Positions 1-46,470 of a stretch of DNA of 46,470 nucleotides are shown here, in pieces. The position numbers and the translations under genes are program-made. This DNA is from Clostridia bacterium (lineage in GTDB: Bacteria; Bacillota_A; Clostridia; Oscillospirales; Acutalibacteraceae): positions 1-46,470 of the forward strand of contig JAFYUD010000243.1 in assembly GCA_017549665.1 (NCBI GenBank), read 5' to 3'. Position 1 is the stretch's first letter; every line of letters begins with the position of its first letter. The notes beneath the pieces were generated by a model. The model saw only the letters and a list, made by a program, of their open reading frames with translations, ran no database searches and was not told the DNA's origin.

Positions 1-126
1 ATCAAAACCCATGCCGTCAGTTTTTTCTCCTGTCCAGCAACCCTTGCCCCTTGTGCCATACATATAATACTTCCCGTTTTCAGGAACAATAAACGGGTCA
101 CGGATGTTGATTTCATTGAGTTTCAT
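1..126 (-). CDS. GH43-like glycoside hydrolase, N-terminal fragment
   Basis: The gene runs off the left edge and only the first 42 codons are present. Seen: an ATG at 126 preceded by a GAGGTGG ribosome site, then a short N-terminus containing IRDPFIVPENGKYYMYGT. That pattern (an early Asp in a 'RDPF' context followed by a 'YYMYGT' strand) is typical of the first blade of family 43 five-bladed propeller enzymes, which act on arabinan or xylan side chains. There is no signal peptide, so a cytoplasmic enzyme acting on imported oligosaccharides is likely. The exact substrate cannot be told from 42 residues; GH32/GH117-type propellers start similarly. Confidence 0.6.
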   Translation of the reverse strand, partial: MKLNEINIRDPFIVPENGKYYMYGTRGKGCWTGEKTDGMGFD

Positions 127-148
127 ATTTATCCACCTCATAAAAACG

Positions 149-173
149 AAATCACCCTACAGTCAGGGTGATT
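149..173 (-). terminator. Rho-independent terminator
   Basis: A ten-base stem (AAATCACCCT at 149-158 with AGGGTGATTT at 164-173) sits just after the stop of the SGNH hydrolase gene and is followed on the minus strand by CG and five Ts. It separates that gene from the GH43-like gene. Confidence 0.65.
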
Positions 174-181
174 TTCTGATT

Positions 182-1948
182 TTATACTCTTTTTTTGCTG
201 TTAGCTCTGCCGCCCTTACCCTTTGCCAAGGGTGCTGAGCCTGCGGGTGCGAGACGAGTTATCAGAACTGCTGCAACTGCGATGATTGCAAGTGCAACAG
301 CTGCAAGGATACCGAAGCCTGCCATCTGCTTGCCTGATGATGCTGCTGTATCGTCTGATACTGCACCTGCAAGATTCTGAGGATCCTGAATCTGATTGTC
401 TTCCATGAATATCTGGTTTGCACCGTTTGTTGTAGTTTCGGGAGTAACAATTGCAACAGGTGCTGCAGTTGTTGTTTCAACCTTCTGAGTTGAGATAGCA
501 GGCTTTGTTGTTTCCTGCTGTTTTGCAGTAGTTTTTTCCTGAGTTGTGGGTGCTGCAGTTGTTGCAGGCTTCTTTGTTGTTGTTTCAACGGGAGCCTTGT
601 AAGGATCAACCTTCATGAGTGTTGCATAGTTTGTAAGATCCTTGTTGACACCGTATGAATGCTCAGGAATAAGATCTGTGATAATCATCTGACCGAGCTG
701 ATTGAAGTGAGCGCCGTCTGGAGTTACGTGAGGTCTGAGCTGTGCAGGGTCGTTGGGGTCTCTGATACCGTCAAGGTCAACATATCCTGCGTAGCCGTAG
801 CTTGTTGCATGGTTTCTTACCCATGAGTTGATTGCCTGAAGGACATCTTCACCTTCCTGACACCACTCAAGGTCGGCTGAACCCATGAAATTTCTTTCAT
901 ATCCTTTGTATGCTGTACGTGTGCAAAGATAAAGCTTGATGTCAGTATCCTTTACCTGCTGTGAAAGCTGCTTGTAGCCTTCGATGACCTTTTCGGGAGT
1001 CATCATGGGCAGCTTGCCTTCGTTACTCTTAAGCATGGGATGAAGAACGTCATTGATACCGATTTTTACAAGAACATACTTAACGCCGGGGATATTGAAT
1101 GCGTCTCTTTTTGCTCTGTCGAGAAGCGAAACGCCGTAAATAGTGCCGAGAAGACCTGAGTCATCACTGAGAAGCTTGTTACCGATAATACCTGACATAA
1201 CGAAGCCGATGTTTTTTATACCGTTTTTCTGGCACTTTTCAGCAAGCATCTGTGAAATCTCGTTTGTGAACGTTGAGTCACCGAGAAGTACTACACAGTA
1301 TGCATCAGGAGCGTAAACATCCATTCGGGTAAGGAAAGGAATTGTGTGGTATGTAATTGTGTTTGAAGTAAAGTCAAGCTTTGTTGCAACTCTTGAAACG
1401 TCTTCGCTGTGAGTCTTGTTACCAAGAGCGCTGCAAAGATATGAAATAGCACCGTAAAGACCGATTGTGTACATTGTTGTTGTCTTCTTGAAATAGGTGC
1501 TTACGCTGACCTTTTTGAGTGCAGTTGTCTTGAAGGTGATTTCGTCAGAGTAAATTTCACTGCCCGCTGCAATTGTAACAGACTTCTGACCGCCGTTGAA
1601 TGTAACCTGAGTGATAGTTGATTCAACAACAAGGTCATCAGATGAGCCTGTCTGCGCAATTGTTGTCTCATTGATTGTGATGGGGCCGTCACCGAACAGG
1701 TTTGAGAACTTGAGTCTTACCTTTGTACCGCTGATTGTGGGTACCATAACAGTTCTGACTGTTGAGTTCGCAGGGATGATATCCTTCAGGTTGTTTCCGC
1801 CGATTGTGATACCGCTGTCGATAGCAGATGTACCCCAGCAGCCGACCCAGTTGTATACAGCTGCAGAAGCTGAAAGGCTTGCTGAAAAAATACCTGTCAG
1901 CAATACAAGACAAAGCATGAGAGAAATAAACTTTGTGATTCTTTTCAT
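182..1948 (-). CDS. Membrane-anchored SGNH/GDSL hydrolase
   Basis: A 588-residue surface enzyme, probably an esterase on polysaccharide acyl groups or another ester substrate. Seen: a signal peptide (residues 1-29), a β-rich region up to about residue 190, then the SGNH block I motif LLGDST near residue 221 (nucleophile Ser) and the block V motif DGAHFN near residue 410 that supplies Asp and His. A Thr/Pro-rich linker (about 455-500) leads to a C-terminal membrane helix (about 550-570) and a basic tail ending in KKRV, so the enzyme is held outside the membrane. The N-terminal region before the GDS motif resembles the accessory β-domain of GDSL enzymes from rumen clostridia. The gene is monocistronic with its own promoter and terminator. 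The start is supported by AGAAGGA eight bases upstream. Confidence 0.8.
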   Translation of the reverse strand: MKRITKFISLMLCLVLLTGIFSASLSASAAVYNWVGCWGTSAIDSGITIGGNNLKDIIPANSTVRTVMVPTISGTKVRLKFSNLFGDGPITINETTIAQTGSSDDLVVESTITQVTFNGGQKSVTIAAGSEIYSDEITFKTTALKKVSVSTYFKKTTTMYTIGLYGAISYLCSALGNKTHSEDVSRVATKLDFTSNTITYHTIPFLTRMDVYAPDAYCVVLLGDSTFTNEISQMLAEKCQKNGIKNIGFVMSGIIGNKLLSDDSGLLGTIYGVSLLDRAKRDAFNIPGVKYVLVKIGINDVLHPMLKSNEGKLPMMTPEKVIEGYKQLSQQVKDTDIKLYLCTRTAYKGYERNFMGSADLEWCQEGEDVLQAINSWVRNHATSYGYAGYVDLDGIRDPNDPAQLRPHVTPDGAHFNQLGQMIITDLIPEHSYGVNKDLTNYATLMKVDPYKAPVETTTKKPATTAAPTTQEKTTAKQQETTKPAISTQKVETTTAAPVAIVTPETTTNGANQIFMEDNQIQDPQNLAGAVSDDTAASSGKQMAGFGILAAVALAIIAVAAVLITRLAPAGSAPLAKGKGGRANSKKRV

Positions 1949-2000
1949 TTTGACAATCCTTCTTTTCTATATATTAAAATAATTACACGCATATATATTA

Positions 2001-2029
2001 ATAATAACACCCTGCAGGAAAATAGTCAA
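2001..2029 (-). promoter_or_regulatory. Promoter of the SGNH hydrolase gene
   Basis: On the minus strand TTGACT (2029-2024) is followed after 17 bases by TATTAT (2006-2001), about 50 bases before the start codon. Confidence 0.55.
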
Positions 2030-2228
2030 GAAATTTTTGATTTAATAAATCATAAAAACAAAAATATGTAAAAATCAGATGTGAATTGTTATCAGAATCT
2101 TAAAACAACGGTAAAAAACAGACAATTGTCGTAATATTGTTCAAGAATTATTAATATATTTACTATAAACTGTTAATATCTGTGTTTTATAATCTAAGTA
2201 TCTTAAAATACCGTAAGGAGGGAAAACA

Positions 2229-2354
2229 ATGAACGCACTTGCAATGATCGGCGAATTCTTTGCATTCTTCGTAGAATTATTCCAGGCTATCCTTTCAGGT
2301 TTCACAGGTATCTTTGGTGATGCTGGTGAAGGCGACGACGCAGCAGCTGAATAA
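2229..2354 (+). CDS. 41-residue hydrophobic peptide
   Basis: A short open reading frame with an excellent ribosome site (AAGGAGGG, six bases before ATG) and a strong terminator right after the stop. The peptide begins MNALAMIGEFFAFFVELFQA, continues with an Ile/Leu/Phe-rich stretch to about residue 28 and ends in an acidic tail GDAGEGDDAAAE. It has no positive charge, no Gly-Gly leader and no cysteine. This looks like a small membrane-active or membrane-inserted peptide; no known family is recognised. A TTGTTC (2137) / TACTAT (2161) pair with 18-base spacing and a TATAAT at 2188 are possible promoter elements. It converges on the PrsW protease gene. Confidence 0.65.
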   Translation: MNALAMIGEFFAFFVELFQAILSGFTGIFGDAGEGDDAAAE

Positions 2355-2371
2355 TTAAATTTCACATTAAA

Positions 2372-2405
2372 ACAGCACCCTTTTTCAGGGTGCTGTATTT
2401 CTTTT
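2372..2405. terminator. Bidirectional terminator
   Basis: Perfect ten-base stem ACAGCACCCT (2372-2381) with AGGGTGCTGT (2387-2396), T-rich on the plus side and A-rich on the other, lying between the convergent small-peptide and PrsW genes. It can serve both strands. Confidence 0.75.
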
Positions 2406-2411
2406 GCCTTT

Positions 2412-3323
2412 TTACATGTTTGCTGTGTCCGTAGTGTTTTCGGGCATAGTGTTTTCAGCCGGAGCAGGAGGTGCGGGAGGCGCAAACAACTGTGCCGCCT
2501 GAGGGTATCTGCTTATAAAAATACCTGCCGCAAAGCTGTTGTCGTTTGTATCGATTTTTGAAAATCTGTTTACTGTTCTGAATGCGAATACATACATTGC
2601 GATAAGGAAAATGTAGAAAACGCATATCCAGAGTGCAGAATCAACAGAAAGCATGAAGTCGTAGAGACCGTGAATTATAACGGGGACTACAATGCTTGCT
2701 GTGAAATAAGTCTTTTTTGATTTTTCCATCAATGTTGCATTGAAAGGTAAGAAGCCTGACTGCTTAAGCTCTTTTTCCCAATTCTGAGCTTTTGCGTAAA
2801 TATGATAGAATGAATAGCTGTATCCCATTGAAATTGCGAAGAATACATGACCGGGTACGGCAGTGATTGCACGCATGATGCCTGTTTCCCAGCCGTAACT
2901 GAAAACGTACAGGATGTTTTCGTATGCCGCAAAACCGAGAGAAACGAAAACAGCATAAATCACACCGTCAAACAGTGAATTGAAATGCTTCGACTTTTTT
3001 GTAAGAAGCAGAAGAGGTATCCACTTGAGCCCTTCTTCCACAAGTGCTATGCAGCCGAAATTGACTGCTGCCTGATATGCGTAAAATTCCCCGGTGGTAG
3101 CAGCTGAAGGATTTGCCGCCACACCTGAAAAGATTGAGTCGGTGAAGGCAATCAGTACTCCTTCAAGTAATGCCGCAATTTCAGTAATTACAATTCCTGC
3201 AACAAAAAGCAATGCAAGAAGCCACCATGGCTCTTTTTCGTGTTTATCCTTTTTGTAGATATAGACACCGAGAACAATGGCAGGGAAAAGTGCGAGAATA
3301 GCAAGTATAGCTTCAGCGTTCAT
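2412..3323 (-). CDS. prsW: PrsW-family intramembrane protease
   Basis: A 303-residue polytopic protein of the PrsW/CPBP-like glutamic intramembrane protease group, which cleaves membrane proteins such as anti-sigma factors. Seen: eight or so hydrophobic helices; EEGLKW at 96-101, DGVIYA at 119, FAAYEN at 131-136, a conserved His in AVPGHVFFA and another in IIHGLYDF. These match the family's glutamate and histidine motifs in order. A Pro/Ala-rich cytoplasmic tail ends the protein. The start at 3323 is chosen because AAAGGA lies eight bases upstream; a Met three codons earlier overlaps that site. The gene follows an XRE-type regulator by 14 bases, so the pair is an operon. Known: PrsW in Bacillus cuts RsiW. 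Inference: a local target is possible but none is proven. Confidence 0.85.
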   Translation of the reverse strand: MNAEAILAILALFPAIVLGVYIYKKDKHEKEPWWLLALLFVAGIVITEIAALLEGVLIAFTDSIFSGVAANPSAATTGEFYAYQAAVNFGCIALVEEGLKWIPLLLLTKKSKHFNSLFDGVIYAVFVSLGFAAYENILYVFSYGWETGIMRAITAVPGHVFFAISMGYSYSFYHIYAKAQNWEKELKQSGFLPFNATLMEKSKKTYFTASIVVPVIIHGLYDFMLSVDSALWICVFYIFLIAMYVFAFRTVNRFSKIDTNDNSFAAGIFISRYPQAAQLFAPPAPPAPAENTMPENTTDTANM

Positions 3324-3337
3324 AAAATACATCCTTT

Positions 3338-4738
3338 TTATTTTTTATTTCTTTCACATTCAAGCTTTAAAGAATCTATAAATTCCATTGCAATGTCAGT
3401 ATCAAGGTAAATACTGTTGCGTTTGTTGAAATCTATATAGAATCTGAAATCTGAAATAATGTTTGTGTTTCTGATGAATATTGAATATTCACCGCAATAG
3501 GGATTTTCACTGTCTGCAAAGCTTCCTGAAATACACATATATCTTTCAAAAATGTCCATGCTCAGGAATTTGTCGGAAAGTCCCATGCTCTGGTCATAAA
3601 GAATTCTGATTTTCGGATTTTCACCCTCTGCAAAGCCTTTGAGTATTTCAAGTACAGTCTGTCTGTCTTCAAAGCTCATGGGTTTTGTCCAGTTAAGGGG
3701 GAAATTGCAGACTCTTCCTTCGGCGGCAAAACGTTCAAGTGCCGACTGCGGAAACATTACTGCACCTGAATGGTATCCAAGTTTTTTGTAGTGATCAATT
3801 GCTATTTTGACAAGTAGCTCCCTGTTTGGCAGGTTATCTGCTGCAATTCTGTCAATAAATTCCGGCATGAACGGAATTATGCAGGCTGAATTTCCGAATG
3901 CATAGCTGAGCTTGTTTGATGATACTTTTGTAATGGAGCTTTTCAGTTCAAAAATATCTGCATGATATGTAGCAAGCGGGGTGCATTCTTCAAGCACTGT
4001 TTCAGCCATTGTCAGCGTTGAACGGATGATACTGTCTTCAGTTATGAACATACCGCATGCTGATTTGTGATTGAAAAGAATCAGATAATTGTCTGTGATT
4101 ATGAAGTAGGGATAAAGCTCGTTTTCTTTCTTTTCTTCGGCAAAACGGTACATCGGATTGAAGCCGTGACGGATAAATCTGATGCTGAGAAATATATTTG
4201 AAATATTCACATCGGAAGAGTTTGAATTGTCAAAAGTGATTATATGCCTGAAATCAATTCTGTCTCTGCGCTGAATCAGTGAAAAGAATACTGCATCGTC
4301 AGTGACCTTGTCGCAAAAAGAATAATTCGTTGTTATTGTTTTTGTGGTTTTATCAAGAATCACAGCTGAAATCAGAGCTTCAAGATTCTGCGTGCCCGAA
4401 ACTGCGCATGATTCTGACGGAATCGGTGCAGGCTCAGTTTTGCGGGGATTTTCACACTGATGTCTGCCCTGCATGAAGTGATTTATCCTGTAAATTCTTT
4501 CAATTGCACCTGCCGGATACTTGTCCTTGTAATATGCAAATCTGAGGTTTGAAATCTGTTCATCAGTAAAATCAAAAATGGTGAGAAGATGCTGGAATTT
4601 TGCTTCAGTCAGCTTCTTTTCATCGTTGAGAACAGAATAAATCATTGCTCTGCTGCAGCCGATAAGCTGTGCGGCATAGCTTTGCGTTATTTCAAGCTTT
4701 TCAAGATATTCTGTCAATAAAACGCCGAAACTTTTCAC
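3338..4738 (-). CDS. XRE-type HTH regulator with large C-terminal region
   Basis: A 466-residue predicted DNA-binding protein. Seen: an N-terminal helix-turn-helix (about residues 5-60; EITQSYAAQLIGCSRAMIY with a recognition helix around SRAMIYSVLN), then about 400 residues with no family I recognise. The rest is mixed α/β without obvious membrane helices. GTG at 4738 is the start: GGAGG lies seven bases upstream, whereas the longer frame to 4807 would run through the promoter. It is the first gene of an operon with prsW. Inference: a regulator that senses some ligand through its long C-terminal half, possibly controlling its own operon. Confidence 0.7.
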   Translation of the reverse strand: MKSFGVLLTEYLEKLEITQSYAAQLIGCSRAMIYSVLNDEKKLTEAKFQHLLTIFDFTDEQISNLRFAYYKDKYPAGAIERIYRINHFMQGRHQCENPRKTEPAPIPSESCAVSGTQNLEALISAVILDKTTKTITTNYSFCDKVTDDAVFFSLIQRRDRIDFRHIITFDNSNSSDVNISNIFLSIRFIRHGFNPMYRFAEEKKENELYPYFIITDNYLILFNHKSACGMFITEDSIIRSTLTMAETVLEECTPLATYHADIFELKSSITKVSSNKLSYAFGNSACIIPFMPEFIDRIAADNLPNRELLVKIAIDHYKKLGYHSGAVMFPQSALERFAAEGRVCNFPLNWTKPMSFEDRQTVLEILKGFAEGENPKIRILYDQSMGLSDKFLSMDIFERYMCISGSFADSENPYCGEYSIFIRNTNIISDFRFYIDFNKRNSIYLDTDIAMEFIDSLKLECERNKK

Positions 4739-4787
4739 CTGCAAACCTCCGTAAAATGATAATTTAAAGCAAAAAAAATGTATTTTT

Positions 4788-4817
4788 ATTATATTATGTG
4801 CAAACATCTTTTGTCAA
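4788..4817 (-). promoter_or_regulatory. Consensus promoter of the HTH-prsW operon
   Basis: Perfect TTGACA (4817-4812) and TATAAT (4793-4788) with an 18-base spacer on the minus strand, about 50 bases before the GTG start. Confidence 0.75.
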
Positions 4818-4833
4818 GATAAATATAAAATTG

Positions 4834-5001
4834 AGTGCCACCGAAAAATTTCAGAAATGAAACAAGACGGTGGCATTGTTGATATTACGGGGATATAATG
4901 GTAAAATCTGAATTGACTTCCGTCTGTAAGACTTCCCCCGGTCTTTTCATCCGCTGACGGAAGCAACAAAAAACGGGATTGCATTTTTATGCAGTCCCGT
5001 T
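4834..5001 (+). ncRNA. Candidate structured RNA ending in a terminator
   Basis: This non-coding stretch holds three hairpins in a row. The first pairs TGCCACCG (4836-4843) with CGGTGGCA (4868-4875), encloses an A-rich internal loop and is capped by TTTCA-GAAA-TGAAA (4849-4862), a GNRA tetraloop on the plus strand. The second pairs CTTCCGTC (4917-4924) with GACGGAAG (4956-4963) and has an inner AAGAC/GTCTT stem (4928-4945) whose C-rich loop could pair with CGGGG near 4890. The third is a terminator. A plus-strand promoter is not clear (TATAAA at 4824 only). It matches no riboswitch or RNA class that I recognise. Confidence 0.35.
4970..5001. terminator. Bidirectional terminator
   Basis: Stem AACGGGATTGCAT / ATGCAGTCCCGTT around 4972-5001, with one mismatch, flanked by seven Ts on the plus side and six Ts when read on the minus strand. 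It ends the 7466-5009 operon and could also end the candidate RNA. Confidence 0.7.
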
Positions 5002-5008
5002 TATTTTT

Positions 5009-5677
5009 TTAATCTATCATTGTGTCAAAGGGAATCATACCTTCAGCGAAGTTTGTATCTCTTACAACTTCACCGCCGATACGGTATGTCTTGACTTCAT
5101 TCTTTCTGATGTCAAGCCAGAATCCGCAGTCGAGAGATTCACTTGTGATATATGCGTGAGTTTCGTTTCTGTCATCCTCCGACTTCTCGAAAACACGAAG
5201 AATTGTATCACCTGATCCGTCATCGCAGTCTTTGATTGCTGCAACCTTTATAGCCTTGTCGCTGATGAAAATGTCTGTGGTGTTTTCAATTTCATTGAAG
5301 TGACATTCATTGAGACCTGCTGAAGTGAAAACAGGGAAGTCAGGCATTGTTTCAGCAATCTTTTCATACATTCCTGCAAGGTCAGCGATTGTTTCGTTTT
5401 CCTTGAGCTTGTATGAAAGTACACGGTGAAGACCTGATGAAATATAGCAGATTCCGTCAGGAATTTCGTCAACAAAGGGAGCAAATACACAGGAATGTAC
5501 TCCGCAGCCTGCAAGGATAAGAGGAAGAAGGCTGTTTGCAGATTCACTGTAAGCAACTCTTGCGGCACTGCCTGTTTCGTCGATGAATTTCTTCTGCTGT
5601 GCACGTAAAGCGGCAATGATAATTTCCGCATCTGTTTCGTGCATGAGATCGTTCACAATAATGATTTTATCAAGCAT
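5009..5677 (-). CDS. Uncharacterised protein, β-sandwich like GH38 C-terminus
   Basis: A 222-residue protein without signal peptide. I do not recognise a firm family. The C-terminal half (about residues 145-215), with GSGDTILRVFEKSED followed by alternating β-strands, resembles the C-terminal β-sandwich of GH38 α-mannosidases ('LRLYE' pattern); that is a weak similarity. The start at 5677 is preferred over 5683 because GGAGG sits eight bases before it. It overlaps the upstream gene by eight bases, which suggests translational coupling and a shared complex or pathway with that 598-residue protein. Confidence 0.55.
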   Translation of the reverse strand: MLDKIIIVNDLMHETDAEIIIAALRAQQKKFIDETGSAARVAYSESANSLLPLILAGCGVHSCVFAPFVDEIPDGICYISSGLHRVLSYKLKENETIADLAGMYEKIAETMPDFPVFTSAGLNECHFNEIENTTDIFISDKAIKVAAIKDCDDGSGDTILRVFEKSEDDRNETHAYITSESLDCGFWLDIRKNEVKTYRIGGEVVRDTNFAEGMIPFDTMID

Positions 5678-7466
5678 TGTCATTTCCTCCTTCTACAAGA
5701 ATTCCGTAGTATCTGCCAAGCCAATAAGCTGTTGTGTAAGCACTGCACATTTCTACGCAGATTTTGCCGTGTGAATCCTCATCCTTGTATTCAAGGGGAT
5801 CACGGTCAGCTTTTGACATGAATCTTTCGTCAGGAGTAAGAAGGTAAGATGTGTGACGGTAGCCTGCTCTGTATTCCTTTGTAGCTACGTCGCTTCTGCC
5901 TGTAAGAGAAACGCCTGATGCGATCATGCTGCAGTTGTGGCGGTAGAACCACATCTTGATTTTTTCTTCATCATAGTAGCTGTCACCGTCGCATACTGCT
6001 GCGAAGGGCATATCGTAAATGGGATGATGCTCTCTGCCCACAGATGTCTGACGCCATGACTGCCATGCTGTGTAGTAAATCTTTCTGAGCTCTTCATCTG
6101 TTTCAAGAAGATGGAGCATGAAATATGTAAGGTTTGAAAGCATATGGTCACCGTACATGATATCTTCTGTAGGATCGCACAGCTTGAAGATTGAAGCTGC
6201 GAAAGCTCTGTCGTAATGAAGAGTTGACATATCAGCGTAGCCTTCTTCAATAAGCTTGCTGTATTCGTTTGCCCATCTTTCTTCGTTACCGCAGACAGCC
6301 ATAGCCAGCTTGAGATACATAAGAAGCTCTGAGCCGTTGAGAGGACCGTCGCCCCAGCCTACGGGAGTGTTGAAGTAACGAGTGCTCCACTTTGCCCAGC
6401 ATGTAGGCTCACCGTGGAAATCAAGATATTCGTAGCCGTTTGAAATGATGTTGTCAACAATTGCTGCAACATTTGCTTTGATCATCTCGTCAAGCTCTTT
6501 TTCCTCTTCACCGAGAATAAGGTGAGCAAAATAGAGGTTTGTGATCTGGATTGTGACTTCGTCACTGCTTGTGTCACACTTGAAGATGATATCATCCTCT
6601 GTGTATCCGTAATCAGTGAAAAGATGACGCAGTCTTGCGGGGATTTCGGGATTGGGAATCTCGTAAGTGTTGCCGCAAAGACCTCTGCTTACAGATGCTG
6701 ATGTTTCAAGAACAGTAGCAGTATTTCCTGATCTCTTGAGGAACAGACCGTCATCGGGAAGGGGAGCGTCTGTTGTGATGTATGAACGTGACATGAAGCC
6801 GGGTCTGCCTGTTACATACATAAGAAGAAGACAGGCTTCAAGAGCACGGATTGCAGATGCCTTTACTTTGAGAGTGTCGGGATGATCTGCACCCTTTTCT
6901 CTCTTAAGAACAGCATAGTGAAGAATTTCACCGATACAGAACTCAGCAGTGAAGCCGCCGTCGTTGTCACAGTGGTTGAACTTTCTGGGTTTTTCTGTAT
7001 TCCAGGGCTCTTCAAGGTATCTGTGACTGATCATACCCTTACGGTCAACGATCTTAAGAGTTTCCTCTCTGAGCATATCTGCCTTTTCTTCCATGCTGAT
7101 TGTCTTCAGTTGAATGTGAGAAACAGCAGTTTCAGTTCTGACCCAGATTTCGTCCTCACTTCCGCAGAAGTTGATAACCTTATTGTCCTTGAGATCTCTG
7201 TCAGCGGCAAAATACATAACGAGATCGTAGTATTCCTTTTCGTTTTCGCAATATCTGAAAAGACCCTTGTCGCCGCCTACCCAGATAACGTCATTGTATT
7301 TCTTTACGATACGGAAATCACGCTTTCTGAAGGGTGTGGGATAGCGGGGTGAAAAATCATCGCAATCTGAAACGGGAGCATCGAAAAGTGATGCGGGAAC
7401 AGCTTTGTCGTCACATGAATAAAATGTTATGACTCTTGATTTGTGCGGATACAGTGTAATCGGCAA
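5670..7466 (-). CDS. Uncharacterised protein with helical-barrel look
   Basis: A 598-residue cytoplasmic protein. Seen: an N-terminal β-rich part (about 1-130, with VIWVGGDKGLFRY reminiscent of a propeller blade), then a long α-helical region containing WGDGPLNGSELLMYLKLA and many Trp/Tyr residues, which looks like an (α/α) barrel as in several carbohydrate-active enzymes. No named family is recognised and no catalytic pair can be assigned. A TTG at 7466 is the likely start because AAAGGAG lies eight bases upstream; a GTG three codons earlier overlaps that site. First gene of a two-gene operon with the next protein. Inference: carbohydrate-active function, low certainty. Confidence 0.6.
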   Translation of the reverse strand: MPITLYPHKSRVITFYSCDDKAVPASLFDAPVSDCDDFSPRYPTPFRKRDFRIVKKYNDVIWVGGDKGLFRYCENEKEYYDLVMYFAADRDLKDNKVINFCGSEDEIWVRTETAVSHIQLKTISMEEKADMLREETLKIVDRKGMISHRYLEEPWNTEKPRKFNHCDNDGGFTAEFCIGEILHYAVLKREKGADHPDTLKVKASAIRALEACLLLMYVTGRPGFMSRSYITTDAPLPDDGLFLKRSGNTATVLETSASVSRGLCGNTYEIPNPEIPARLRHLFTDYGYTEDDIIFKCDTSSDEVTIQITNLYFAHLILGEEEKELDEMIKANVAAIVDNIISNGYEYLDFHGEPTCWAKWSTRYFNTPVGWGDGPLNGSELLMYLKLAMAVCGNEERWANEYSKLIEEGYADMSTLHYDRAFAASIFKLCDPTEDIMYGDHMLSNLTYFMLHLLETDEELRKIYYTAWQSWRQTSVGREHHPIYDMPFAAVCDGDSYYDEEKIKMWFYRHNCSMIASGVSLTGRSDVATKEYRAGYRHTSYLLTPDERFMSKADRDPLEYKDEDSHGKICVEMCSAYTTAYWLGRYYGILVEGGNDNA

Positions 7467-7499
7467 AATCAGCACTCCTTTTCTTTAATTTTTAAATAA

Positions 7500-7528
7500 A
7501 TTGTACATGAAAATTATTAAAATTTCAA
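7500..7528 (-). promoter_or_regulatory. Promoter of the helical-barrel operon
   Basis: TTGAAA (7528-7523), 17-base spacer, TACAAT (7505-7500) on the minus strand, about 35 bases before the TTG start. It lies within the short region shared with the divergent CDF gene. Confidence 0.6.
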
Positions 7529-7549
7529 GTACAAAAGCGGTGATTTTAA

Positions 7550-8218
7550 TTGATAAAGTATCTTTGTTCGTTTTTTGTCAGGGATTGTGAAAACTATTCG
7601 GATGCAGATACTGTGAAATGTTACGGAATACTCTGCTCTTTAATGGGTATTGCTTTGAATCTGGTATTATTTTTTATCAAGCTTTTTGCCGGTAAAAGGT
7701 CAGGCTCTGCGGCAGTGACCGTTGATGCAGTTCATAACCTTACGGATATGGGGTCTTCGGTTGTTACGCTGATAAGCTTTCTTCTGTACGGTAAAAATAA
7801 AGCTGTCAGAGAAAATCTGGCAGGACTTTTTATCGGCTTTGTGCTGTTTGTGACGGGTGTTGAGCTTGCGGTGATGTCAGTGGGAAAAATCTACAGCCCC
7901 GACAAAATTGAATTTTCATTTCTGACTGTAATGCTTCTTCTTGTTTCTGTCGCCGTTAAAATTTTTATGGCGGCGGTCAACAGAAAATACAGCCGCAAAA
8001 CACGGTCTGTTGCGCTTGAAGCGGCAGCGGCTGATTGCTTCTGCGATTCACTTGCGACCATGGTAGCCGCAGCTGCGGTGACAGCATCTGCTCTGACAGA
8101 TGCAAATATTGATGCATGGGGTGGTCTTGCAGTTTCGTTATTTATACTCTTTGCAGGCGGAAAAACAACAATATGCTCGGTGTTACAGCTTTTTTCTTAT
8201 AAAAAACAGAATTCATAG
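7550..8218 (+). CDS. Cation diffusion facilitator, short form
   Basis: A 222-residue membrane protein of the CDF (cation efflux) family, which exports divalent metals such as Zn, Mn or Fe in exchange for protons. Seen: about six hydrophobic helices, with DAVHNLTDMGSS (D59, H62, D66) in the second helix and ADCFCDSLATM in the fifth, the positions of the metal-site residues in CDF proteins. It lacks the C-terminal cytoplasmic ferredoxin-like domain usual in the family (typical length about 300). The start is TTG at 7550 with GGTGA upstream; no ATG is suitably placed. It diverges from the helical-barrel operon. Confidence 0.75.
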   Translation: MIKYLCSFFVRDCENYSDADTVKCYGILCSLMGIALNLVLFFIKLFAGKRSGSAAVTVDAVHNLTDMGSSVVTLISFLLYGKNKAVRENLAGLFIGFVLFVTGVELAVMSVGKIYSPDKIEFSFLTVMLLLVSVAVKIFMAAVNRKYSRKTRSVALEAAAADCFCDSLATMVAAAAVTASALTDANIDAWGGLAVSLFILFAGGKTTICSVLQLFSYKKQNS

Positions 8219-8240
8219 CTTTGTTTTTTTGTCGAATGAC

Positions 8241-8269
8241 TTGAAAAAATCCTTATTATAAATTATGAT
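8241..8269 (+). promoter_or_regulatory. Promoter of the sigma-GLUG gene
   Basis: TTGAAA (8241-8246), 17-base spacer, TATGAT (8264-8269), about 35 bases before the ATG at 8305. Confidence 0.55.
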
Positions 8270-8304
8270 ATATACGTAAAGCTATCGGAAAAGAGGAAAT
8301 ACGG

Positions 8305-10341
8305 ATGGAGCCGGACAAAAACAAGCAGATAGCTCCTGTTGTTGTGCTTGCGCAGCACGGCAATAAGGATGCTATGCGGAATATATATATCCAATATTAC
8401 AAAAATATCTTTTTCATCAGCAAGATGCTGACGGGTGATGCATCAGCGGCCATGGTGCTGACTGTTCAGATTTTTACCAAAATGTTTGAATCTGTTGAAA
8501 AGCTTGATGACCATATGGCGTTTGAGCCGTGGTTTTATTCTCTGGCTGTAAACCTGTGCAAATCTGCGATGAACAAAGCTTCAGGCAATGCAATTGTAAG
8601 TGCAAACATGATTGAGGTTGCAAAAAGTGCTGTCGACTGTGCAAAATCAGGTGACAGCTTCGGTTTTGAAAGAGCTGTGATAAAGCTTCTTGAGGAAATG
8701 ATATGTTCATTGCCCGACGAAGCAAAAATCATATTCTTTTACCGTAATACAGCAATGCTCGACACTGAAAAAATCGCACTCCTTGAAAAAACTCAGGAGG
8801 ATGAGGTTGAAAAAGCCTTTTCTGCTGTGGATGTGCTGTTTGAAAAGCAGTCTGATGTGCTCAGACAGGCAGGTGTTGATGTGTCACCGTTTATCAGTGA
8901 TATCAATGCAACACTTTCACATCTTGTTGCAAAGACATTTGTGCCTGATGCCGTGCATGCTGCCGTGACAGAAAAAACGGGAGTGAATGTTGACCCGTTT
9001 GCTCAGAAAAAGGAGCCTGAAGCTCCCGCAGCCGAAAAAGCTCCTGCTGTTCAGGAAAAAGAAACGGCAGAAAAGAAAGAGAAGAAAAGATTGTTGTCAA
9101 AAAGCGATCTGATTCTTTTTATAGTTGTTGCCGTGATTGCTTTCGGTATTTTTTCAGGTATCAAAATCTATCGCAGTATAAAAGCCGATGAGACAGTAAC
9201 AACCACAGCTGCTCCCGTTGAAACGGTTGTGAAGCCTGTTCTCACATGGAACGGCTCTGCCGCATCTTCATTTTCTGTAGGAAGCGGCACTCAGGATGAT
9301 CCCTATGTTATTGTAAGCGGTGCAGAGCTTGCTTACCTTGCAAATCTTGTAAATTCGGGCAATTCACAGTATGCGCAGGCAAGCTACCTTCTCGGCTGTG
9401 ATATTATTCTTAATGAAACTGACGATTTTGCACATTGGGGCACAAATGCACCTGATAACAGATGGACACCGATAGGAAGCTCAGCGGATGCTGTTGAGTT
9501 TACCGGAACATTTGACGGAAACGGATTTGCCGTTGTAGGTATGTATGTTTCAGGTGAATATGAAAACAGCGGATTGTTCGGCAAGGTGAAAAATGCCGGT
9601 ATAAAAAATCTTACAGTCAGAGATTCATATATTTCTTCGACAGGCAACTGCGGCGGTATCGCAGGATATGTCCACGGTGATTCACTTATGGGCACAGGCA
9701 TCAGCAAATGTGCGTTTACAGGAGTTATTGTTTCTTCAGGTGACAATGCAGGCGGCATAGTCGGATGTGTGGAAGCTGACGGCGAAGAGAATTTTGTTAC
9801 AATTGAGCAGTGTTATTCACTCGGAAGTATATCTTCAGAAGGAAATAACGCAGGCGGTATTGCGGGACTTATGCACGCAGACAGCGGTGATGTGAAGATT
9901 GCTCAGTGCTTCTCGGCTGCAGAGATTTCCGCATCAGCGGATAATGCAGGCGGTATAGCAGGCTGCTGTAAGGTTACAGTCGGTGACAGCTCAGTTTTTA
10001 ACAGCTATTTCTCAGGAAGTGCCGCAGGCGGCAATGATGAATCGGTCGGCGGCATTACAGGTGTGCTTGAATGTGCAAACGGTGAAGGTGTTGTGAATGT
10101 GATGTACTGTGTTGCGCTCGAAAGCAGCGCACCCACACTTACAGGCATGATTCTTGCCGACAGAATGTCTGTAAAAAGTGTAAAAACAGCAACTGCAGAT
10201 GAAATGAAGACAGAAGAAGTGTTTGAATCATACGATTTCGATGCTGTCTGGGATTTTGACAACAGCAGTGATTATGATTTCCCCGTTTTGCTTGCTGTTG
10301 AGCTTGCGGAATATTCACACAAGGAAGATTCTTCGTTGTAA
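8305..10341 (+). CDS. ECF-sigma-like domain fused via TM helix to GLUG repeats
   Basis: A 678-residue protein with an unusual order of parts. Residues 10-95 (GNKDAMRNIYIQYYKNIFF, then MLTGDASAA and FEPWFYSLAVNLCKSAMNK) follow the region 2 pattern of ECF sigma factors. Residues 128-180 (MICSLPDEAKIIFFYR and onward) follow region 4, but its helix-turn-helix is degraded. A Glu/Lys/Ala-rich linker leads to one membrane helix (about 267-288), a Thr-rich stalk and an outer domain (about 310-660) with at least four GLUG-type repeats, each carrying NAGGIAG or a variant and a Cys. Inference: a sensor whose outer part faces the environment and whose inner part binds RNA polymerase or is a relic of doing so. 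GAGGAAA supports the start. Confidence 0.75.
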   Translation: MEPDKNKQIAPVVVLAQHGNKDAMRNIYIQYYKNIFFISKMLTGDASAAMVLTVQIFTKMFESVEKLDDHMAFEPWFYSLAVNLCKSAMNKASGNAIVSANMIEVAKSAVDCAKSGDSFGFERAVIKLLEEMICSLPDEAKIIFFYRNTAMLDTEKIALLEKTQEDEVEKAFSAVDVLFEKQSDVLRQAGVDVSPFISDINATLSHLVAKTFVPDAVHAAVTEKTGVNVDPFAQKKEPEAPAAEKAPAVQEKETAEKKEKKRLLSKSDLILFIVVAVIAFGIFSGIKIYRSIKADETVTTTAAPVETVVKPVLTWNGSAASSFSVGSGTQDDPYVIVSGAELAYLANLVNSGNSQYAQASYLLGCDIILNETDDFAHWGTNAPDNRWTPIGSSADAVEFTGTFDGNGFAVVGMYVSGEYENSGLFGKVKNAGIKNLTVRDSYISSTGNCGGIAGYVHGDSLMGTGISKCAFTGVIVSSGDNAGGIVGCVEADGEENFVTIEQCYSLGSISSEGNNAGGIAGLMHADSGDVKIAQCFSAAEISASADNAGGIAGCCKVTVGDSSVFNSYFSGSAAGGNDESVGGITGVLECANGEGVVNVMYCVALESSAPTLTGMILADRMSVKSVKTATADEMKTEEVFESYDFDAVWDFDNSSDYDFPVLLAVELAEYSHKEDSSL

Positions 10342-10407
10342 CAGGTCAATATTTGTGTATTTTTATCAATTTTGGAGGCAATTCCTGATTAAAATTGGAT
10401 AAACCTA

Positions 10408-10436
10408 TTGACATATTTTGATTTTTACAATATAAT
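10408..10436 (+). promoter_or_regulatory. Perfect consensus promoter of the BspA-type gene
   Basis: TTGACA (10408-10413), 17-base spacer, TATAAT (10431-10436). The start codon is 30 bases further, so the leader is short. No clear terminator lies between the previous gene and this promoter. Confidence 0.8.
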
Positions 10437-10466
10437 TTATTAGAATATAAGTACGGAGTGATCAGT

Positions 10467-11615
10467 ATGAAATCATCAAAAATGAAAAAGGTACTTTTAA
10501 CAATGCTTGCACTCGTTGCAATCTTCATGCTGTTTTCAGTAACTGCATACGCTGAGGAATACGGTAATTTCTCATACACACTTGTGCAGCCTGAAGAGGG
10601 TGAGGATTTCGAGTCCTATATCAAAATTGTAGGTTATAACCTTAACGATGCAAAAGAAGGCGAAGCTATCGTTATGCCTGACAATATTGACGATGTGCCC
10701 GTTACTATTGTTGCTGCATCTGCTTTTGCAGGTAAGAATGTTATCGGTGAAGTTATCATCCCCGAAGGCATCACAACAATTGAAAACGCAGCATTCCGCA
10801 ACTGCGCAGATCTTAAGGTTGTTATTATTCCCGATTCTGTTACAAGCATCGGTGAGTCAGCATTCCAGGGCTGTGCTTCTCTTGAATATGTAATCATCGG
10901 TAACGGCGTAAAGACAATCGGTGATATCGCATTCAAGGATTGTCCCGCACTTAAGGTTGTTTCTCTCGGTACATCTGTTGAGACAATCGGCGCAGGTGCA
11001 TTCTACGGCTGTCCCGAGCTTAAGCTTGTAAGAGTTCCCGCTTCAGTAAAGAATATTGAGTCTCTTGCATTTGGTTTTGTTCAGAACGGTAATATCGAAA
11101 CAGCTGTTGACGGTTTCACATTCTGCTGTGATGCGGAAAATGCAGTTGTTGAGTCATATGTTGCAAAGTATTCAGTTGCAGACAGTGAGGACGTTTCTTC
11201 TGTTCCCGCTGCAGCTCTTACAATTGTGAACAACAGTGCAGTCTGTGATTCAGACAAGTATGTTACTGTAAGAACAGCTACAGAGACATTTGACGGTCTT
11301 GATCTTGCAGCTTGTGACACCTGTGGTGCAGTTGTTACAAGACCCAACACTGATGTTGTTGCTGAGGATGCCGGTTCATCTGCACTCGTTTCTCTTATCG
11401 TTATTCTTGTTCTTGTTATCGCATTTGCAGTTTTAGTTGTAGTGTACGTCAAGAATTCAAAGAAGAGAAGAGAAGCTTCAATCGAGGCTTACAAGAACGG
11501 CAAGCCTATGCCTGATGCAGAAGCTAAGGAAAGAGATGAAAAGAAGGCTGCTGACAAGTATGCTAAGAAGCGTGCAAAGCAGGAAGCACATCTCAGAAAG
11601 TACATTGATATGTAA
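10467..11615 (+). CDS. BspA-type leucine-rich membrane protein
   Basis: A 382-residue surface protein. Seen: a signal peptide (1-28, ending AYAEE), then four or five LRR_5/BspA repeats (about 60-190) of the pattern AFxxCxxLKxVxIPxSVxxIG, a β-rich region, a C-terminal membrane helix (about 308-332) and a Lys/Arg/Glu-rich cytoplasmic tail of about 45 residues. BspA repeats usually bind proteins or host surfaces. The start at 10467 is preferred to a GTG three codons earlier because GGAG lies eight bases upstream. Monocistronic, with its own consensus promoter and terminator, so probably well expressed. Confidence 0.8.
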   Translation: MKSSKMKKVLLTMLALVAIFMLFSVTAYAEEYGNFSYTLVQPEEGEDFESYIKIVGYNLNDAKEGEAIVMPDNIDDVPVTIVAASAFAGKNVIGEVIIPEGITTIENAAFRNCADLKVVIIPDSVTSIGESAFQGCASLEYVIIGNGVKTIGDIAFKDCPALKVVSLGTSVETIGAGAFYGCPELKLVRVPASVKNIESLAFGFVQNGNIETAVDGFTFCCDAENAVVESYVAKYSVADSEDVSSVPAAALTIVNNSAVCDSDKYVTVRTATETFDGLDLAACDTCGAVVTRPNTDVVAEDAGSSALVSLIVILVLVIAFAVLVVVYVKNSKKRREASIEAYKNGKPMPDAEAKERDEKKAADKYAKKRAKQEAHLRKYIDM

Positions 11616-11631
11616 TTGATTTACATAAGAC

Positions 11632-11661
11632 AGAGAGAAGCTCAGGCTTCTCTCTTTTTTT
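11632..11661 (+). terminator. Rho-independent terminator
   Basis: Stem AGAGAGAAGC (11632-11641) with GCTTCTCTCT (11646-11655) followed by a T run, 16 bases after the BspA-type gene. Confidence 0.75.
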
Positions 11662-11785
11662 ACATTCTTTTGCTTTGCGGCATTGTAAACATTGTGAATA
11701 ACAGCTTCTGTCGCAGCTATGTTTTTATTGTAAGTGTATTTTATCCTTGTTGCCCTTACTATGTATTCTATGATATAAAATAAAA

Positions 11786-11815
11786 CAGCCGTGTGTCACA
11801 AAGGATACACGGCTG
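11786..11815 (-). terminator. Terminator of the antiporter gene
   Basis: Stem CAGCCGTGT (11786-11794) with ACACGGCTG (11807-11815); on the minus strand it is followed by TTTTATTTTATA. The rest of the 220-base interval from 11616 holds the previous terminator and nothing else I can name. Confidence 0.65.
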
Positions 11816-11834
11816 CAGCCATTTGTATTTAGTT

Positions 11835-13130
11835 TTATTCAGCCTTTGCCTTTGAAGCAAGATGCTCATCTCTTGCACTTGTACGGCCTTCGGCCTTGAT
11901 GTCGCCTGCTTTTGTAAGAGCGATTTTAGTAAGGAAGGGACCTACGATTTCGTAAATAAGCACTGCAAAAAGAGTGATATTTCTTACGATTGCACCGTCA
12001 GGACCAAGCTCGATTGCCTTACTTGCCATACCAAGTGCCACACCTGCCTGAGGAAGAAGTGTGATACCAAGATACTTGATAACATTGGGGTCAGCCTTTG
12101 AGATCTTTGCGCTGATGTTTGCGCCGAAGCATTTGCCCAGTGAACGTGATGCGATGTATACAAGACCTACCACAACAACTGCCACGTCAGCAAATACGGA
12201 AAGCTCAAGCTCTGCACCGCTGATAACGAAGAAAAGAATGAGAATAGGTGTTGTCCATCTGTCAGCTCTGTCCATAAGCTCTTCGGAAACCTCACAGATG
12301 TTGCAGAATACTGTGCCGAGCATCATACAGGAAAGAAGAGAAGAGAAGCCGATATGGATACTGCCTACATCAATCTTGAGGCTTGAAATCGCAACTGTAA
12401 GCATGATGAATGTAACTGAAACAGCCATACGCTTTGAACGGGAATGGAAGTACTTTTCACAAAGTGTGAACAGTAAGCCCATAACAAAGCCGAGACCAAG
12501 TGAAAGAAGCACTTCAAGAAGAGGCTCAAGTACAACTGAAAGAATGTCGACTGAACCTGAATTGAGTGACTTTGCCACACCGAATGAAATTGCGAAGATT
12601 ACAAGACCGACTGCGTCATCAAGAGCAACAACGGGAAGAAGCACGTCAGTAACGGGACCCTTTGCCTTGTACTGTCTTACAACCATGAGTGTTGCTGCAG
12701 GGGCTGTTGCAGTTGCAACTGCACCGAGAACGATTGCTGCTGACAATGAAAGCTTTTCGGGCATTGCAAAGTGAAGTGCAATAAGGGCAGTGTCAACTAT
12801 AACAGTTGTGAATGCTGCCTGGAAAATACCGATGATTGTTGCCTGCTTACCGATTTTTTTCAGCTGAGTGAGACGGAATTCGTTACCCATTGAAAATGCG
12901 ATGAAGCCAAGGGCAAGGTCTGAAATAATACCGAATCCTTCAATCTGGTCATGTGTAATACCGATTCCGGGCACACCGAATGCACCAAGTGCAAAGGGAC
13001 CGATAAGCACACCTGAAACAAGGTATGCGGTAACTGCCGGTAACTTCATCTTTTTTGCAAGTCTTGACAGTATCAAGCCTGCAAGCAGAGCGAATGAAAG
13101 ACTCAGAAATATACTTGCTGTCTGATTCAT
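11835..13130 (-). CDS. CPA2-family cation/proton antiporter (KefB-type)
   Basis: A 431-residue inner-membrane protein of the monovalent cation:proton antiporter-2 family. Seen: about 12 hydrophobic helices; family landmarks YLVSGVLIGP in helix 2, GFIAFSMGNEF near residue 80, and ALDDAVGLV near 170, which carries the conserved Asp pair of the ion site. No TrkA-N or USP domain follows, so the length is the bare transporter. It probably exchanges Na+ or K+ for H+. Downstream of the kdgK-DUF1294 operon on the same strand but separated by a hairpin. An AGAAGG precedes the start. Confidence 0.85.
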   Translation of the reverse strand: MNQTASIFLSLSFALLAGLILSRLAKKMKLPAVTAYLVSGVLIGPFALGAFGVPGIGITHDQIEGFGIISDLALGFIAFSMGNEFRLTQLKKIGKQATIIGIFQAAFTTVIVDTALIALHFAMPEKLSLSAAIVLGAVATATAPAATLMVVRQYKAKGPVTDVLLPVVALDDAVGLVIFAISFGVAKSLNSGSVDILSVVLEPLLEVLLSLGLGFVMGLLFTLCEKYFHSRSKRMAVSVTFIMLTVAISSLKIDVGSIHIGFSSLLSCMMLGTVFCNICEVSEELMDRADRWTTPILILFFVISGAELELSVFADVAVVVVGLVYIASRSLGKCFGANISAKISKADPNVIKYLGITLLPQAGVALGMASKAIELGPDGAIVRNITLFAVLIYEIVGPFLTKIALTKAGDIKAEGRTSARDEHLASKAKAE

Positions 13131-13159
13131 AAAAATATGCCTTCTTTTTTGATAAAATA

Positions 13160-13197
13160 ATATGCCGTTGGTTAATCTGTGTTTACCAACGACATAT
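13160..13197 (-). terminator. Long hairpin, probable terminator of the DUF1294 operon
   Basis: Sixteen-base imperfect stem (13160-13175 with 13182-13197, around a six-base loop) read on the minus strand and followed by TATTTTATC. It lies between the DUF1294 gene and the antiporter. Because a promoter-like pair lies just upstream, it could instead be a leader structure of the antiporter mRNA. Confidence 0.5.
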
Positions 13198-13224
13198 TTT
13201 ACTCTTTTATTTTTTTAAAATCAA
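13196..13224 (-). promoter_or_regulatory. Possible antiporter promoter
   Basis: TTGATT (13224-13219), 17-base spacer, TAAAAT (13201-13196) on the minus strand. The predicted transcript start falls inside the hairpin, so this call is tentative. Confidence 0.3.
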
Positions 13225-13263
13225 TACTTTTTTCAAAAAAGTGCATATATGTTAAGTGTGTTA

Positions 13264-13539
13264 TTAATGCACAAAAACAACAGCGACAATCAGTGCAATA
13301 TGCACAATGATAAATATGGGTAAACCTACCATGAAGCTGGTGTGCTTTGTCTTGTGACGGATGATCTGCATAGTTGTGTACATTGCTGTTGCACCGCCGA
13401 AAAAGGCCTCGAGCATCAGTGCTTTTTCAGAAATTCTGCTTCTGCCCTTGCGTGCCGCCCTCTTGTCATAAACGGTCATTATAACTGCAATTATGCTCAT
13501 CGTTCCCAGCCATATTAAAATATATGCGCTTTTATCCAT
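13264..13539 (-). CDS. DUF1294 family membrane protein
   Basis: A 91-residue protein with three hydrophobic segments. Seen: the family pattern YDKRAARKG.SRISEKALM near residues 24-41 and an IIRHKTKHTSFM stretch, which define DUF1294. Its biochemical function is unknown. It overlaps the end of the nitroreductase gene by eight bases, so it is the last gene of a coupled operon (kdgK, yfbR, nitroreductase, this gene). Confidence 0.8.
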   Translation of the reverse strand: MDKSAYILIWLGTMSIIAVIMTVYDKRAARKGRSRISEKALMLEAFFGGATAMYTTMQIIRHKTKHTSFMVGLPIFIIVHIALIVAVVFVH

Positions 13540-14080
13540 TTTTTATGACTCTGTACTGGTCGGCACGTCTTTCCTTGGGTACGGGGTTTTCATCACCGTG
13601 CCCTACAGCAATAGCAATAAGGAAATTGTAATCAAGAGGAATTTCAAGCTTTTCCTTCCACTTGTTGCCCTCTTCCTTGCCCAGAAGTCCGCCGATACTT
13701 GCGATTATACATGTGCCGAGTCCCATGCTCTTTGCGGCAATGGTGATGTTTTCAGCCATGATTCCTCCGTCCATGTAGTTTTCGCCTGTGCCGTACATGA
13801 ACATTACTGCAGGAGCATTCTGGTAAAAAGGATTTTTGTCCCAGTTGGTGTAAGCAGGAGTATCCCATCCGATAAGATTTTTGAACTCAACGTTCATTTC
13901 GTCAAGAAATGCCTTGTCCTGCACAACTCTTATATGGCAGGGTTGACCGTTTCTTCCGCTGGGTGCCCACATTGCGCAGGTAAGGAGAGTTTCTATTTCT
14001 TCGTCAGTGAGTTTTTCGTCAGTATATTCTCTGATTGTTCTTCTTGTGAGAATATGGTCAATGGTTTCATTATGAATCAT
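13532..14080 (-). CDS. Nitroreductase family flavoprotein
   Basis: A 182-residue FMN-dependent oxidoreductase of the nitroreductase superfamily. Seen: the N-terminal RRTIREYTDEKLTDEEIE motif, APSGRNGQPCHIRVVQD (FMN contact region) and GLGTCIIASIGG in the C-terminal half. This is the typical short form. The physiological substrate cannot be deduced; quinones, nitro compounds or flavins are possible. AGGAGA lies six bases before the ATG. Spaced 12 bases from yfbR and overlapping the DUF1294 gene. Confidence 0.9.
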   Translation of the reverse strand: MIHNETIDHILTRRTIREYTDEKLTDEEIETLLTCAMWAPSGRNGQPCHIRVVQDKAFLDEMNVEFKNLIGWDTPAYTNWDKNPFYQNAPAVMFMYGTGENYMDGGIMAENITIAAKSMGLGTCIIASIGGLLGKEEGNKWKEKLEIPLDYNFLIAIAVGHGDENPVPKERRADQYRVIKNG

Positions 14081-14092
14081 ATTTTTCTCCTG

Positions 14093-14677
14093 TTATGTAA
14101 GCTGATCGAGTGTCAGCTCATATCCGGGCAGAAAATCTCTTATAAAATCCTCTGCCTCGGGTAAATTCATGTTTTTTATTGATTCAAGTGTTGAAATCTC
14201 AGCCTTTGCAAACTCAAGATTGCCGGCTTTTCGCTCTTCAATGCACTTGATAAGGGCGGAGAATTTGTCAGCCGCTTTTACGATTGTCCACAATTCTCTG
14301 TCTTCATCGTGCTTATTGAAAAGGAAATCAAAATCATCCCTTAAATCCTCGGGTAAAGTGGATATCAGCTTTTCTGATGCGCACTTTTCCACCTGTTTGT
14401 AAGCATTCTTGATTTCGGGATTGAAATACTTGACGGGAGTAGGCATATCTCCTGTAAGAATTTCAGGCATATCATGGTAAATTCCCAGCAGTGCCGCACG
14501 CTCAGCATTGTAATTTCTGCCGTAACGTCTGTTGCCGATGACGCACAGTGCGTATGCCACAGCTGCAACCTCATGTGAATGCTGGCTGAGGGTTTCTTCG
14601 TTGGTGTTTCTCATAAGTGCCCAACGGTTGATATATTTCATTCTCGAAAGGAATGCATAGAAATTACTTGTCATCAT
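14093..14677 (-). CDS. yfbR: HD-domain 5'-deoxynucleotidase, YfbR type
   Basis: A 194-residue cytoplasmic phosphohydrolase that removes phosphate from deoxynucleoside 5'-monophosphates. Seen: SHxFxAxLSRxKxINRWxLMRN at the N-terminus in family form, metal ligands H33 in SQHSHE, H68-D69 in IYHDMPE, TGDMPTPVKYFN (substrate specificity region) and a late Asp in VKAADKF. Order and spacing match YfbR closely. The start overlaps the stop of the sugar kinase gene (ATGA), so the genes are translationally coupled. Confidence 0.9.
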   Translation of the reverse strand: MMTSNFYAFLSRMKYINRWALMRNTNEETLSQHSHEVAAVAYALCVIGNRRYGRNYNAERAALLGIYHDMPEILTGDMPTPVKYFNPEIKNAYKQVEKCASEKLISTLPEDLRDDFDFLFNKHDEDRELWTIVKAADKFSALIKCIEERKAGNLEFAKAEISTLESIKNMNLPEAEDFIRDFLPGYELTLDQLT

Positions 14678-15774
14678 CTCTGTACTCTTGCGCCTGCGCC
14701 GCCGATAATGCTTTCAACTTCCTTGAGTCTTGCAGTTGAAGTGTCACCGGGTGTTGTCATTGCAAGTGCACCGTGTGCAACACCGTAGTTTACAGCCTTC
14801 TGCGCATCGTCATAAGTCATAAGACCGTATACAAGACCTGATGCGAATGAGTCACCGCCGCCTACACGGTCAAGAATTTCAAGACCGGGAAGCTCAAGTC
14901 CCTTGTAAACCTCACCGTTTGCATAAACCATTGCGCTCCAGTCGTTGACTGTTGCAGTCTTAACTGTACGAAGTGTGGTTGCAATAACCTTGAAGTTGGG
15001 ATAAACCTTGCATACTTCACCGAGCATCTTTACATAACCGTCAAGATTAAGCTCCTTGAGATTTTCGTCGTTGCCCTCGATTTCAAAACCGAGACATGCA
15101 GTGAAGTCCTCTTCGTTACCGATCATTACATCGATGTAAGGTGCGATTGCCTTGTTGACCTCCTGAGCCTTTGCCTTGCCGCCGATGTCATTCCAGAGAG
15201 AGGGGCGGTAGTTAAGGTCGTATGATACGATTGTTCCGTATTTCTTTGCAGCCTTGACAGCTTCGATTGTAACCTGAGCTGTTGTTTCGGAAAGAGCAGC
15301 AAAAATGCCGCCTGTATGAAGCCATCTTACACCCACTGTGCCGAAGATGTAATCCCAGTCAATGTCACCGGGCTTAAGCTGGGAAACGGCTGTGTTGCCT
15401 CTGTCTGAAACGCCTGATGCGCCTCTGATACCGAAGCCTCTTTCTGTGAAGTTAAGGCCGTTTCTTACCTTTCTGCCTGTGCCGTCATAAGGTACCCATC
15501 TGACAAAGGATGTGTCAACACCGCCCTGAAGCATGAAATCCTCAACGAGTCTGCCCACATCGTTATCTGCAAGCGCAGTGACGATAGCAGTTTTCATACC
15601 GAAGCAACGTCTGAGACCTCTTGCAACGTTATATTCACCGCCGCCTTCCCATACCTGAAAAGAACGTGTGTTTCTTACTCTCATTTCACCGGGATCAAGT
15701 CTGAGCATGACTTCACCCAGCGAAATCATGTCAAGCTGACAATCTTCTTTTTTACGCAATGTAATAAGTGCCAT
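14674..15774 (-). CDS. kdgK: PfkB-family sugar kinase, 2-dehydro-3-deoxygluconokinase-like
   Basis: A 366-residue ribokinase-fold enzyme. Seen: an N-terminal ISLGEVMLRLDPGE, the PfkB signature 1 region GGGEYNVARGLRRC, and signature 2 DRVGGGDSFASG near residue 308 with the catalytic Asp. The GEVMLRL start and EGGGEYNVA are typical of KdgK, which phosphorylates 2-keto-3-deoxygluconate from pectin/uronate breakdown; fructokinase-like specificity is the alternative. A long ribosome site GGAGG lies nine bases upstream. First gene of the operon with yfbR, nitroreductase and DUF1294. Confidence 0.8.
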   Translation of the reverse strand: MALITLRKKEDCQLDMISLGEVMLRLDPGEMRVRNTRSFQVWEGGGEYNVARGLRRCFGMKTAIVTALADNDVGRLVEDFMLQGGVDTSFVRWVPYDGTGRKVRNGLNFTERGFGIRGASGVSDRGNTAVSQLKPGDIDWDYIFGTVGVRWLHTGGIFAALSETTAQVTIEAVKAAKKYGTIVSYDLNYRPSLWNDIGGKAKAQEVNKAIAPYIDVMIGNEEDFTACLGFEIEGNDENLKELNLDGYVKMLGEVCKVYPNFKVIATTLRTVKTATVNDWSAMVYANGEVYKGLELPGLEILDRVGGGDSFASGLVYGLMTYDDAQKAVNYGVAHGALAMTTPGDTSTARLKEVESIIGGAGARVQR

Positions 15775-15810
15775 ATTAAAAAGCCTCCGTAAACATATTC
15801 ATTCAATTTT

Positions 15811-15839
15811 ATTATACCCGTTATTATATGTTATTTCAA
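15811..15839 (-). promoter_or_regulatory. Promoter of the kdgK operon
   Basis: TTGAAA (15839-15834), 17-base spacer, TATAAT (15816-15811) on the minus strand, with the start codon about 37 bases downstream. Confidence 0.65.
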
Positions 15840-15848
15840 GATATTAAA

Positions 15849-15883
15849 TAAAAAAACAGACAGCAGATTGTATCTGCCGTCTG
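15849..15883 (-). terminator. Terminator of the TIR-RyR operon
   Basis: Stem of 12 pairs (15857-15868 with 15872-15883, one G-U pair on the minus strand) around a three-base loop, followed on the minus strand by seven Ts. Confidence 0.75.
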
Positions 15884-15892
15884 AATGTTTTG

Positions 15893-17731
15893 TCAACCGT
15901 CTGTGCCGACCTGTGAATCCTTTGCTTTTTCTTCTTCTGTAAGATCATCAAAATGAACAAGAAGATGATGCATTTTGCCCAGATCGTCACGTGATGAAGG
16001 ATCATCTGAGCCGCTGTAAATGTAGCCCTCTGATCTCATATACGCATTCCATCTGCGGTGCTCGATGCGCTGAATGATGTCTCTTTCTTCATCTGTCAGG
16101 TCAGCTTCAGCCTTGTCAGCACCGGGGACCCCCATTTTGATTCTGGTCTTGAGATGAATTGCAGATGCCATTGATGACTTGTAGTTGTAATCGTAAGTGA
16201 AGAATTCGTCTTCACTGTCAGACCATTTGAGATGTCTTCTCAGTGCAGTCTGCTCAAGCTCTGAATTGAGAACAACATTTACTGAGTAGCATGTTCTTTC
16301 GTCACCGATAAAGTCAATGTTGTATGACTGATTCTTGAAATTGGTGATTCCTGCAAGAGCCTTTTTCTTGTCGGAATTGTAAACAATTGCTTGAATTACG
16401 GGGTTTGCGTGAGCCTGCTGAGCAAGAATACGCATTCTGATTGCAGTTCTGATATTGTCTTCGTCAGTACCCATGGCAACGAAAACATATGTCATGTCGT
16501 GCATATTGTGGATTGTTTTTGTGAACTCGATTGTATCAGTATCAACGCCTGAGTGGATTCTGATATTGTACTGAGCTTCGTCGGGGTAGTAGACTCCGTT
16601 GAATTCCTTGCTCATAAGCTCGGGGCACTGTGCTGTGAATTTTGATTCAGCGAATTTATCCTTGTCAAAAACATCAACATTGAGTGTGTAGCCGTCCATC
16701 TGGCAGAACCATGCAAGTGCCTTGAGCATTTCTGTGCCGTGCTTGCCCAGACCTATAAGAACTGCATTGATTTCCTTGAACTGACCGCCCTTGTCGATTG
16801 CATTCCTGAAAATCATTTCACCGTCTTTATCAAGGTTTCTGTAGATAAGTGAACGGATGTCGTTGATTCGTCTGATTCTGATATTACCCTTACCGATCTT
16901 GTCCAGAAGAAGCTCGGTTTCGATGTTTGATGAGAAAACAAAAAGGTCGCAGTTCCTGAAGCTGTTGTACTGCTTTGCAATGAAAATTGCGTGCTTTATA
17001 TTTTCGTTTTCGTCTTCACCGATGATAAAGAATTTCTTATCGTTACGCTTGCTGAAGCGGTTGAATCTTATTGTTGTGATGTCATCCTTGAACAGGATGG
17101 CGTTGATTTTCTTGGCACGCAGCGTAGTTTCGTAGCTGTGCTCATCATCATTTTCAAAAACGTCAGTGAATATGATTGTAGCTTTGCGATTGTTTGTTTC
17201 AAAAATGCTTTCAGCCAGTGCTACAGAGCGGTCATTAAGCTCTGAAAAGATGTAGAATGTGTGGTTTCTGTAAAAGAACATCTTGGAGTATGCTGATGCA
17301 TTCTTGAAGAATGAAAGCACAACAGTTGCAGTTGTGATGGGTGCGCCGATGTAAAGAATTGCAGCAAAGGCGACGAAAAATATTCTGTATGCTTCGGGGA
17401 TTTTTTCTACAAATTCCCTGATGATTTCAAAGTCGCCGTCAATCACAAAAAGTCTGATTGAATTGTGAATTGAAGCTGCAGCAATGTTTAAAAATGAATG
17501 AACAATGTCAGCACCTAAATTGTTGTGTGGAAACGCTTCATTGCTGAAAAAATCGCTGTAAATCGGAATGAACATAAGTGTTGCCGCTGCACCGATAATT
17601 CCGACGAAATAGAATGATGTCAGACATTTTTTTTCAGGGCGTTTTTTCGCATAGTTGTTGTACAGCAGAAAGAATGCTGCACCTGCAACAAGCACGATTA
17701 CGGAAAGTAAAAGAAAGCCTTCCCATGTCAT
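15893..17731 (-). CDS. Membrane protein with two Rossmann-like domains and a RyR domain
   Basis: A 612-residue protein. Seen: three or four N-terminal membrane helices (about 5-27, 40-60, 118-142), a first TrkA-N-like α/β region (about 157-290, lacking a clear glycine motif), a second one beginning INAVLIGLGKHGTEML (about 333, with G-x-G-x-x-G), and a C-terminal domain (548-612) with RIEHRRWNAYMRSEGY, then LGKMHHLLVHFDDLTEEEK and a KDSQ ending. This last block matches the prokaryotic RyR (ryanodine receptor) repeat domain, thought to bind a small ligand. Inference: the Rossmann parts and RyR domain gate the membrane part or report a nucleotide signal. It lies 16 bases after the TIR gene in the same operon, with GGAG before the start. 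Confidence 0.75.
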   Translation of the reverse strand: MTWEGFLLLSVIVLVAGAAFFLLYNNYAKKRPEKKCLTSFYFVGIIGAAATLMFIPIYSDFFSNEAFPHNNLGADIVHSFLNIAAASIHNSIRLFVIDGDFEIIREFVEKIPEAYRIFFVAFAAILYIGAPITTATVVLSFFKNASAYSKMFFYRNHTFYIFSELNDRSVALAESIFETNNRKATIIFTDVFENDDEHSYETTLRAKKINAILFKDDITTIRFNRFSKRNDKKFFIIGEDENENIKHAIFIAKQYNSFRNCDLFVFSSNIETELLLDKIGKGNIRIRRINDIRSLIYRNLDKDGEMIFRNAIDKGGQFKEINAVLIGLGKHGTEMLKALAWFCQMDGYTLNVDVFDKDKFAESKFTAQCPELMSKEFNGVYYPDEAQYNIRIHSGVDTDTIEFTKTIHNMHDMTYVFVAMGTDEDNIRTAIRMRILAQQAHANPVIQAIVYNSDKKKALAGITNFKNQSYNIDFIGDERTCYSVNVVLNSELEQTALRRHLKWSDSEDEFFTYDYNYKSSMASAIHLKTRIKMGVPGADKAEADLTDEERDIIQRIEHRRWNAYMRSEGYIYSGSDDPSSRDDLGKMHHLLVHFDDLTEEEKAKDSQVGTDG

Positions 17732-17747
17732 AAAAATCTACTCCTTT

Positions 17748-19670
17748 TTATGCAGCCTCTGAAGCGTTTTCAACTTCTGCATAATTTATTTTATAGCTGA
17801 AGAGTTCTTCAAGAGCTACTCTTTTGTCAAGGGGACAGTCAGAAATATTGAAGCTTGTGCTGATGCTGGGTTCAATAATGCTGTAATTGCTCTGACTGTT
17901 GTATGTAAGATAAATTGTACCGATATCTGCATCTGCAATTGTTGACAGGTCTGAAATTGAAGTATTGCGGATGTCTGCATACTCAACTGATATTGCAGGA
18001 AGAACAAGTCCCTTTATATAAGTGTTATTGCTGATATCAAGAGTCAGTGATGTATAGTCATCATATGAAAGGAAGCTCAGGTCAAGTGTGCCGGAGATAT
18101 TGTTGAAGGAAATGTCAAGATTGCTGAGATTGGTATTCTTTGAAATCGCACTCAGATTCATAATCTGGTTTGATTTCAGGGACAGCTTTGAAAGTGTGGA
18201 AATTTCCTTGAGGGGATCAATTGAATAGATTTTATTATTGTCAAGACTCAGCTCAGTAAGTGATGTGAGCTTGCTGATTGATGTGATAAAGGAAATTTCA
18301 TTGTTGTTAAGATAAAGCTGTTTCAGTGTAGCAGCTGATTTTTCGATAACTGAAATATCACTGATGCCTGTTGATGACAGGTCAAGATGAGTAAGAATTG
18401 TGCAGTTTGAAATGCCATCTGTTGATTCAAGCGGATTGTTTGCTGCAGAGAATACCTCAAGATAGATAAGTGCGGAAACATCATCAAGGTTTTTAAGGTT
18501 ATTTCCGCTGATATCAAGATGAGAAAGCTTTGACATGCCGCTGATGGGGGAGATATCCTCAAGTCCCATGTCTGCAAGATTAAGATTTGTAAGATTTTTA
18601 AGCTCAGCAAGCGGTGACAGATCGGTAACCGAAGTGCCGCTGATATCAAGTCTTGCAAGCCATGGATTCACAGTGCTGATGAAATCAACTGTTGTGATAT
18701 CCTGGTTTCCGCTCAGATCAAGAGCAGAAAGATTCTCAAGGACAGAAAAATCAATAAGCTTGAGATTGTCGTCGGTGACATTGCAGTTTTTCAGTGAAAT
18801 GCTGTGAATTTTCTCGTTGTTGAGAAGGCTGTAGAAAGTGTCGGGGATTGAACAGTTTGTAAAATCTACGCTTGTAAGATCCATATCACGGATTGTTTCC
18901 ACATCGGCAACAGACAGCTGTGCATCCTCAAGAGTAAGCCATGATGTATCGCCGTAAATCTCCTTGCCGGCAATTGTTATCATGTCCGGTGAAGAAAAGA
19001 TGCTTGCAAAAAATGCGATTACGGCAATCATTATAACGCCTGCAACAACAGCCAATGGAATTATGATTTTTTTCTTGCCCGAAGACTTTTTTGTCTTTGT
19101 TTTCGGCTGCTTTTCAGCCTTTTTTTTTACGGGTTTTTCGGGGACAGGCTTAGCTTCAGGAGCCTTTTCTTCTTCCTTCGGCATTTCGGGAATAACAGCC
19201 TCATCACTGACTGCTTCCTCCTGTGCAGCAGGTGCAGCGGGAGCTTCCTTTTCTTCTGCGCAGGGGGCAGGTTTTCCCAGTACAGCGCAGATTTCTTCAA
19301 TCATTGTCCTGATTGCCGCAACCTTGTTTTCGTATGCGTAGTAACGCTGGATATTTGATAAATAGAAATTGAAATCGTCCTTGAGTGAGCAGTTTTCAAT
19401 CATGAAGGGCATAATGATTTTGCCTTCATTTATGGCCTGATCGATTTCCTTGGGAACCCATTTTGATTCCTGTGATTTCTGTGACAATATAAGAACGAAA
19501 ACCTTACAGTCTCTGATTGCCTTGGGGATTTCCTGAGCGTAATTTGAACCGCCGGGGATGCATGAGGGCGCCATCCAGCAGGATATTCCGTTGTTTTCAA
19601 GTATTGAACGCACCCAGTTTGCGTCATCAAATTCGTCTGATTTATAGCTGATAAAAACTTCTTTTGCCAT
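17748..19670 (-). CDS. TIR-domain protein with TM helix and leucine-rich repeats
   Basis: A 640-residue protein. Seen: an N-terminal TIR domain (1-130) beginning KEVFISYKSDE, with the BB-loop region around 36-44, and SKWVPKEIDQAI placing Glu75 where the catalytic glutamate of NAD-cleaving TIR domains (such as SARM1) lies. A Pro/Ala/Glu/Lys-rich linker leads to a membrane helix (about 202-222), followed by about 15 SDS22-like leucine-rich repeats (240-620; repeated LxxLDISGN). With the TIR inside, the repeats would be outside the cell. Known: TIR enzymes cleave NAD or make cyclic ADP-ribose isomers. Inference: outer repeats sense a ligand and control the inner TIR. AAAGGAG lies nine bases before ATG. 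Confidence 0.85.
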   Translation of the reverse strand: MAKEVFISYKSDEFDDANWVRSILENNGISCWMAPSCIPGGSNYAQEIPKAIRDCKVFVLILSQKSQESKWVPKEIDQAINEGKIIMPFMIENCSLKDDFNFYLSNIQRYYAYENKVAAIRTMIEEICAVLGKPAPCAEEKEAPAAPAAQEEAVSDEAVIPEMPKEEEKAPEAKPVPEKPVKKKAEKQPKTKTKKSSGKKKIIIPLAVVAGVIMIAVIAFFASIFSSPDMITIAGKEIYGDTSWLTLEDAQLSVADVETIRDMDLTSVDFTNCSIPDTFYSLLNNEKIHSISLKNCNVTDDNLKLIDFSVLENLSALDLSGNQDITTVDFISTVNPWLARLDISGTSVTDLSPLAELKNLTNLNLADMGLEDISPISGMSKLSHLDISGNNLKNLDDVSALIYLEVFSAANNPLESTDGISNCTILTHLDLSSTGISDISVIEKSAATLKQLYLNNNEISFITSISKLTSLTELSLDNNKIYSIDPLKEISTLSKLSLKSNQIMNLSAISKNTNLSNLDISFNNISGTLDLSFLSYDDYTSLTLDISNNTYIKGLVLPAISVEYADIRNTSISDLSTIADADIGTIYLTYNSQSNYSIIEPSISTSFNISDCPLDKRVALEELFSYKINYAEVENASEAA

Positions 19671-19716
19671 GGAAGATAACTCCTTTGTCAGAAAAAGAAT
19701 GAAATAATACAGTTTA

Positions 19717-19746
19717 ATTATACACTACTGCATTTTCTATTGTCAA
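19717..19746 (-). promoter_or_regulatory. Consensus promoter of the TIR-RyR operon
   Basis: Perfect TTGACA (19746-19741) and TATAAT (19722-19717) with an 18-base spacer on the minus strand, about 46 bases before the ATG. Confidence 0.75.
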
Positions 19747-19861
19747 TAGAGTGAAAAACGAAAAAAACACGCTGATTTTCACCTTGGTGTATGATTTAAA
19801 GAGACAGGTGTGTAATTATTCAAAATAAACGAAAAAAATCTGCAAAAAGCGTCGGAATATG

Positions 19862-19889
19862 TTGACTTTTATTTTTATTTAAGTATAAT
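19862..19889 (+). promoter_or_regulatory. Promoter of the VWA-tubulin operon
   Basis: TTGACT (19862-19867), 16-base spacer, TATAAT (19884-19889). The 330-base gap 19671-20000 holds this promoter, the divergent TIR promoter, and a leader of about 105 bases with a small TCGAC-AATG-GTCGA inverted repeat near 19933. I see no other gene in it. Confidence 0.6.
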
Positions 19890-20000
19890 TTTATATGTTA
19901 TATTATAAAAAAATGCAATCTTTTGCTTTAAATCGACAATGGTCGACAAACGGAGATTTGGGGCTGAAGTGTTGCAGATTTTTGAAGAGGTTGTGATTTT

Positions 20001-22202
20001 ATGGAAAGTCGTATCAAAAAAACGGGCGGCAACGCACGTAAAGCGGCAGTTTCTGTTTTAAGCATGCTTCTTGCATTGCTGATGCTCTTTTCCGTATGCT
20101 CAGTAGTCGCATTTGCTGACGAAGAAGCAAAGGAAGACATGCAGACAACAGTTACAAATGCACGAGACAGCATAAGACGTGAAATCAACGTTGTTTTTGA
20201 TAATTCATCGTCAATGTATCAGAATACGGACAGATGGTGTTATGCAAAATATGCGATGGAAGCTTTCGTAGCGATGCTGAATCCGAACGATGTTCTCAGA
20301 GTTTATACGCTTAATCCTGTTACAACAACAGGTCGTAACTCAGGAAGTACAGATCCGATTGTGATAAGCGGTGCCGATAAAACAGCAGGTATTGATCTTA
20401 TCCACAATATGTACTCAACAAAGGCTAACGGAAACACGCATTTCCCTCCCGTTCAGAATGCAGCTTCAGGCTTCAAGGGTGAAAATACAGTAAAGTATCT
20501 TGTTATTCTTTCAGACGGTATGTTTACAGAGGATACAGCCGCAGGTAATGCAAAGGCACTTGATACTGAATATGTAAACACTGAGATCGAAAAGATCGCA
20601 GCAAGATCAGACCTTAATATGCTTTACCTGATCATGGGTGCGAAAAGCTCTTCAATTGAAGCTCCCAGCCTTAAGATGAATGAAGCTTGTGCTGATCAGG
20701 GTGCGATCATTCAGGGTGTAAATAAGGTCTGCAACTATATTTTCGGACGTAATGAGCTTGATGATGATTACTACGATGAATCTGAAATAGAGCTTGAAAT
20801 CTCAATGAAGAATCTTATTGTTTTTGTACAGGGTGCAAATGCAAACATCGGAGCTATTTCTTCATCAGACGGCAAGAGCTACACTCCCAAGGTTCAGAAA
20901 ATCACATACAGTGACAAGAGCTCTCCCGATACAGACATAAAGGTCAATGAAAGCCTTAACGGTTGTATCGCAACATTTGAAAATGTGCCTTCCGGTGAGT
21001 ATAAGATAAACTACAGCGGTGAAATCACAGTATTCTATGAGCCTGATATCGACGTTGCATATAACCTTATCGATAATGCAACAGAAAAGGCTGTCGTTCC
21101 CAATGAAAAAGGTGAGATTGATTCAGGTGAATACACAATCGACCTTTTCTTTGTTGATGCAATGACAGGCGCTGATATCACAGACAGTGATCTTATCAAG
21201 GGTAAGAATGACAACACTCTCAGCGCAACTGTAAAAATCGAAGGTCAGGAAGACAGAGTTGTTGAAGACGGCGCTCCCGTTGTTCTTACAGCAAATAAGA
21301 ATACAGAAATCAAAGTCAAAGGTACATATCTTGACGACTATACAATCACAGGCAGCGGAAAGAACGGTCTGGGAGATTTCAAGGTTGTTGACAACCCCTT
21401 CAAGTGCGAAATCTCAGTGGGTAACGATTATTTCTGTACAATAAATGCAGATTCATGGGAAAGCTTCGTCATCAGCTTTGAAATAGACAAGCGTCCGGCA
21501 ACAGCAGATGATCTTGCAAAAATCAAAATCACATCTGTTGAGATAAAAGACGGTAAAAAAGATTATCCCATCAAGTACGAGCTTACAGAAGATAAGGCAG
21601 AAGGCTGTTACAAGCTCAAGCTGAAGATACCCGAGGGTAAATCAGCAGCTTCTGTCTGCGGTAAGGGTACAATTACAGTCAATGCCGAATATCAGCTCGG
21701 CGGCGGTGTTGCAACGGATCATGACAAGATTTCATTCGAGATAAGCACAATTCCTCAGTGGGCAAAGATTCTCATCATCTGCGGAAGCATTCTCGGCACA
21801 ATCGGTCTTATCGCATTTATCCTTACAAGAAAGGTTTATCCCAAGCATATGTGGCTTGATGTAAACGGAAGAACTTTCAAGATTCAGATTTCAAGAGGCT
21901 CTGCATCACTCAGACCTGCAGGTGCAAGAGACGGTCTCGAGCTTTCACTCAAGCCATCATGTACTGTTTTTGATCTGTACTTCAAGAAAAAACCGAGCGT
22001 TTTTGTTGACGGTGTAAAGCCTAGTGCAGGTATTAAAAACTTCTCACTCAAGGGCAACAGCTATGTAAGAAACACAAACGGAAGCTGGCCTGAAGAGGTT
22101 GAGAAATTCAAGAAGAAAATGAAAATCGTAGGAAACAGCAACGAGTGTGCATGGGTTTCTTCAAAGGGAAGCTGCAGCGGCGTTGTCAAGTTCAAGCGAT
22201 GA
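20001..22202 (+). CDS. Secreted VWA protein anchored by a C-terminal TM helix
   Basis: A 733-residue protein. Seen: signal peptide (about 12-39), then a von Willebrand A domain from about residue 62 with an intact MIDAS motif VVFDNSSSM (D67, S69, S71) and a later LVILSDGMF (MIDAS Asp). After that come β-rich domains, a membrane helix (about 586-610) and a cytoplasmic C-terminal domain of about 115 residues (β-rich, ending KFKR) that could contact the tubulin-like protein encoded next. Known: VWA domains bind protein partners through a metal ion. Inference: outer ligand-binding or assembly part of the machine encoded by the operon. The next gene starts 33 bases later. Confidence 0.85.
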   Translation: MESRIKKTGGNARKAAVSVLSMLLALLMLFSVCSVVAFADEEAKEDMQTTVTNARDSIRREINVVFDNSSSMYQNTDRWCYAKYAMEAFVAMLNPNDVLRVYTLNPVTTTGRNSGSTDPIVISGADKTAGIDLIHNMYSTKANGNTHFPPVQNAASGFKGENTVKYLVILSDGMFTEDTAAGNAKALDTEYVNTEIEKIAARSDLNMLYLIMGAKSSSIEAPSLKMNEACADQGAIIQGVNKVCNYIFGRNELDDDYYDESEIELEISMKNLIVFVQGANANIGAISSSDGKSYTPKVQKITYSDKSSPDTDIKVNESLNGCIATFENVPSGEYKINYSGEITVFYEPDIDVAYNLIDNATEKAVVPNEKGEIDSGEYTIDLFFVDAMTGADITDSDLIKGKNDNTLSATVKIEGQEDRVVEDGAPVVLTANKNTEIKVKGTYLDDYTITGSGKNGLGDFKVVDNPFKCEISVGNDYFCTINADSWESFVISFEIDKRPATADDLAKIKITSVEIKDGKKDYPIKYELTEDKAEGCYKLKLKIPEGKSAASVCGKGTITVNAEYQLGGGVATDHDKISFEISTIPQWAKILIICGSILGTIGLIAFILTRKVYPKHMWLDVNGRTFKIQISRGSASLRPAGARDGLELSLKPSCTVFDLYFKKKPSVFVDGVKPSAGIKNFSLKGNSYVRNTNGSWPEEVEKFKKKMKIVGNSNECAWVSSKGSCSGVVKFKR

Positions 22203-22235
22203 AAATAAAAATATTATAAACGGAGGATATAAATC

Positions 22236-25200
22236 ATGGGCAAAGAAAATCTCAAATCAAATAGTGTAGGCGCAACATTATTTGTAGGTGTCGGTGGTAT
22301 CGGCTCAAAAATCATCAAGGGTATTGCAACAAGAGCAATCAACGATGATATTGACAGCGTAAGATTCTGTGTTCTTGACACAGACGTCAATGATCTTACC
22401 AAGCTTGAAAACGGAGCTGTTGTTGAAACAATCCAGACATCATCTCCCAGATCAATCAAGGACTACCTTGCAAACGACACAAGTGCAAAGAAGCAGTGGT
22501 TCCCCGAGAACAGAATTCTCGACGACAAGACTGTTTCAGAAGGTGCAGGTCAGATCAGAGCTATTTCAAGACTTGCTATCAATGCAACAATCAAACAGGG
22601 TAACATTATGACCCTTTACAGATGCATCGATGAGCTTTACCTTAAGGACGGTGCAGATAAGAAGCAGGCTGTCAAGGTTGTTATTGCATCAACAGCAGCC
22701 GGCGGTACAGGTTCAGGTATCGCAATGATCGCAGGTATGCTTGTAAGACAGTATATCAGAAAGAACTACCCCGAATCAGCAGCTATCATCCGTGGTCTTC
22801 TCCTCCTTCCCAGTGTTATGGATACAGTTATCGACACTGAAAGTGAAAGAGAATCTCTCAGAAGAAACGGTTACGCAACTATCAAGGAAATCAACGCCTT
22901 CATGATGAAGGGCAGCGGATTCTTTGATTCAGTACCCGATCTCAGAAGATACAAGGATCTTCATATTGCTGTTCCCACAACAGCAGCAGGCTTTGACAGA
23001 CTTGACTGTCTTCCCTTCGACTTCTGCTTCCTTATGGACAGAGCAGACTCAAATCAGGGCAGCATGCAGACTCTTACTCAGTATATTGAGAGTGCATCAC
23101 AGAGCCTTTACGAACAGAACATCGGTCCCATGAAGAAGGGCGCTTCCAGTAAGGAAGACAATATCATCAAGGAATTCATCAGTCCCGAAAAGCTCGGCAG
23201 ATGCCGTTTCGGCGGTGTCGGTGCTGCTATCCTCAGATATCCTTACATGGACATCAGAAATTACGTAGCATATAACTGGCTCCTTCAGGCATTGCTCGGC
23301 AGTGCTGACGGTGTAGAGTGCGTTGACGAAATCGAAGAGACAGTCGGCGACTCATGGATCAAGTACGACAAGAAGTTCGCAGAAGAAAAGAAAAAGTACG
23401 ACTCAGATCCCTTCTCAAATATGGATGACGAACCCGTTCTTTCAGAAACATATATGAGAGAAGTTGAAAATGATACATCAATGTTCTCAGCTGTAATCAG
23501 AGAAAAGAACCTTTTCAAGAAGATTGCAGAAGTTGACGAAGCTGTTATCAACGAAGGCGGTACAGACTTCAAGAGCAAGATGCACACAGTTGCAAGAGAA
23601 TATATCAAGAGCGTTGTAACAGAGACAGTTGAAAATCACGTTGAAACACTCATCGATTCAGACAGCCCCGGAATTGCAAAGACATACGCAGATCAGGGTT
23701 CACTTCATTCAAGATTCATGGCTTGTTCAGAGCTTAATGATCTTGCAACAGGCGTAAAGACAGTTGAGGCAGCACGTGACTTTGCAAAGAGCATATTCTC
23801 AAGCCGTACAGCTGTTCAGAAGAAGGGTCTCGAAGATTTCGCATTTGAGAGATACTTCACAGCAAGAGGCGATGCTCTTCATCCCAATGCAATCAGATAT
23901 CTTCTTTATGTTCTTTACGAAGAGCTTACTGCAGCTCTTGATGGTACACCCTGCGACAACGCTAAGTACGAATCAGCTGTTGATGCAATCATCAACGGTG
24001 AGCGTGATGACGAAGGCAATGTTGATACAAGCGAATTCCAGATTCTTGGTCAGGGCAAGGAAGGCAACCTTGAAATGATGTGTAAGCATCTTGATGAGGC
24101 AGGCAAGCTTGCATCAGGTAAGGTTGAGGATTGTAACGAAATGCTCAACAGCTACTATCAGAAGGCTCTTTCACAGTACACAAATGTTGTAAAGGTTACT
24201 ATCTGTGATGTTGCACTTCCCATCGTAAAGGGTCTTATCGAAGCATTTGAAGAGTTCTACACAAGCTTCAACACAGAAGTAAAGAACGTTCTTATTTCTA
24301 AAGAATCAATCATCGGTAAGCTCAGATTCAGAAACGGTGATATCGTTATCAATGTCTGCGGCAGCAAGGCTCAGCTTGATAAGATCAGCGAAAAGTGCCC
24401 CTACTCAACAAACGGTATGGCAATGAGCCCTGAGCTCAACGCAAACATCTTCAATGCTATCAGAAAGCAGATGTTCAACAAGGAAGTTGTTTCAAGTGAT
24501 GCATTTGCAGCAGTAAAGAATGTTGATGTCTTCAATGAAATCATCGTTGAATATTTCCGTAACCTTGTTGAAACAGCATGTGCAGATGTTATCGATAAGG
24601 ATATCCTCAGAGCTCTTAAGCTTGAATATAATGTAAAATGTGCAATTGAAGGTACAGAAAGTGAAGTTGCTAACGAAAGAATCAGAGATTCTTACATCAA
24701 GAAGGCAATTGACAAGGCTCAGAATCTTGCAGCGCCCAGCATTATCAATAACAACTTTGATGAAAGAAGAGAAGTATGTGCTGTTACATGCAATGATGCT
24801 CTTGCTGATGGTGAAGGTCTGAGAGTAAATGATTTCCTTTCAAGAGCAGAAAAATCTGACACAGTTTCAAAGTACGAGCTCAGATTCTTCAGATCTCTTT
24901 ATAATGTAATGCCCACACAGCTTTCAAAATTCTGCGATCCCGATGCTATTGAAGACGGCTCAGCAAAGCCCCTTGATCTTGAAGGCAATCAGCAGAGAAG
25001 AGGTGAGTACTTCCGTGCTTACCAGGCATACATGGAGGACATCGGTCCCGATTGTAAGAAGAATGCTGTTATCACTCCTCATATCGACAAGCGCTGGAAT
25101 TCAATTTCAGTAATGCCCGAGCTTGATCTTGATTATCAGCATGGTCTTATGATGCACATTCAGCAGGCTTTCTTCTACGGTGTTGTTTTTGAAAACATTG

Positions 25201-25874
25201 AAAGATATGTTCCTTCAAAGGTTGATCCCGAAAGAAAGATCTACAGATATATCACAGGCAGAGAAGGTTACAAGACTCTCACTGTTTCAAACGGCACAGA
25301 GTGTGACCTTCCCTACGAAGTTCTTGATGCTCTCTATTTCGACAGAGCAGCAGTAAAGGCTATCCATAAGTACGAAAACGACATGCGTGCAAATGATGAA
25401 TCTGAAAGCCACGGCTACGAAGATACAAAGTTCTACCACTGCATTCAGAACTTCACAAGAGACCGCATTGTTGACCACTTCGAAGAGGAGCTTCCCGAGT
25501 TTGAAGGTAAGGAATACGCAAAGACATCTGTATTTGATCTTCCCATCATTTACTACAACTCTCTTCCTCCTCAGAAGAAGGATGCTGCAGAAATCGATTC
25601 AATGGTTGATGCAATCATCTGTGCTGTTACAAAGCAGATGAATTCATTCCTTGATGCTGCAGACGTAAATCCCTCTCTTGCAAAGTTCCTCAGCGAGCAG
25701 TTCAATCTTCTTGTTGCTAACTATCTCAGATATCCCAGACAGCTTGGCAGAGGCATCGAAATCTCCTCCAACGATGTTATGAATATCATCAGAAAGAAGA
25801 TCATCCAGAATATCGAAGATCTTGATGTTTCAAGCAAGTTTGTTGACAGCGTTAAGGATCTCAGAAGCATCTGA
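22236..25874 (+). CDS. Large tubulin/FtsZ-like GTPase (Tubulin_2 type)
   Basis: A 1212-residue protein. Seen: an N-terminal Rossmann-like GTP-binding start LFVGVGGIGSKIIKGIA (residues 15-31), a later VVIASTAAGGTGSGIAMIAG carrying the tubulin/FtsZ signature GGTGSG near residue 157, and a long α-rich C-terminal part (about 400-1212) with no family that I recognise. No membrane helix. Known: such proteins are called tubulin-like (Tubulin_2) and are poorly studied. Inference: a polymerising or switch GTPase working with the VWA protein upstream. Lys is mostly AAG and codons often end in C, unlike neighbours, which suggests high expression. Strong ribosome site CGGAGGA. Confidence 0.85.
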   Translation: MGKENLKSNSVGATLFVGVGGIGSKIIKGIATRAINDDIDSVRFCVLDTDVNDLTKLENGAVVETIQTSSPRSIKDYLANDTSAKKQWFPENRILDDKTVSEGAGQIRAISRLAINATIKQGNIMTLYRCIDELYLKDGADKKQAVKVVIASTAAGGTGSGIAMIAGMLVRQYIRKNYPESAAIIRGLLLLPSVMDTVIDTESERESLRRNGYATIKEINAFMMKGSGFFDSVPDLRRYKDLHIAVPTTAAGFDRLDCLPFDFCFLMDRADSNQGSMQTLTQYIESASQSLYEQNIGPMKKGASSKEDNIIKEFISPEKLGRCRFGGVGAAILRYPYMDIRNYVAYNWLLQALLGSADGVECVDEIEETVGDSWIKYDKKFAEEKKKYDSDPFSNMDDEPVLSETYMREVENDTSMFSAVIREKNLFKKIAEVDEAVINEGGTDFKSKMHTVAREYIKSVVTETVENHVETLIDSDSPGIAKTYADQGSLHSRFMACSELNDLATGVKTVEAARDFAKSIFSSRTAVQKKGLEDFAFERYFTARGDALHPNAIRYLLYVLYEELTAALDGTPCDNAKYESAVDAIINGERDDEGNVDTSEFQILGQGKEGNLEMMCKHLDEAGKLASGKVEDCNEMLNSYYQKALSQYTNVVKVTICDVALPIVKGLIEAFEEFYTSFNTEVKNVLISKESIIGKLRFRNGDIVINVCGSKAQLDKISEKCPYSTNGMAMSPELNANIFNAIRKQMFNKEVVSSDAFAAVKNVDVFNEIIVEYFRNLVETACADVIDKDILRALKLEYNVKCAIEGTESEVANERIRDSYIKKAIDKAQNLAAPSIINNNFDERREVCAVTCNDALADGEGLRVNDFLSRAEKSDTVSKYELRFFRSLYNVMPTQLSKFCDPDAIEDGSAKPLDLEGNQQRRGEYFRAYQAYMEDIGPDCKKNAVITPHIDKRWNSISVMPELDLDYQHGLMMHIQQAFFYGVVFENIERYVPSKVDPERKIYRYITGREGYKTLTVSNGTECDLPYEVLDALYFDRAAVKAIHKYENDMRANDESESHGYEDTKFYHCIQNFTRDRIVDHFEEELPEFEGKEYAKTSVFDLPIIYYNSLPPQKKDAAEIDSMVDAIICAVTKQMNSFLDAADVNPSLAKFLSEQFNLLVANYLRYPRQLGRGIEISSNDVMNIIRKKIIQNIEDLDVSSKFVDSVKDLRSI

Positions 25875-25938
25875 GACTGATTTGTTGACCCAAGAAACCG
25901 CCTCTGAAAAGGGGCGGGTAAGGCGGTGAAAGATATAA

Positions 25939-27984
25939 ATGTTCACAGTTATAATTTGTGATAAGAAAATAATCAAAGACTGTGAAGAAAGTTATAGTAT
26001 GTTTTTGTCACCTCTTATGCACGGAGACTGGGCATTCTGTCCCTGGAATACAGAAGGCACAACACCTGAGGAGATTTTCCCTGACCTTATAAATCAGGTG
26101 AAGAATATTCCTGAATGGCGTGCAGTCATTGTTCTTAGTGCAGAGGCTTACGGAAACGGCAGGGTTGCCACCCGTAATCCGTACCACTACAACGGTTTCC
26201 TTAATAAGAGAGCTTTGCCTGAGGATGTCAATGAGCTTAAGGCATATCGTGAGCAGAAGCTTGCTGCATACGAAGCAGCTGCAACAAATCCGTTGCTCAG
26301 ACTTGCAAACTGGTTATGCGGTCCTGCAATCAAGGATGACACTGTTGTCATGGATGATGAGGTTGCAGCACTTGCAGAGTCTATGCCCGAGGACTATTTC
26401 GACAGACTGAAGGTTCTGGGTGTTGACCCATATTCTGTTGAGTCTGATATCTGTCAGGATGCAAAGTACAAGCTGCTTTCAGCTATGTGGAAGGACGATT
26501 CCGTATCATTCAATCTTCCGAAGCAGGTTGTATGTATCGGTGAACGCAACTACGACACAACAAGGGAAGATGCAAAAGATGCATGGCGTCCCCGTGACGA
26601 GTTCGCATATTCTGATTTTACAGAGCCGAATATGTATCCCGCAAAGCTCAGATATCTGCTTTATGACATCGATTACTGTAACGGGGAAAGAAAAACAGAT
26701 GATTACATCAACTTCCTCAGCTTTCTTCTTATATTTGCATCCAATGAGTATAATCAGGATGCAATAAAAGCATACAGAATTTATAAAATCAGATGTGAGA
26801 AGGATCCGGATAAGCTTTCGGATGCTCTCAGTGTATTTGATACAAAGCTTGCAAGAACACAGGGTGCTCTCAACAGACGTATCCGTGAGCTTGAGCAGAT
26901 TGTTCACGGAACAGTCAGCGAAGCACGTATGGATAACCTGTTCCTTGCAGATGAACGTGTGAATGTCAGAAAATTTGAAGAAGTCAGTACAGATAAGATT
27001 ACCGTATCTGATGACTTTGTTCAGATTGCGACAGATGTTCCCGGCTCCGAATCTGCAACATGGTTCGGCAAGACCGCTTTGTCCAAAAAGGCGTTTGTCA
27101 AATTCCTCAAGGAGCCACGCAGAGCAGTTTCAAGAGCTGCTGAGGCTACAAGGAAAGAGGTCGAATACGACCCGAATGACTCTGAAGATGTTTTCTACAT
27201 GACAGAATTCCAGAGAGAAGACATTGAAGAGAAAATCAGATTTGATGAACAGAGCATGGCAAATATCGTAACCTCAAATATTTACGATACAGAAAGCTAT
27301 AAGAAGCGTCTTGATTCTGAAAAAAGACGTGTTGCTTCGCATATCGACAAGAGAATGACTCTGAAAGTTATCGGTATAACAACAGGTGTCGGCGTCGGTG
27401 CGTATTTTGCAGGTTATCTGCCCTTGTTCTTCTCTTCACTGAATTCAGGTGAATCATTCCTGTTTTCAGTTGTTGTTGCACTTATTGCTTCAGGTCTTGT
27501 TCTGCTTGCAGCTGCAATTGCACTGTTTATTTTCCGCTATATGCTCAAAAAAGACGTGCGTAATTACAATATTGCAGTTGAACACATGATTGCGGAGCTT
27601 CGTCAGATGATGGATACCTTCGGCAAATATCTCGGTCATTTCAAGGGATATATGCGCAGAAAGGCACTTCTTGACAAGCTTAATCATCGTGACAAGGCTG
27701 AAACTCTTGAGTGCAGGATTCTCAGAAAACATATCCGTGATATCGAAGATGTTCGCAGTACAAACAGAATGATTTTCAGAGAGTACCGCATTTTTGATAA
27801 CATCGGTGATATCAGACCCTATAACTACAACTTCCAGCTTCCCGAAAAGTATGAGTACGGCTTCCCGCACGAAGAAATCGGCAGCAGAAAGATTGTGTTT
27901 ATTCAGCCTGACACAATTATTGACATTCCCGTAGATTTTGTTTCAGGTATTACTATCAGCAGAGAGGAGTTCTATGATGAATAA
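25939..27984 (+). CDS. Uncharacterised protein with two central TM helices
   Basis: A 681-residue protein I do not recognise. Seen: no signal peptide; an N-terminal α/β region (1-100, with WRAVIVLSAEAY), a middle helical region with a likely coiled coil near 320-350, and two adjacent hydrophobic segments (about 473-500 and 505-537) followed by a basic helical part and a β-rich end. Both ends would be cytoplasmic. It follows the tubulin-like gene by 64 bases (a small hairpin occupies that gap) and overlaps the start of the next gene, so it is part of the same operon. GGCGGTGAAAG serves as ribosome site. Confidence 0.7.
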   Translation: MFTVIICDKKIIKDCEESYSMFLSPLMHGDWAFCPWNTEGTTPEEIFPDLINQVKNIPEWRAVIVLSAEAYGNGRVATRNPYHYNGFLNKRALPEDVNELKAYREQKLAAYEAAATNPLLRLANWLCGPAIKDDTVVMDDEVAALAESMPEDYFDRLKVLGVDPYSVESDICQDAKYKLLSAMWKDDSVSFNLPKQVVCIGERNYDTTREDAKDAWRPRDEFAYSDFTEPNMYPAKLRYLLYDIDYCNGERKTDDYINFLSFLLIFASNEYNQDAIKAYRIYKIRCEKDPDKLSDALSVFDTKLARTQGALNRRIRELEQIVHGTVSEARMDNLFLADERVNVRKFEEVSTDKITVSDDFVQIATDVPGSESATWFGKTALSKKAFVKFLKEPRRAVSRAAEATRKEVEYDPNDSEDVFYMTEFQREDIEEKIRFDEQSMANIVTSNIYDTESYKKRLDSEKRRVASHIDKRMTLKVIGITTGVGVGAYFAGYLPLFFSSLNSGESFLFSVVVALIASGLVLLAAAIALFIFRYMLKKDVRNYNIAVEHMIAELRQMMDTFGKYLGHFKGYMRRKALLDKLNHRDKAETLECRILRKHIRDIEDVRSTNRMIFREYRIFDNIGDIRPYNYNFQLPEKYEYGFPHEEIGSRKIVFIQPDTIIDIPVDFVSGITISREEFYDE

Positions 27985-30900
27985 TTTTATGACTCTTCTC
28001 AAAATGCTGGGTGCAGTTGCTCCGTTTGTAGTTTTATGTCTTGCAGACGTTAAAACCAATCTGCACAAAAGTATAAGAAGCAGACAGTTTCTCATGCCCG
28101 TTATTGCACTTATATATAGTGTAATAGCAGTTATATTGTCAAACACTGTCTGTGAATTGCTCCTGAAGCTTATTGAAAAGCTTCCCGTATGGATCGGAAA
28201 AATCTATGAGCCTTTAGGAAATATCGTCGGACAGATTCTCGGCAGCATCAACTGGACTTACGGCATATTCATTCTTGCGAATATTGCAATAATTACAGTT
28301 TACCTTATCGTGAAGAAGTCAGCGCTCGGTATTATCGGTGCATATTTCAACAAGAATAATGTTTCCGACAGAGATGTTGTTGATTCCTTTATGAACAGCG
28401 ATTCTGCAGCTGAATTTGCAAAGAATCAGGGAAGCACACTTCACAGTAAAATTGCTTCAAAATTCTATTCCTATGATGTTGGCACAAACCTCTGGTTTAT
28501 CAAGCCGGAGCTTGCACTTGCAAGAAAATATCTTGCGACAATTTTCTACACAGCACTGGGTGTTTCAACTGTTGTGCTGATTCTCTGCCGCTATTTCATG
28601 GAAGAGGACCTTATCGAAAAGCCCTTCTATCCCGTATTCGGAATTATAATTCTCGGTGAATTGTTCTTCTATATTCAGGGCATGACAAGAGCTGAGCACA
28701 GACAGGATATTTCCGGTACAGATGAAGAATCTGAAAAGATTGTTAACTATACTCTTCTCCGGGCAAGACTCAGAGATCTCTTCGGTGACCGCACAGCAGC
28801 AGAAGATACAACAGTCAACAATGCACTCGTTGCTATCAGAACAAATGACGAGGTTATCGACAGTCTGCTTCTTGATGAATCAGACAACGGTGCAATCGAG
28901 GCTCTGGGACATTTCGTAAAGAATTACTTCCATCCCGATAATGAGCGTGAGCTTGACCAGAATTATGTATATGCCGCAAAGGATATGCTTGAAGGCAAGA
29001 GCATCGTTTTCAACAATCCGTTCTATAACGATCTTATTCCTTATGCATTCTTCCCCATGCATTACGGTCTTATGAACAATAAGAAGGTTCTTGTTGTTCT
29101 CGGCAGACACGCTATCGAAGAGGATATAAAGCAGTGGATCACAGACGGTCTTGCTGCGGTAAACAATATTCCTTCACTCTGGAGGGTCGGTCAGCTTACA
29201 AGCGAAGCTTCTGATCTTGACGTTGGTATTATCACACGTTCAGATGTTCACAACGCAGCCTTACATGAAGCAAACATGGATTTCTTCTCAAAGGTCGGAT
29301 TCATGGTAATCATCGAGCCTTCAAAGCTTCTGACAACAGCACAGATAGGTCTTAACCTTATCGTAAAGCGCTGTAAAGCAGATGACAAAAATATAGTATT
29401 CTGTTCTATTGATAAGAACTGTGACGGTCTTGTTGACTCACTTTCTCATGTGCTTATGACAAGCCTTACAGAGGTTTCCGCAACAAATAAGCATCTTGGT
29501 GTAAACTCATATATGTGCTGGGATACAGATTCTGAGTATCTTCATCACAGACTTCTTCCCAATATTTCAAGATATATGGGCTTCGGTACTGAGCTTTCAT
29601 TTGTTGCTCTCAAGAATCAGGTTTCATCAACCTGCTGGTACGGCGGTGAGGCATATCCCGTTACCGACCAGCAGTGGATCGCAAGACAGTATTACTATGA
29701 TCTTCTCAAATATGCAGGTCTCCCCACAAAGCAGGATATGCTGGATGAATATTTCAGAACTTCTGCAAATTTCTGGAGTGCAAAATGTGAGAAGAACAGC
29801 TACATGACAGTTGAAGATGAATCCTTCAATATGTTTGAAGTCGTAAGAAACTTCTCCACAAGAGCTGATGAACAGGGCTTTGTAAACGTAATTTCTTCTG
29901 AGTATATGCTCAAGGATTACATGTCTGAAAATAATTCAATTTTTGAGGCTGATGCAAAGGCTATTCCCTGTTTTGTTGCCGATTACGTAAGAACACCCAG
30001 AAACGTTGTTCTGAGACTTATTCTTATGCTTTCAACAGGCTGGCTTGACAGTGAATATCTCAAAAAAGAGCTTTCACTTATCGGTCATGCAAACGGCGAC
30101 CCCAGAAAACAGCTCTGGAAAGAAATTATTGATTGTTATACTACTTCCGACTACAGTCCTTCAGTTGAAGAGGCTTATACACAGAAGCTTCAGCTGAATC
30201 TTGAAGACGGCAGCGTATACAACGCAGGAATTGACATTATCAAGGTCACAGACAGATATAACTATAAGACAGGCTTTATCGATACAATCTACTGTATTGA
30301 TGACAAGGTCTTCATCAACAGCAAGATTTCCGAGCTGTTCAATGCAGGTTATATGGCTGAAGACGAAAAGGGACACAGCTATTATCTGGGTGCTGAGCTC
30401 AAGGGCCACATTTTCCAGAAATATCTTCCCGGTCAGTTCTTTGTATTTGACGGTAAGTACTATGAAATGATGTATCTTACCGGTGACAACCACGTGCTTG
30501 TGCGCAGAGCTGCTGACCATATTTTCGGCAGACCCGCATACAGACAGTTCAGAAATTATACCCTTGTCAATGCTGTTGATTCAGACAGAATGGGTGCTCA
30601 GAGAGATATCGCAGGCATCAGAATTTTCAATATGAATGCTGATATCACCGTAAAGACACCTTCATATCTGAAGATGAATACATACAAGGATTTCGAAACT
30701 GCAAAGGTTGTTACACTTAACGGTATCCCCGACAGAAGCTACATGAGCAAGCAGATGCTCCGTATTGAGCTTCCCGGTGCAGACAGCGGTATCGTTTACA
30801 CAATCGCAAATCTTATGAATGAGGTCTTCAGGACTCTCTTCGCTGAAAATCAGGCATTTATCTGTGCTGTTACAGCAGCAAAGCCTGATAATTATGATGA

Positions 30901-33900
30901 GCCTGATAAAATCAGACCTCTTACATATTCTGTTGACGGTGAAATTGAAGAAAATTCAATCTATATCATCGAAGACAGCCAGCTTGACCTTGGTCTTCTT
31001 GTTTCTGTTGAGCGTAATCTTCAGCGTATTTTTGAAATCGTTACAGATTATCTCCAGTGGAATGAAGAAGCAATCGAGCTGAGTAAGAATCCTCCTGTTG
31101 AAGACACAACTGAGATAAAGCTTCTTGTTGAACATAATGAAGAGGAAGAAAAGCCTAAAAAGAAAGGCTTCCTTGCAAAAATCAAGGATTTCTTCGGCCG
31201 CATTTTCAATCGAAAGAAGAAGGACAAGGCTCAGCGTAAGAGAGACAAGGAAGAAAAGAAAAAAGCAAAAGAACAGGCTAAGGCTGACAAGAAAAAGGCT
31301 AAGGAAGAGCGCAAGCGTGTAAAGAAAGCAGGCGCAGGCGCTGCCGAAACTCCCGATGCAAACGGCACAGGTATGCCCGTACCCATGCCCGAGGATGCTC
31401 AGCCTGATGTACAGCCCGCTGAAAATGAAAATGTTGTCTCAGAAGAAATTGCTGAAGAGAACATGAATGCAGAAGCTCAGGAAAACACAGCAGAAGCTGC
31501 AGAAGAAGCTCAGGCTGATGAAGAATCAGCAGATGAGACCTTCACAGATGCAGATGATGCTGAAGAATCTCAGCTTGCAGAGGAAAATACCGATGCTGAA
31601 ATTGCTGAAGAAACCGAAGCAGAAGAAGCTGAAGTTTATGCAGAAGAGGTTGAAGATGTTGTTTCTGAAGAATCAGAAGCTGCAGATGAGACTGAAAGCA
31701 ATGAAATGCCTGAATATGAAGCTGCAGAAGAGGTTGAAGAAATTGCTGACACTGAAGCTGCAGAAGAAAATACTGACAGTGAAACTGACGATGATGAGGA
31801 TGCAGACGTTATGATATCTGATGAAAACATGAACAATTCAGAAGGTTCAACTGAAATGTTTTTCAGCTTCAGACCCCTGATGCGTTACTATCAGAATAAT
31901 GACGGCAGCAATGCTGCGTCAGAGGACAGTGAAGCTGAGGAAACTCAGACAGAAGCTGCTGAAGAAGCTGTGACAGACGAAATCATTGCAGACGAGGCTG
32001 TTCAGGAAACTGAAGAAGAGACAGCAGAAGAAGCTGTTTCCGAAGAAGAAATTCAGGATGAAGCAGAAGATGTTGTTTCTGATGAAGAATCTCAGGAAAC
32101 ATCCGGTGAAGATGCTGCTCAGGACGCTTCTGAAGAAGCAGATGATTGCATCGATTATCACAAAAAACAGCTTTGTGATTCATACAAAGAGCTTTATGAC
32201 AGACTTCTTGAATGTCTTAACAACGGAATTTTCTCCGTTAACGATGGACTCAGTGAGTATGTTGCGGATGATATTTTCAATGTTCTTAAGTTCATTGAGC
32301 GTGATCACCCCGAGCTTGTATGGATGACTCCCGAAGCAACAGTTTACAGCAACAGTGAAACAGGTGAGGCTGTCAGTGTTGAGCTTGCCTTCGGCACAGG
32401 TCTCAACTGTGAACCCGAAATGATTGCTGAGCTTCAGGCAAAGGCTGAAAACGCAGCTGCAGAGCTTGTTGAACAGGCATCTGCGCTTGAAGGCGATTAT
32501 GAAAAGGCTCTGTTTGTGCATGAGGAGCTTGTAAAGAGACTCAGCTACGACCATGAGCTTGCAGCGGCTATTGATGAGCCTACTCCCGAAGTAAAGCTCA
32601 ATGCTACCATGTACGGCGCATTTGTAAATAATAAAACCATCTGCAAGGGCTATGCACAGGCTTATCAGTATGTTATGAAGAAGCTTGGTATTGAGTGTGC
32701 TTATGTTTCAGGTAAAGCAGAAGACACTCTTCATGCATGGAATCTTGTAAAGCTTGACGGTGAATATTATTACGTCGACGTTACATGGGATGATCCCACA
32801 TTCAAAAACGGTGAAGAGAGCATAAAGAGCCATTACTACTGCTTTGCTCCCACATCATGGATGAATAAGACTCACACTCCCGGTGACGAGGTTTTCTATC
32901 CTGAGTGTGCTGTCATGGATAATAACTATTATGTCCGCAGCGGACTGTTTATGGATGCATATTCATACGATAATGCAAAGGCTTGTATAAAGAATGCGCT
33001 TGACGCAGGTATTGTAATCGAGCTTGCATTCAGCAGTGTTGTTGAGTATGATAATGCACTGGATATTCTCGTGCAGCAGGATGATTTCCGTAAGATAATG
33101 GCTGAGCTGGGACATGAAACAGGAAAGTATTCCTATATCGAGAAGAGCCCTGTCATCATATTTGACCTTAACGGCGGAAAATCCGACGGACAGGAAGAAA
33201 ATGCTGACGGCGACAATAAAGACGGTGATGATGAAAACAAGCCCGTCAGAATGCGTGAGATTCCGCCACCGGTATTCTCAAGAGGACTTTACCACGAGCG
33301 TTATTATCTTCTTTACGGTGCTAAGGAAGAAAAGACAGTGCTCAGGAAGAAGGAAACTCTTGATTACCTTCTCGGTCTCGGATTCGGTAATAATTCGCTT
33401 CATCAGGCTCGTAAGGGTGCTGATATTGCAGCTCTTATCGAAAAGACATTTGATCCCTCAAAGCCCGGCGCAAAGTTCTGCGACTTCTGCGGTACAGAGC
33501 TTGTCGGTACAGAATATGAGCTTCTTTCAGACGGAAGAGAGCGTTGTACTCAGTGCAGCAGAACAGCTGTCAGAAAGGCTGAGGACTTCGTCAAGATCTA
33601 TCAGGAGGTTGCACGTAATCTGGAGAGCTTCTTCGGTATCAAATTCAACGCATCTTTCAAGATTGAAATGGTCACAACCCAGCAGCTTGCAAAGCGTACA
33701 GGCAGAAGATATCAGCCTACAAACGGCTTTGATGCGAGAGCTATCGGTGTTGCAATCAAGGACGAATCAGGTTACACACTTCTTATTGAAGGCGGTACGC
33801 CCAAGGTTTCCGCAATGCTCACAATTGCTCATGAGCTGACTCATATCTGGCAGTATCTTAACTGGGATGACAATAAGATTATTGAAAATTACGGTGCAGA

Positions 33901-34123
33901 TCTTCGTCTTGAAGTTTACGAAGGTATGGCAAAATGGGTTGAAATACAGTATGCACTTCTTATAAATGAAGTTGCAGTTGCTACACGTGAGAAGATTCTC
34001 ACTCTTCACAGAGATGACGAATACGGCAGAGGCTTCGTAAGATATGCTCAGCAGTATCCGTTCTCAAAGGGCAGCTATGTAACAAAGCCCACACCGTTCC
34101 TTTTCGGCAACAACCCGTTATAA
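27974..34123 (+). CDS. 2049-residue membrane protein with pseudo-helicase, transglutaminase and DA1-like peptidase parts
   Basis: Seen in order: four or five membrane helices (about 9-235); a region with helicase strand order but no P-loop (LEGKSIVFNNPFYND near 343, KKVLVVLGRH, DVGIITRSDVHNA, GFMVIIEPSKLL near 447, VISSEYMLKDYM near 640); a Lys/Arg tract (about 1060-1120); a Glu/Ala tract (about 1140-1390); a transglutaminase-like domain with C1557, H1587, D1602; two CxxC pairs (about 1836-1861) and HELTH (H1953-H1957) with a later Glu, as in DA1-type LIM/peptidase proteins. ATG at 27974 or 27977 overlaps the previous stop; GGAG lies upstream. Inference: a membrane effector with two catalytic ends. 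Confidence 0.8.
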   Translation: MMNNFMTLLKMLGAVAPFVVLCLADVKTNLHKSIRSRQFLMPVIALIYSVIAVILSNTVCELLLKLIEKLPVWIGKIYEPLGNIVGQILGSINWTYGIFILANIAIITVYLIVKKSALGIIGAYFNKNNVSDRDVVDSFMNSDSAAEFAKNQGSTLHSKIASKFYSYDVGTNLWFIKPELALARKYLATIFYTALGVSTVVLILCRYFMEEDLIEKPFYPVFGIIILGELFFYIQGMTRAEHRQDISGTDEESEKIVNYTLLRARLRDLFGDRTAAEDTTVNNALVAIRTNDEVIDSLLLDESDNGAIEALGHFVKNYFHPDNERELDQNYVYAAKDMLEGKSIVFNNPFYNDLIPYAFFPMHYGLMNNKKVLVVLGRHAIEEDIKQWITDGLAAVNNIPSLWRVGQLTSEASDLDVGIITRSDVHNAALHEANMDFFSKVGFMVIIEPSKLLTTAQIGLNLIVKRCKADDKNIVFCSIDKNCDGLVDSLSHVLMTSLTEVSATNKHLGVNSYMCWDTDSEYLHHRLLPNISRYMGFGTELSFVALKNQVSSTCWYGGEAYPVTDQQWIARQYYYDLLKYAGLPTKQDMLDEYFRTSANFWSAKCEKNSYMTVEDESFNMFEVVRNFSTRADEQGFVNVISSEYMLKDYMSENNSIFEADAKAIPCFVADYVRTPRNVVLRLILMLSTGWLDSEYLKKELSLIGHANGDPRKQLWKEIIDCYTTSDYSPSVEEAYTQKLQLNLEDGSVYNAGIDIIKVTDRYNYKTGFIDTIYCIDDKVFINSKISELFNAGYMAEDEKGHSYYLGAELKGHIFQKYLPGQFFVFDGKYYEMMYLTGDNHVLVRRAADHIFGRPAYRQFRNYTLVNAVDSDRMGAQRDIAGIRIFNMNADITVKTPSYLKMNTYKDFETAKVVTLNGIPDRSYMSKQMLRIELPGADSGIVYTIANLMNEVFRTLFAENQAFICAVTAAKPDNYDEPDKIRPLTYSVDGEIEENSIYIIEDSQLDLGLLVSVERNLQRIFEIVTDYLQWNEEAIELSKNPPVEDTTEIKLLVEHNEEEEKPKKKGFLAKIKDFFGRIFNRKKKDKAQRKRDKEEKKKAKEQAKADKKKAKEERKRVKKAGAGAAETPDANGTGMPVPMPEDAQPDVQPAENENVVSEEIAEENMNAEAQENTAEAAEEAQADEESADETFTDADDAEESQLAEENTDAEIAEETEAEEAEVYAEEVEDVVSEESEAADETESNEMPEYEAAEEVEEIADTEAAEENTDSETDDDEDADVMISDENMNNSEGSTEMFFSFRPLMRYYQNNDGSNAASEDSEAEETQTEAAEEAVTDEIIADEAVQETEEETAEEAVSEEEIQDEAEDVVSDEESQETSGEDAAQDASEEADDCIDYHKKQLCDSYKELYDRLLECLNNGIFSVNDGLSEYVADDIFNVLKFIERDHPELVWMTPEATVYSNSETGEAVSVELAFGTGLNCEPEMIAELQAKAENAAAELVEQASALEGDYEKALFVHEELVKRLSYDHELAAAIDEPTPEVKLNATMYGAFVNNKTICKGYAQAYQYVMKKLGIECAYVSGKAEDTLHAWNLVKLDGEYYYVDVTWDDPTFKNGEESIKSHYYCFAPTSWMNKTHTPGDEVFYPECAVMDNNYYVRSGLFMDAYSYDNAKACIKNALDAGIVIELAFSSVVEYDNALDILVQQDDFRKIMAELGHETGKYSYIEKSPVIIFDLNGGKSDGQEENADGDNKDGDDENKPVRMREIPPPVFSRGLYHERYYLLYGAKEEKTVLRKKETLDYLLGLGFGNNSLHQARKGADIAALIEKTFDPSKPGAKFCDFCGTELVGTEYELLSDGRERCTQCSRTAVRKAEDFVKIYQEVARNLESFFGIKFNASFKIEMVTTQQLAKRTGRRYQPTNGFDARAIGVAIKDESGYTLLIEGGTPKVSAMLTIAHELTHIWQYLNWDDNKIIENYGADLRLEVYEGMAKWVEIQYALLINEVAVATREKILTLHRDDEYGRGFVRYAQQYPFSKGSYVTKPTPFLFGNNPL

Positions 34124-34128
34124 ACCGA

Positions 34129-34159
34129 CAGGGGCTGACGTTTCCTGCGAAAGCCCCTG
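34129..34159 (+). other. Intercistronic hairpin
   Basis: Eight-base GC-rich stem CAGGGGCT (34129-34136) with AGCCCCTG (34152-34159) between the 2049-residue gene and the transglutaminase gene. It has no T run, so an mRNA-stability or attenuation role is more likely than termination. Confidence 0.45.
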
Positions 34160-34183
34160 ATTTAGATAAGGAGATAGACCTTA

Positions 34184-35479
34184 ATGAGAACAGAAAGAGT
34201 ATGCGACGACCTTATTATTGAACGCAAATCGGGTTCGTTCAGCATAGGAAAAATATTAATTGCTGTTATTCTCGTCGGTGTGCTTGTCTGGTTTGCAGGT
34301 TGGGGCAGAAAAATGATTCCCGCTTTCAATCCTCAGAATATGGTTGAGGAGGAAAGCACGGATGATTATTTTGATTTCGACGATTTTTATTACGACGAAA
34401 TAACAACAACACCGGCGTTCGATGCAAGTGCTTCTCTTGACTATGCAAGAAAGCAGCTTTCAGGCGCTGAGGCTGAGTTGTATGATATGCTTTATGCAAG
34501 CTTCAGCAACAAGGAGTTTACAATTGTCAACGGTATTGATGCAGTTACAGCGAAAGAGGCACAGGAAATCGTAGGATACATAATGCTTGATCATCCTGAG
34601 TTTTTCTGGCTTGACGGCGGAATCAGTTATACGGAAAATGCGACCACGGGAAAGCTTCAGAAACTCGAATTTAATCAGGAATACGGCTTTATCTGTGAGC
34701 CGTCAAAGATTGCTTCACTTGAAGCTGCGGCATTCAAGGCTGCAGATGAAATAATCGCTCAGGCTGAAAAGCTCGGCAGTGATTATGAAAAGGCAATTTT
34801 TGTTCACGATCTGCTTGTGGACAAGCTCACTTACAGTACATCTCTTGTTGACAGAAGATTTTCACTTCCTAAAGATGCACCGGAGCCTACAGATATCTCA
34901 ATCGGCTGCTCAATGTACGGTGCTCTTGTGGATAATCTCACAGTCTGTGAAGGATATGCAAGGGCATACCAGTATATAATGAAGGAAATGGGTATTGAGT
35001 GTACCTACATAGGGGGAAAATCCCACGGTGAAGGACACGCATGGAATCTTATCAGGCTCGATGGTGAATATTACTATGTGGATGTTACATGGGATGATCC
35101 CGTGCCTCAGTCAGGGCAGGAGGAAAGTCTCTGGCACACATATGCATTTGTCACAAGTGAGCAGTTTAATAAGGATCACACCCCCGAAATCGGTGACATC
35201 ACACTTCCTGTTGCAACAGCAACAAAGTATAATTACTACGTATTGAACGGCATCCGGATGGATTCCTACTCTTATGACGCTGCAAAAGCCTGCATAAAGA
35301 ATTGCTTTGATAAGAATCTTCCTCTTGAATTCGTTTTATCCGACAAGGCAGAGACTGACAAAGCACTGACAGCTCTTTTTGAAAACGGCGATTTCAATAA
35401 GATAATGGAAGAGCTTGGTAAGGAGACAGGAACTGTTTCCTATACATTTATGGATACCGCAATTAAAATTTATCAGTAA
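34184..35479 (+). CDS. Membrane-anchored transglutaminase-like protein
   Basis: A 431-residue protein. Seen: one N-terminal membrane helix (about 24-43) with a short basic cytoplasmic start, an acidic stalk, and a transglutaminase/protease-like domain (about 80-425) with VCEGYARAYQYI (Cys), GHAWNLIRLDGEYYYVDVTWDDP split as a His then Asp motif, all three triad positions intact. The whole 330-residue module is a clear relative of residues about 1395-1720 of the neighbouring large protein. It would lie outside the membrane. Known: such domains crosslink or cleave proteins. AAGGAG lies ten bases upstream. Last gene of the operon, followed by a strong terminator. Confidence 0.85.
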   Translation: MRTERVCDDLIIERKSGSFSIGKILIAVILVGVLVWFAGWGRKMIPAFNPQNMVEEESTDDYFDFDDFYYDEITTTPAFDASASLDYARKQLSGAEAELYDMLYASFSNKEFTIVNGIDAVTAKEAQEIVGYIMLDHPEFFWLDGGISYTENATTGKLQKLEFNQEYGFICEPSKIASLEAAAFKAADEIIAQAEKLGSDYEKAIFVHDLLVDKLTYSTSLVDRRFSLPKDAPEPTDISIGCSMYGALVDNLTVCEGYARAYQYIMKEMGIECTYIGGKSHGEGHAWNLIRLDGEYYYVDVTWDDPVPQSGQEESLWHTYAFVTSEQFNKDHTPEIGDITLPVATATKYNYYVLNGIRMDSYSYDAAKACIKNCFDKNLPLEFVLSDKAETDKALTALFENGDFNKIMEELGKETGTVSYTFMDTAIKIYQ

Positions 35480-35484
35480 GAAAA

Positions 35485-35526
35485 CGGGATGCGAAAAACT
35501 TTTGTTTTTTGCGTCCCATTTTTTTA
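35485..35526 (+). terminator. Terminator of the VWA-tubulin operon
   Basis: Stem GGGATGCGAAAAA (35486-35498) with TTTTTTGCGTCCC ending at 35517, followed by AT and seven Ts. Confidence 0.8.
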
Positions 35527-35535
35527 TGCATTGGA

Positions 35536-35564
35536 TTGACAGAAAATCTTTTATGGGTTATAAT
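35536..35564 (+). promoter_or_regulatory. Perfect consensus promoter of the LRR-dockerin gene
   Basis: TTGACA (35536-35541), 17-base spacer, TATAAT (35559-35564), 60 bases before the ATG. Confidence 0.8.
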
Positions 35565-35625
35565 TATTTTAACTATAGCTGCATGAGGTTGCGGCTATGA
35601 TATTCTCAAGGAGGATTCTTTTGTT

Positions 35626-37449
35626 ATGAAAAAGATTCACCATCGTATACTGGGATTTATCCTTTCAGTTGTTATGCTTCTGAGCGTCGGCTCTGTGGCT
35701 GCATTTGCTGAGGATTATTCCTTCACTTATTTCTTTGCCAATGAGGCAATGACAGAGATTTACATTACCGGCTTCAAGGGACTTGTTCCTGATAACGGCG
35801 TTGTAATTATCCCTGATGCAATCAATAATTATGAGGTTATCGGTATTGCAGAATATGCATTCAAGAATCTTGAAGAGCTTGAGGGCGTTGTAATTCCTGA
35901 TGATCTTGCTTATGTTGATGAAAATGCATTTTACGGCTGCGGTCCCGTAGAGGTTGTTTATAAGAGTGATTATGATGAGGACGGTTTTGACTCATCAGAT
36001 ACTTTTGAAGATCATGAAATGGATTTCATCATCAGCGGTACAACTCTCGTAGGCTACAAGGGCGAGGATACAATCGTTGCTATTCCTTACAACTGTACAG
36101 CAATTGCTGACGGTGCATTCAAGAATAACACAAAGATTACTGCTGTTTACTTTGAAAGAGACCTTAAGAAAATCGGCGAAAGCGCATTTGAAGGCTGTAC
36201 AAATCTTGAAGTCGTTTCTGCAGGTAACGGTGTAGGCACTCTCGAAATCGGAAAGAATGCATTCAAGGATACACCCTGGCTTAACAATTACCCCGGTGCT
36301 TATGTTGTACTCGGCACTACATTTGTCAAGTACAAGGGTGCGGCAGAAAGTATTTCTGTTCCCAATGTTATGACTGCAATCGCAGGTGGTGCGTTTGCAT
36401 TTGATGATCTTACAACAGACCTTGCATACAAGGTAAAGGTTCCCATGACAGTTGAAGTTTTCGGTGAAGATTGCTTCTATCTTTATGATTCAATCACACC
36501 TGTCTATTCAAATGTTGTTGTATATTCAGGCTCTGCCGCTGAAACATACTGTGAGGACAACGGTATTGCTTACACAGTAGCAGCACTTCCCGGTGATACA
36601 GACAATAACGGTAAGGTTACAGCAGCTGATGCAAGATACGTTCTCCGTGTTTCAGCAAAGCTCGAAAAGCCCGTTTCAGATATGGATATTCTCGCAGTTG
36701 CTGACATCAGCGGTAATAACAAGATTGCTGCTGAAGATGCAAGACTTATTCTCAGAATCGCTGCAGGTCTTGACAACTATTCTGCTGAAGAGCTTCTTTC
36801 AATGCCCAGAACAGATTATGAGCTTCTCCTTTATGCGGCAAATACAATTTCTCTTGCAAAAGCTTACGGCTGTTCATATTCAATGTTTTCTTATCAGGAA
36901 ATGACAACTGTTGATATGAATCTCAATTCAAAAACTTACTTCGGCAAGTTTGAGGATGAGCTTACACCGGCTGATAAGGCTGCAACAGTTACATTCTCAC
37001 ATGATTCCAAGGAAGCTCATGACAATCTTTACGATATCACACTCATTGACTCTGAGAAGGTTGAGTCCTTCAGCTGTGTTATCAAGGACGGCTCTTACAG
37101 AATCAGCTTCACACTCAAGGATGAGGTTGCTGACATGAATGACCCTGATGACAACACATTCACACGCAAGGCATTCCCCGTAGAGAAAGCTTCACATTAC
37201 ACAAATGAGGTCAGAGGTAAGTACTGGTCTTCAAATGTCAAGGGCAGCATGATGTACAGAGACTGTACACTTGAAATGCAGGTTGAAATCGGCACAGGTA
37301 TGATTCAGAGCATGACATACACAATGAAGTACGATTTTGAGATTTCAGGTAAAATTCTCGGCATCGGAATCAAGGGCTCAAAGGGTCCTGCAACAGCAAC
37401 AAGAACAGACGTTATCAAATATAACAATTTCTCATATTTCAATATCTGA
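35626..37449 (+). CDS. Secreted LRR protein with type I dockerin
   Basis: A 607-residue secreted protein. Seen: signal peptide (1-28), BspA/LRR_5 repeats (about 55-290), then two dockerin type I repeats, GDTDNNGKVTAADARYVLR and ADISGNNKIAAEDARLILR (about 322-385), each with the calcium-binding DxDxNG-type loop, and a C-terminal β-rich domain of about 210 residues that I do not recognise. Known: dockerins attach proteins to cohesins on scaffoldins, as in Ruminococcus cellulosomes. Inference: the LRR part binds a surface or substrate and the dockerin docks it to a cohesin. AAGGAGG lies before the start. Own promoter and terminator. Confidence 0.9.
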   Translation: MKKIHHRILGFILSVVMLLSVGSVAAFAEDYSFTYFFANEAMTEIYITGFKGLVPDNGVVIIPDAINNYEVIGIAEYAFKNLEELEGVVIPDDLAYVDENAFYGCGPVEVVYKSDYDEDGFDSSDTFEDHEMDFIISGTTLVGYKGEDTIVAIPYNCTAIADGAFKNNTKITAVYFERDLKKIGESAFEGCTNLEVVSAGNGVGTLEIGKNAFKDTPWLNNYPGAYVVLGTTFVKYKGAAESISVPNVMTAIAGGAFAFDDLTTDLAYKVKVPMTVEVFGEDCFYLYDSITPVYSNVVVYSGSAAETYCEDNGIAYTVAALPGDTDNNGKVTAADARYVLRVSAKLEKPVSDMDILAVADISGNNKIAAEDARLILRIAAGLDNYSAEELLSMPRTDYELLLYAANTISLAKAYGCSYSMFSYQEMTTVDMNLNSKTYFGKFEDELTPADKAATVTFSHDSKEAHDNLYDITLIDSEKVESFSCVIKDGSYRISFTLKDEVADMNDPDDNTFTRKAFPVEKASHYTNEVRGKYWSSNVKGSMMYRDCTLEMQVEIGTGMIQSMTYTMKYDFEISGKILGIGIKGSKGPATATRTDVIKYNNFSYFNI

Positions 37450-37459
37450 GGTATGAACA

Positions 37460-37487
37460 GGGGCGGAGAAATCCGCCTCTTTTTTTA
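37460..37487 (+). terminator. Terminator after the LRR-dockerin gene
   Basis: GGCGGA-GAAA-TCCGCC hairpin (37462-37477) followed by CTTTTTTTTATT. Confidence 0.75.
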
Positions 37488-37521
37488 TTTATATATAATA
37501 TACAAAAAAACGATGTATCAC

Positions 37522-37550
37522 TTGAAAGTAACGATAAATAATGATAAAAT
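37522..37550 (+). promoter_or_regulatory. Promoter of the kinase-STAND operon
   Basis: TTGAAA (37522-37527), 17-base spacer, TAAAAT (37545-37550). A TATAAT at 37557 is an alternative -10 with a poor -35. Confidence 0.5.
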
Positions 37551-37588
37551 ATACAGTATAATGTCGGAAAGGGACGGTGTGAGTCGGA

Positions 37589-40500
37589 ATGACGGATTGC
37601 TACGGAAATTTCTGTCCTCCCCTTGTTGTCGGGACAGAAATTGAACTTACCTGTATCAATGATCCTGAGAATAAACATAACAGCAGATTCACAATCAAAA
37701 ACGTCCTTGGCAGGGGCGGAATGAGTTATGTCTACACGGTTGAGGATTCTGTTGCCGTATGGACTCTCAAGGAGTATTGCCCCATGTCTGTTATCGGTGA
37801 TCCCTGTGCGTTACACCGTGAAGGTGATGCTATTGTTGTAAATGAGAAATACCGTGAAAATTACGATATGTATAAGGAAAATCTCATTCAGGCAAGCAAG
37901 TATCATACGAGCTACATAAAGCAGCATCTGAGTGCAAATATCAACAATATCGGCACAACAGGTTTTTATGAAGGCAATAACACTATTTATATAAGATCCG
38001 TGTACGAAAACGGCATCAGCTACGATAAGATTGAAGATGCAGATATCAATTTCATGTTCAGAATTGCCCTTGCCACAGCAAAAGCTGTCAGGCAGTATCA
38101 TGAAAACAACATTCTCCTTATTGACCTGAAGCCTGAAAATATTCTTGTGCTTCAGAACAGTGACGGAAGATATATTACCGATTACATCAAGTTTTTTGAC
38201 TATGACAGCATGGTCACTGTTGACTATGCCGCTGAAAATCCCGGTCAGCTTCTTTACAGTGACAATGCACCTCCCGAATTCAAGCTCAGAGGCTACGGCA
38301 GTCCTGATTTCAGCTCGGATATTTTTGAAATCGGTGCAATGGTTTATAAGCGTATTCACGGAAAAGACCATGTTTCAAGCATCGCAAACGGCAGAAGCAG
38401 ATATTGTGACGGACGTGAAGGTACATTGCTGCACAATGCTCCGTCTTCACTGATAAGTGCAACAAATGAATTCCTGTCCCGTACGCTCAGGAATGACCGT
38501 AAGCGCAGATATCAGGATATTGATAAGGTTATAAATGACCTTGCAATTCTTGTAAATATGTCCATGCCTGAGCATATTTATCTCAGAGACAAAAGGCAGA
38601 AGCCCGGTGAAAAGTTTTCGGGCAGAAAGGCAGAGCTTCGTGAAATCAAGCGCAGACTTGATTCTGATAACTTTGTATTCCTCAGAGGTATGGGCGGTGT
38701 CGGAAAATCTGCACTTGCAAAGAAATTTGCTCATGAATACAGAAACGAATACCATACATGTCAGTTTGTAAGCTATGGCGGAAGTGTGCACGAAACAATC
38801 GGTGCGCTGGATTTTGCCAACCTTTCCGAAGCTGATTTTGACGGTAATGTAGGAGAGCTTCTGAAGGCGAAAACCGACCATCTCGATTTCTGTGACAGCA
38901 AGACACTTATAATCGTTGATAATGTCGATGTGCCTGATGACGAAGGCTTTGACGAGCTTCTCAATAACAGCCGTTGCAACGCAAAGTTTATTTTTACAAC
39001 ACGTTGCACAATGAATAATTACACAAAGCAGACATTTGACCTTCAGGGATTACAGCCTGAGGATTGTAAAGAGTTGTTTTTCAATTACTGGGATTGTACC
39101 GAAAAAGATAAAAAGACATACAGTCGTTGCGTTGAGGAATTATCTGAAATGTATAACGGAAATGCACTTCTTCTCAAGCTTATGGCTGACGTTGTAAACA
39201 GCTCCATGGGTATGTGTACTCCCTGTGATGTGCTTGACAGTGCCAGGTCGGGTGATTATGAATCCGTTGACTGTGAGATAGGTTATCTTTACAGTGATAT
39301 GCGTGTCTGTGACTGCGACAATATGACAGTTATAAATCTTCTTCTTAAGATTTTCCGTATAAAGAATCTTGACAGGACAGCATTTATGATTCTCAATAAT
39401 CTTTCTCTTGTCCCTGCAGGAGGAATTGAGTGCGCAGATTTTATCAGAAAAAGCGGTTTTGCCCGCAATACATTTTCCGTTATCAACCGTCTTGTGCATT
39501 CAGGATGGATAAATTGCGAAGAAAACCGTATTTCTGTCCATTCACTTATCGCAGACCTTGTTTCAATAATGTATGCACAGAATTCCGCCGACCCGATTTT
39601 TGATGAATACGTACAGTATGGCAATTTCCTTGCTTCTGTGTGTGAATATATTGCAGATGATTCACTCAGCACAATTTCACAGGTGCGTGACAGAGTTGCC
39701 CATGCACGAAACCTCAGACGCAGATGTTCAATTGTCTGCAAAGACGGTGCCTGCAGATGTCTGCCCGTATATCAGCTTGATATAACAGCAGGAAGACTGC
39801 TTCTGTCAATCCGTGACTACAACGGCGCCGCAGAGCATCTTGAATGTGCAGCATCACTTATGAAGCAGAGCAGTGATGTAAGCACTCTTGATAAAATAAG
39901 TACAGATGTGCTTTTGTGTAAGGCGTATACTGCAAGCGGAAAATACGACGATGCGACGGAATGTATAGAGCGTGCCGTTTCTGAAGCTGTATGCCATAAT
40001 GTGTCATGCGGTGAAAATCAGCACATTTCCGTTTCGTCATTGCTTATATACAAAGGTGAGATTCTTGACCTTAAAGGTCTTTATGATGATGCGATACAGC
40101 TTTACACTTCAATTCTTGAGGCTCAGGGATTTGATATGCAGTGTGCAGAGGATAGGTGCTACGATGCGCTGACTCTGGCGGCGTTATTCCATCTGGGTAA
40201 TTCACTTTCTGATAAGGGTGATACTGTTGAAGCACAGAAATACCTTGATGCAGAGTTATCATTCTCCCTTAAAGCTGATAACGGTCAGGAAAGCATAAAC
40301 ACTGCCATCACTCTTGCTGAAATTGCGGAAAACAGACTTGTTTCGGGTGACTGCCGTCGTGCGCTTGATGATTACAGCCGTGCCCATGAAATCATGTGCC
40401 GCTGTGCAGGTGAGGATGACCCGAAAACCAGAAGTATATACTATGCCCGTATAGGTGTGCTTTCGCTGATCGGTGAGACAGCGGAGGTTATAGATGAATC

Positions 40501-42136
40501 CGAAAAGTATGTGGAGCATTGCAGGAAATTGTACGGTGAGAATTCCGTGCAGCTTGCTTACGCATATAAAATTTACAGCGAAATGCTTCTTCAGGCAGGC
40601 AAGGTTGCCGATGCAGGTGTTATGATCGAAAAGGCGGTAGAAATTTACGATGTAATCCTGCCTGTTGATAATCCCGATTACGCAACGGCGCTTCTGAATA
40701 AGGCTGAAATCCTTTATACCGTAGGAAGAATAGATGAATCAGCTGAGATTCTTGACAGCCTGTCGGGAATCAGACTTGTAAGTCTTGTTGATAATGCAAT
40801 TTTCCATGCAAATTACATTTCGTTGCTCACTCTTACAGGTGAATACGAAAAAGCACATGAATTGTGCAGTGAATATATAGCTGTTTCCAAAACAAACAGA
40901 CTAAATCAGCTTCATCTTATCAATGCGTATAATCTTATGGGTAACATATATCTCCGCAGCAGTAAAAGCCGCATGGCTCTCGAAGCATACGGTGAAGCTC
41001 TCAGATGGGCTGAAAATATGGACTTCGGAGGTAAAATCAATCCCAATGTATGGATATGCAGAAGCAACATGGCTGCGGCATATCTCAATCTCGGACTTTT
41101 CAACAAGGCTTACAGTGAGCTTAAGGAAAGCCTCGGTTATCTTCAGGAGTATTATCCCGAGGGTCATCAGCGACTTGTCAATATTTATATCAATATGGGT
41201 AAATGCTGTTTTGCAAAGGGTAAGACAGCAGACGCACTTGGCTGGTTTGCGAAAGCACGTGAGCTTAAGGAAAATCTCGGCATCAACGGCTGTGACATAA
41301 TGCTTGAGCTTAACAGCTCTCTTGTATATGACAGTCTGGGAATGACGGACATTGCCGTTGAAAAATGCCGTAATGCAAGAGATTTTGCTCAGACCTTGTG
41401 GTCTCAGGACGGCACAAATATACAGCTTGCAGTTATTCTTGCTGACCTGGGTCTGCATACTGCCCGTAACGGTGATACGGAAAAGGGTGCCGAGCTTATT
41501 ACTCAGGCTCTTGAAATGCAGAGCGGCAATGACGATAAAATGTATTATGAGCATGCTGTTATGTATAAATATCTTGCAGACATAAGCATTATGAAGAATG
41601 ATTATGTGTCTGCGGCAGGTTATATGGATACAGCTATTGAAGTTATGAACAGATACGGCTATTCTTCTGATGTGCGTACTGTCGATTTCTGTACAGGCAG
41701 AGCGGCAATAAGCACAGCTGACGGCAGAGCTGACGAAGCAAAGGAATTTTATGTCAGAGCACTGACACTTCTCAGTGATGCGTATGACAGCATCCCCCGT
41801 GAAGACAGCGCTTACAGACTTGTTGTACTGCTTTGCTCAATGGGTGAAATGTATGCACTTTCAGGTGACAGCGTGACGGCTCAGGCTTTTGCATATTCAG
41901 CTAAGAAAGCAGCACAGTCGTCGTTTTTATCTGATGACCTTACATGTGTTCTTGCAGATGCTGCACTGGGTAATATTCACACTGTTTCAGGCGATTGCGA
42001 CGAAGCTGAAAAGTGCTTCGGACAGGTGATATCCGTACTGAAAAATCAGCTTGCAGACGAAAGTGACCGTGTTTCACGGATTATAAATTCCATGCTTGAA
42101 ATAAATGAAAAAAACAGAGAATGCAGGAAGCGATGA
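37589..42136 (+). CDS. Kinase-STAND NTPase-TPR signalling protein
   Basis: A 1515-residue cytoplasmic protein. Seen: N-terminal protein-kinase domain (about 33-310) with VLGRGGMSYVY (Gly loop), a Lys in WTLKEY, a catalytic loop LIDLKPENIL (about 176-185) but DYD in place of DFG; then an NB-ARC/STAND ATPase with Walker A GMGGVGKSALAKKF (about 366) and Walker B TLIIVDNVD (about 441) and FIFTTRC sensor; then about 800 residues of TPR-like helical repeats. Known: this order occurs in bacterial defence and multicellular-type signalling proteins. Inference: repeats sense a trigger, the ATPase oligomerises and the kinase transmits. The DYD change leaves kinase activity uncertain. The ribosome site is weak. 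Confidence 0.85.
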   Translation: MTDCYGNFCPPLVVGTEIELTCINDPENKHNSRFTIKNVLGRGGMSYVYTVEDSVAVWTLKEYCPMSVIGDPCALHREGDAIVVNEKYRENYDMYKENLIQASKYHTSYIKQHLSANINNIGTTGFYEGNNTIYIRSVYENGISYDKIEDADINFMFRIALATAKAVRQYHENNILLIDLKPENILVLQNSDGRYITDYIKFFDYDSMVTVDYAAENPGQLLYSDNAPPEFKLRGYGSPDFSSDIFEIGAMVYKRIHGKDHVSSIANGRSRYCDGREGTLLHNAPSSLISATNEFLSRTLRNDRKRRYQDIDKVINDLAILVNMSMPEHIYLRDKRQKPGEKFSGRKAELREIKRRLDSDNFVFLRGMGGVGKSALAKKFAHEYRNEYHTCQFVSYGGSVHETIGALDFANLSEADFDGNVGELLKAKTDHLDFCDSKTLIIVDNVDVPDDEGFDELLNNSRCNAKFIFTTRCTMNNYTKQTFDLQGLQPEDCKELFFNYWDCTEKDKKTYSRCVEELSEMYNGNALLLKLMADVVNSSMGMCTPCDVLDSARSGDYESVDCEIGYLYSDMRVCDCDNMTVINLLLKIFRIKNLDRTAFMILNNLSLVPAGGIECADFIRKSGFARNTFSVINRLVHSGWINCEENRISVHSLIADLVSIMYAQNSADPIFDEYVQYGNFLASVCEYIADDSLSTISQVRDRVAHARNLRRRCSIVCKDGACRCLPVYQLDITAGRLLLSIRDYNGAAEHLECAASLMKQSSDVSTLDKISTDVLLCKAYTASGKYDDATECIERAVSEAVCHNVSCGENQHISVSSLLIYKGEILDLKGLYDDAIQLYTSILEAQGFDMQCAEDRCYDALTLAALFHLGNSLSDKGDTVEAQKYLDAELSFSLKADNGQESINTAITLAEIAENRLVSGDCRRALDDYSRAHEIMCRCAGEDDPKTRSIYYARIGVLSLIGETAEVIDESEKYVEHCRKLYGENSVQLAYAYKIYSEMLLQAGKVADAGVMIEKAVEIYDVILPVDNPDYATALLNKAEILYTVGRIDESAEILDSLSGIRLVSLVDNAIFHANYISLLTLTGEYEKAHELCSEYIAVSKTNRLNQLHLINAYNLMGNIYLRSSKSRMALEAYGEALRWAENMDFGGKINPNVWICRSNMAAAYLNLGLFNKAYSELKESLGYLQEYYPEGHQRLVNIYINMGKCCFAKGKTADALGWFAKARELKENLGINGCDIMLELNSSLVYDSLGMTDIAVEKCRNARDFAQTLWSQDGTNIQLAVILADLGLHTARNGDTEKGAELITQALEMQSGNDDKMYYEHAVMYKYLADISIMKNDYVSAAGYMDTAIEVMNRYGYSSDVRTVDFCTGRAAISTADGRADEAKEFYVRALTLLSDAYDSIPREDSAYRLVVLLCSMGEMYALSGDSVTAQAFAYSAKKAAQSSFLSDDLTCVLADAALGNIHTVSGDCDEAEKCFGQVISVLKNQLADESDRVSRIINSMLEINEKNRECRKR

Positions 42137-42182
42137 TATCATAGATTAAGATTATCATCAGAAATCAAGGACGTGTTTATAT

Positions 42183-42887
42183 ATGATAAAATCAAAAGTG
42201 ATGTCTTATGCCGGCAAGGCACATCTTGCCGCAGGGAAAAGATGTCAGGATTACTCCTTTTCCTGTAATATAAAAGGAGTTACGGCTGTGGCACTTGCAG
42301 ACGGTGCAGGCTCTGCATCCCATGCGGCAGACGGTGCAATGATCGCAGCAAAAACAACCTGCATTCATGTCTGTGAAAATTTCGACCGTATCTATGAAAA
42401 TGAAAATGCGGATAAGGAGAAATTTTTCGTTATTGAAGCAGTGCGTTATGCCATTGAAAACAAGTATCAGACAGAGGATTTTGCAGATTTCAATTCGACA
42501 CTGCTGTGTGCGGCTGTCAAAGGTGACAAATGCATAATTCTTCATCTTGGTGACGGTGTTGTGGGCAGAATCAGTGATTCGGAGGAAATCTTTTCTGTGG
42601 TATCCGCACCGATGAATGGTCTGACAAGGCAGCAGACATATCTTACCGGCATGAAAAATGCCTACATGCATTTAAGACTTTACAGGACTGATACAAAAAA
42701 TCTCAGTTCTCTAATTCTTCTTACCGACGGACTTGCCGGTGATATTTTTGATTTCCCTGCAGGTGTACAGCGTGAAAATGTCAGTGCAGATACTGTAATA
42801 AGCGGTGACTGTGACAGCTATTTCAAAGAGCTTTACAGCGGTGATGACGATTTCAGTTACGCTGTAATAACAGTAAAGGGAGGTTGA
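42183..42887 (+). CDS. PP2C-family protein phosphatase
   Basis: A 234-residue cytoplasmic metal-dependent Ser/Thr phosphatase of the PP2C_2 type. Seen: CQDYS, ALADGAGSASHA (metal-binding D40 and G41), LHLGDGVVGR and LLTDGLAGD, in the family order; the C-terminal part is slightly short. It follows the kinase-STAND gene by 46 bases and precedes the degenerate kinase-like gene by four bases, so it most likely removes phosphate placed by the kinase. Together they resemble the kinase/phosphatase pairs of TerY-P systems. Confidence 0.85.
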   Translation: MIKSKVMSYAGKAHLAAGKRCQDYSFSCNIKGVTAVALADGAGSASHAADGAMIAAKTTCIHVCENFDRIYENENADKEKFFVIEAVRYAIENKYQTEDFADFNSTLLCAAVKGDKCIILHLGDGVVGRISDSEEIFSVVSAPMNGLTRQQTYLTGMKNAYMHLRLYRTDTKNLSSLILLTDGLAGDIFDFPAGVQRENVSADTVISGDCDSYFKELYSGDDDFSYAVITVKGG

Positions 42888-42891
42888 TATT

Positions 42892-43683
42892 ATGAACAGA
42901 AAACCTCTTGACGGACGAATAGAGCTGAGATTTGCTGACAGGACAGTAATGTATCTTGATGTTTCACATAGTGACAGATATGATCCTGTCTGTCTTGAAT
43001 ATGACGCAAAGGGCACATTCAAGGGAAAGCAGATTGAAGGCAGAGTGCTGGAATATTTTCCCGACGATTCCCCCGGAATGTATTACGATATTTTCCGTGA
43101 ATATGTGGAAATAAAAATCGGCTATCTTTCTCAGAAGCCTTTCCGTAACGGATGCACACACTTCTGTGAATATTTCCGTTTTCTGAAAAGCAAGGCCGCA
43201 CCTGATTCGGACAGCATCAGGGTGACGGAAGCAAACAACACAGCCTATGCGTATATCGATAATTCACTTTCAGTGAAAATCGGTTCTGATTACAAAAATG
43301 ATCTTCTGAAGCTGGCAGACGGTGCAGCACTTCTCAATAAGCACGGCTTCAGAATAAACTGTGACATTATTGCACCGTCAGATGATTGTTATATCCCGTG
43401 CGGAGCATATGTGCAGACGGGTGAGGACGAAAATCTGACAGATGAGAATATATACTCATTCGGAAAGGCTGTTTTCAGCTTCCTTTTCGGCAGAGCACCC
43501 GGCATTGCCGACTGCCGTTTCTATTCTGACTGGAAACGCAGTGAAATTACGGCTGATGCCGATATAAATGATAATGATTTTGAAATTCTGAAAAATCTGC
43601 TTCGTCGCACACTTCAGGTTACAAGAAGAAGCTGTCTTGCAGATTTTGAAAAAGTCAGAGATGAACTGAAAAAACTCAGATAA
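42892..43683 (+). CDS. Degenerate protein-kinase-like protein
   Basis: A 263-residue protein. Seen: a β-rich N-terminal half without Gly loop or catalytic Lys/Asp, then ENIYSFGKAVFSFLFGRAPG (about 185-205) and LLRRTLQVTRRSCLADFEKVRDEL (split: 235-258), the pattern of a kinase C-lobe (helix F 'DIYSLG' and the final 'R..s..e...L' helix). No HRD or DFG motif is present. Inference: a pseudokinase or scaffold for the operon's kinase and phosphatase. Start overlaps nothing and has GGAGG nine bases upstream. Confidence 0.55.
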   Translation: MNRKPLDGRIELRFADRTVMYLDVSHSDRYDPVCLEYDAKGTFKGKQIEGRVLEYFPDDSPGMYYDIFREYVEIKIGYLSQKPFRNGCTHFCEYFRFLKSKAAPDSDSIRVTEANNTAYAYIDNSLSVKIGSDYKNDLLKLADGAALLNKHGFRINCDIIAPSDDCYIPCGAYVQTGEDENLTDENIYSFGKAVFSFLFGRAPGIADCRFYSDWKRSEITADADINDNDFEILKNLLRRTLQVTRRSCLADFEKVRDELKKLR

Positions 43684-43702
43684 TATTTCAGGAGGCATTT
43701 TT

Positions 43703-45079
43703 ATGGATAACAGAAAACAGATACCCCACGAGTTGCTGGTATACAGCCCCGGTAACGAAACACGTAATGCAGGTTTTTATCCCGATCAGATTATTGACGA
43801 TATCGAGAAGCTCGACAGTAAAATTTATGCTCAGCTGACAGATACATACGGTTATGATGAGGAATGTGAGCTTGACGAGGAAAACGAAAGCCGACTCAGA
43901 CAGGGTATCATTGCGTATATCAATGACCTTAAGTGTACAATGACCGTAAAATATGCCCTTCGCAGATTTATCTGTGAAACATACGGCAGATTGGTCGGAA
44001 ACAGATATTATTTTGACCTTGAAGATGCTGACGGTAAGGGATTTGTTGTTTCTGTGGGTAATTATGCTGACGAAGAGTATGAGCTTACAGCCGAAGACCT
44101 TGAGACATATGTTGTTATCTGGAAAAATATCTGTGCAAAATATAATACCTGTGCCGATGCAAGCCGCAATCTTGTCTGTACAACAGCAGAAATCAAGCGT
44201 TACATAAGAGATACTGAGGTCTGTAAGCGTGAAACAATGTTCAGAATTGCATTTGCGCTTCACATGGATAATGAAATCACGGCACAGTTCCTTTCAAATG
44301 TGCTTGCAGACAGAATTTATAACCCCCGTGTGCCTGAGGAGCTTATTTATCAGTTCTGTCAGAGCCATCCCGAGTACAACAGCTATTGTACAGCAATGGA
44401 GTTTATTGATAAATACAATACAACCATCAAAAATCCTGCAGAAGGCGACGAGGTTGATAATTACACAGGTACTGCTGTCTGGAAAATGGAAAACGGCATC
44501 ACAACTCCCGATCAGCTGTTTGCTTTCCTTTATCAGTATCAGCCCAATTTTGACGGCAGCGGCAGAACGATTCATGCAAACTTCATGAGCCTTTATAACA
44601 CGGCTCTTGAGTGTGCGCAGCAGATGAATCCCGGCTCCGATGAGCAGATTGACAATCCCGAAGCACTTGCAAAAGAGATTTTCTCCTGTATTCCCAGAAC
44701 ATACAGAAAAGGCTCACAGGAGGGTGACTTTGTAAAGATCAATGCAAACACCAGCTCTCTTTATACAGGTGTTCTCAATTCTGCACTTCTCAGTGACAGA
44801 ATGAGAAAAATCATCAAGGGCACTGTTGCAGCTCAGAAGAAGGATCTCATCGTTCTCTATTTCTATATTTTCTGCACACAGATTGAGCTTCAGGGCGGAA
44901 AATGTATCTACAACTACGAGACATTCAGACTTGAAATGAATGCAATTCTCATGGAATGCGGCATGTCCGGACTTTATGCTCTCAACCGTTTTGATAATCT
45001 CGTTATGCTTTCATTCTGGTCAGTGAATCCTTATGAATTTTTCGGTGATATAATCAGTGAATCATTCGGTGAAGAATAA
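43703..45079 (+). CDS. Uncharacterised α-helical protein
   Basis: A 458-residue cytoplasmic protein with no signal or membrane helix. I recognise no family. Seen: mostly helical; a segment near 160-200 (AEIKRYIRDTEVCKRETMF then FALHMDNEIT) has the spacing of a helical DNA- or protein-binding bundle, and the C-terminal half is rich in aromatic residues. It lies 19 bases after the pseudokinase-like gene with AGGAGG before the ATG, so it is the last gene of the signalling operon and may be its target or output. Confidence 0.65.
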   Translation: MDNRKQIPHELLVYSPGNETRNAGFYPDQIIDDIEKLDSKIYAQLTDTYGYDEECELDEENESRLRQGIIAYINDLKCTMTVKYALRRFICETYGRLVGNRYYFDLEDADGKGFVVSVGNYADEEYELTAEDLETYVVIWKNICAKYNTCADASRNLVCTTAEIKRYIRDTEVCKRETMFRIAFALHMDNEITAQFLSNVLADRIYNPRVPEELIYQFCQSHPEYNSYCTAMEFIDKYNTTIKNPAEGDEVDNYTGTAVWKMENGITTPDQLFAFLYQYQPNFDGSGRTIHANFMSLYNTALECAQQMNPGSDEQIDNPEALAKEIFSCIPRTYRKGSQEGDFVKINANTSSLYTGVLNSALLSDRMRKIIKGTVAAQKKDLIVLYFYIFCTQIELQGGKCIYNYETFRLEMNAILMECGMSGLYALNRFDNLVMLSFWSVNPYEFFGDIISESFGEE

Positions 45080-45098
45080 TTAAATATGCTCATTTTAT

Positions 45099-45130
45099 GC
45101 ACCGTCGGATCTTCTCCGGCGGTGCTTTTC
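45099..45130 (+). terminator. Terminator of the kinase-STAND operon
   Basis: GCACCGTCGGA (45099-45109) pairs with TCCGGCGGTGC (45115-45125), one G-U pair, followed by TTTT. Confidence 0.75.
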
Positions 45131-45164
45131 TGTAAACGGAAATTCCATAACCTGCTGAAAAATA

Positions 45165-45183
45165 TGGTATATATTAAGTACCA
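45165..45183 (+). promoter_or_regulatory. Possible operator over a -10 element
   Basis: Inverted repeat TGGTA (45165-45169) / TACCA (45179-45183) covers a TATATT (45170-45175) that could be the -10 of the 45207 gene; no clear -35 is seen. Such placement would suit a repressor. Confidence 0.35.
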
Positions 45184-45206
45184 AGTAATCAGGAGGAATC
45201 AAAATT

Positions 45207-46070
45207 ATGACCGGTAAAAAACTTTTGAGTCTGGTTGAAAAGCAGCATGAACTCAGAAAGTCGGTTATTTCGCCCCTTTGTGCGATTCATGCTCATGCAA
45301 TCAATACGGATTCTCCGCCTATGGCAGTCATGCCGCATCTGTTTATACGCTCCGCTATAAGCTGCGGCAAGATAATCGAAAAGGTTTCCGAATCCATCGT
45401 CGAAAACGGATTGGTTGAGCTGCGTGGCAGATATGAGCTTATCAGGTTTGAGCTTCGATACTGCAACCCCGATTGCCGTTTTACAGAGCTCAGGCGCCTG
45501 ATTGCAGAGTCCACATCTGCAGCAGGACACAGATGCTCATTCAAGGGCATCGTGGCAGTTGATATCTCAAAGTGGCGTGGCCATTTCCATGAAGACTTTT
45601 TCAATATGGCATTGGCGTTTCTTCACGATTGCAGTGATGATTGGTACATCATCTTTTCTCTTGAAAAAGGAACAGATGCCGATTACCGTGAAGCGCAGAA
45701 GGTTATATCAGGCTACTTCAGGACTATCTGTCTTGATGTACCCGTGCTGAGTAAGGAGGATGCGGCAGAATGCTTCGGTGCATGCTTTGCTGACCTCGGC
45801 TTTTCTTCAGGCACTGCTGTCAATGAGTACATTATGGACACTGTTGCCGAGCACGGAAAAACCATCAGACGGCTTGATTATGAGCTTATTGAAATGATAA
45901 GCAGCGACCTTGTGTGTTACTCGATAATGAACGGCAACGGAAACAAAATCACGATAAAAACAGTGCGTGATTACTTTGCCGATGAAACTGCTTTTGTTTA
46001 CAGACATATTCAGGAAGAGAAAATGGCTGTAGGTTTTTTAGGAGGAAAAATCAATGATCAGAGAGTATAA
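45207..46070 (+). CDS. Uncharacterised protein upstream of a VirD4-like gene
   Basis: A 287-residue cytoplasmic protein with no family that I recognise. Seen: α/β in the middle, with KGIVAVDISKWRGHFHEDF near 116-134 and DDWYIIFSLEKG near 146-157 (like the central strands and sensor strand of an AAA+ fold), and a helical end; no Walker A is present. Inference: an AAA-like or conjugation accessory protein. Ribosome site AGGAGG lies before the ATG. It overlaps the VirD4-like start by 17 bases, so the two are coupled. Confidence 0.5.
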   Translation: MTGKKLLSLVEKQHELRKSVISPLCAIHAHAINTDSPPMAVMPHLFIRSAISCGKIIEKVSESIVENGLVELRGRYELIRFELRYCNPDCRFTELRRLIAESTSAAGHRCSFKGIVAVDISKWRGHFHEDFFNMALAFLHDCSDDWYIIFSLEKGTDADYREAQKVISGYFRTICLDVPVLSKEDAAECFGACFADLGFSSGTAVNEYIMDTVAEHGKTIRRLDYELIEMISSDLVCYSIMNGNGNKITIKTVRDYFADETAFVYRHIQEEKMAVGFLGGKINDQRV

Positions 46071-46470
46071 AAGTGTTTACAGCAGTGTAATCCCGGGTAA
46101 ACAGGATTCACGCTGGGCTACTGAAACAGAGATAAAGCAAAGCTCGACCTATATAGATCTTACAGCTGATAACTTCCATGCAGGCGGCATACCGTACATC
46201 AGTGACGGCAGACATGCGTGGGTTGATACAAAGGACAGCCATTCACTTATTTTTGGCTCAACAGGCTCAAAGAAAACAAGACTTTTCATCATGCCTCTTA
46301 TCAATATTCTTGAAAAGGCAGGGGAAAGCGTAATTGTTACAGACCCCAAGGGTGAGCTTTTCCGAAGAACAAGTAAAACTGCAAAAGATAATGGCTACAA
46401 TATTGTTGTCCTGAATCTGAGAACAATGGACGGTGACGCATGGAATCCTCTTGCACTGCCTTATGACCTG
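46054..46470 (+). CDS. VirD4/TraG-type coupling ATPase, N-terminal fragment
   Basis: The gene runs off the right edge; 139 codons are present. Seen: SHSLIFGSTGSKKTRLFIM near residue 66-84 as a Walker A with Lys in place of the usual Gly before the catalytic Lys, and VIVTDPKGELFRRT near 105-118, the typical VirD4 Walker B; then NLRTMDGDAWNPL as in VirD4 proteins. No membrane helices precede the ATPase, which fits clostridial short forms. Known: such ATPases feed DNA-protein complexes into type IV secretion channels. GGAGG lies eight bases before the ATG. Confidence 0.8.
   Translation, partial: MIREYKSVYSSVIPGKQDSRWATETEIKQSSTYIDLTADNFHAGGIPYISDGRHAWVDTKDSHSLIFGSTGSKKTRLFIMPLINILEKAGESVIVTDPKGELFRRTSKTAKDNGYNIVVLNLRTMDGDAWNPLALPYDL

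Follow-up and report, generated by a model that had tools for sequence, protein, structure and literature searches.

A conserved four-gene set of Clostridia, an FtsZl1-vWA variant with a predicted membrane-anchored pseudo-helicase

Operons combining FtsZl1 and vWA genes were described by Makarova and Koonin in 2010 (PMC2875224), who predicted a role in membrane remodelling or vesicle formation. In their description, a P-loop GTPase partner is frequent, though not universal, and FtsZl1 has an extended coiled-coil and mostly helical C-terminal domain. Kaur et al. 2020 (PMC7159879) later assigned tubulin/vWA sets to the conflict systems. In the literature that we searched, there was no functional study of the FtsZl1 proteins, described in 2010. 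Here, we analysed a 46,470-nucleotide stretch of a Clostridia genome (the window), for which the original prediction had offered no named system of matching composition; the two descriptions above overturn that point. With a probability of roughly 0.9, the locus is a Clostridia-type variant of the FtsZl1-vWA systems. Its conserved unit consists of four genes, encoding a VWA protein, a tubulin-like GTPase, ORF3 and ORF4. What is new is ORF4, predicted to be a membrane-anchored pseudo-helicase of MrfA/DUF1998 fold with a zinc ribbon and an HExxH peptidase at its C-terminal end.

All five genes of the window's operon were located on the forward strand between 20001 and 35479 (Table 1), with spacers of 33, 64, −11 or −8, and 60 nt. 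As predicted, the VWA, tubulin-like, two-helix, giant membrane and transglutaminase genes share one strand and are bounded by a promoter-like site at 19862 and a strong terminator at 35486. The stem of this terminator is the longest among 25 terminator-like sites (shuffle mean 12.6). Promoter-like sites are not commoner across the region than in shuffled sequences (40 vs 35.4, sd 5.2). A longer start for ORF4, TTG at 27938, is unlikely.

Table 1. Features of the operon and its flanks, with window positions
Feature	Position	Strand	Evidence
P0012, membrane protein, read by eye as RCK/Rossmann-like with a RyR-like C-terminus; outside the operon	15893..17731	-	weak Pfam: RyR E 0.041
TIR-TM-LRR protein, divergent from the operon	17748..19670	-	TIR_2 2.7e-20, LRR
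Promoter-like site, 12/12 consensus	19746-19717	-	precedes the divergent TIR-LRR gene
Promoter-like site TTGACT-16-TATAAT	19862..19889	+	11/12 consensus positions; consensus match alone
VWA protein, 733 aa	20001..22202	+	hydropathy, Pfam, alignment, locus comparison
FtsZl1/Tubulin_2 GTPase, 1212 aa	22236..25874	+	Pfam, alignment, AF2, fold search
ORF3, 681 aa	25939..27984	+	hydropathy, Pfam, position conserved in related loci
ORF4, 2049 aa (ATG 27974) or 2048 aa (27977)	27974 or 27977..34123	+	Pfam, AF2, Foldseek, alignments
ORF4 core, TM region and MrfA/DUF1998-type fold (predicted)	27974..31111	+	AF2, Foldseek, motif check
Transglutaminase domain in ORF4 linker, P0004 residues 1515-1614	32480..32779	+	Pfam Transglut_core 1.5e-6
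C-terminal part of ORF4, zinc ribbon (CxxC...CxxC) and zincin-like peptidase (HELTH, P0004 1965)	33260..34120	+	alignment, weak Pfam links
Fifth gene, N-terminally anchored transglutaminase, 431 aa	34184..35479	+	Transglut_core 5e-6; TM 19-37
Intrinsic terminator, 14-pair stem and T run	35486..35517	+	terminator scan

Gene order across genomes, named beforehand as a point on which the prediction could fail, is conserved for the first four genes. Of 60 related loci, most of them from Clostridia, 54 have VWA, tubulin, ORF3 and ORF4 in the same order and on the same strand, at tubulin identities of 33–74% (best segment), which goes far beyond chance, and the ORF3 and ORF4 genes overlap in many of them. 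Five of the six exceptions end at a contig end, and in the sixth (L052) the tubulin gene is truncated. Originally counted as part of the unit, the fifth gene is optional to the system, a separate transglutaminase gene directly 3' of ORF4 being present in just 2 of the 60 other loci (L001 and L056). A transglutaminase domain within ORF4 or its split-off part was found in 8 of these 60 with a profile made from the window's two copies only; L056 is included in both counts.

The four-gene set is common to many gut Clostridia, and the core was also found in two isolate-named records, Pseudoflavonifractor sp. An44 and Flavonifractor sp. An112. Within one order, ORF4 has a patchy distribution (19 of 394 genomes, four of them by weak matches with E 3e-14 to 1.6e-6). 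In a sample of the phylum, 13 of 398 genomes had a Tubulin_2 match and the anchor genome alone had the ORF4 core; Tubulin_2 operons as such do not generally include ORF4. The very divergent loci L086 and L087 retain the tubulin, a mid-size gene and ORF4. Furthermore, an Azospirillum plasmid encodes the tubulin, proteins of 710 and 1118 aa, and a VWA protein, and the 1118-aa protein aligned with a widened ORF4 profile over 245 columns (hhalign single-comparison E 1.7e-5, probability 79%).

The tubulin-like protein matches Pfam Tubulin_2 (PF13809) with E 3.2e-49 and 168.5 bits (cut-off 27). Among 47 aligned sequences, G18, G20, G21, G23 and the stretch G156–G161 (GGTGSG) are invariant; the first glycine of the published loop motif, GGGTG(S/T)G, falls outside the invariant columns. 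The AF2 model (pLDDT 83) places a GTPase domain at residues ~11–355, a helical insert at ~356–840 and a tubulin-type second domain at ~846–967, followed by a mixed and helical part. The regions 356–840 and beyond 1020 are mostly helical, the beta strands lie between 846 and 1014, and the fold matches are CetZ, FtsZ and tubulin. This suggests a complete tubulin fold interrupted by a helical insert of ~480 residues, an arrangement which, if the model is right, bears on the diversification of the tubulin family. A separate classical FtsZ (FtsZ_C) is encoded in all 19 genomes with ORF4, and therefore the tubulin-like protein is not the division FtsZ.

The VWA protein has a signal-peptide-like start (~19–37), the VWA domain, one TM segment (~590–608) and a tail of ~120 aa. 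Its Pfam match to VWA_2 is weak (E 0.009, under the family cut-off). The MIDAS is intact (D67-S69-S71, T146, D172), with the DxSxS, T and D positions invariant across 41 aligned homologues. A homologue of the gene is present in all 60 related loci, and such a constant VWA protein with a signal peptide suggests a ligand outside the cell. The predicted membrane-spanning unit of several proteins, in which the VWA faces outward and the tubulin-like GTPase lies in the cytoplasm, finds support. For ORF3, predicted as a two-helix protein, the hydropathy scan gave one clear TM segment (511–529), and the second helix, just upstream of the first, was recognized by eye only. No Pfam family scored over cut-off for ORF3.

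The size and membrane nature of the 2049-residue protein had been anticipated correctly, while its helicase-fold core, zinc ribbon and peptidase had been missed. According to simple hydropathy (four segments pass) and the AF2 helices, ORF4 starts with about five TM segments, followed by the MrfA-like pseudo-helicase, a linker with the transglutaminase domain, the zinc ribbon and the HExxH peptidase. The model of the core (pLDDT 83, pTM 0.71) retrieved MrfA (6znp) by Foldseek with E 1.2e-22, the next family following at 7e-8, and its predicted fold combines two RecA-like domains and a DUF1998-type module in one chain. A Walker A motif (GxxxxGK[ST]) is present in none of the 42 ORF4 members, most of which read NNPFYxDL in this loop, and the DEAH position of the core reads IEPS. 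Among the same 42, the MZB zinc site (PF09369) had no match at E 0.1, and a direct profile comparison gave no significant match between ORF4 and two partial DUF1998 helicases. ORF4 seems to be a membrane-anchored, apparently inactive helicase relative with an MrfA/DUF1998 fold.

The peptidase is present in 47 of the 54 ordered loci, fused to ORF4 in 39 and as a separate next frame in eight. In the other seven, the contig stops within ORF4, so that the peptidase occurs in 47 of 47 loci reaching far enough. The zinc-ribbon cysteines and the HExxH motif (H191-E192-H195 of the alignment) are invariant in 39 of 39 sequences, and a downstream E221 is found in at least 90%. Pfam matches of the window's copy to metallopeptidase families are weak and under cut-off. 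In L086 and L087 the motif is degenerate, and therefore proteolysis may not be universal. The peptidase is probably cytoplasmic. The transglutaminase parts had been predicted to face outward. This probably applies to the fifth gene at most; the topology places the ORF4 domain on the side of the helicase and zinc ribbon, and thus probably inside.

CASTOR/POLLUX-like and RCK/RyR-like membrane proteins are recurrent neighbours of the operon, outside its constant core. The P0012 family (cluster 4) was found in 15 of 61 loci, window included, and 36 of the 61, many of them on short contigs, have neither type. With kinship ignored, relatives of cluster 4 are present in 12 of 19 genomes with ORF4 vs 2 of 60 without it (three of the 12 genes being on the operon's contig), and channel-like families overall in 13 of 19 vs 2 of 60. 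TIR genes adjoin several loci, and L016 and L094 have TIR proteins similar to that of the window close to the operon.

How could such a set work? We propose a path from outside sensing through a GTPase switch to a protease or channel output. The extracellular VWA metal site, of which the motif is observed, would bind a protein or wall ligand. The TM segment and tail would then relay binding to the tubulin-like GTPase, which carries GTP-site motifs on a predicted tubulin fold and may switch or assemble with GTP. ORF3 and the helicase fold of ORF4, in which the Walker A is lost and ATP use presumably with it, could form a membrane platform that reads the state of the GTPase, and perhaps also a bound nucleic acid or peptide. 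The output would be cytoplasmic proteolysis by the ORF4 peptidase, as its catalytic motif suggests, and, where present, gating of the co-occurring channel-like protein, whether its gene adjoins the operon or lies elsewhere. Overall, this would be an optional, patchily spread envelope-surveillance or conflict system. The mechanism is tentative, and we consider it somewhat more probably wrong than right; for identity, gene set and mechanism taken together, the odds are about even. More doubtful is the step to an undescribed class of transmembrane surveillance machine, in which an extracellular, integrin-like VWA sensor is coupled to a tubulin-fold GTPase, and an ATP-dead, membrane-anchored MrfA-type helicase, now a scaffold reading a ligand or nucleic acid, releases a cytoplasmic metalloprotease and a channel. 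If true, it would be a signalling system of the tubulin superfamily, apart from division or partition, with a four-protein core from Clostridia to Alphaproteobacteria.

The set could instead be a membrane-remodelling or vesicle machine, in which tubulin-like filaments under the membrane deform it and the membrane proteins anchor the filaments. Three of the four core proteins are membrane proteins, a full tubulin fold is predicted, and this is the function that has been predicted for FtsZl1 systems (PMC2875224). However, it leaves the helicase fold, zinc ribbon and peptidase of ORF4 and the channel-like and TIR neighbours unaccounted for, and the long insert may hinder ordinary protofilaments. 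We regard this function as unlikely. Similarly improbable is a defence against phages or plasmids, with the membrane-bound pseudo-helicase recognizing incoming DNA and the GTPase and peptidase triggering arrest or lysis. The MrfA-type DUF1998 fold, the TIR neighbours, the patchy spread, the classification by Kaur et al. (PMC7159879) and, in Meiothermus, the tubulin and vWA genes inside a BREX-related island that contains brxL point in this direction. Against it, PADLOC 2.0.0 matched none of its families in the five window proteins P0001–P0005 (E 0.01), and the constant signal-peptide VWA suggests an outside ligand. PADLOC matches among 96 neighbour ORFs of Clostridia loci were scattered (a count without a control set), and among the first 25 of 150 neighbour families, metabolic, transport or repeat proteins predominate, with each family occurring in few loci.

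Less likely still is a role in assembly, quality control or secretion of surface proteins, with VWA and transglutaminase working on exported proteins, the ORF4 peptidase removing defective ones and the GTPase timing assembly. The extracellular VWA, the anchored transglutaminase of some genomes, and translocase genes 3' of the operon in L093 (EssC-like) and L091 (FtsK-like), both read from sequence, would fit. Yet each of these two translocase genes was seen in a single locus, the peptidase and the ORF4 transglutaminase are probably on the cytoplasmic side, and WXG100-like genes were not found by a crude motif look at the window and the 60 loci. Finally, a chance gathering of neighbours without a common function, for which the differing kinds of parts might speak, has practically no probability left and is refuted by the conserved gene order.

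The fixed four-protein core is a defined set that can be given a name and examined as a single unit, and its pseudo-helicase fold, constant peptidase and channel-like partners lead to concrete, refutable hypotheses. Compared with known systems, adjoining vWA and Tubulin_2 genes are shared with the BREX-related island on Meiothermus plasmid pMtWR-220. That island differs by its DUF1156, Swt1-HEPN and brxL flanks and a shorter tubulin (903 aa), and no ORF4-like gene was recognized in it. With the MrfA/DUF1998 SF2 helicases (PDB 6znp, 6znq, 6zns), ORF4 has in common the predicted two RecA-like domains and DUF1998-type module. Unlike them, it is membrane-anchored, has lost Walker A and DEAH, has no MZB match, and has a peptidase fused or adjoining. 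The GAP1-N2/DO-GTPase tubulin-type systems (PMC7159879) share the tubulin homologue, the membrane vWA protein and a predicted conflict role. Neither GAP1-N2 (PF20013) nor DO-GTPase2 (PF19993) was found in the 19 genomes with ORF4, and ORF3 and ORF4 occupy their place; locus L118 of a 7.3-Mb Bacillota genome carries the GAP1-N2/DO-GTPase form. The FtsZl1-vWA systems (PMC2875224) share a Tubulin_2 GTPase in which, by our model, a long helical region follows the GTPase domain, a vWA partner with intact MIDAS, membrane partners and a separate classical FtsZ. Their P-loop GTPase and OmpA-like partners are not among the quartet, and our model places a tubulin-type second domain after the insert, which was missed there by sequence. 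An ORF4-type helicase fold with a peptidase is not among the components described in the parts of the paper that were consulted, and it is these two features that distinguish the Clostridia variant from the FtsZl1-vWA systems known so far.

All five genes of the original prediction, a five-gene envelope operon between one promoter and one terminator, were found in the sequence where they had been placed, as were the promoter-like site (19862) and the terminator (35486). In Pfam searches, the tubulin-like protein had a Tubulin_2 match (3.2e-49), the VWA protein a weak VWA_2 match, and the fourth and fifth genes both had transglutaminase cores. For ORF3, the third gene, no family passed the cut-off and only scattered weak matches were retrieved. 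The closest relative found was a yak-caecum Clostridia genome (L001), whose tubulin-like protein shares 74 percent identity. The overlap of ORF3 and ORF4 is also seen in many relatives.

Starts of the operon genes in the window
Feature	Start	Remark
VWA gene	20001	
Tubulin-like gene	22236	
ORF3	25939	
ORF4	27974 or 27977	overlaps the end of ORF3
Transglutaminase gene (fifth)	34184	

To place the operon among its relatives, we used 60 loci from one scan of a species-genome collection, with the tubulin-like protein as query. Judging by their record titles, they belong to Bacillota, mostly Clostridia, Oscillospiraceae, Lachnospiraceae and Ruminococcus, with one Erysipelotrichaceae and one Solobacterium. 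Most come from metagenome assemblies, and two carry isolate names (Pseudoflavonifractor sp. An44 and Flavonifractor sp. An112). We searched these loci with five part profiles; most of the loci had also gone into building the profiles. The order VWA, tubulin, ORF3 and ORF4 core, all on one strand, was kept in 54 of the 60, including some that a contig end truncates on one side, which confirms the predicted gene order for its first four members and rules out chance neighbours. In two of the 54, L026 and L053, the reading frame of one gene is broken. Five of the six remaining loci run off the contig (L004, L011, L013, L035 and L047). The sixth, L052, is a decayed copy of the operon: its tubulin gene is truncated (5186-6370, about 391 aa), and the contig goes on without ORF3 and ORF4. 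The four-gene core is real and conserved, and it is a variant of the known FtsZl1-vWA systems. The mechanism of the operon is a proposal.

ORF4 is a membrane protein with a predicted MrfA/DUF1998-type pseudo-helicase core. A peptidase module follows this core in 47 of the 54 loci, in frame with it in 39 and in the next frame or gene in eight; in the other seven the contig ends inside ORF4 (for L026, 80 nt beyond the point where the frame stops). A transglutaminase domain was found in 8 of the 60 loci within ORF4 or the part split off from it, and in a separate gene directly after ORF4 in two (L001 and L056). This excludes the transglutaminase as a core part, so the fifth gene, which had been predicted as a member of the unit, is optional.

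Protein searches with the ORF4 core returned 324 homologues; among the best 120, those named by their source were called "hypothetical protein", except for one "transglutaminase-like". The core had only scattered weak matches in Pfam, the hhalign comparison of ORF4 with two partial DUF1998 helicases was not significant, and PDB sequence profiles gave nothing convincing for the tubulin, ORF3, ORF4 core or peptidase. In the VIA lists, ORF4 is matched by helicases and the tubulin-like protein by tubulin/FtsZ; families missing from these lists are uninformative. Among 398 genomes sampled across the phylum, only the anchor has the ORF4 core; at the level of the order it occurs in 19 of 394 genomes, four of which have weak matches. 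The operon is thus a patchy, optional system.

Two channel-like membrane families recur near the operon. Cluster 4, which in our reading of weak Pfam matches may be RCK/RyR-like, was detected in 15 of 61 loci, including the window (15893-17731). Cluster 5, CASTOR/POLLUX-like by weak Pfam matches, was detected in 12 loci. Together they cover 25 of the 61 loci, and a gene of this sort directly adjoins the operon on the same strand, within 200 nt, in 13 loci. Relatives of cluster 4 were present in 12 of the 19 genomes with the ORF4 core (in three of the 12, on the same contig as the operon), compared with 2 of 60 genomes without it, the latter a subset of 375 negatives. For cluster 5 the counts were 4 of 19, all on the operon's contig and less than 9 kb from the ORF4 core, versus 0 of 60, and for either cluster 13 of 19 versus 2 of 60 (one-sided Fisher 9e-9, uncorrected for kinship).

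The window, L016 and L094 have TIR proteins close to the operon, and L033 and L044 have TIR proteins of a different kind there; TIR_2 matches occurred in 4 of 96 neighbours. In the window, a TIR-TM-LRR gene lies beside the putative RCK/RyR-like protein gene (15893-19670, minus strand), divergent from the operon. Similar pairs adjoin the operon in L016 and in L094, where the partner is a CASTOR/POLLUX-like gene. PADLOC gave scattered defence matches in the 96 neighbours (CARF-PDDEXK, MADS, PD-T4-6 and Cmr6), which we do not count as evidence, because the scan had no control set. Directly after ORF4, and from sequence reading only, L093 has a gene resembling an EssC-type ATPase (13313-17923, plus strand) and L091 one resembling an FtsK-like ATPase (12159-15656, plus strand). 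A Type VII secretion link was rejected, since L093 is the one locus with an EssC-like gene after the operon; two small ORFs picked up by a crude WXG100-like pattern in the 60 loci and the window were judged not to be WXG100 proteins.

Further along the window, all on the plus strand, lies a gene for a BspA-type leucine-rich repeat protein (35626-37449; another at 10458-11615), with its own promoter-like site at 35536 (12/12 consensus) and a dockerin-like stretch below cut-off (0.00039). Next come, in a row (37589-45079), genes for a protein kinase-NB-ARC-TPR protein and a PP2C phosphatase, then one for a kinase-like fragment (42892, identified by eye) and one of 458 aa; the row resembles kinase/PP2C/vWA triads. 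Relatives of the PP2C, 42892 and 43703 genes are also grouped upstream of the operon in L001 (327-3279). At 45207-46470 there is a possible AAA-like gene, recognised by eye, and then a VirD4/TraG-type coupling ATPase gene (T4SS-DNA_transf, 9.5e-15) of which the window includes only the start; this may mark the beginning of an integrated conjugative element.

More distant relatives widen the reach of the core. The divergent genomes G413 and G513 (L086 and L087) keep the tubulin, a gene of about 755 aa and ORF4, with a peptidase-like part, a degenerate HExxH motif and a C-terminal transglutaminase domain. On an Azospirillum ramasamyi plasmid, genes for a 710-aa protein and an 1118-aa membrane protein lie, in this order, between the tubulin and VWA genes; the Clostridia profiles matched the tubulin (2.9e-58) and VWA (3.2e-9), and neither gene in between. 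Compared with a widened ORF4 profile, the 1118-aa protein matched over 245 columns (single-comparison E 1.7e-5, probability 79 percent), and two further segments of the alignment were collinear, weaker and not significant. By this match and the plasmid's gene set, the four-part layout probably extends to Alphaproteobacteria. For this ORF4 counterpart only three homologues were found, at least 86 percent identical, and no further plasmid. For ORF3, profile comparisons with the positional counterparts in Azospirillum, L086 and L087 were not significant, so homology in these three is a matter of position and overall layout only.

Judged by database matches of the tubulin-like protein (P0002), a plasmid or phage origin is unlikely: the hits include one plasmid record at 23 percent identity and one unverified phage contig at 27 percent. 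The latter, a 9.8-kb faecal "Bacteriophage sp." contig (L124, MT836542.1; relative at 7027-9747), may be bacterial DNA. The tubulin-like protein is not the division FtsZ either, because a separate FtsZ is present in all 19 genomes with the ORF4 core.

Related tubulin/vWA pairs occur in other settings. On a Meiothermus plasmid (L100, 2322-18398), a DUF1156 protein, Swt1-HEPN, an ATP-binding protein, vWA, a tubulin-like protein, a 679-aa protein and brxL follow in a row, so that DUF1156/Swt1-HEPN genes and brxL flank the vWA/tubulin pair, in what is possibly a defence island. The 679-aa protein matched no profile tried, and a text search of a BREX survey (PMC12839542) returned neither tubulin nor FtsZ.

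In the literature, FtsZl1 was defined by Makarova and Koonin 2010 (PMC2875224), together with a vWA partner, kinases, a P-loop GTPase and membrane families left unnamed; Tubulin_2 proteins form a divergent, sparsely spread group (PMC9871819), and tubulin/vWA/GAP1-N2 sets are counted among conflict systems by Kaur et al. 2020 (PMC7159879). The open-access papers searched included none about a helicase-fold partner of FtsZl1; ORF3 or ORF4 may be among the unnamed families of subscription papers or of the 2010 supplement. A canonical GAP1/DO-GTPase system is ruled out for the gene set, with GAP1-N2 and DO-GTPase2 both absent from all 19 genomes with the ORF4 core. Tubulin_2 matches were found in 13 of 398 Bacillota genomes (10 over cut-off), and six of these genomes (5.6-7.3 Mb) show the order VWA, tubulin, a gene of about 800 aa and a TM-rich gene. 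In the one scanned (L118), the TM-rich gene encodes a second vWA protein, followed by DO-GTPase and GAP1-N2 genes. This is the form described by Kaur et al., and it differs from the quartet of the window.
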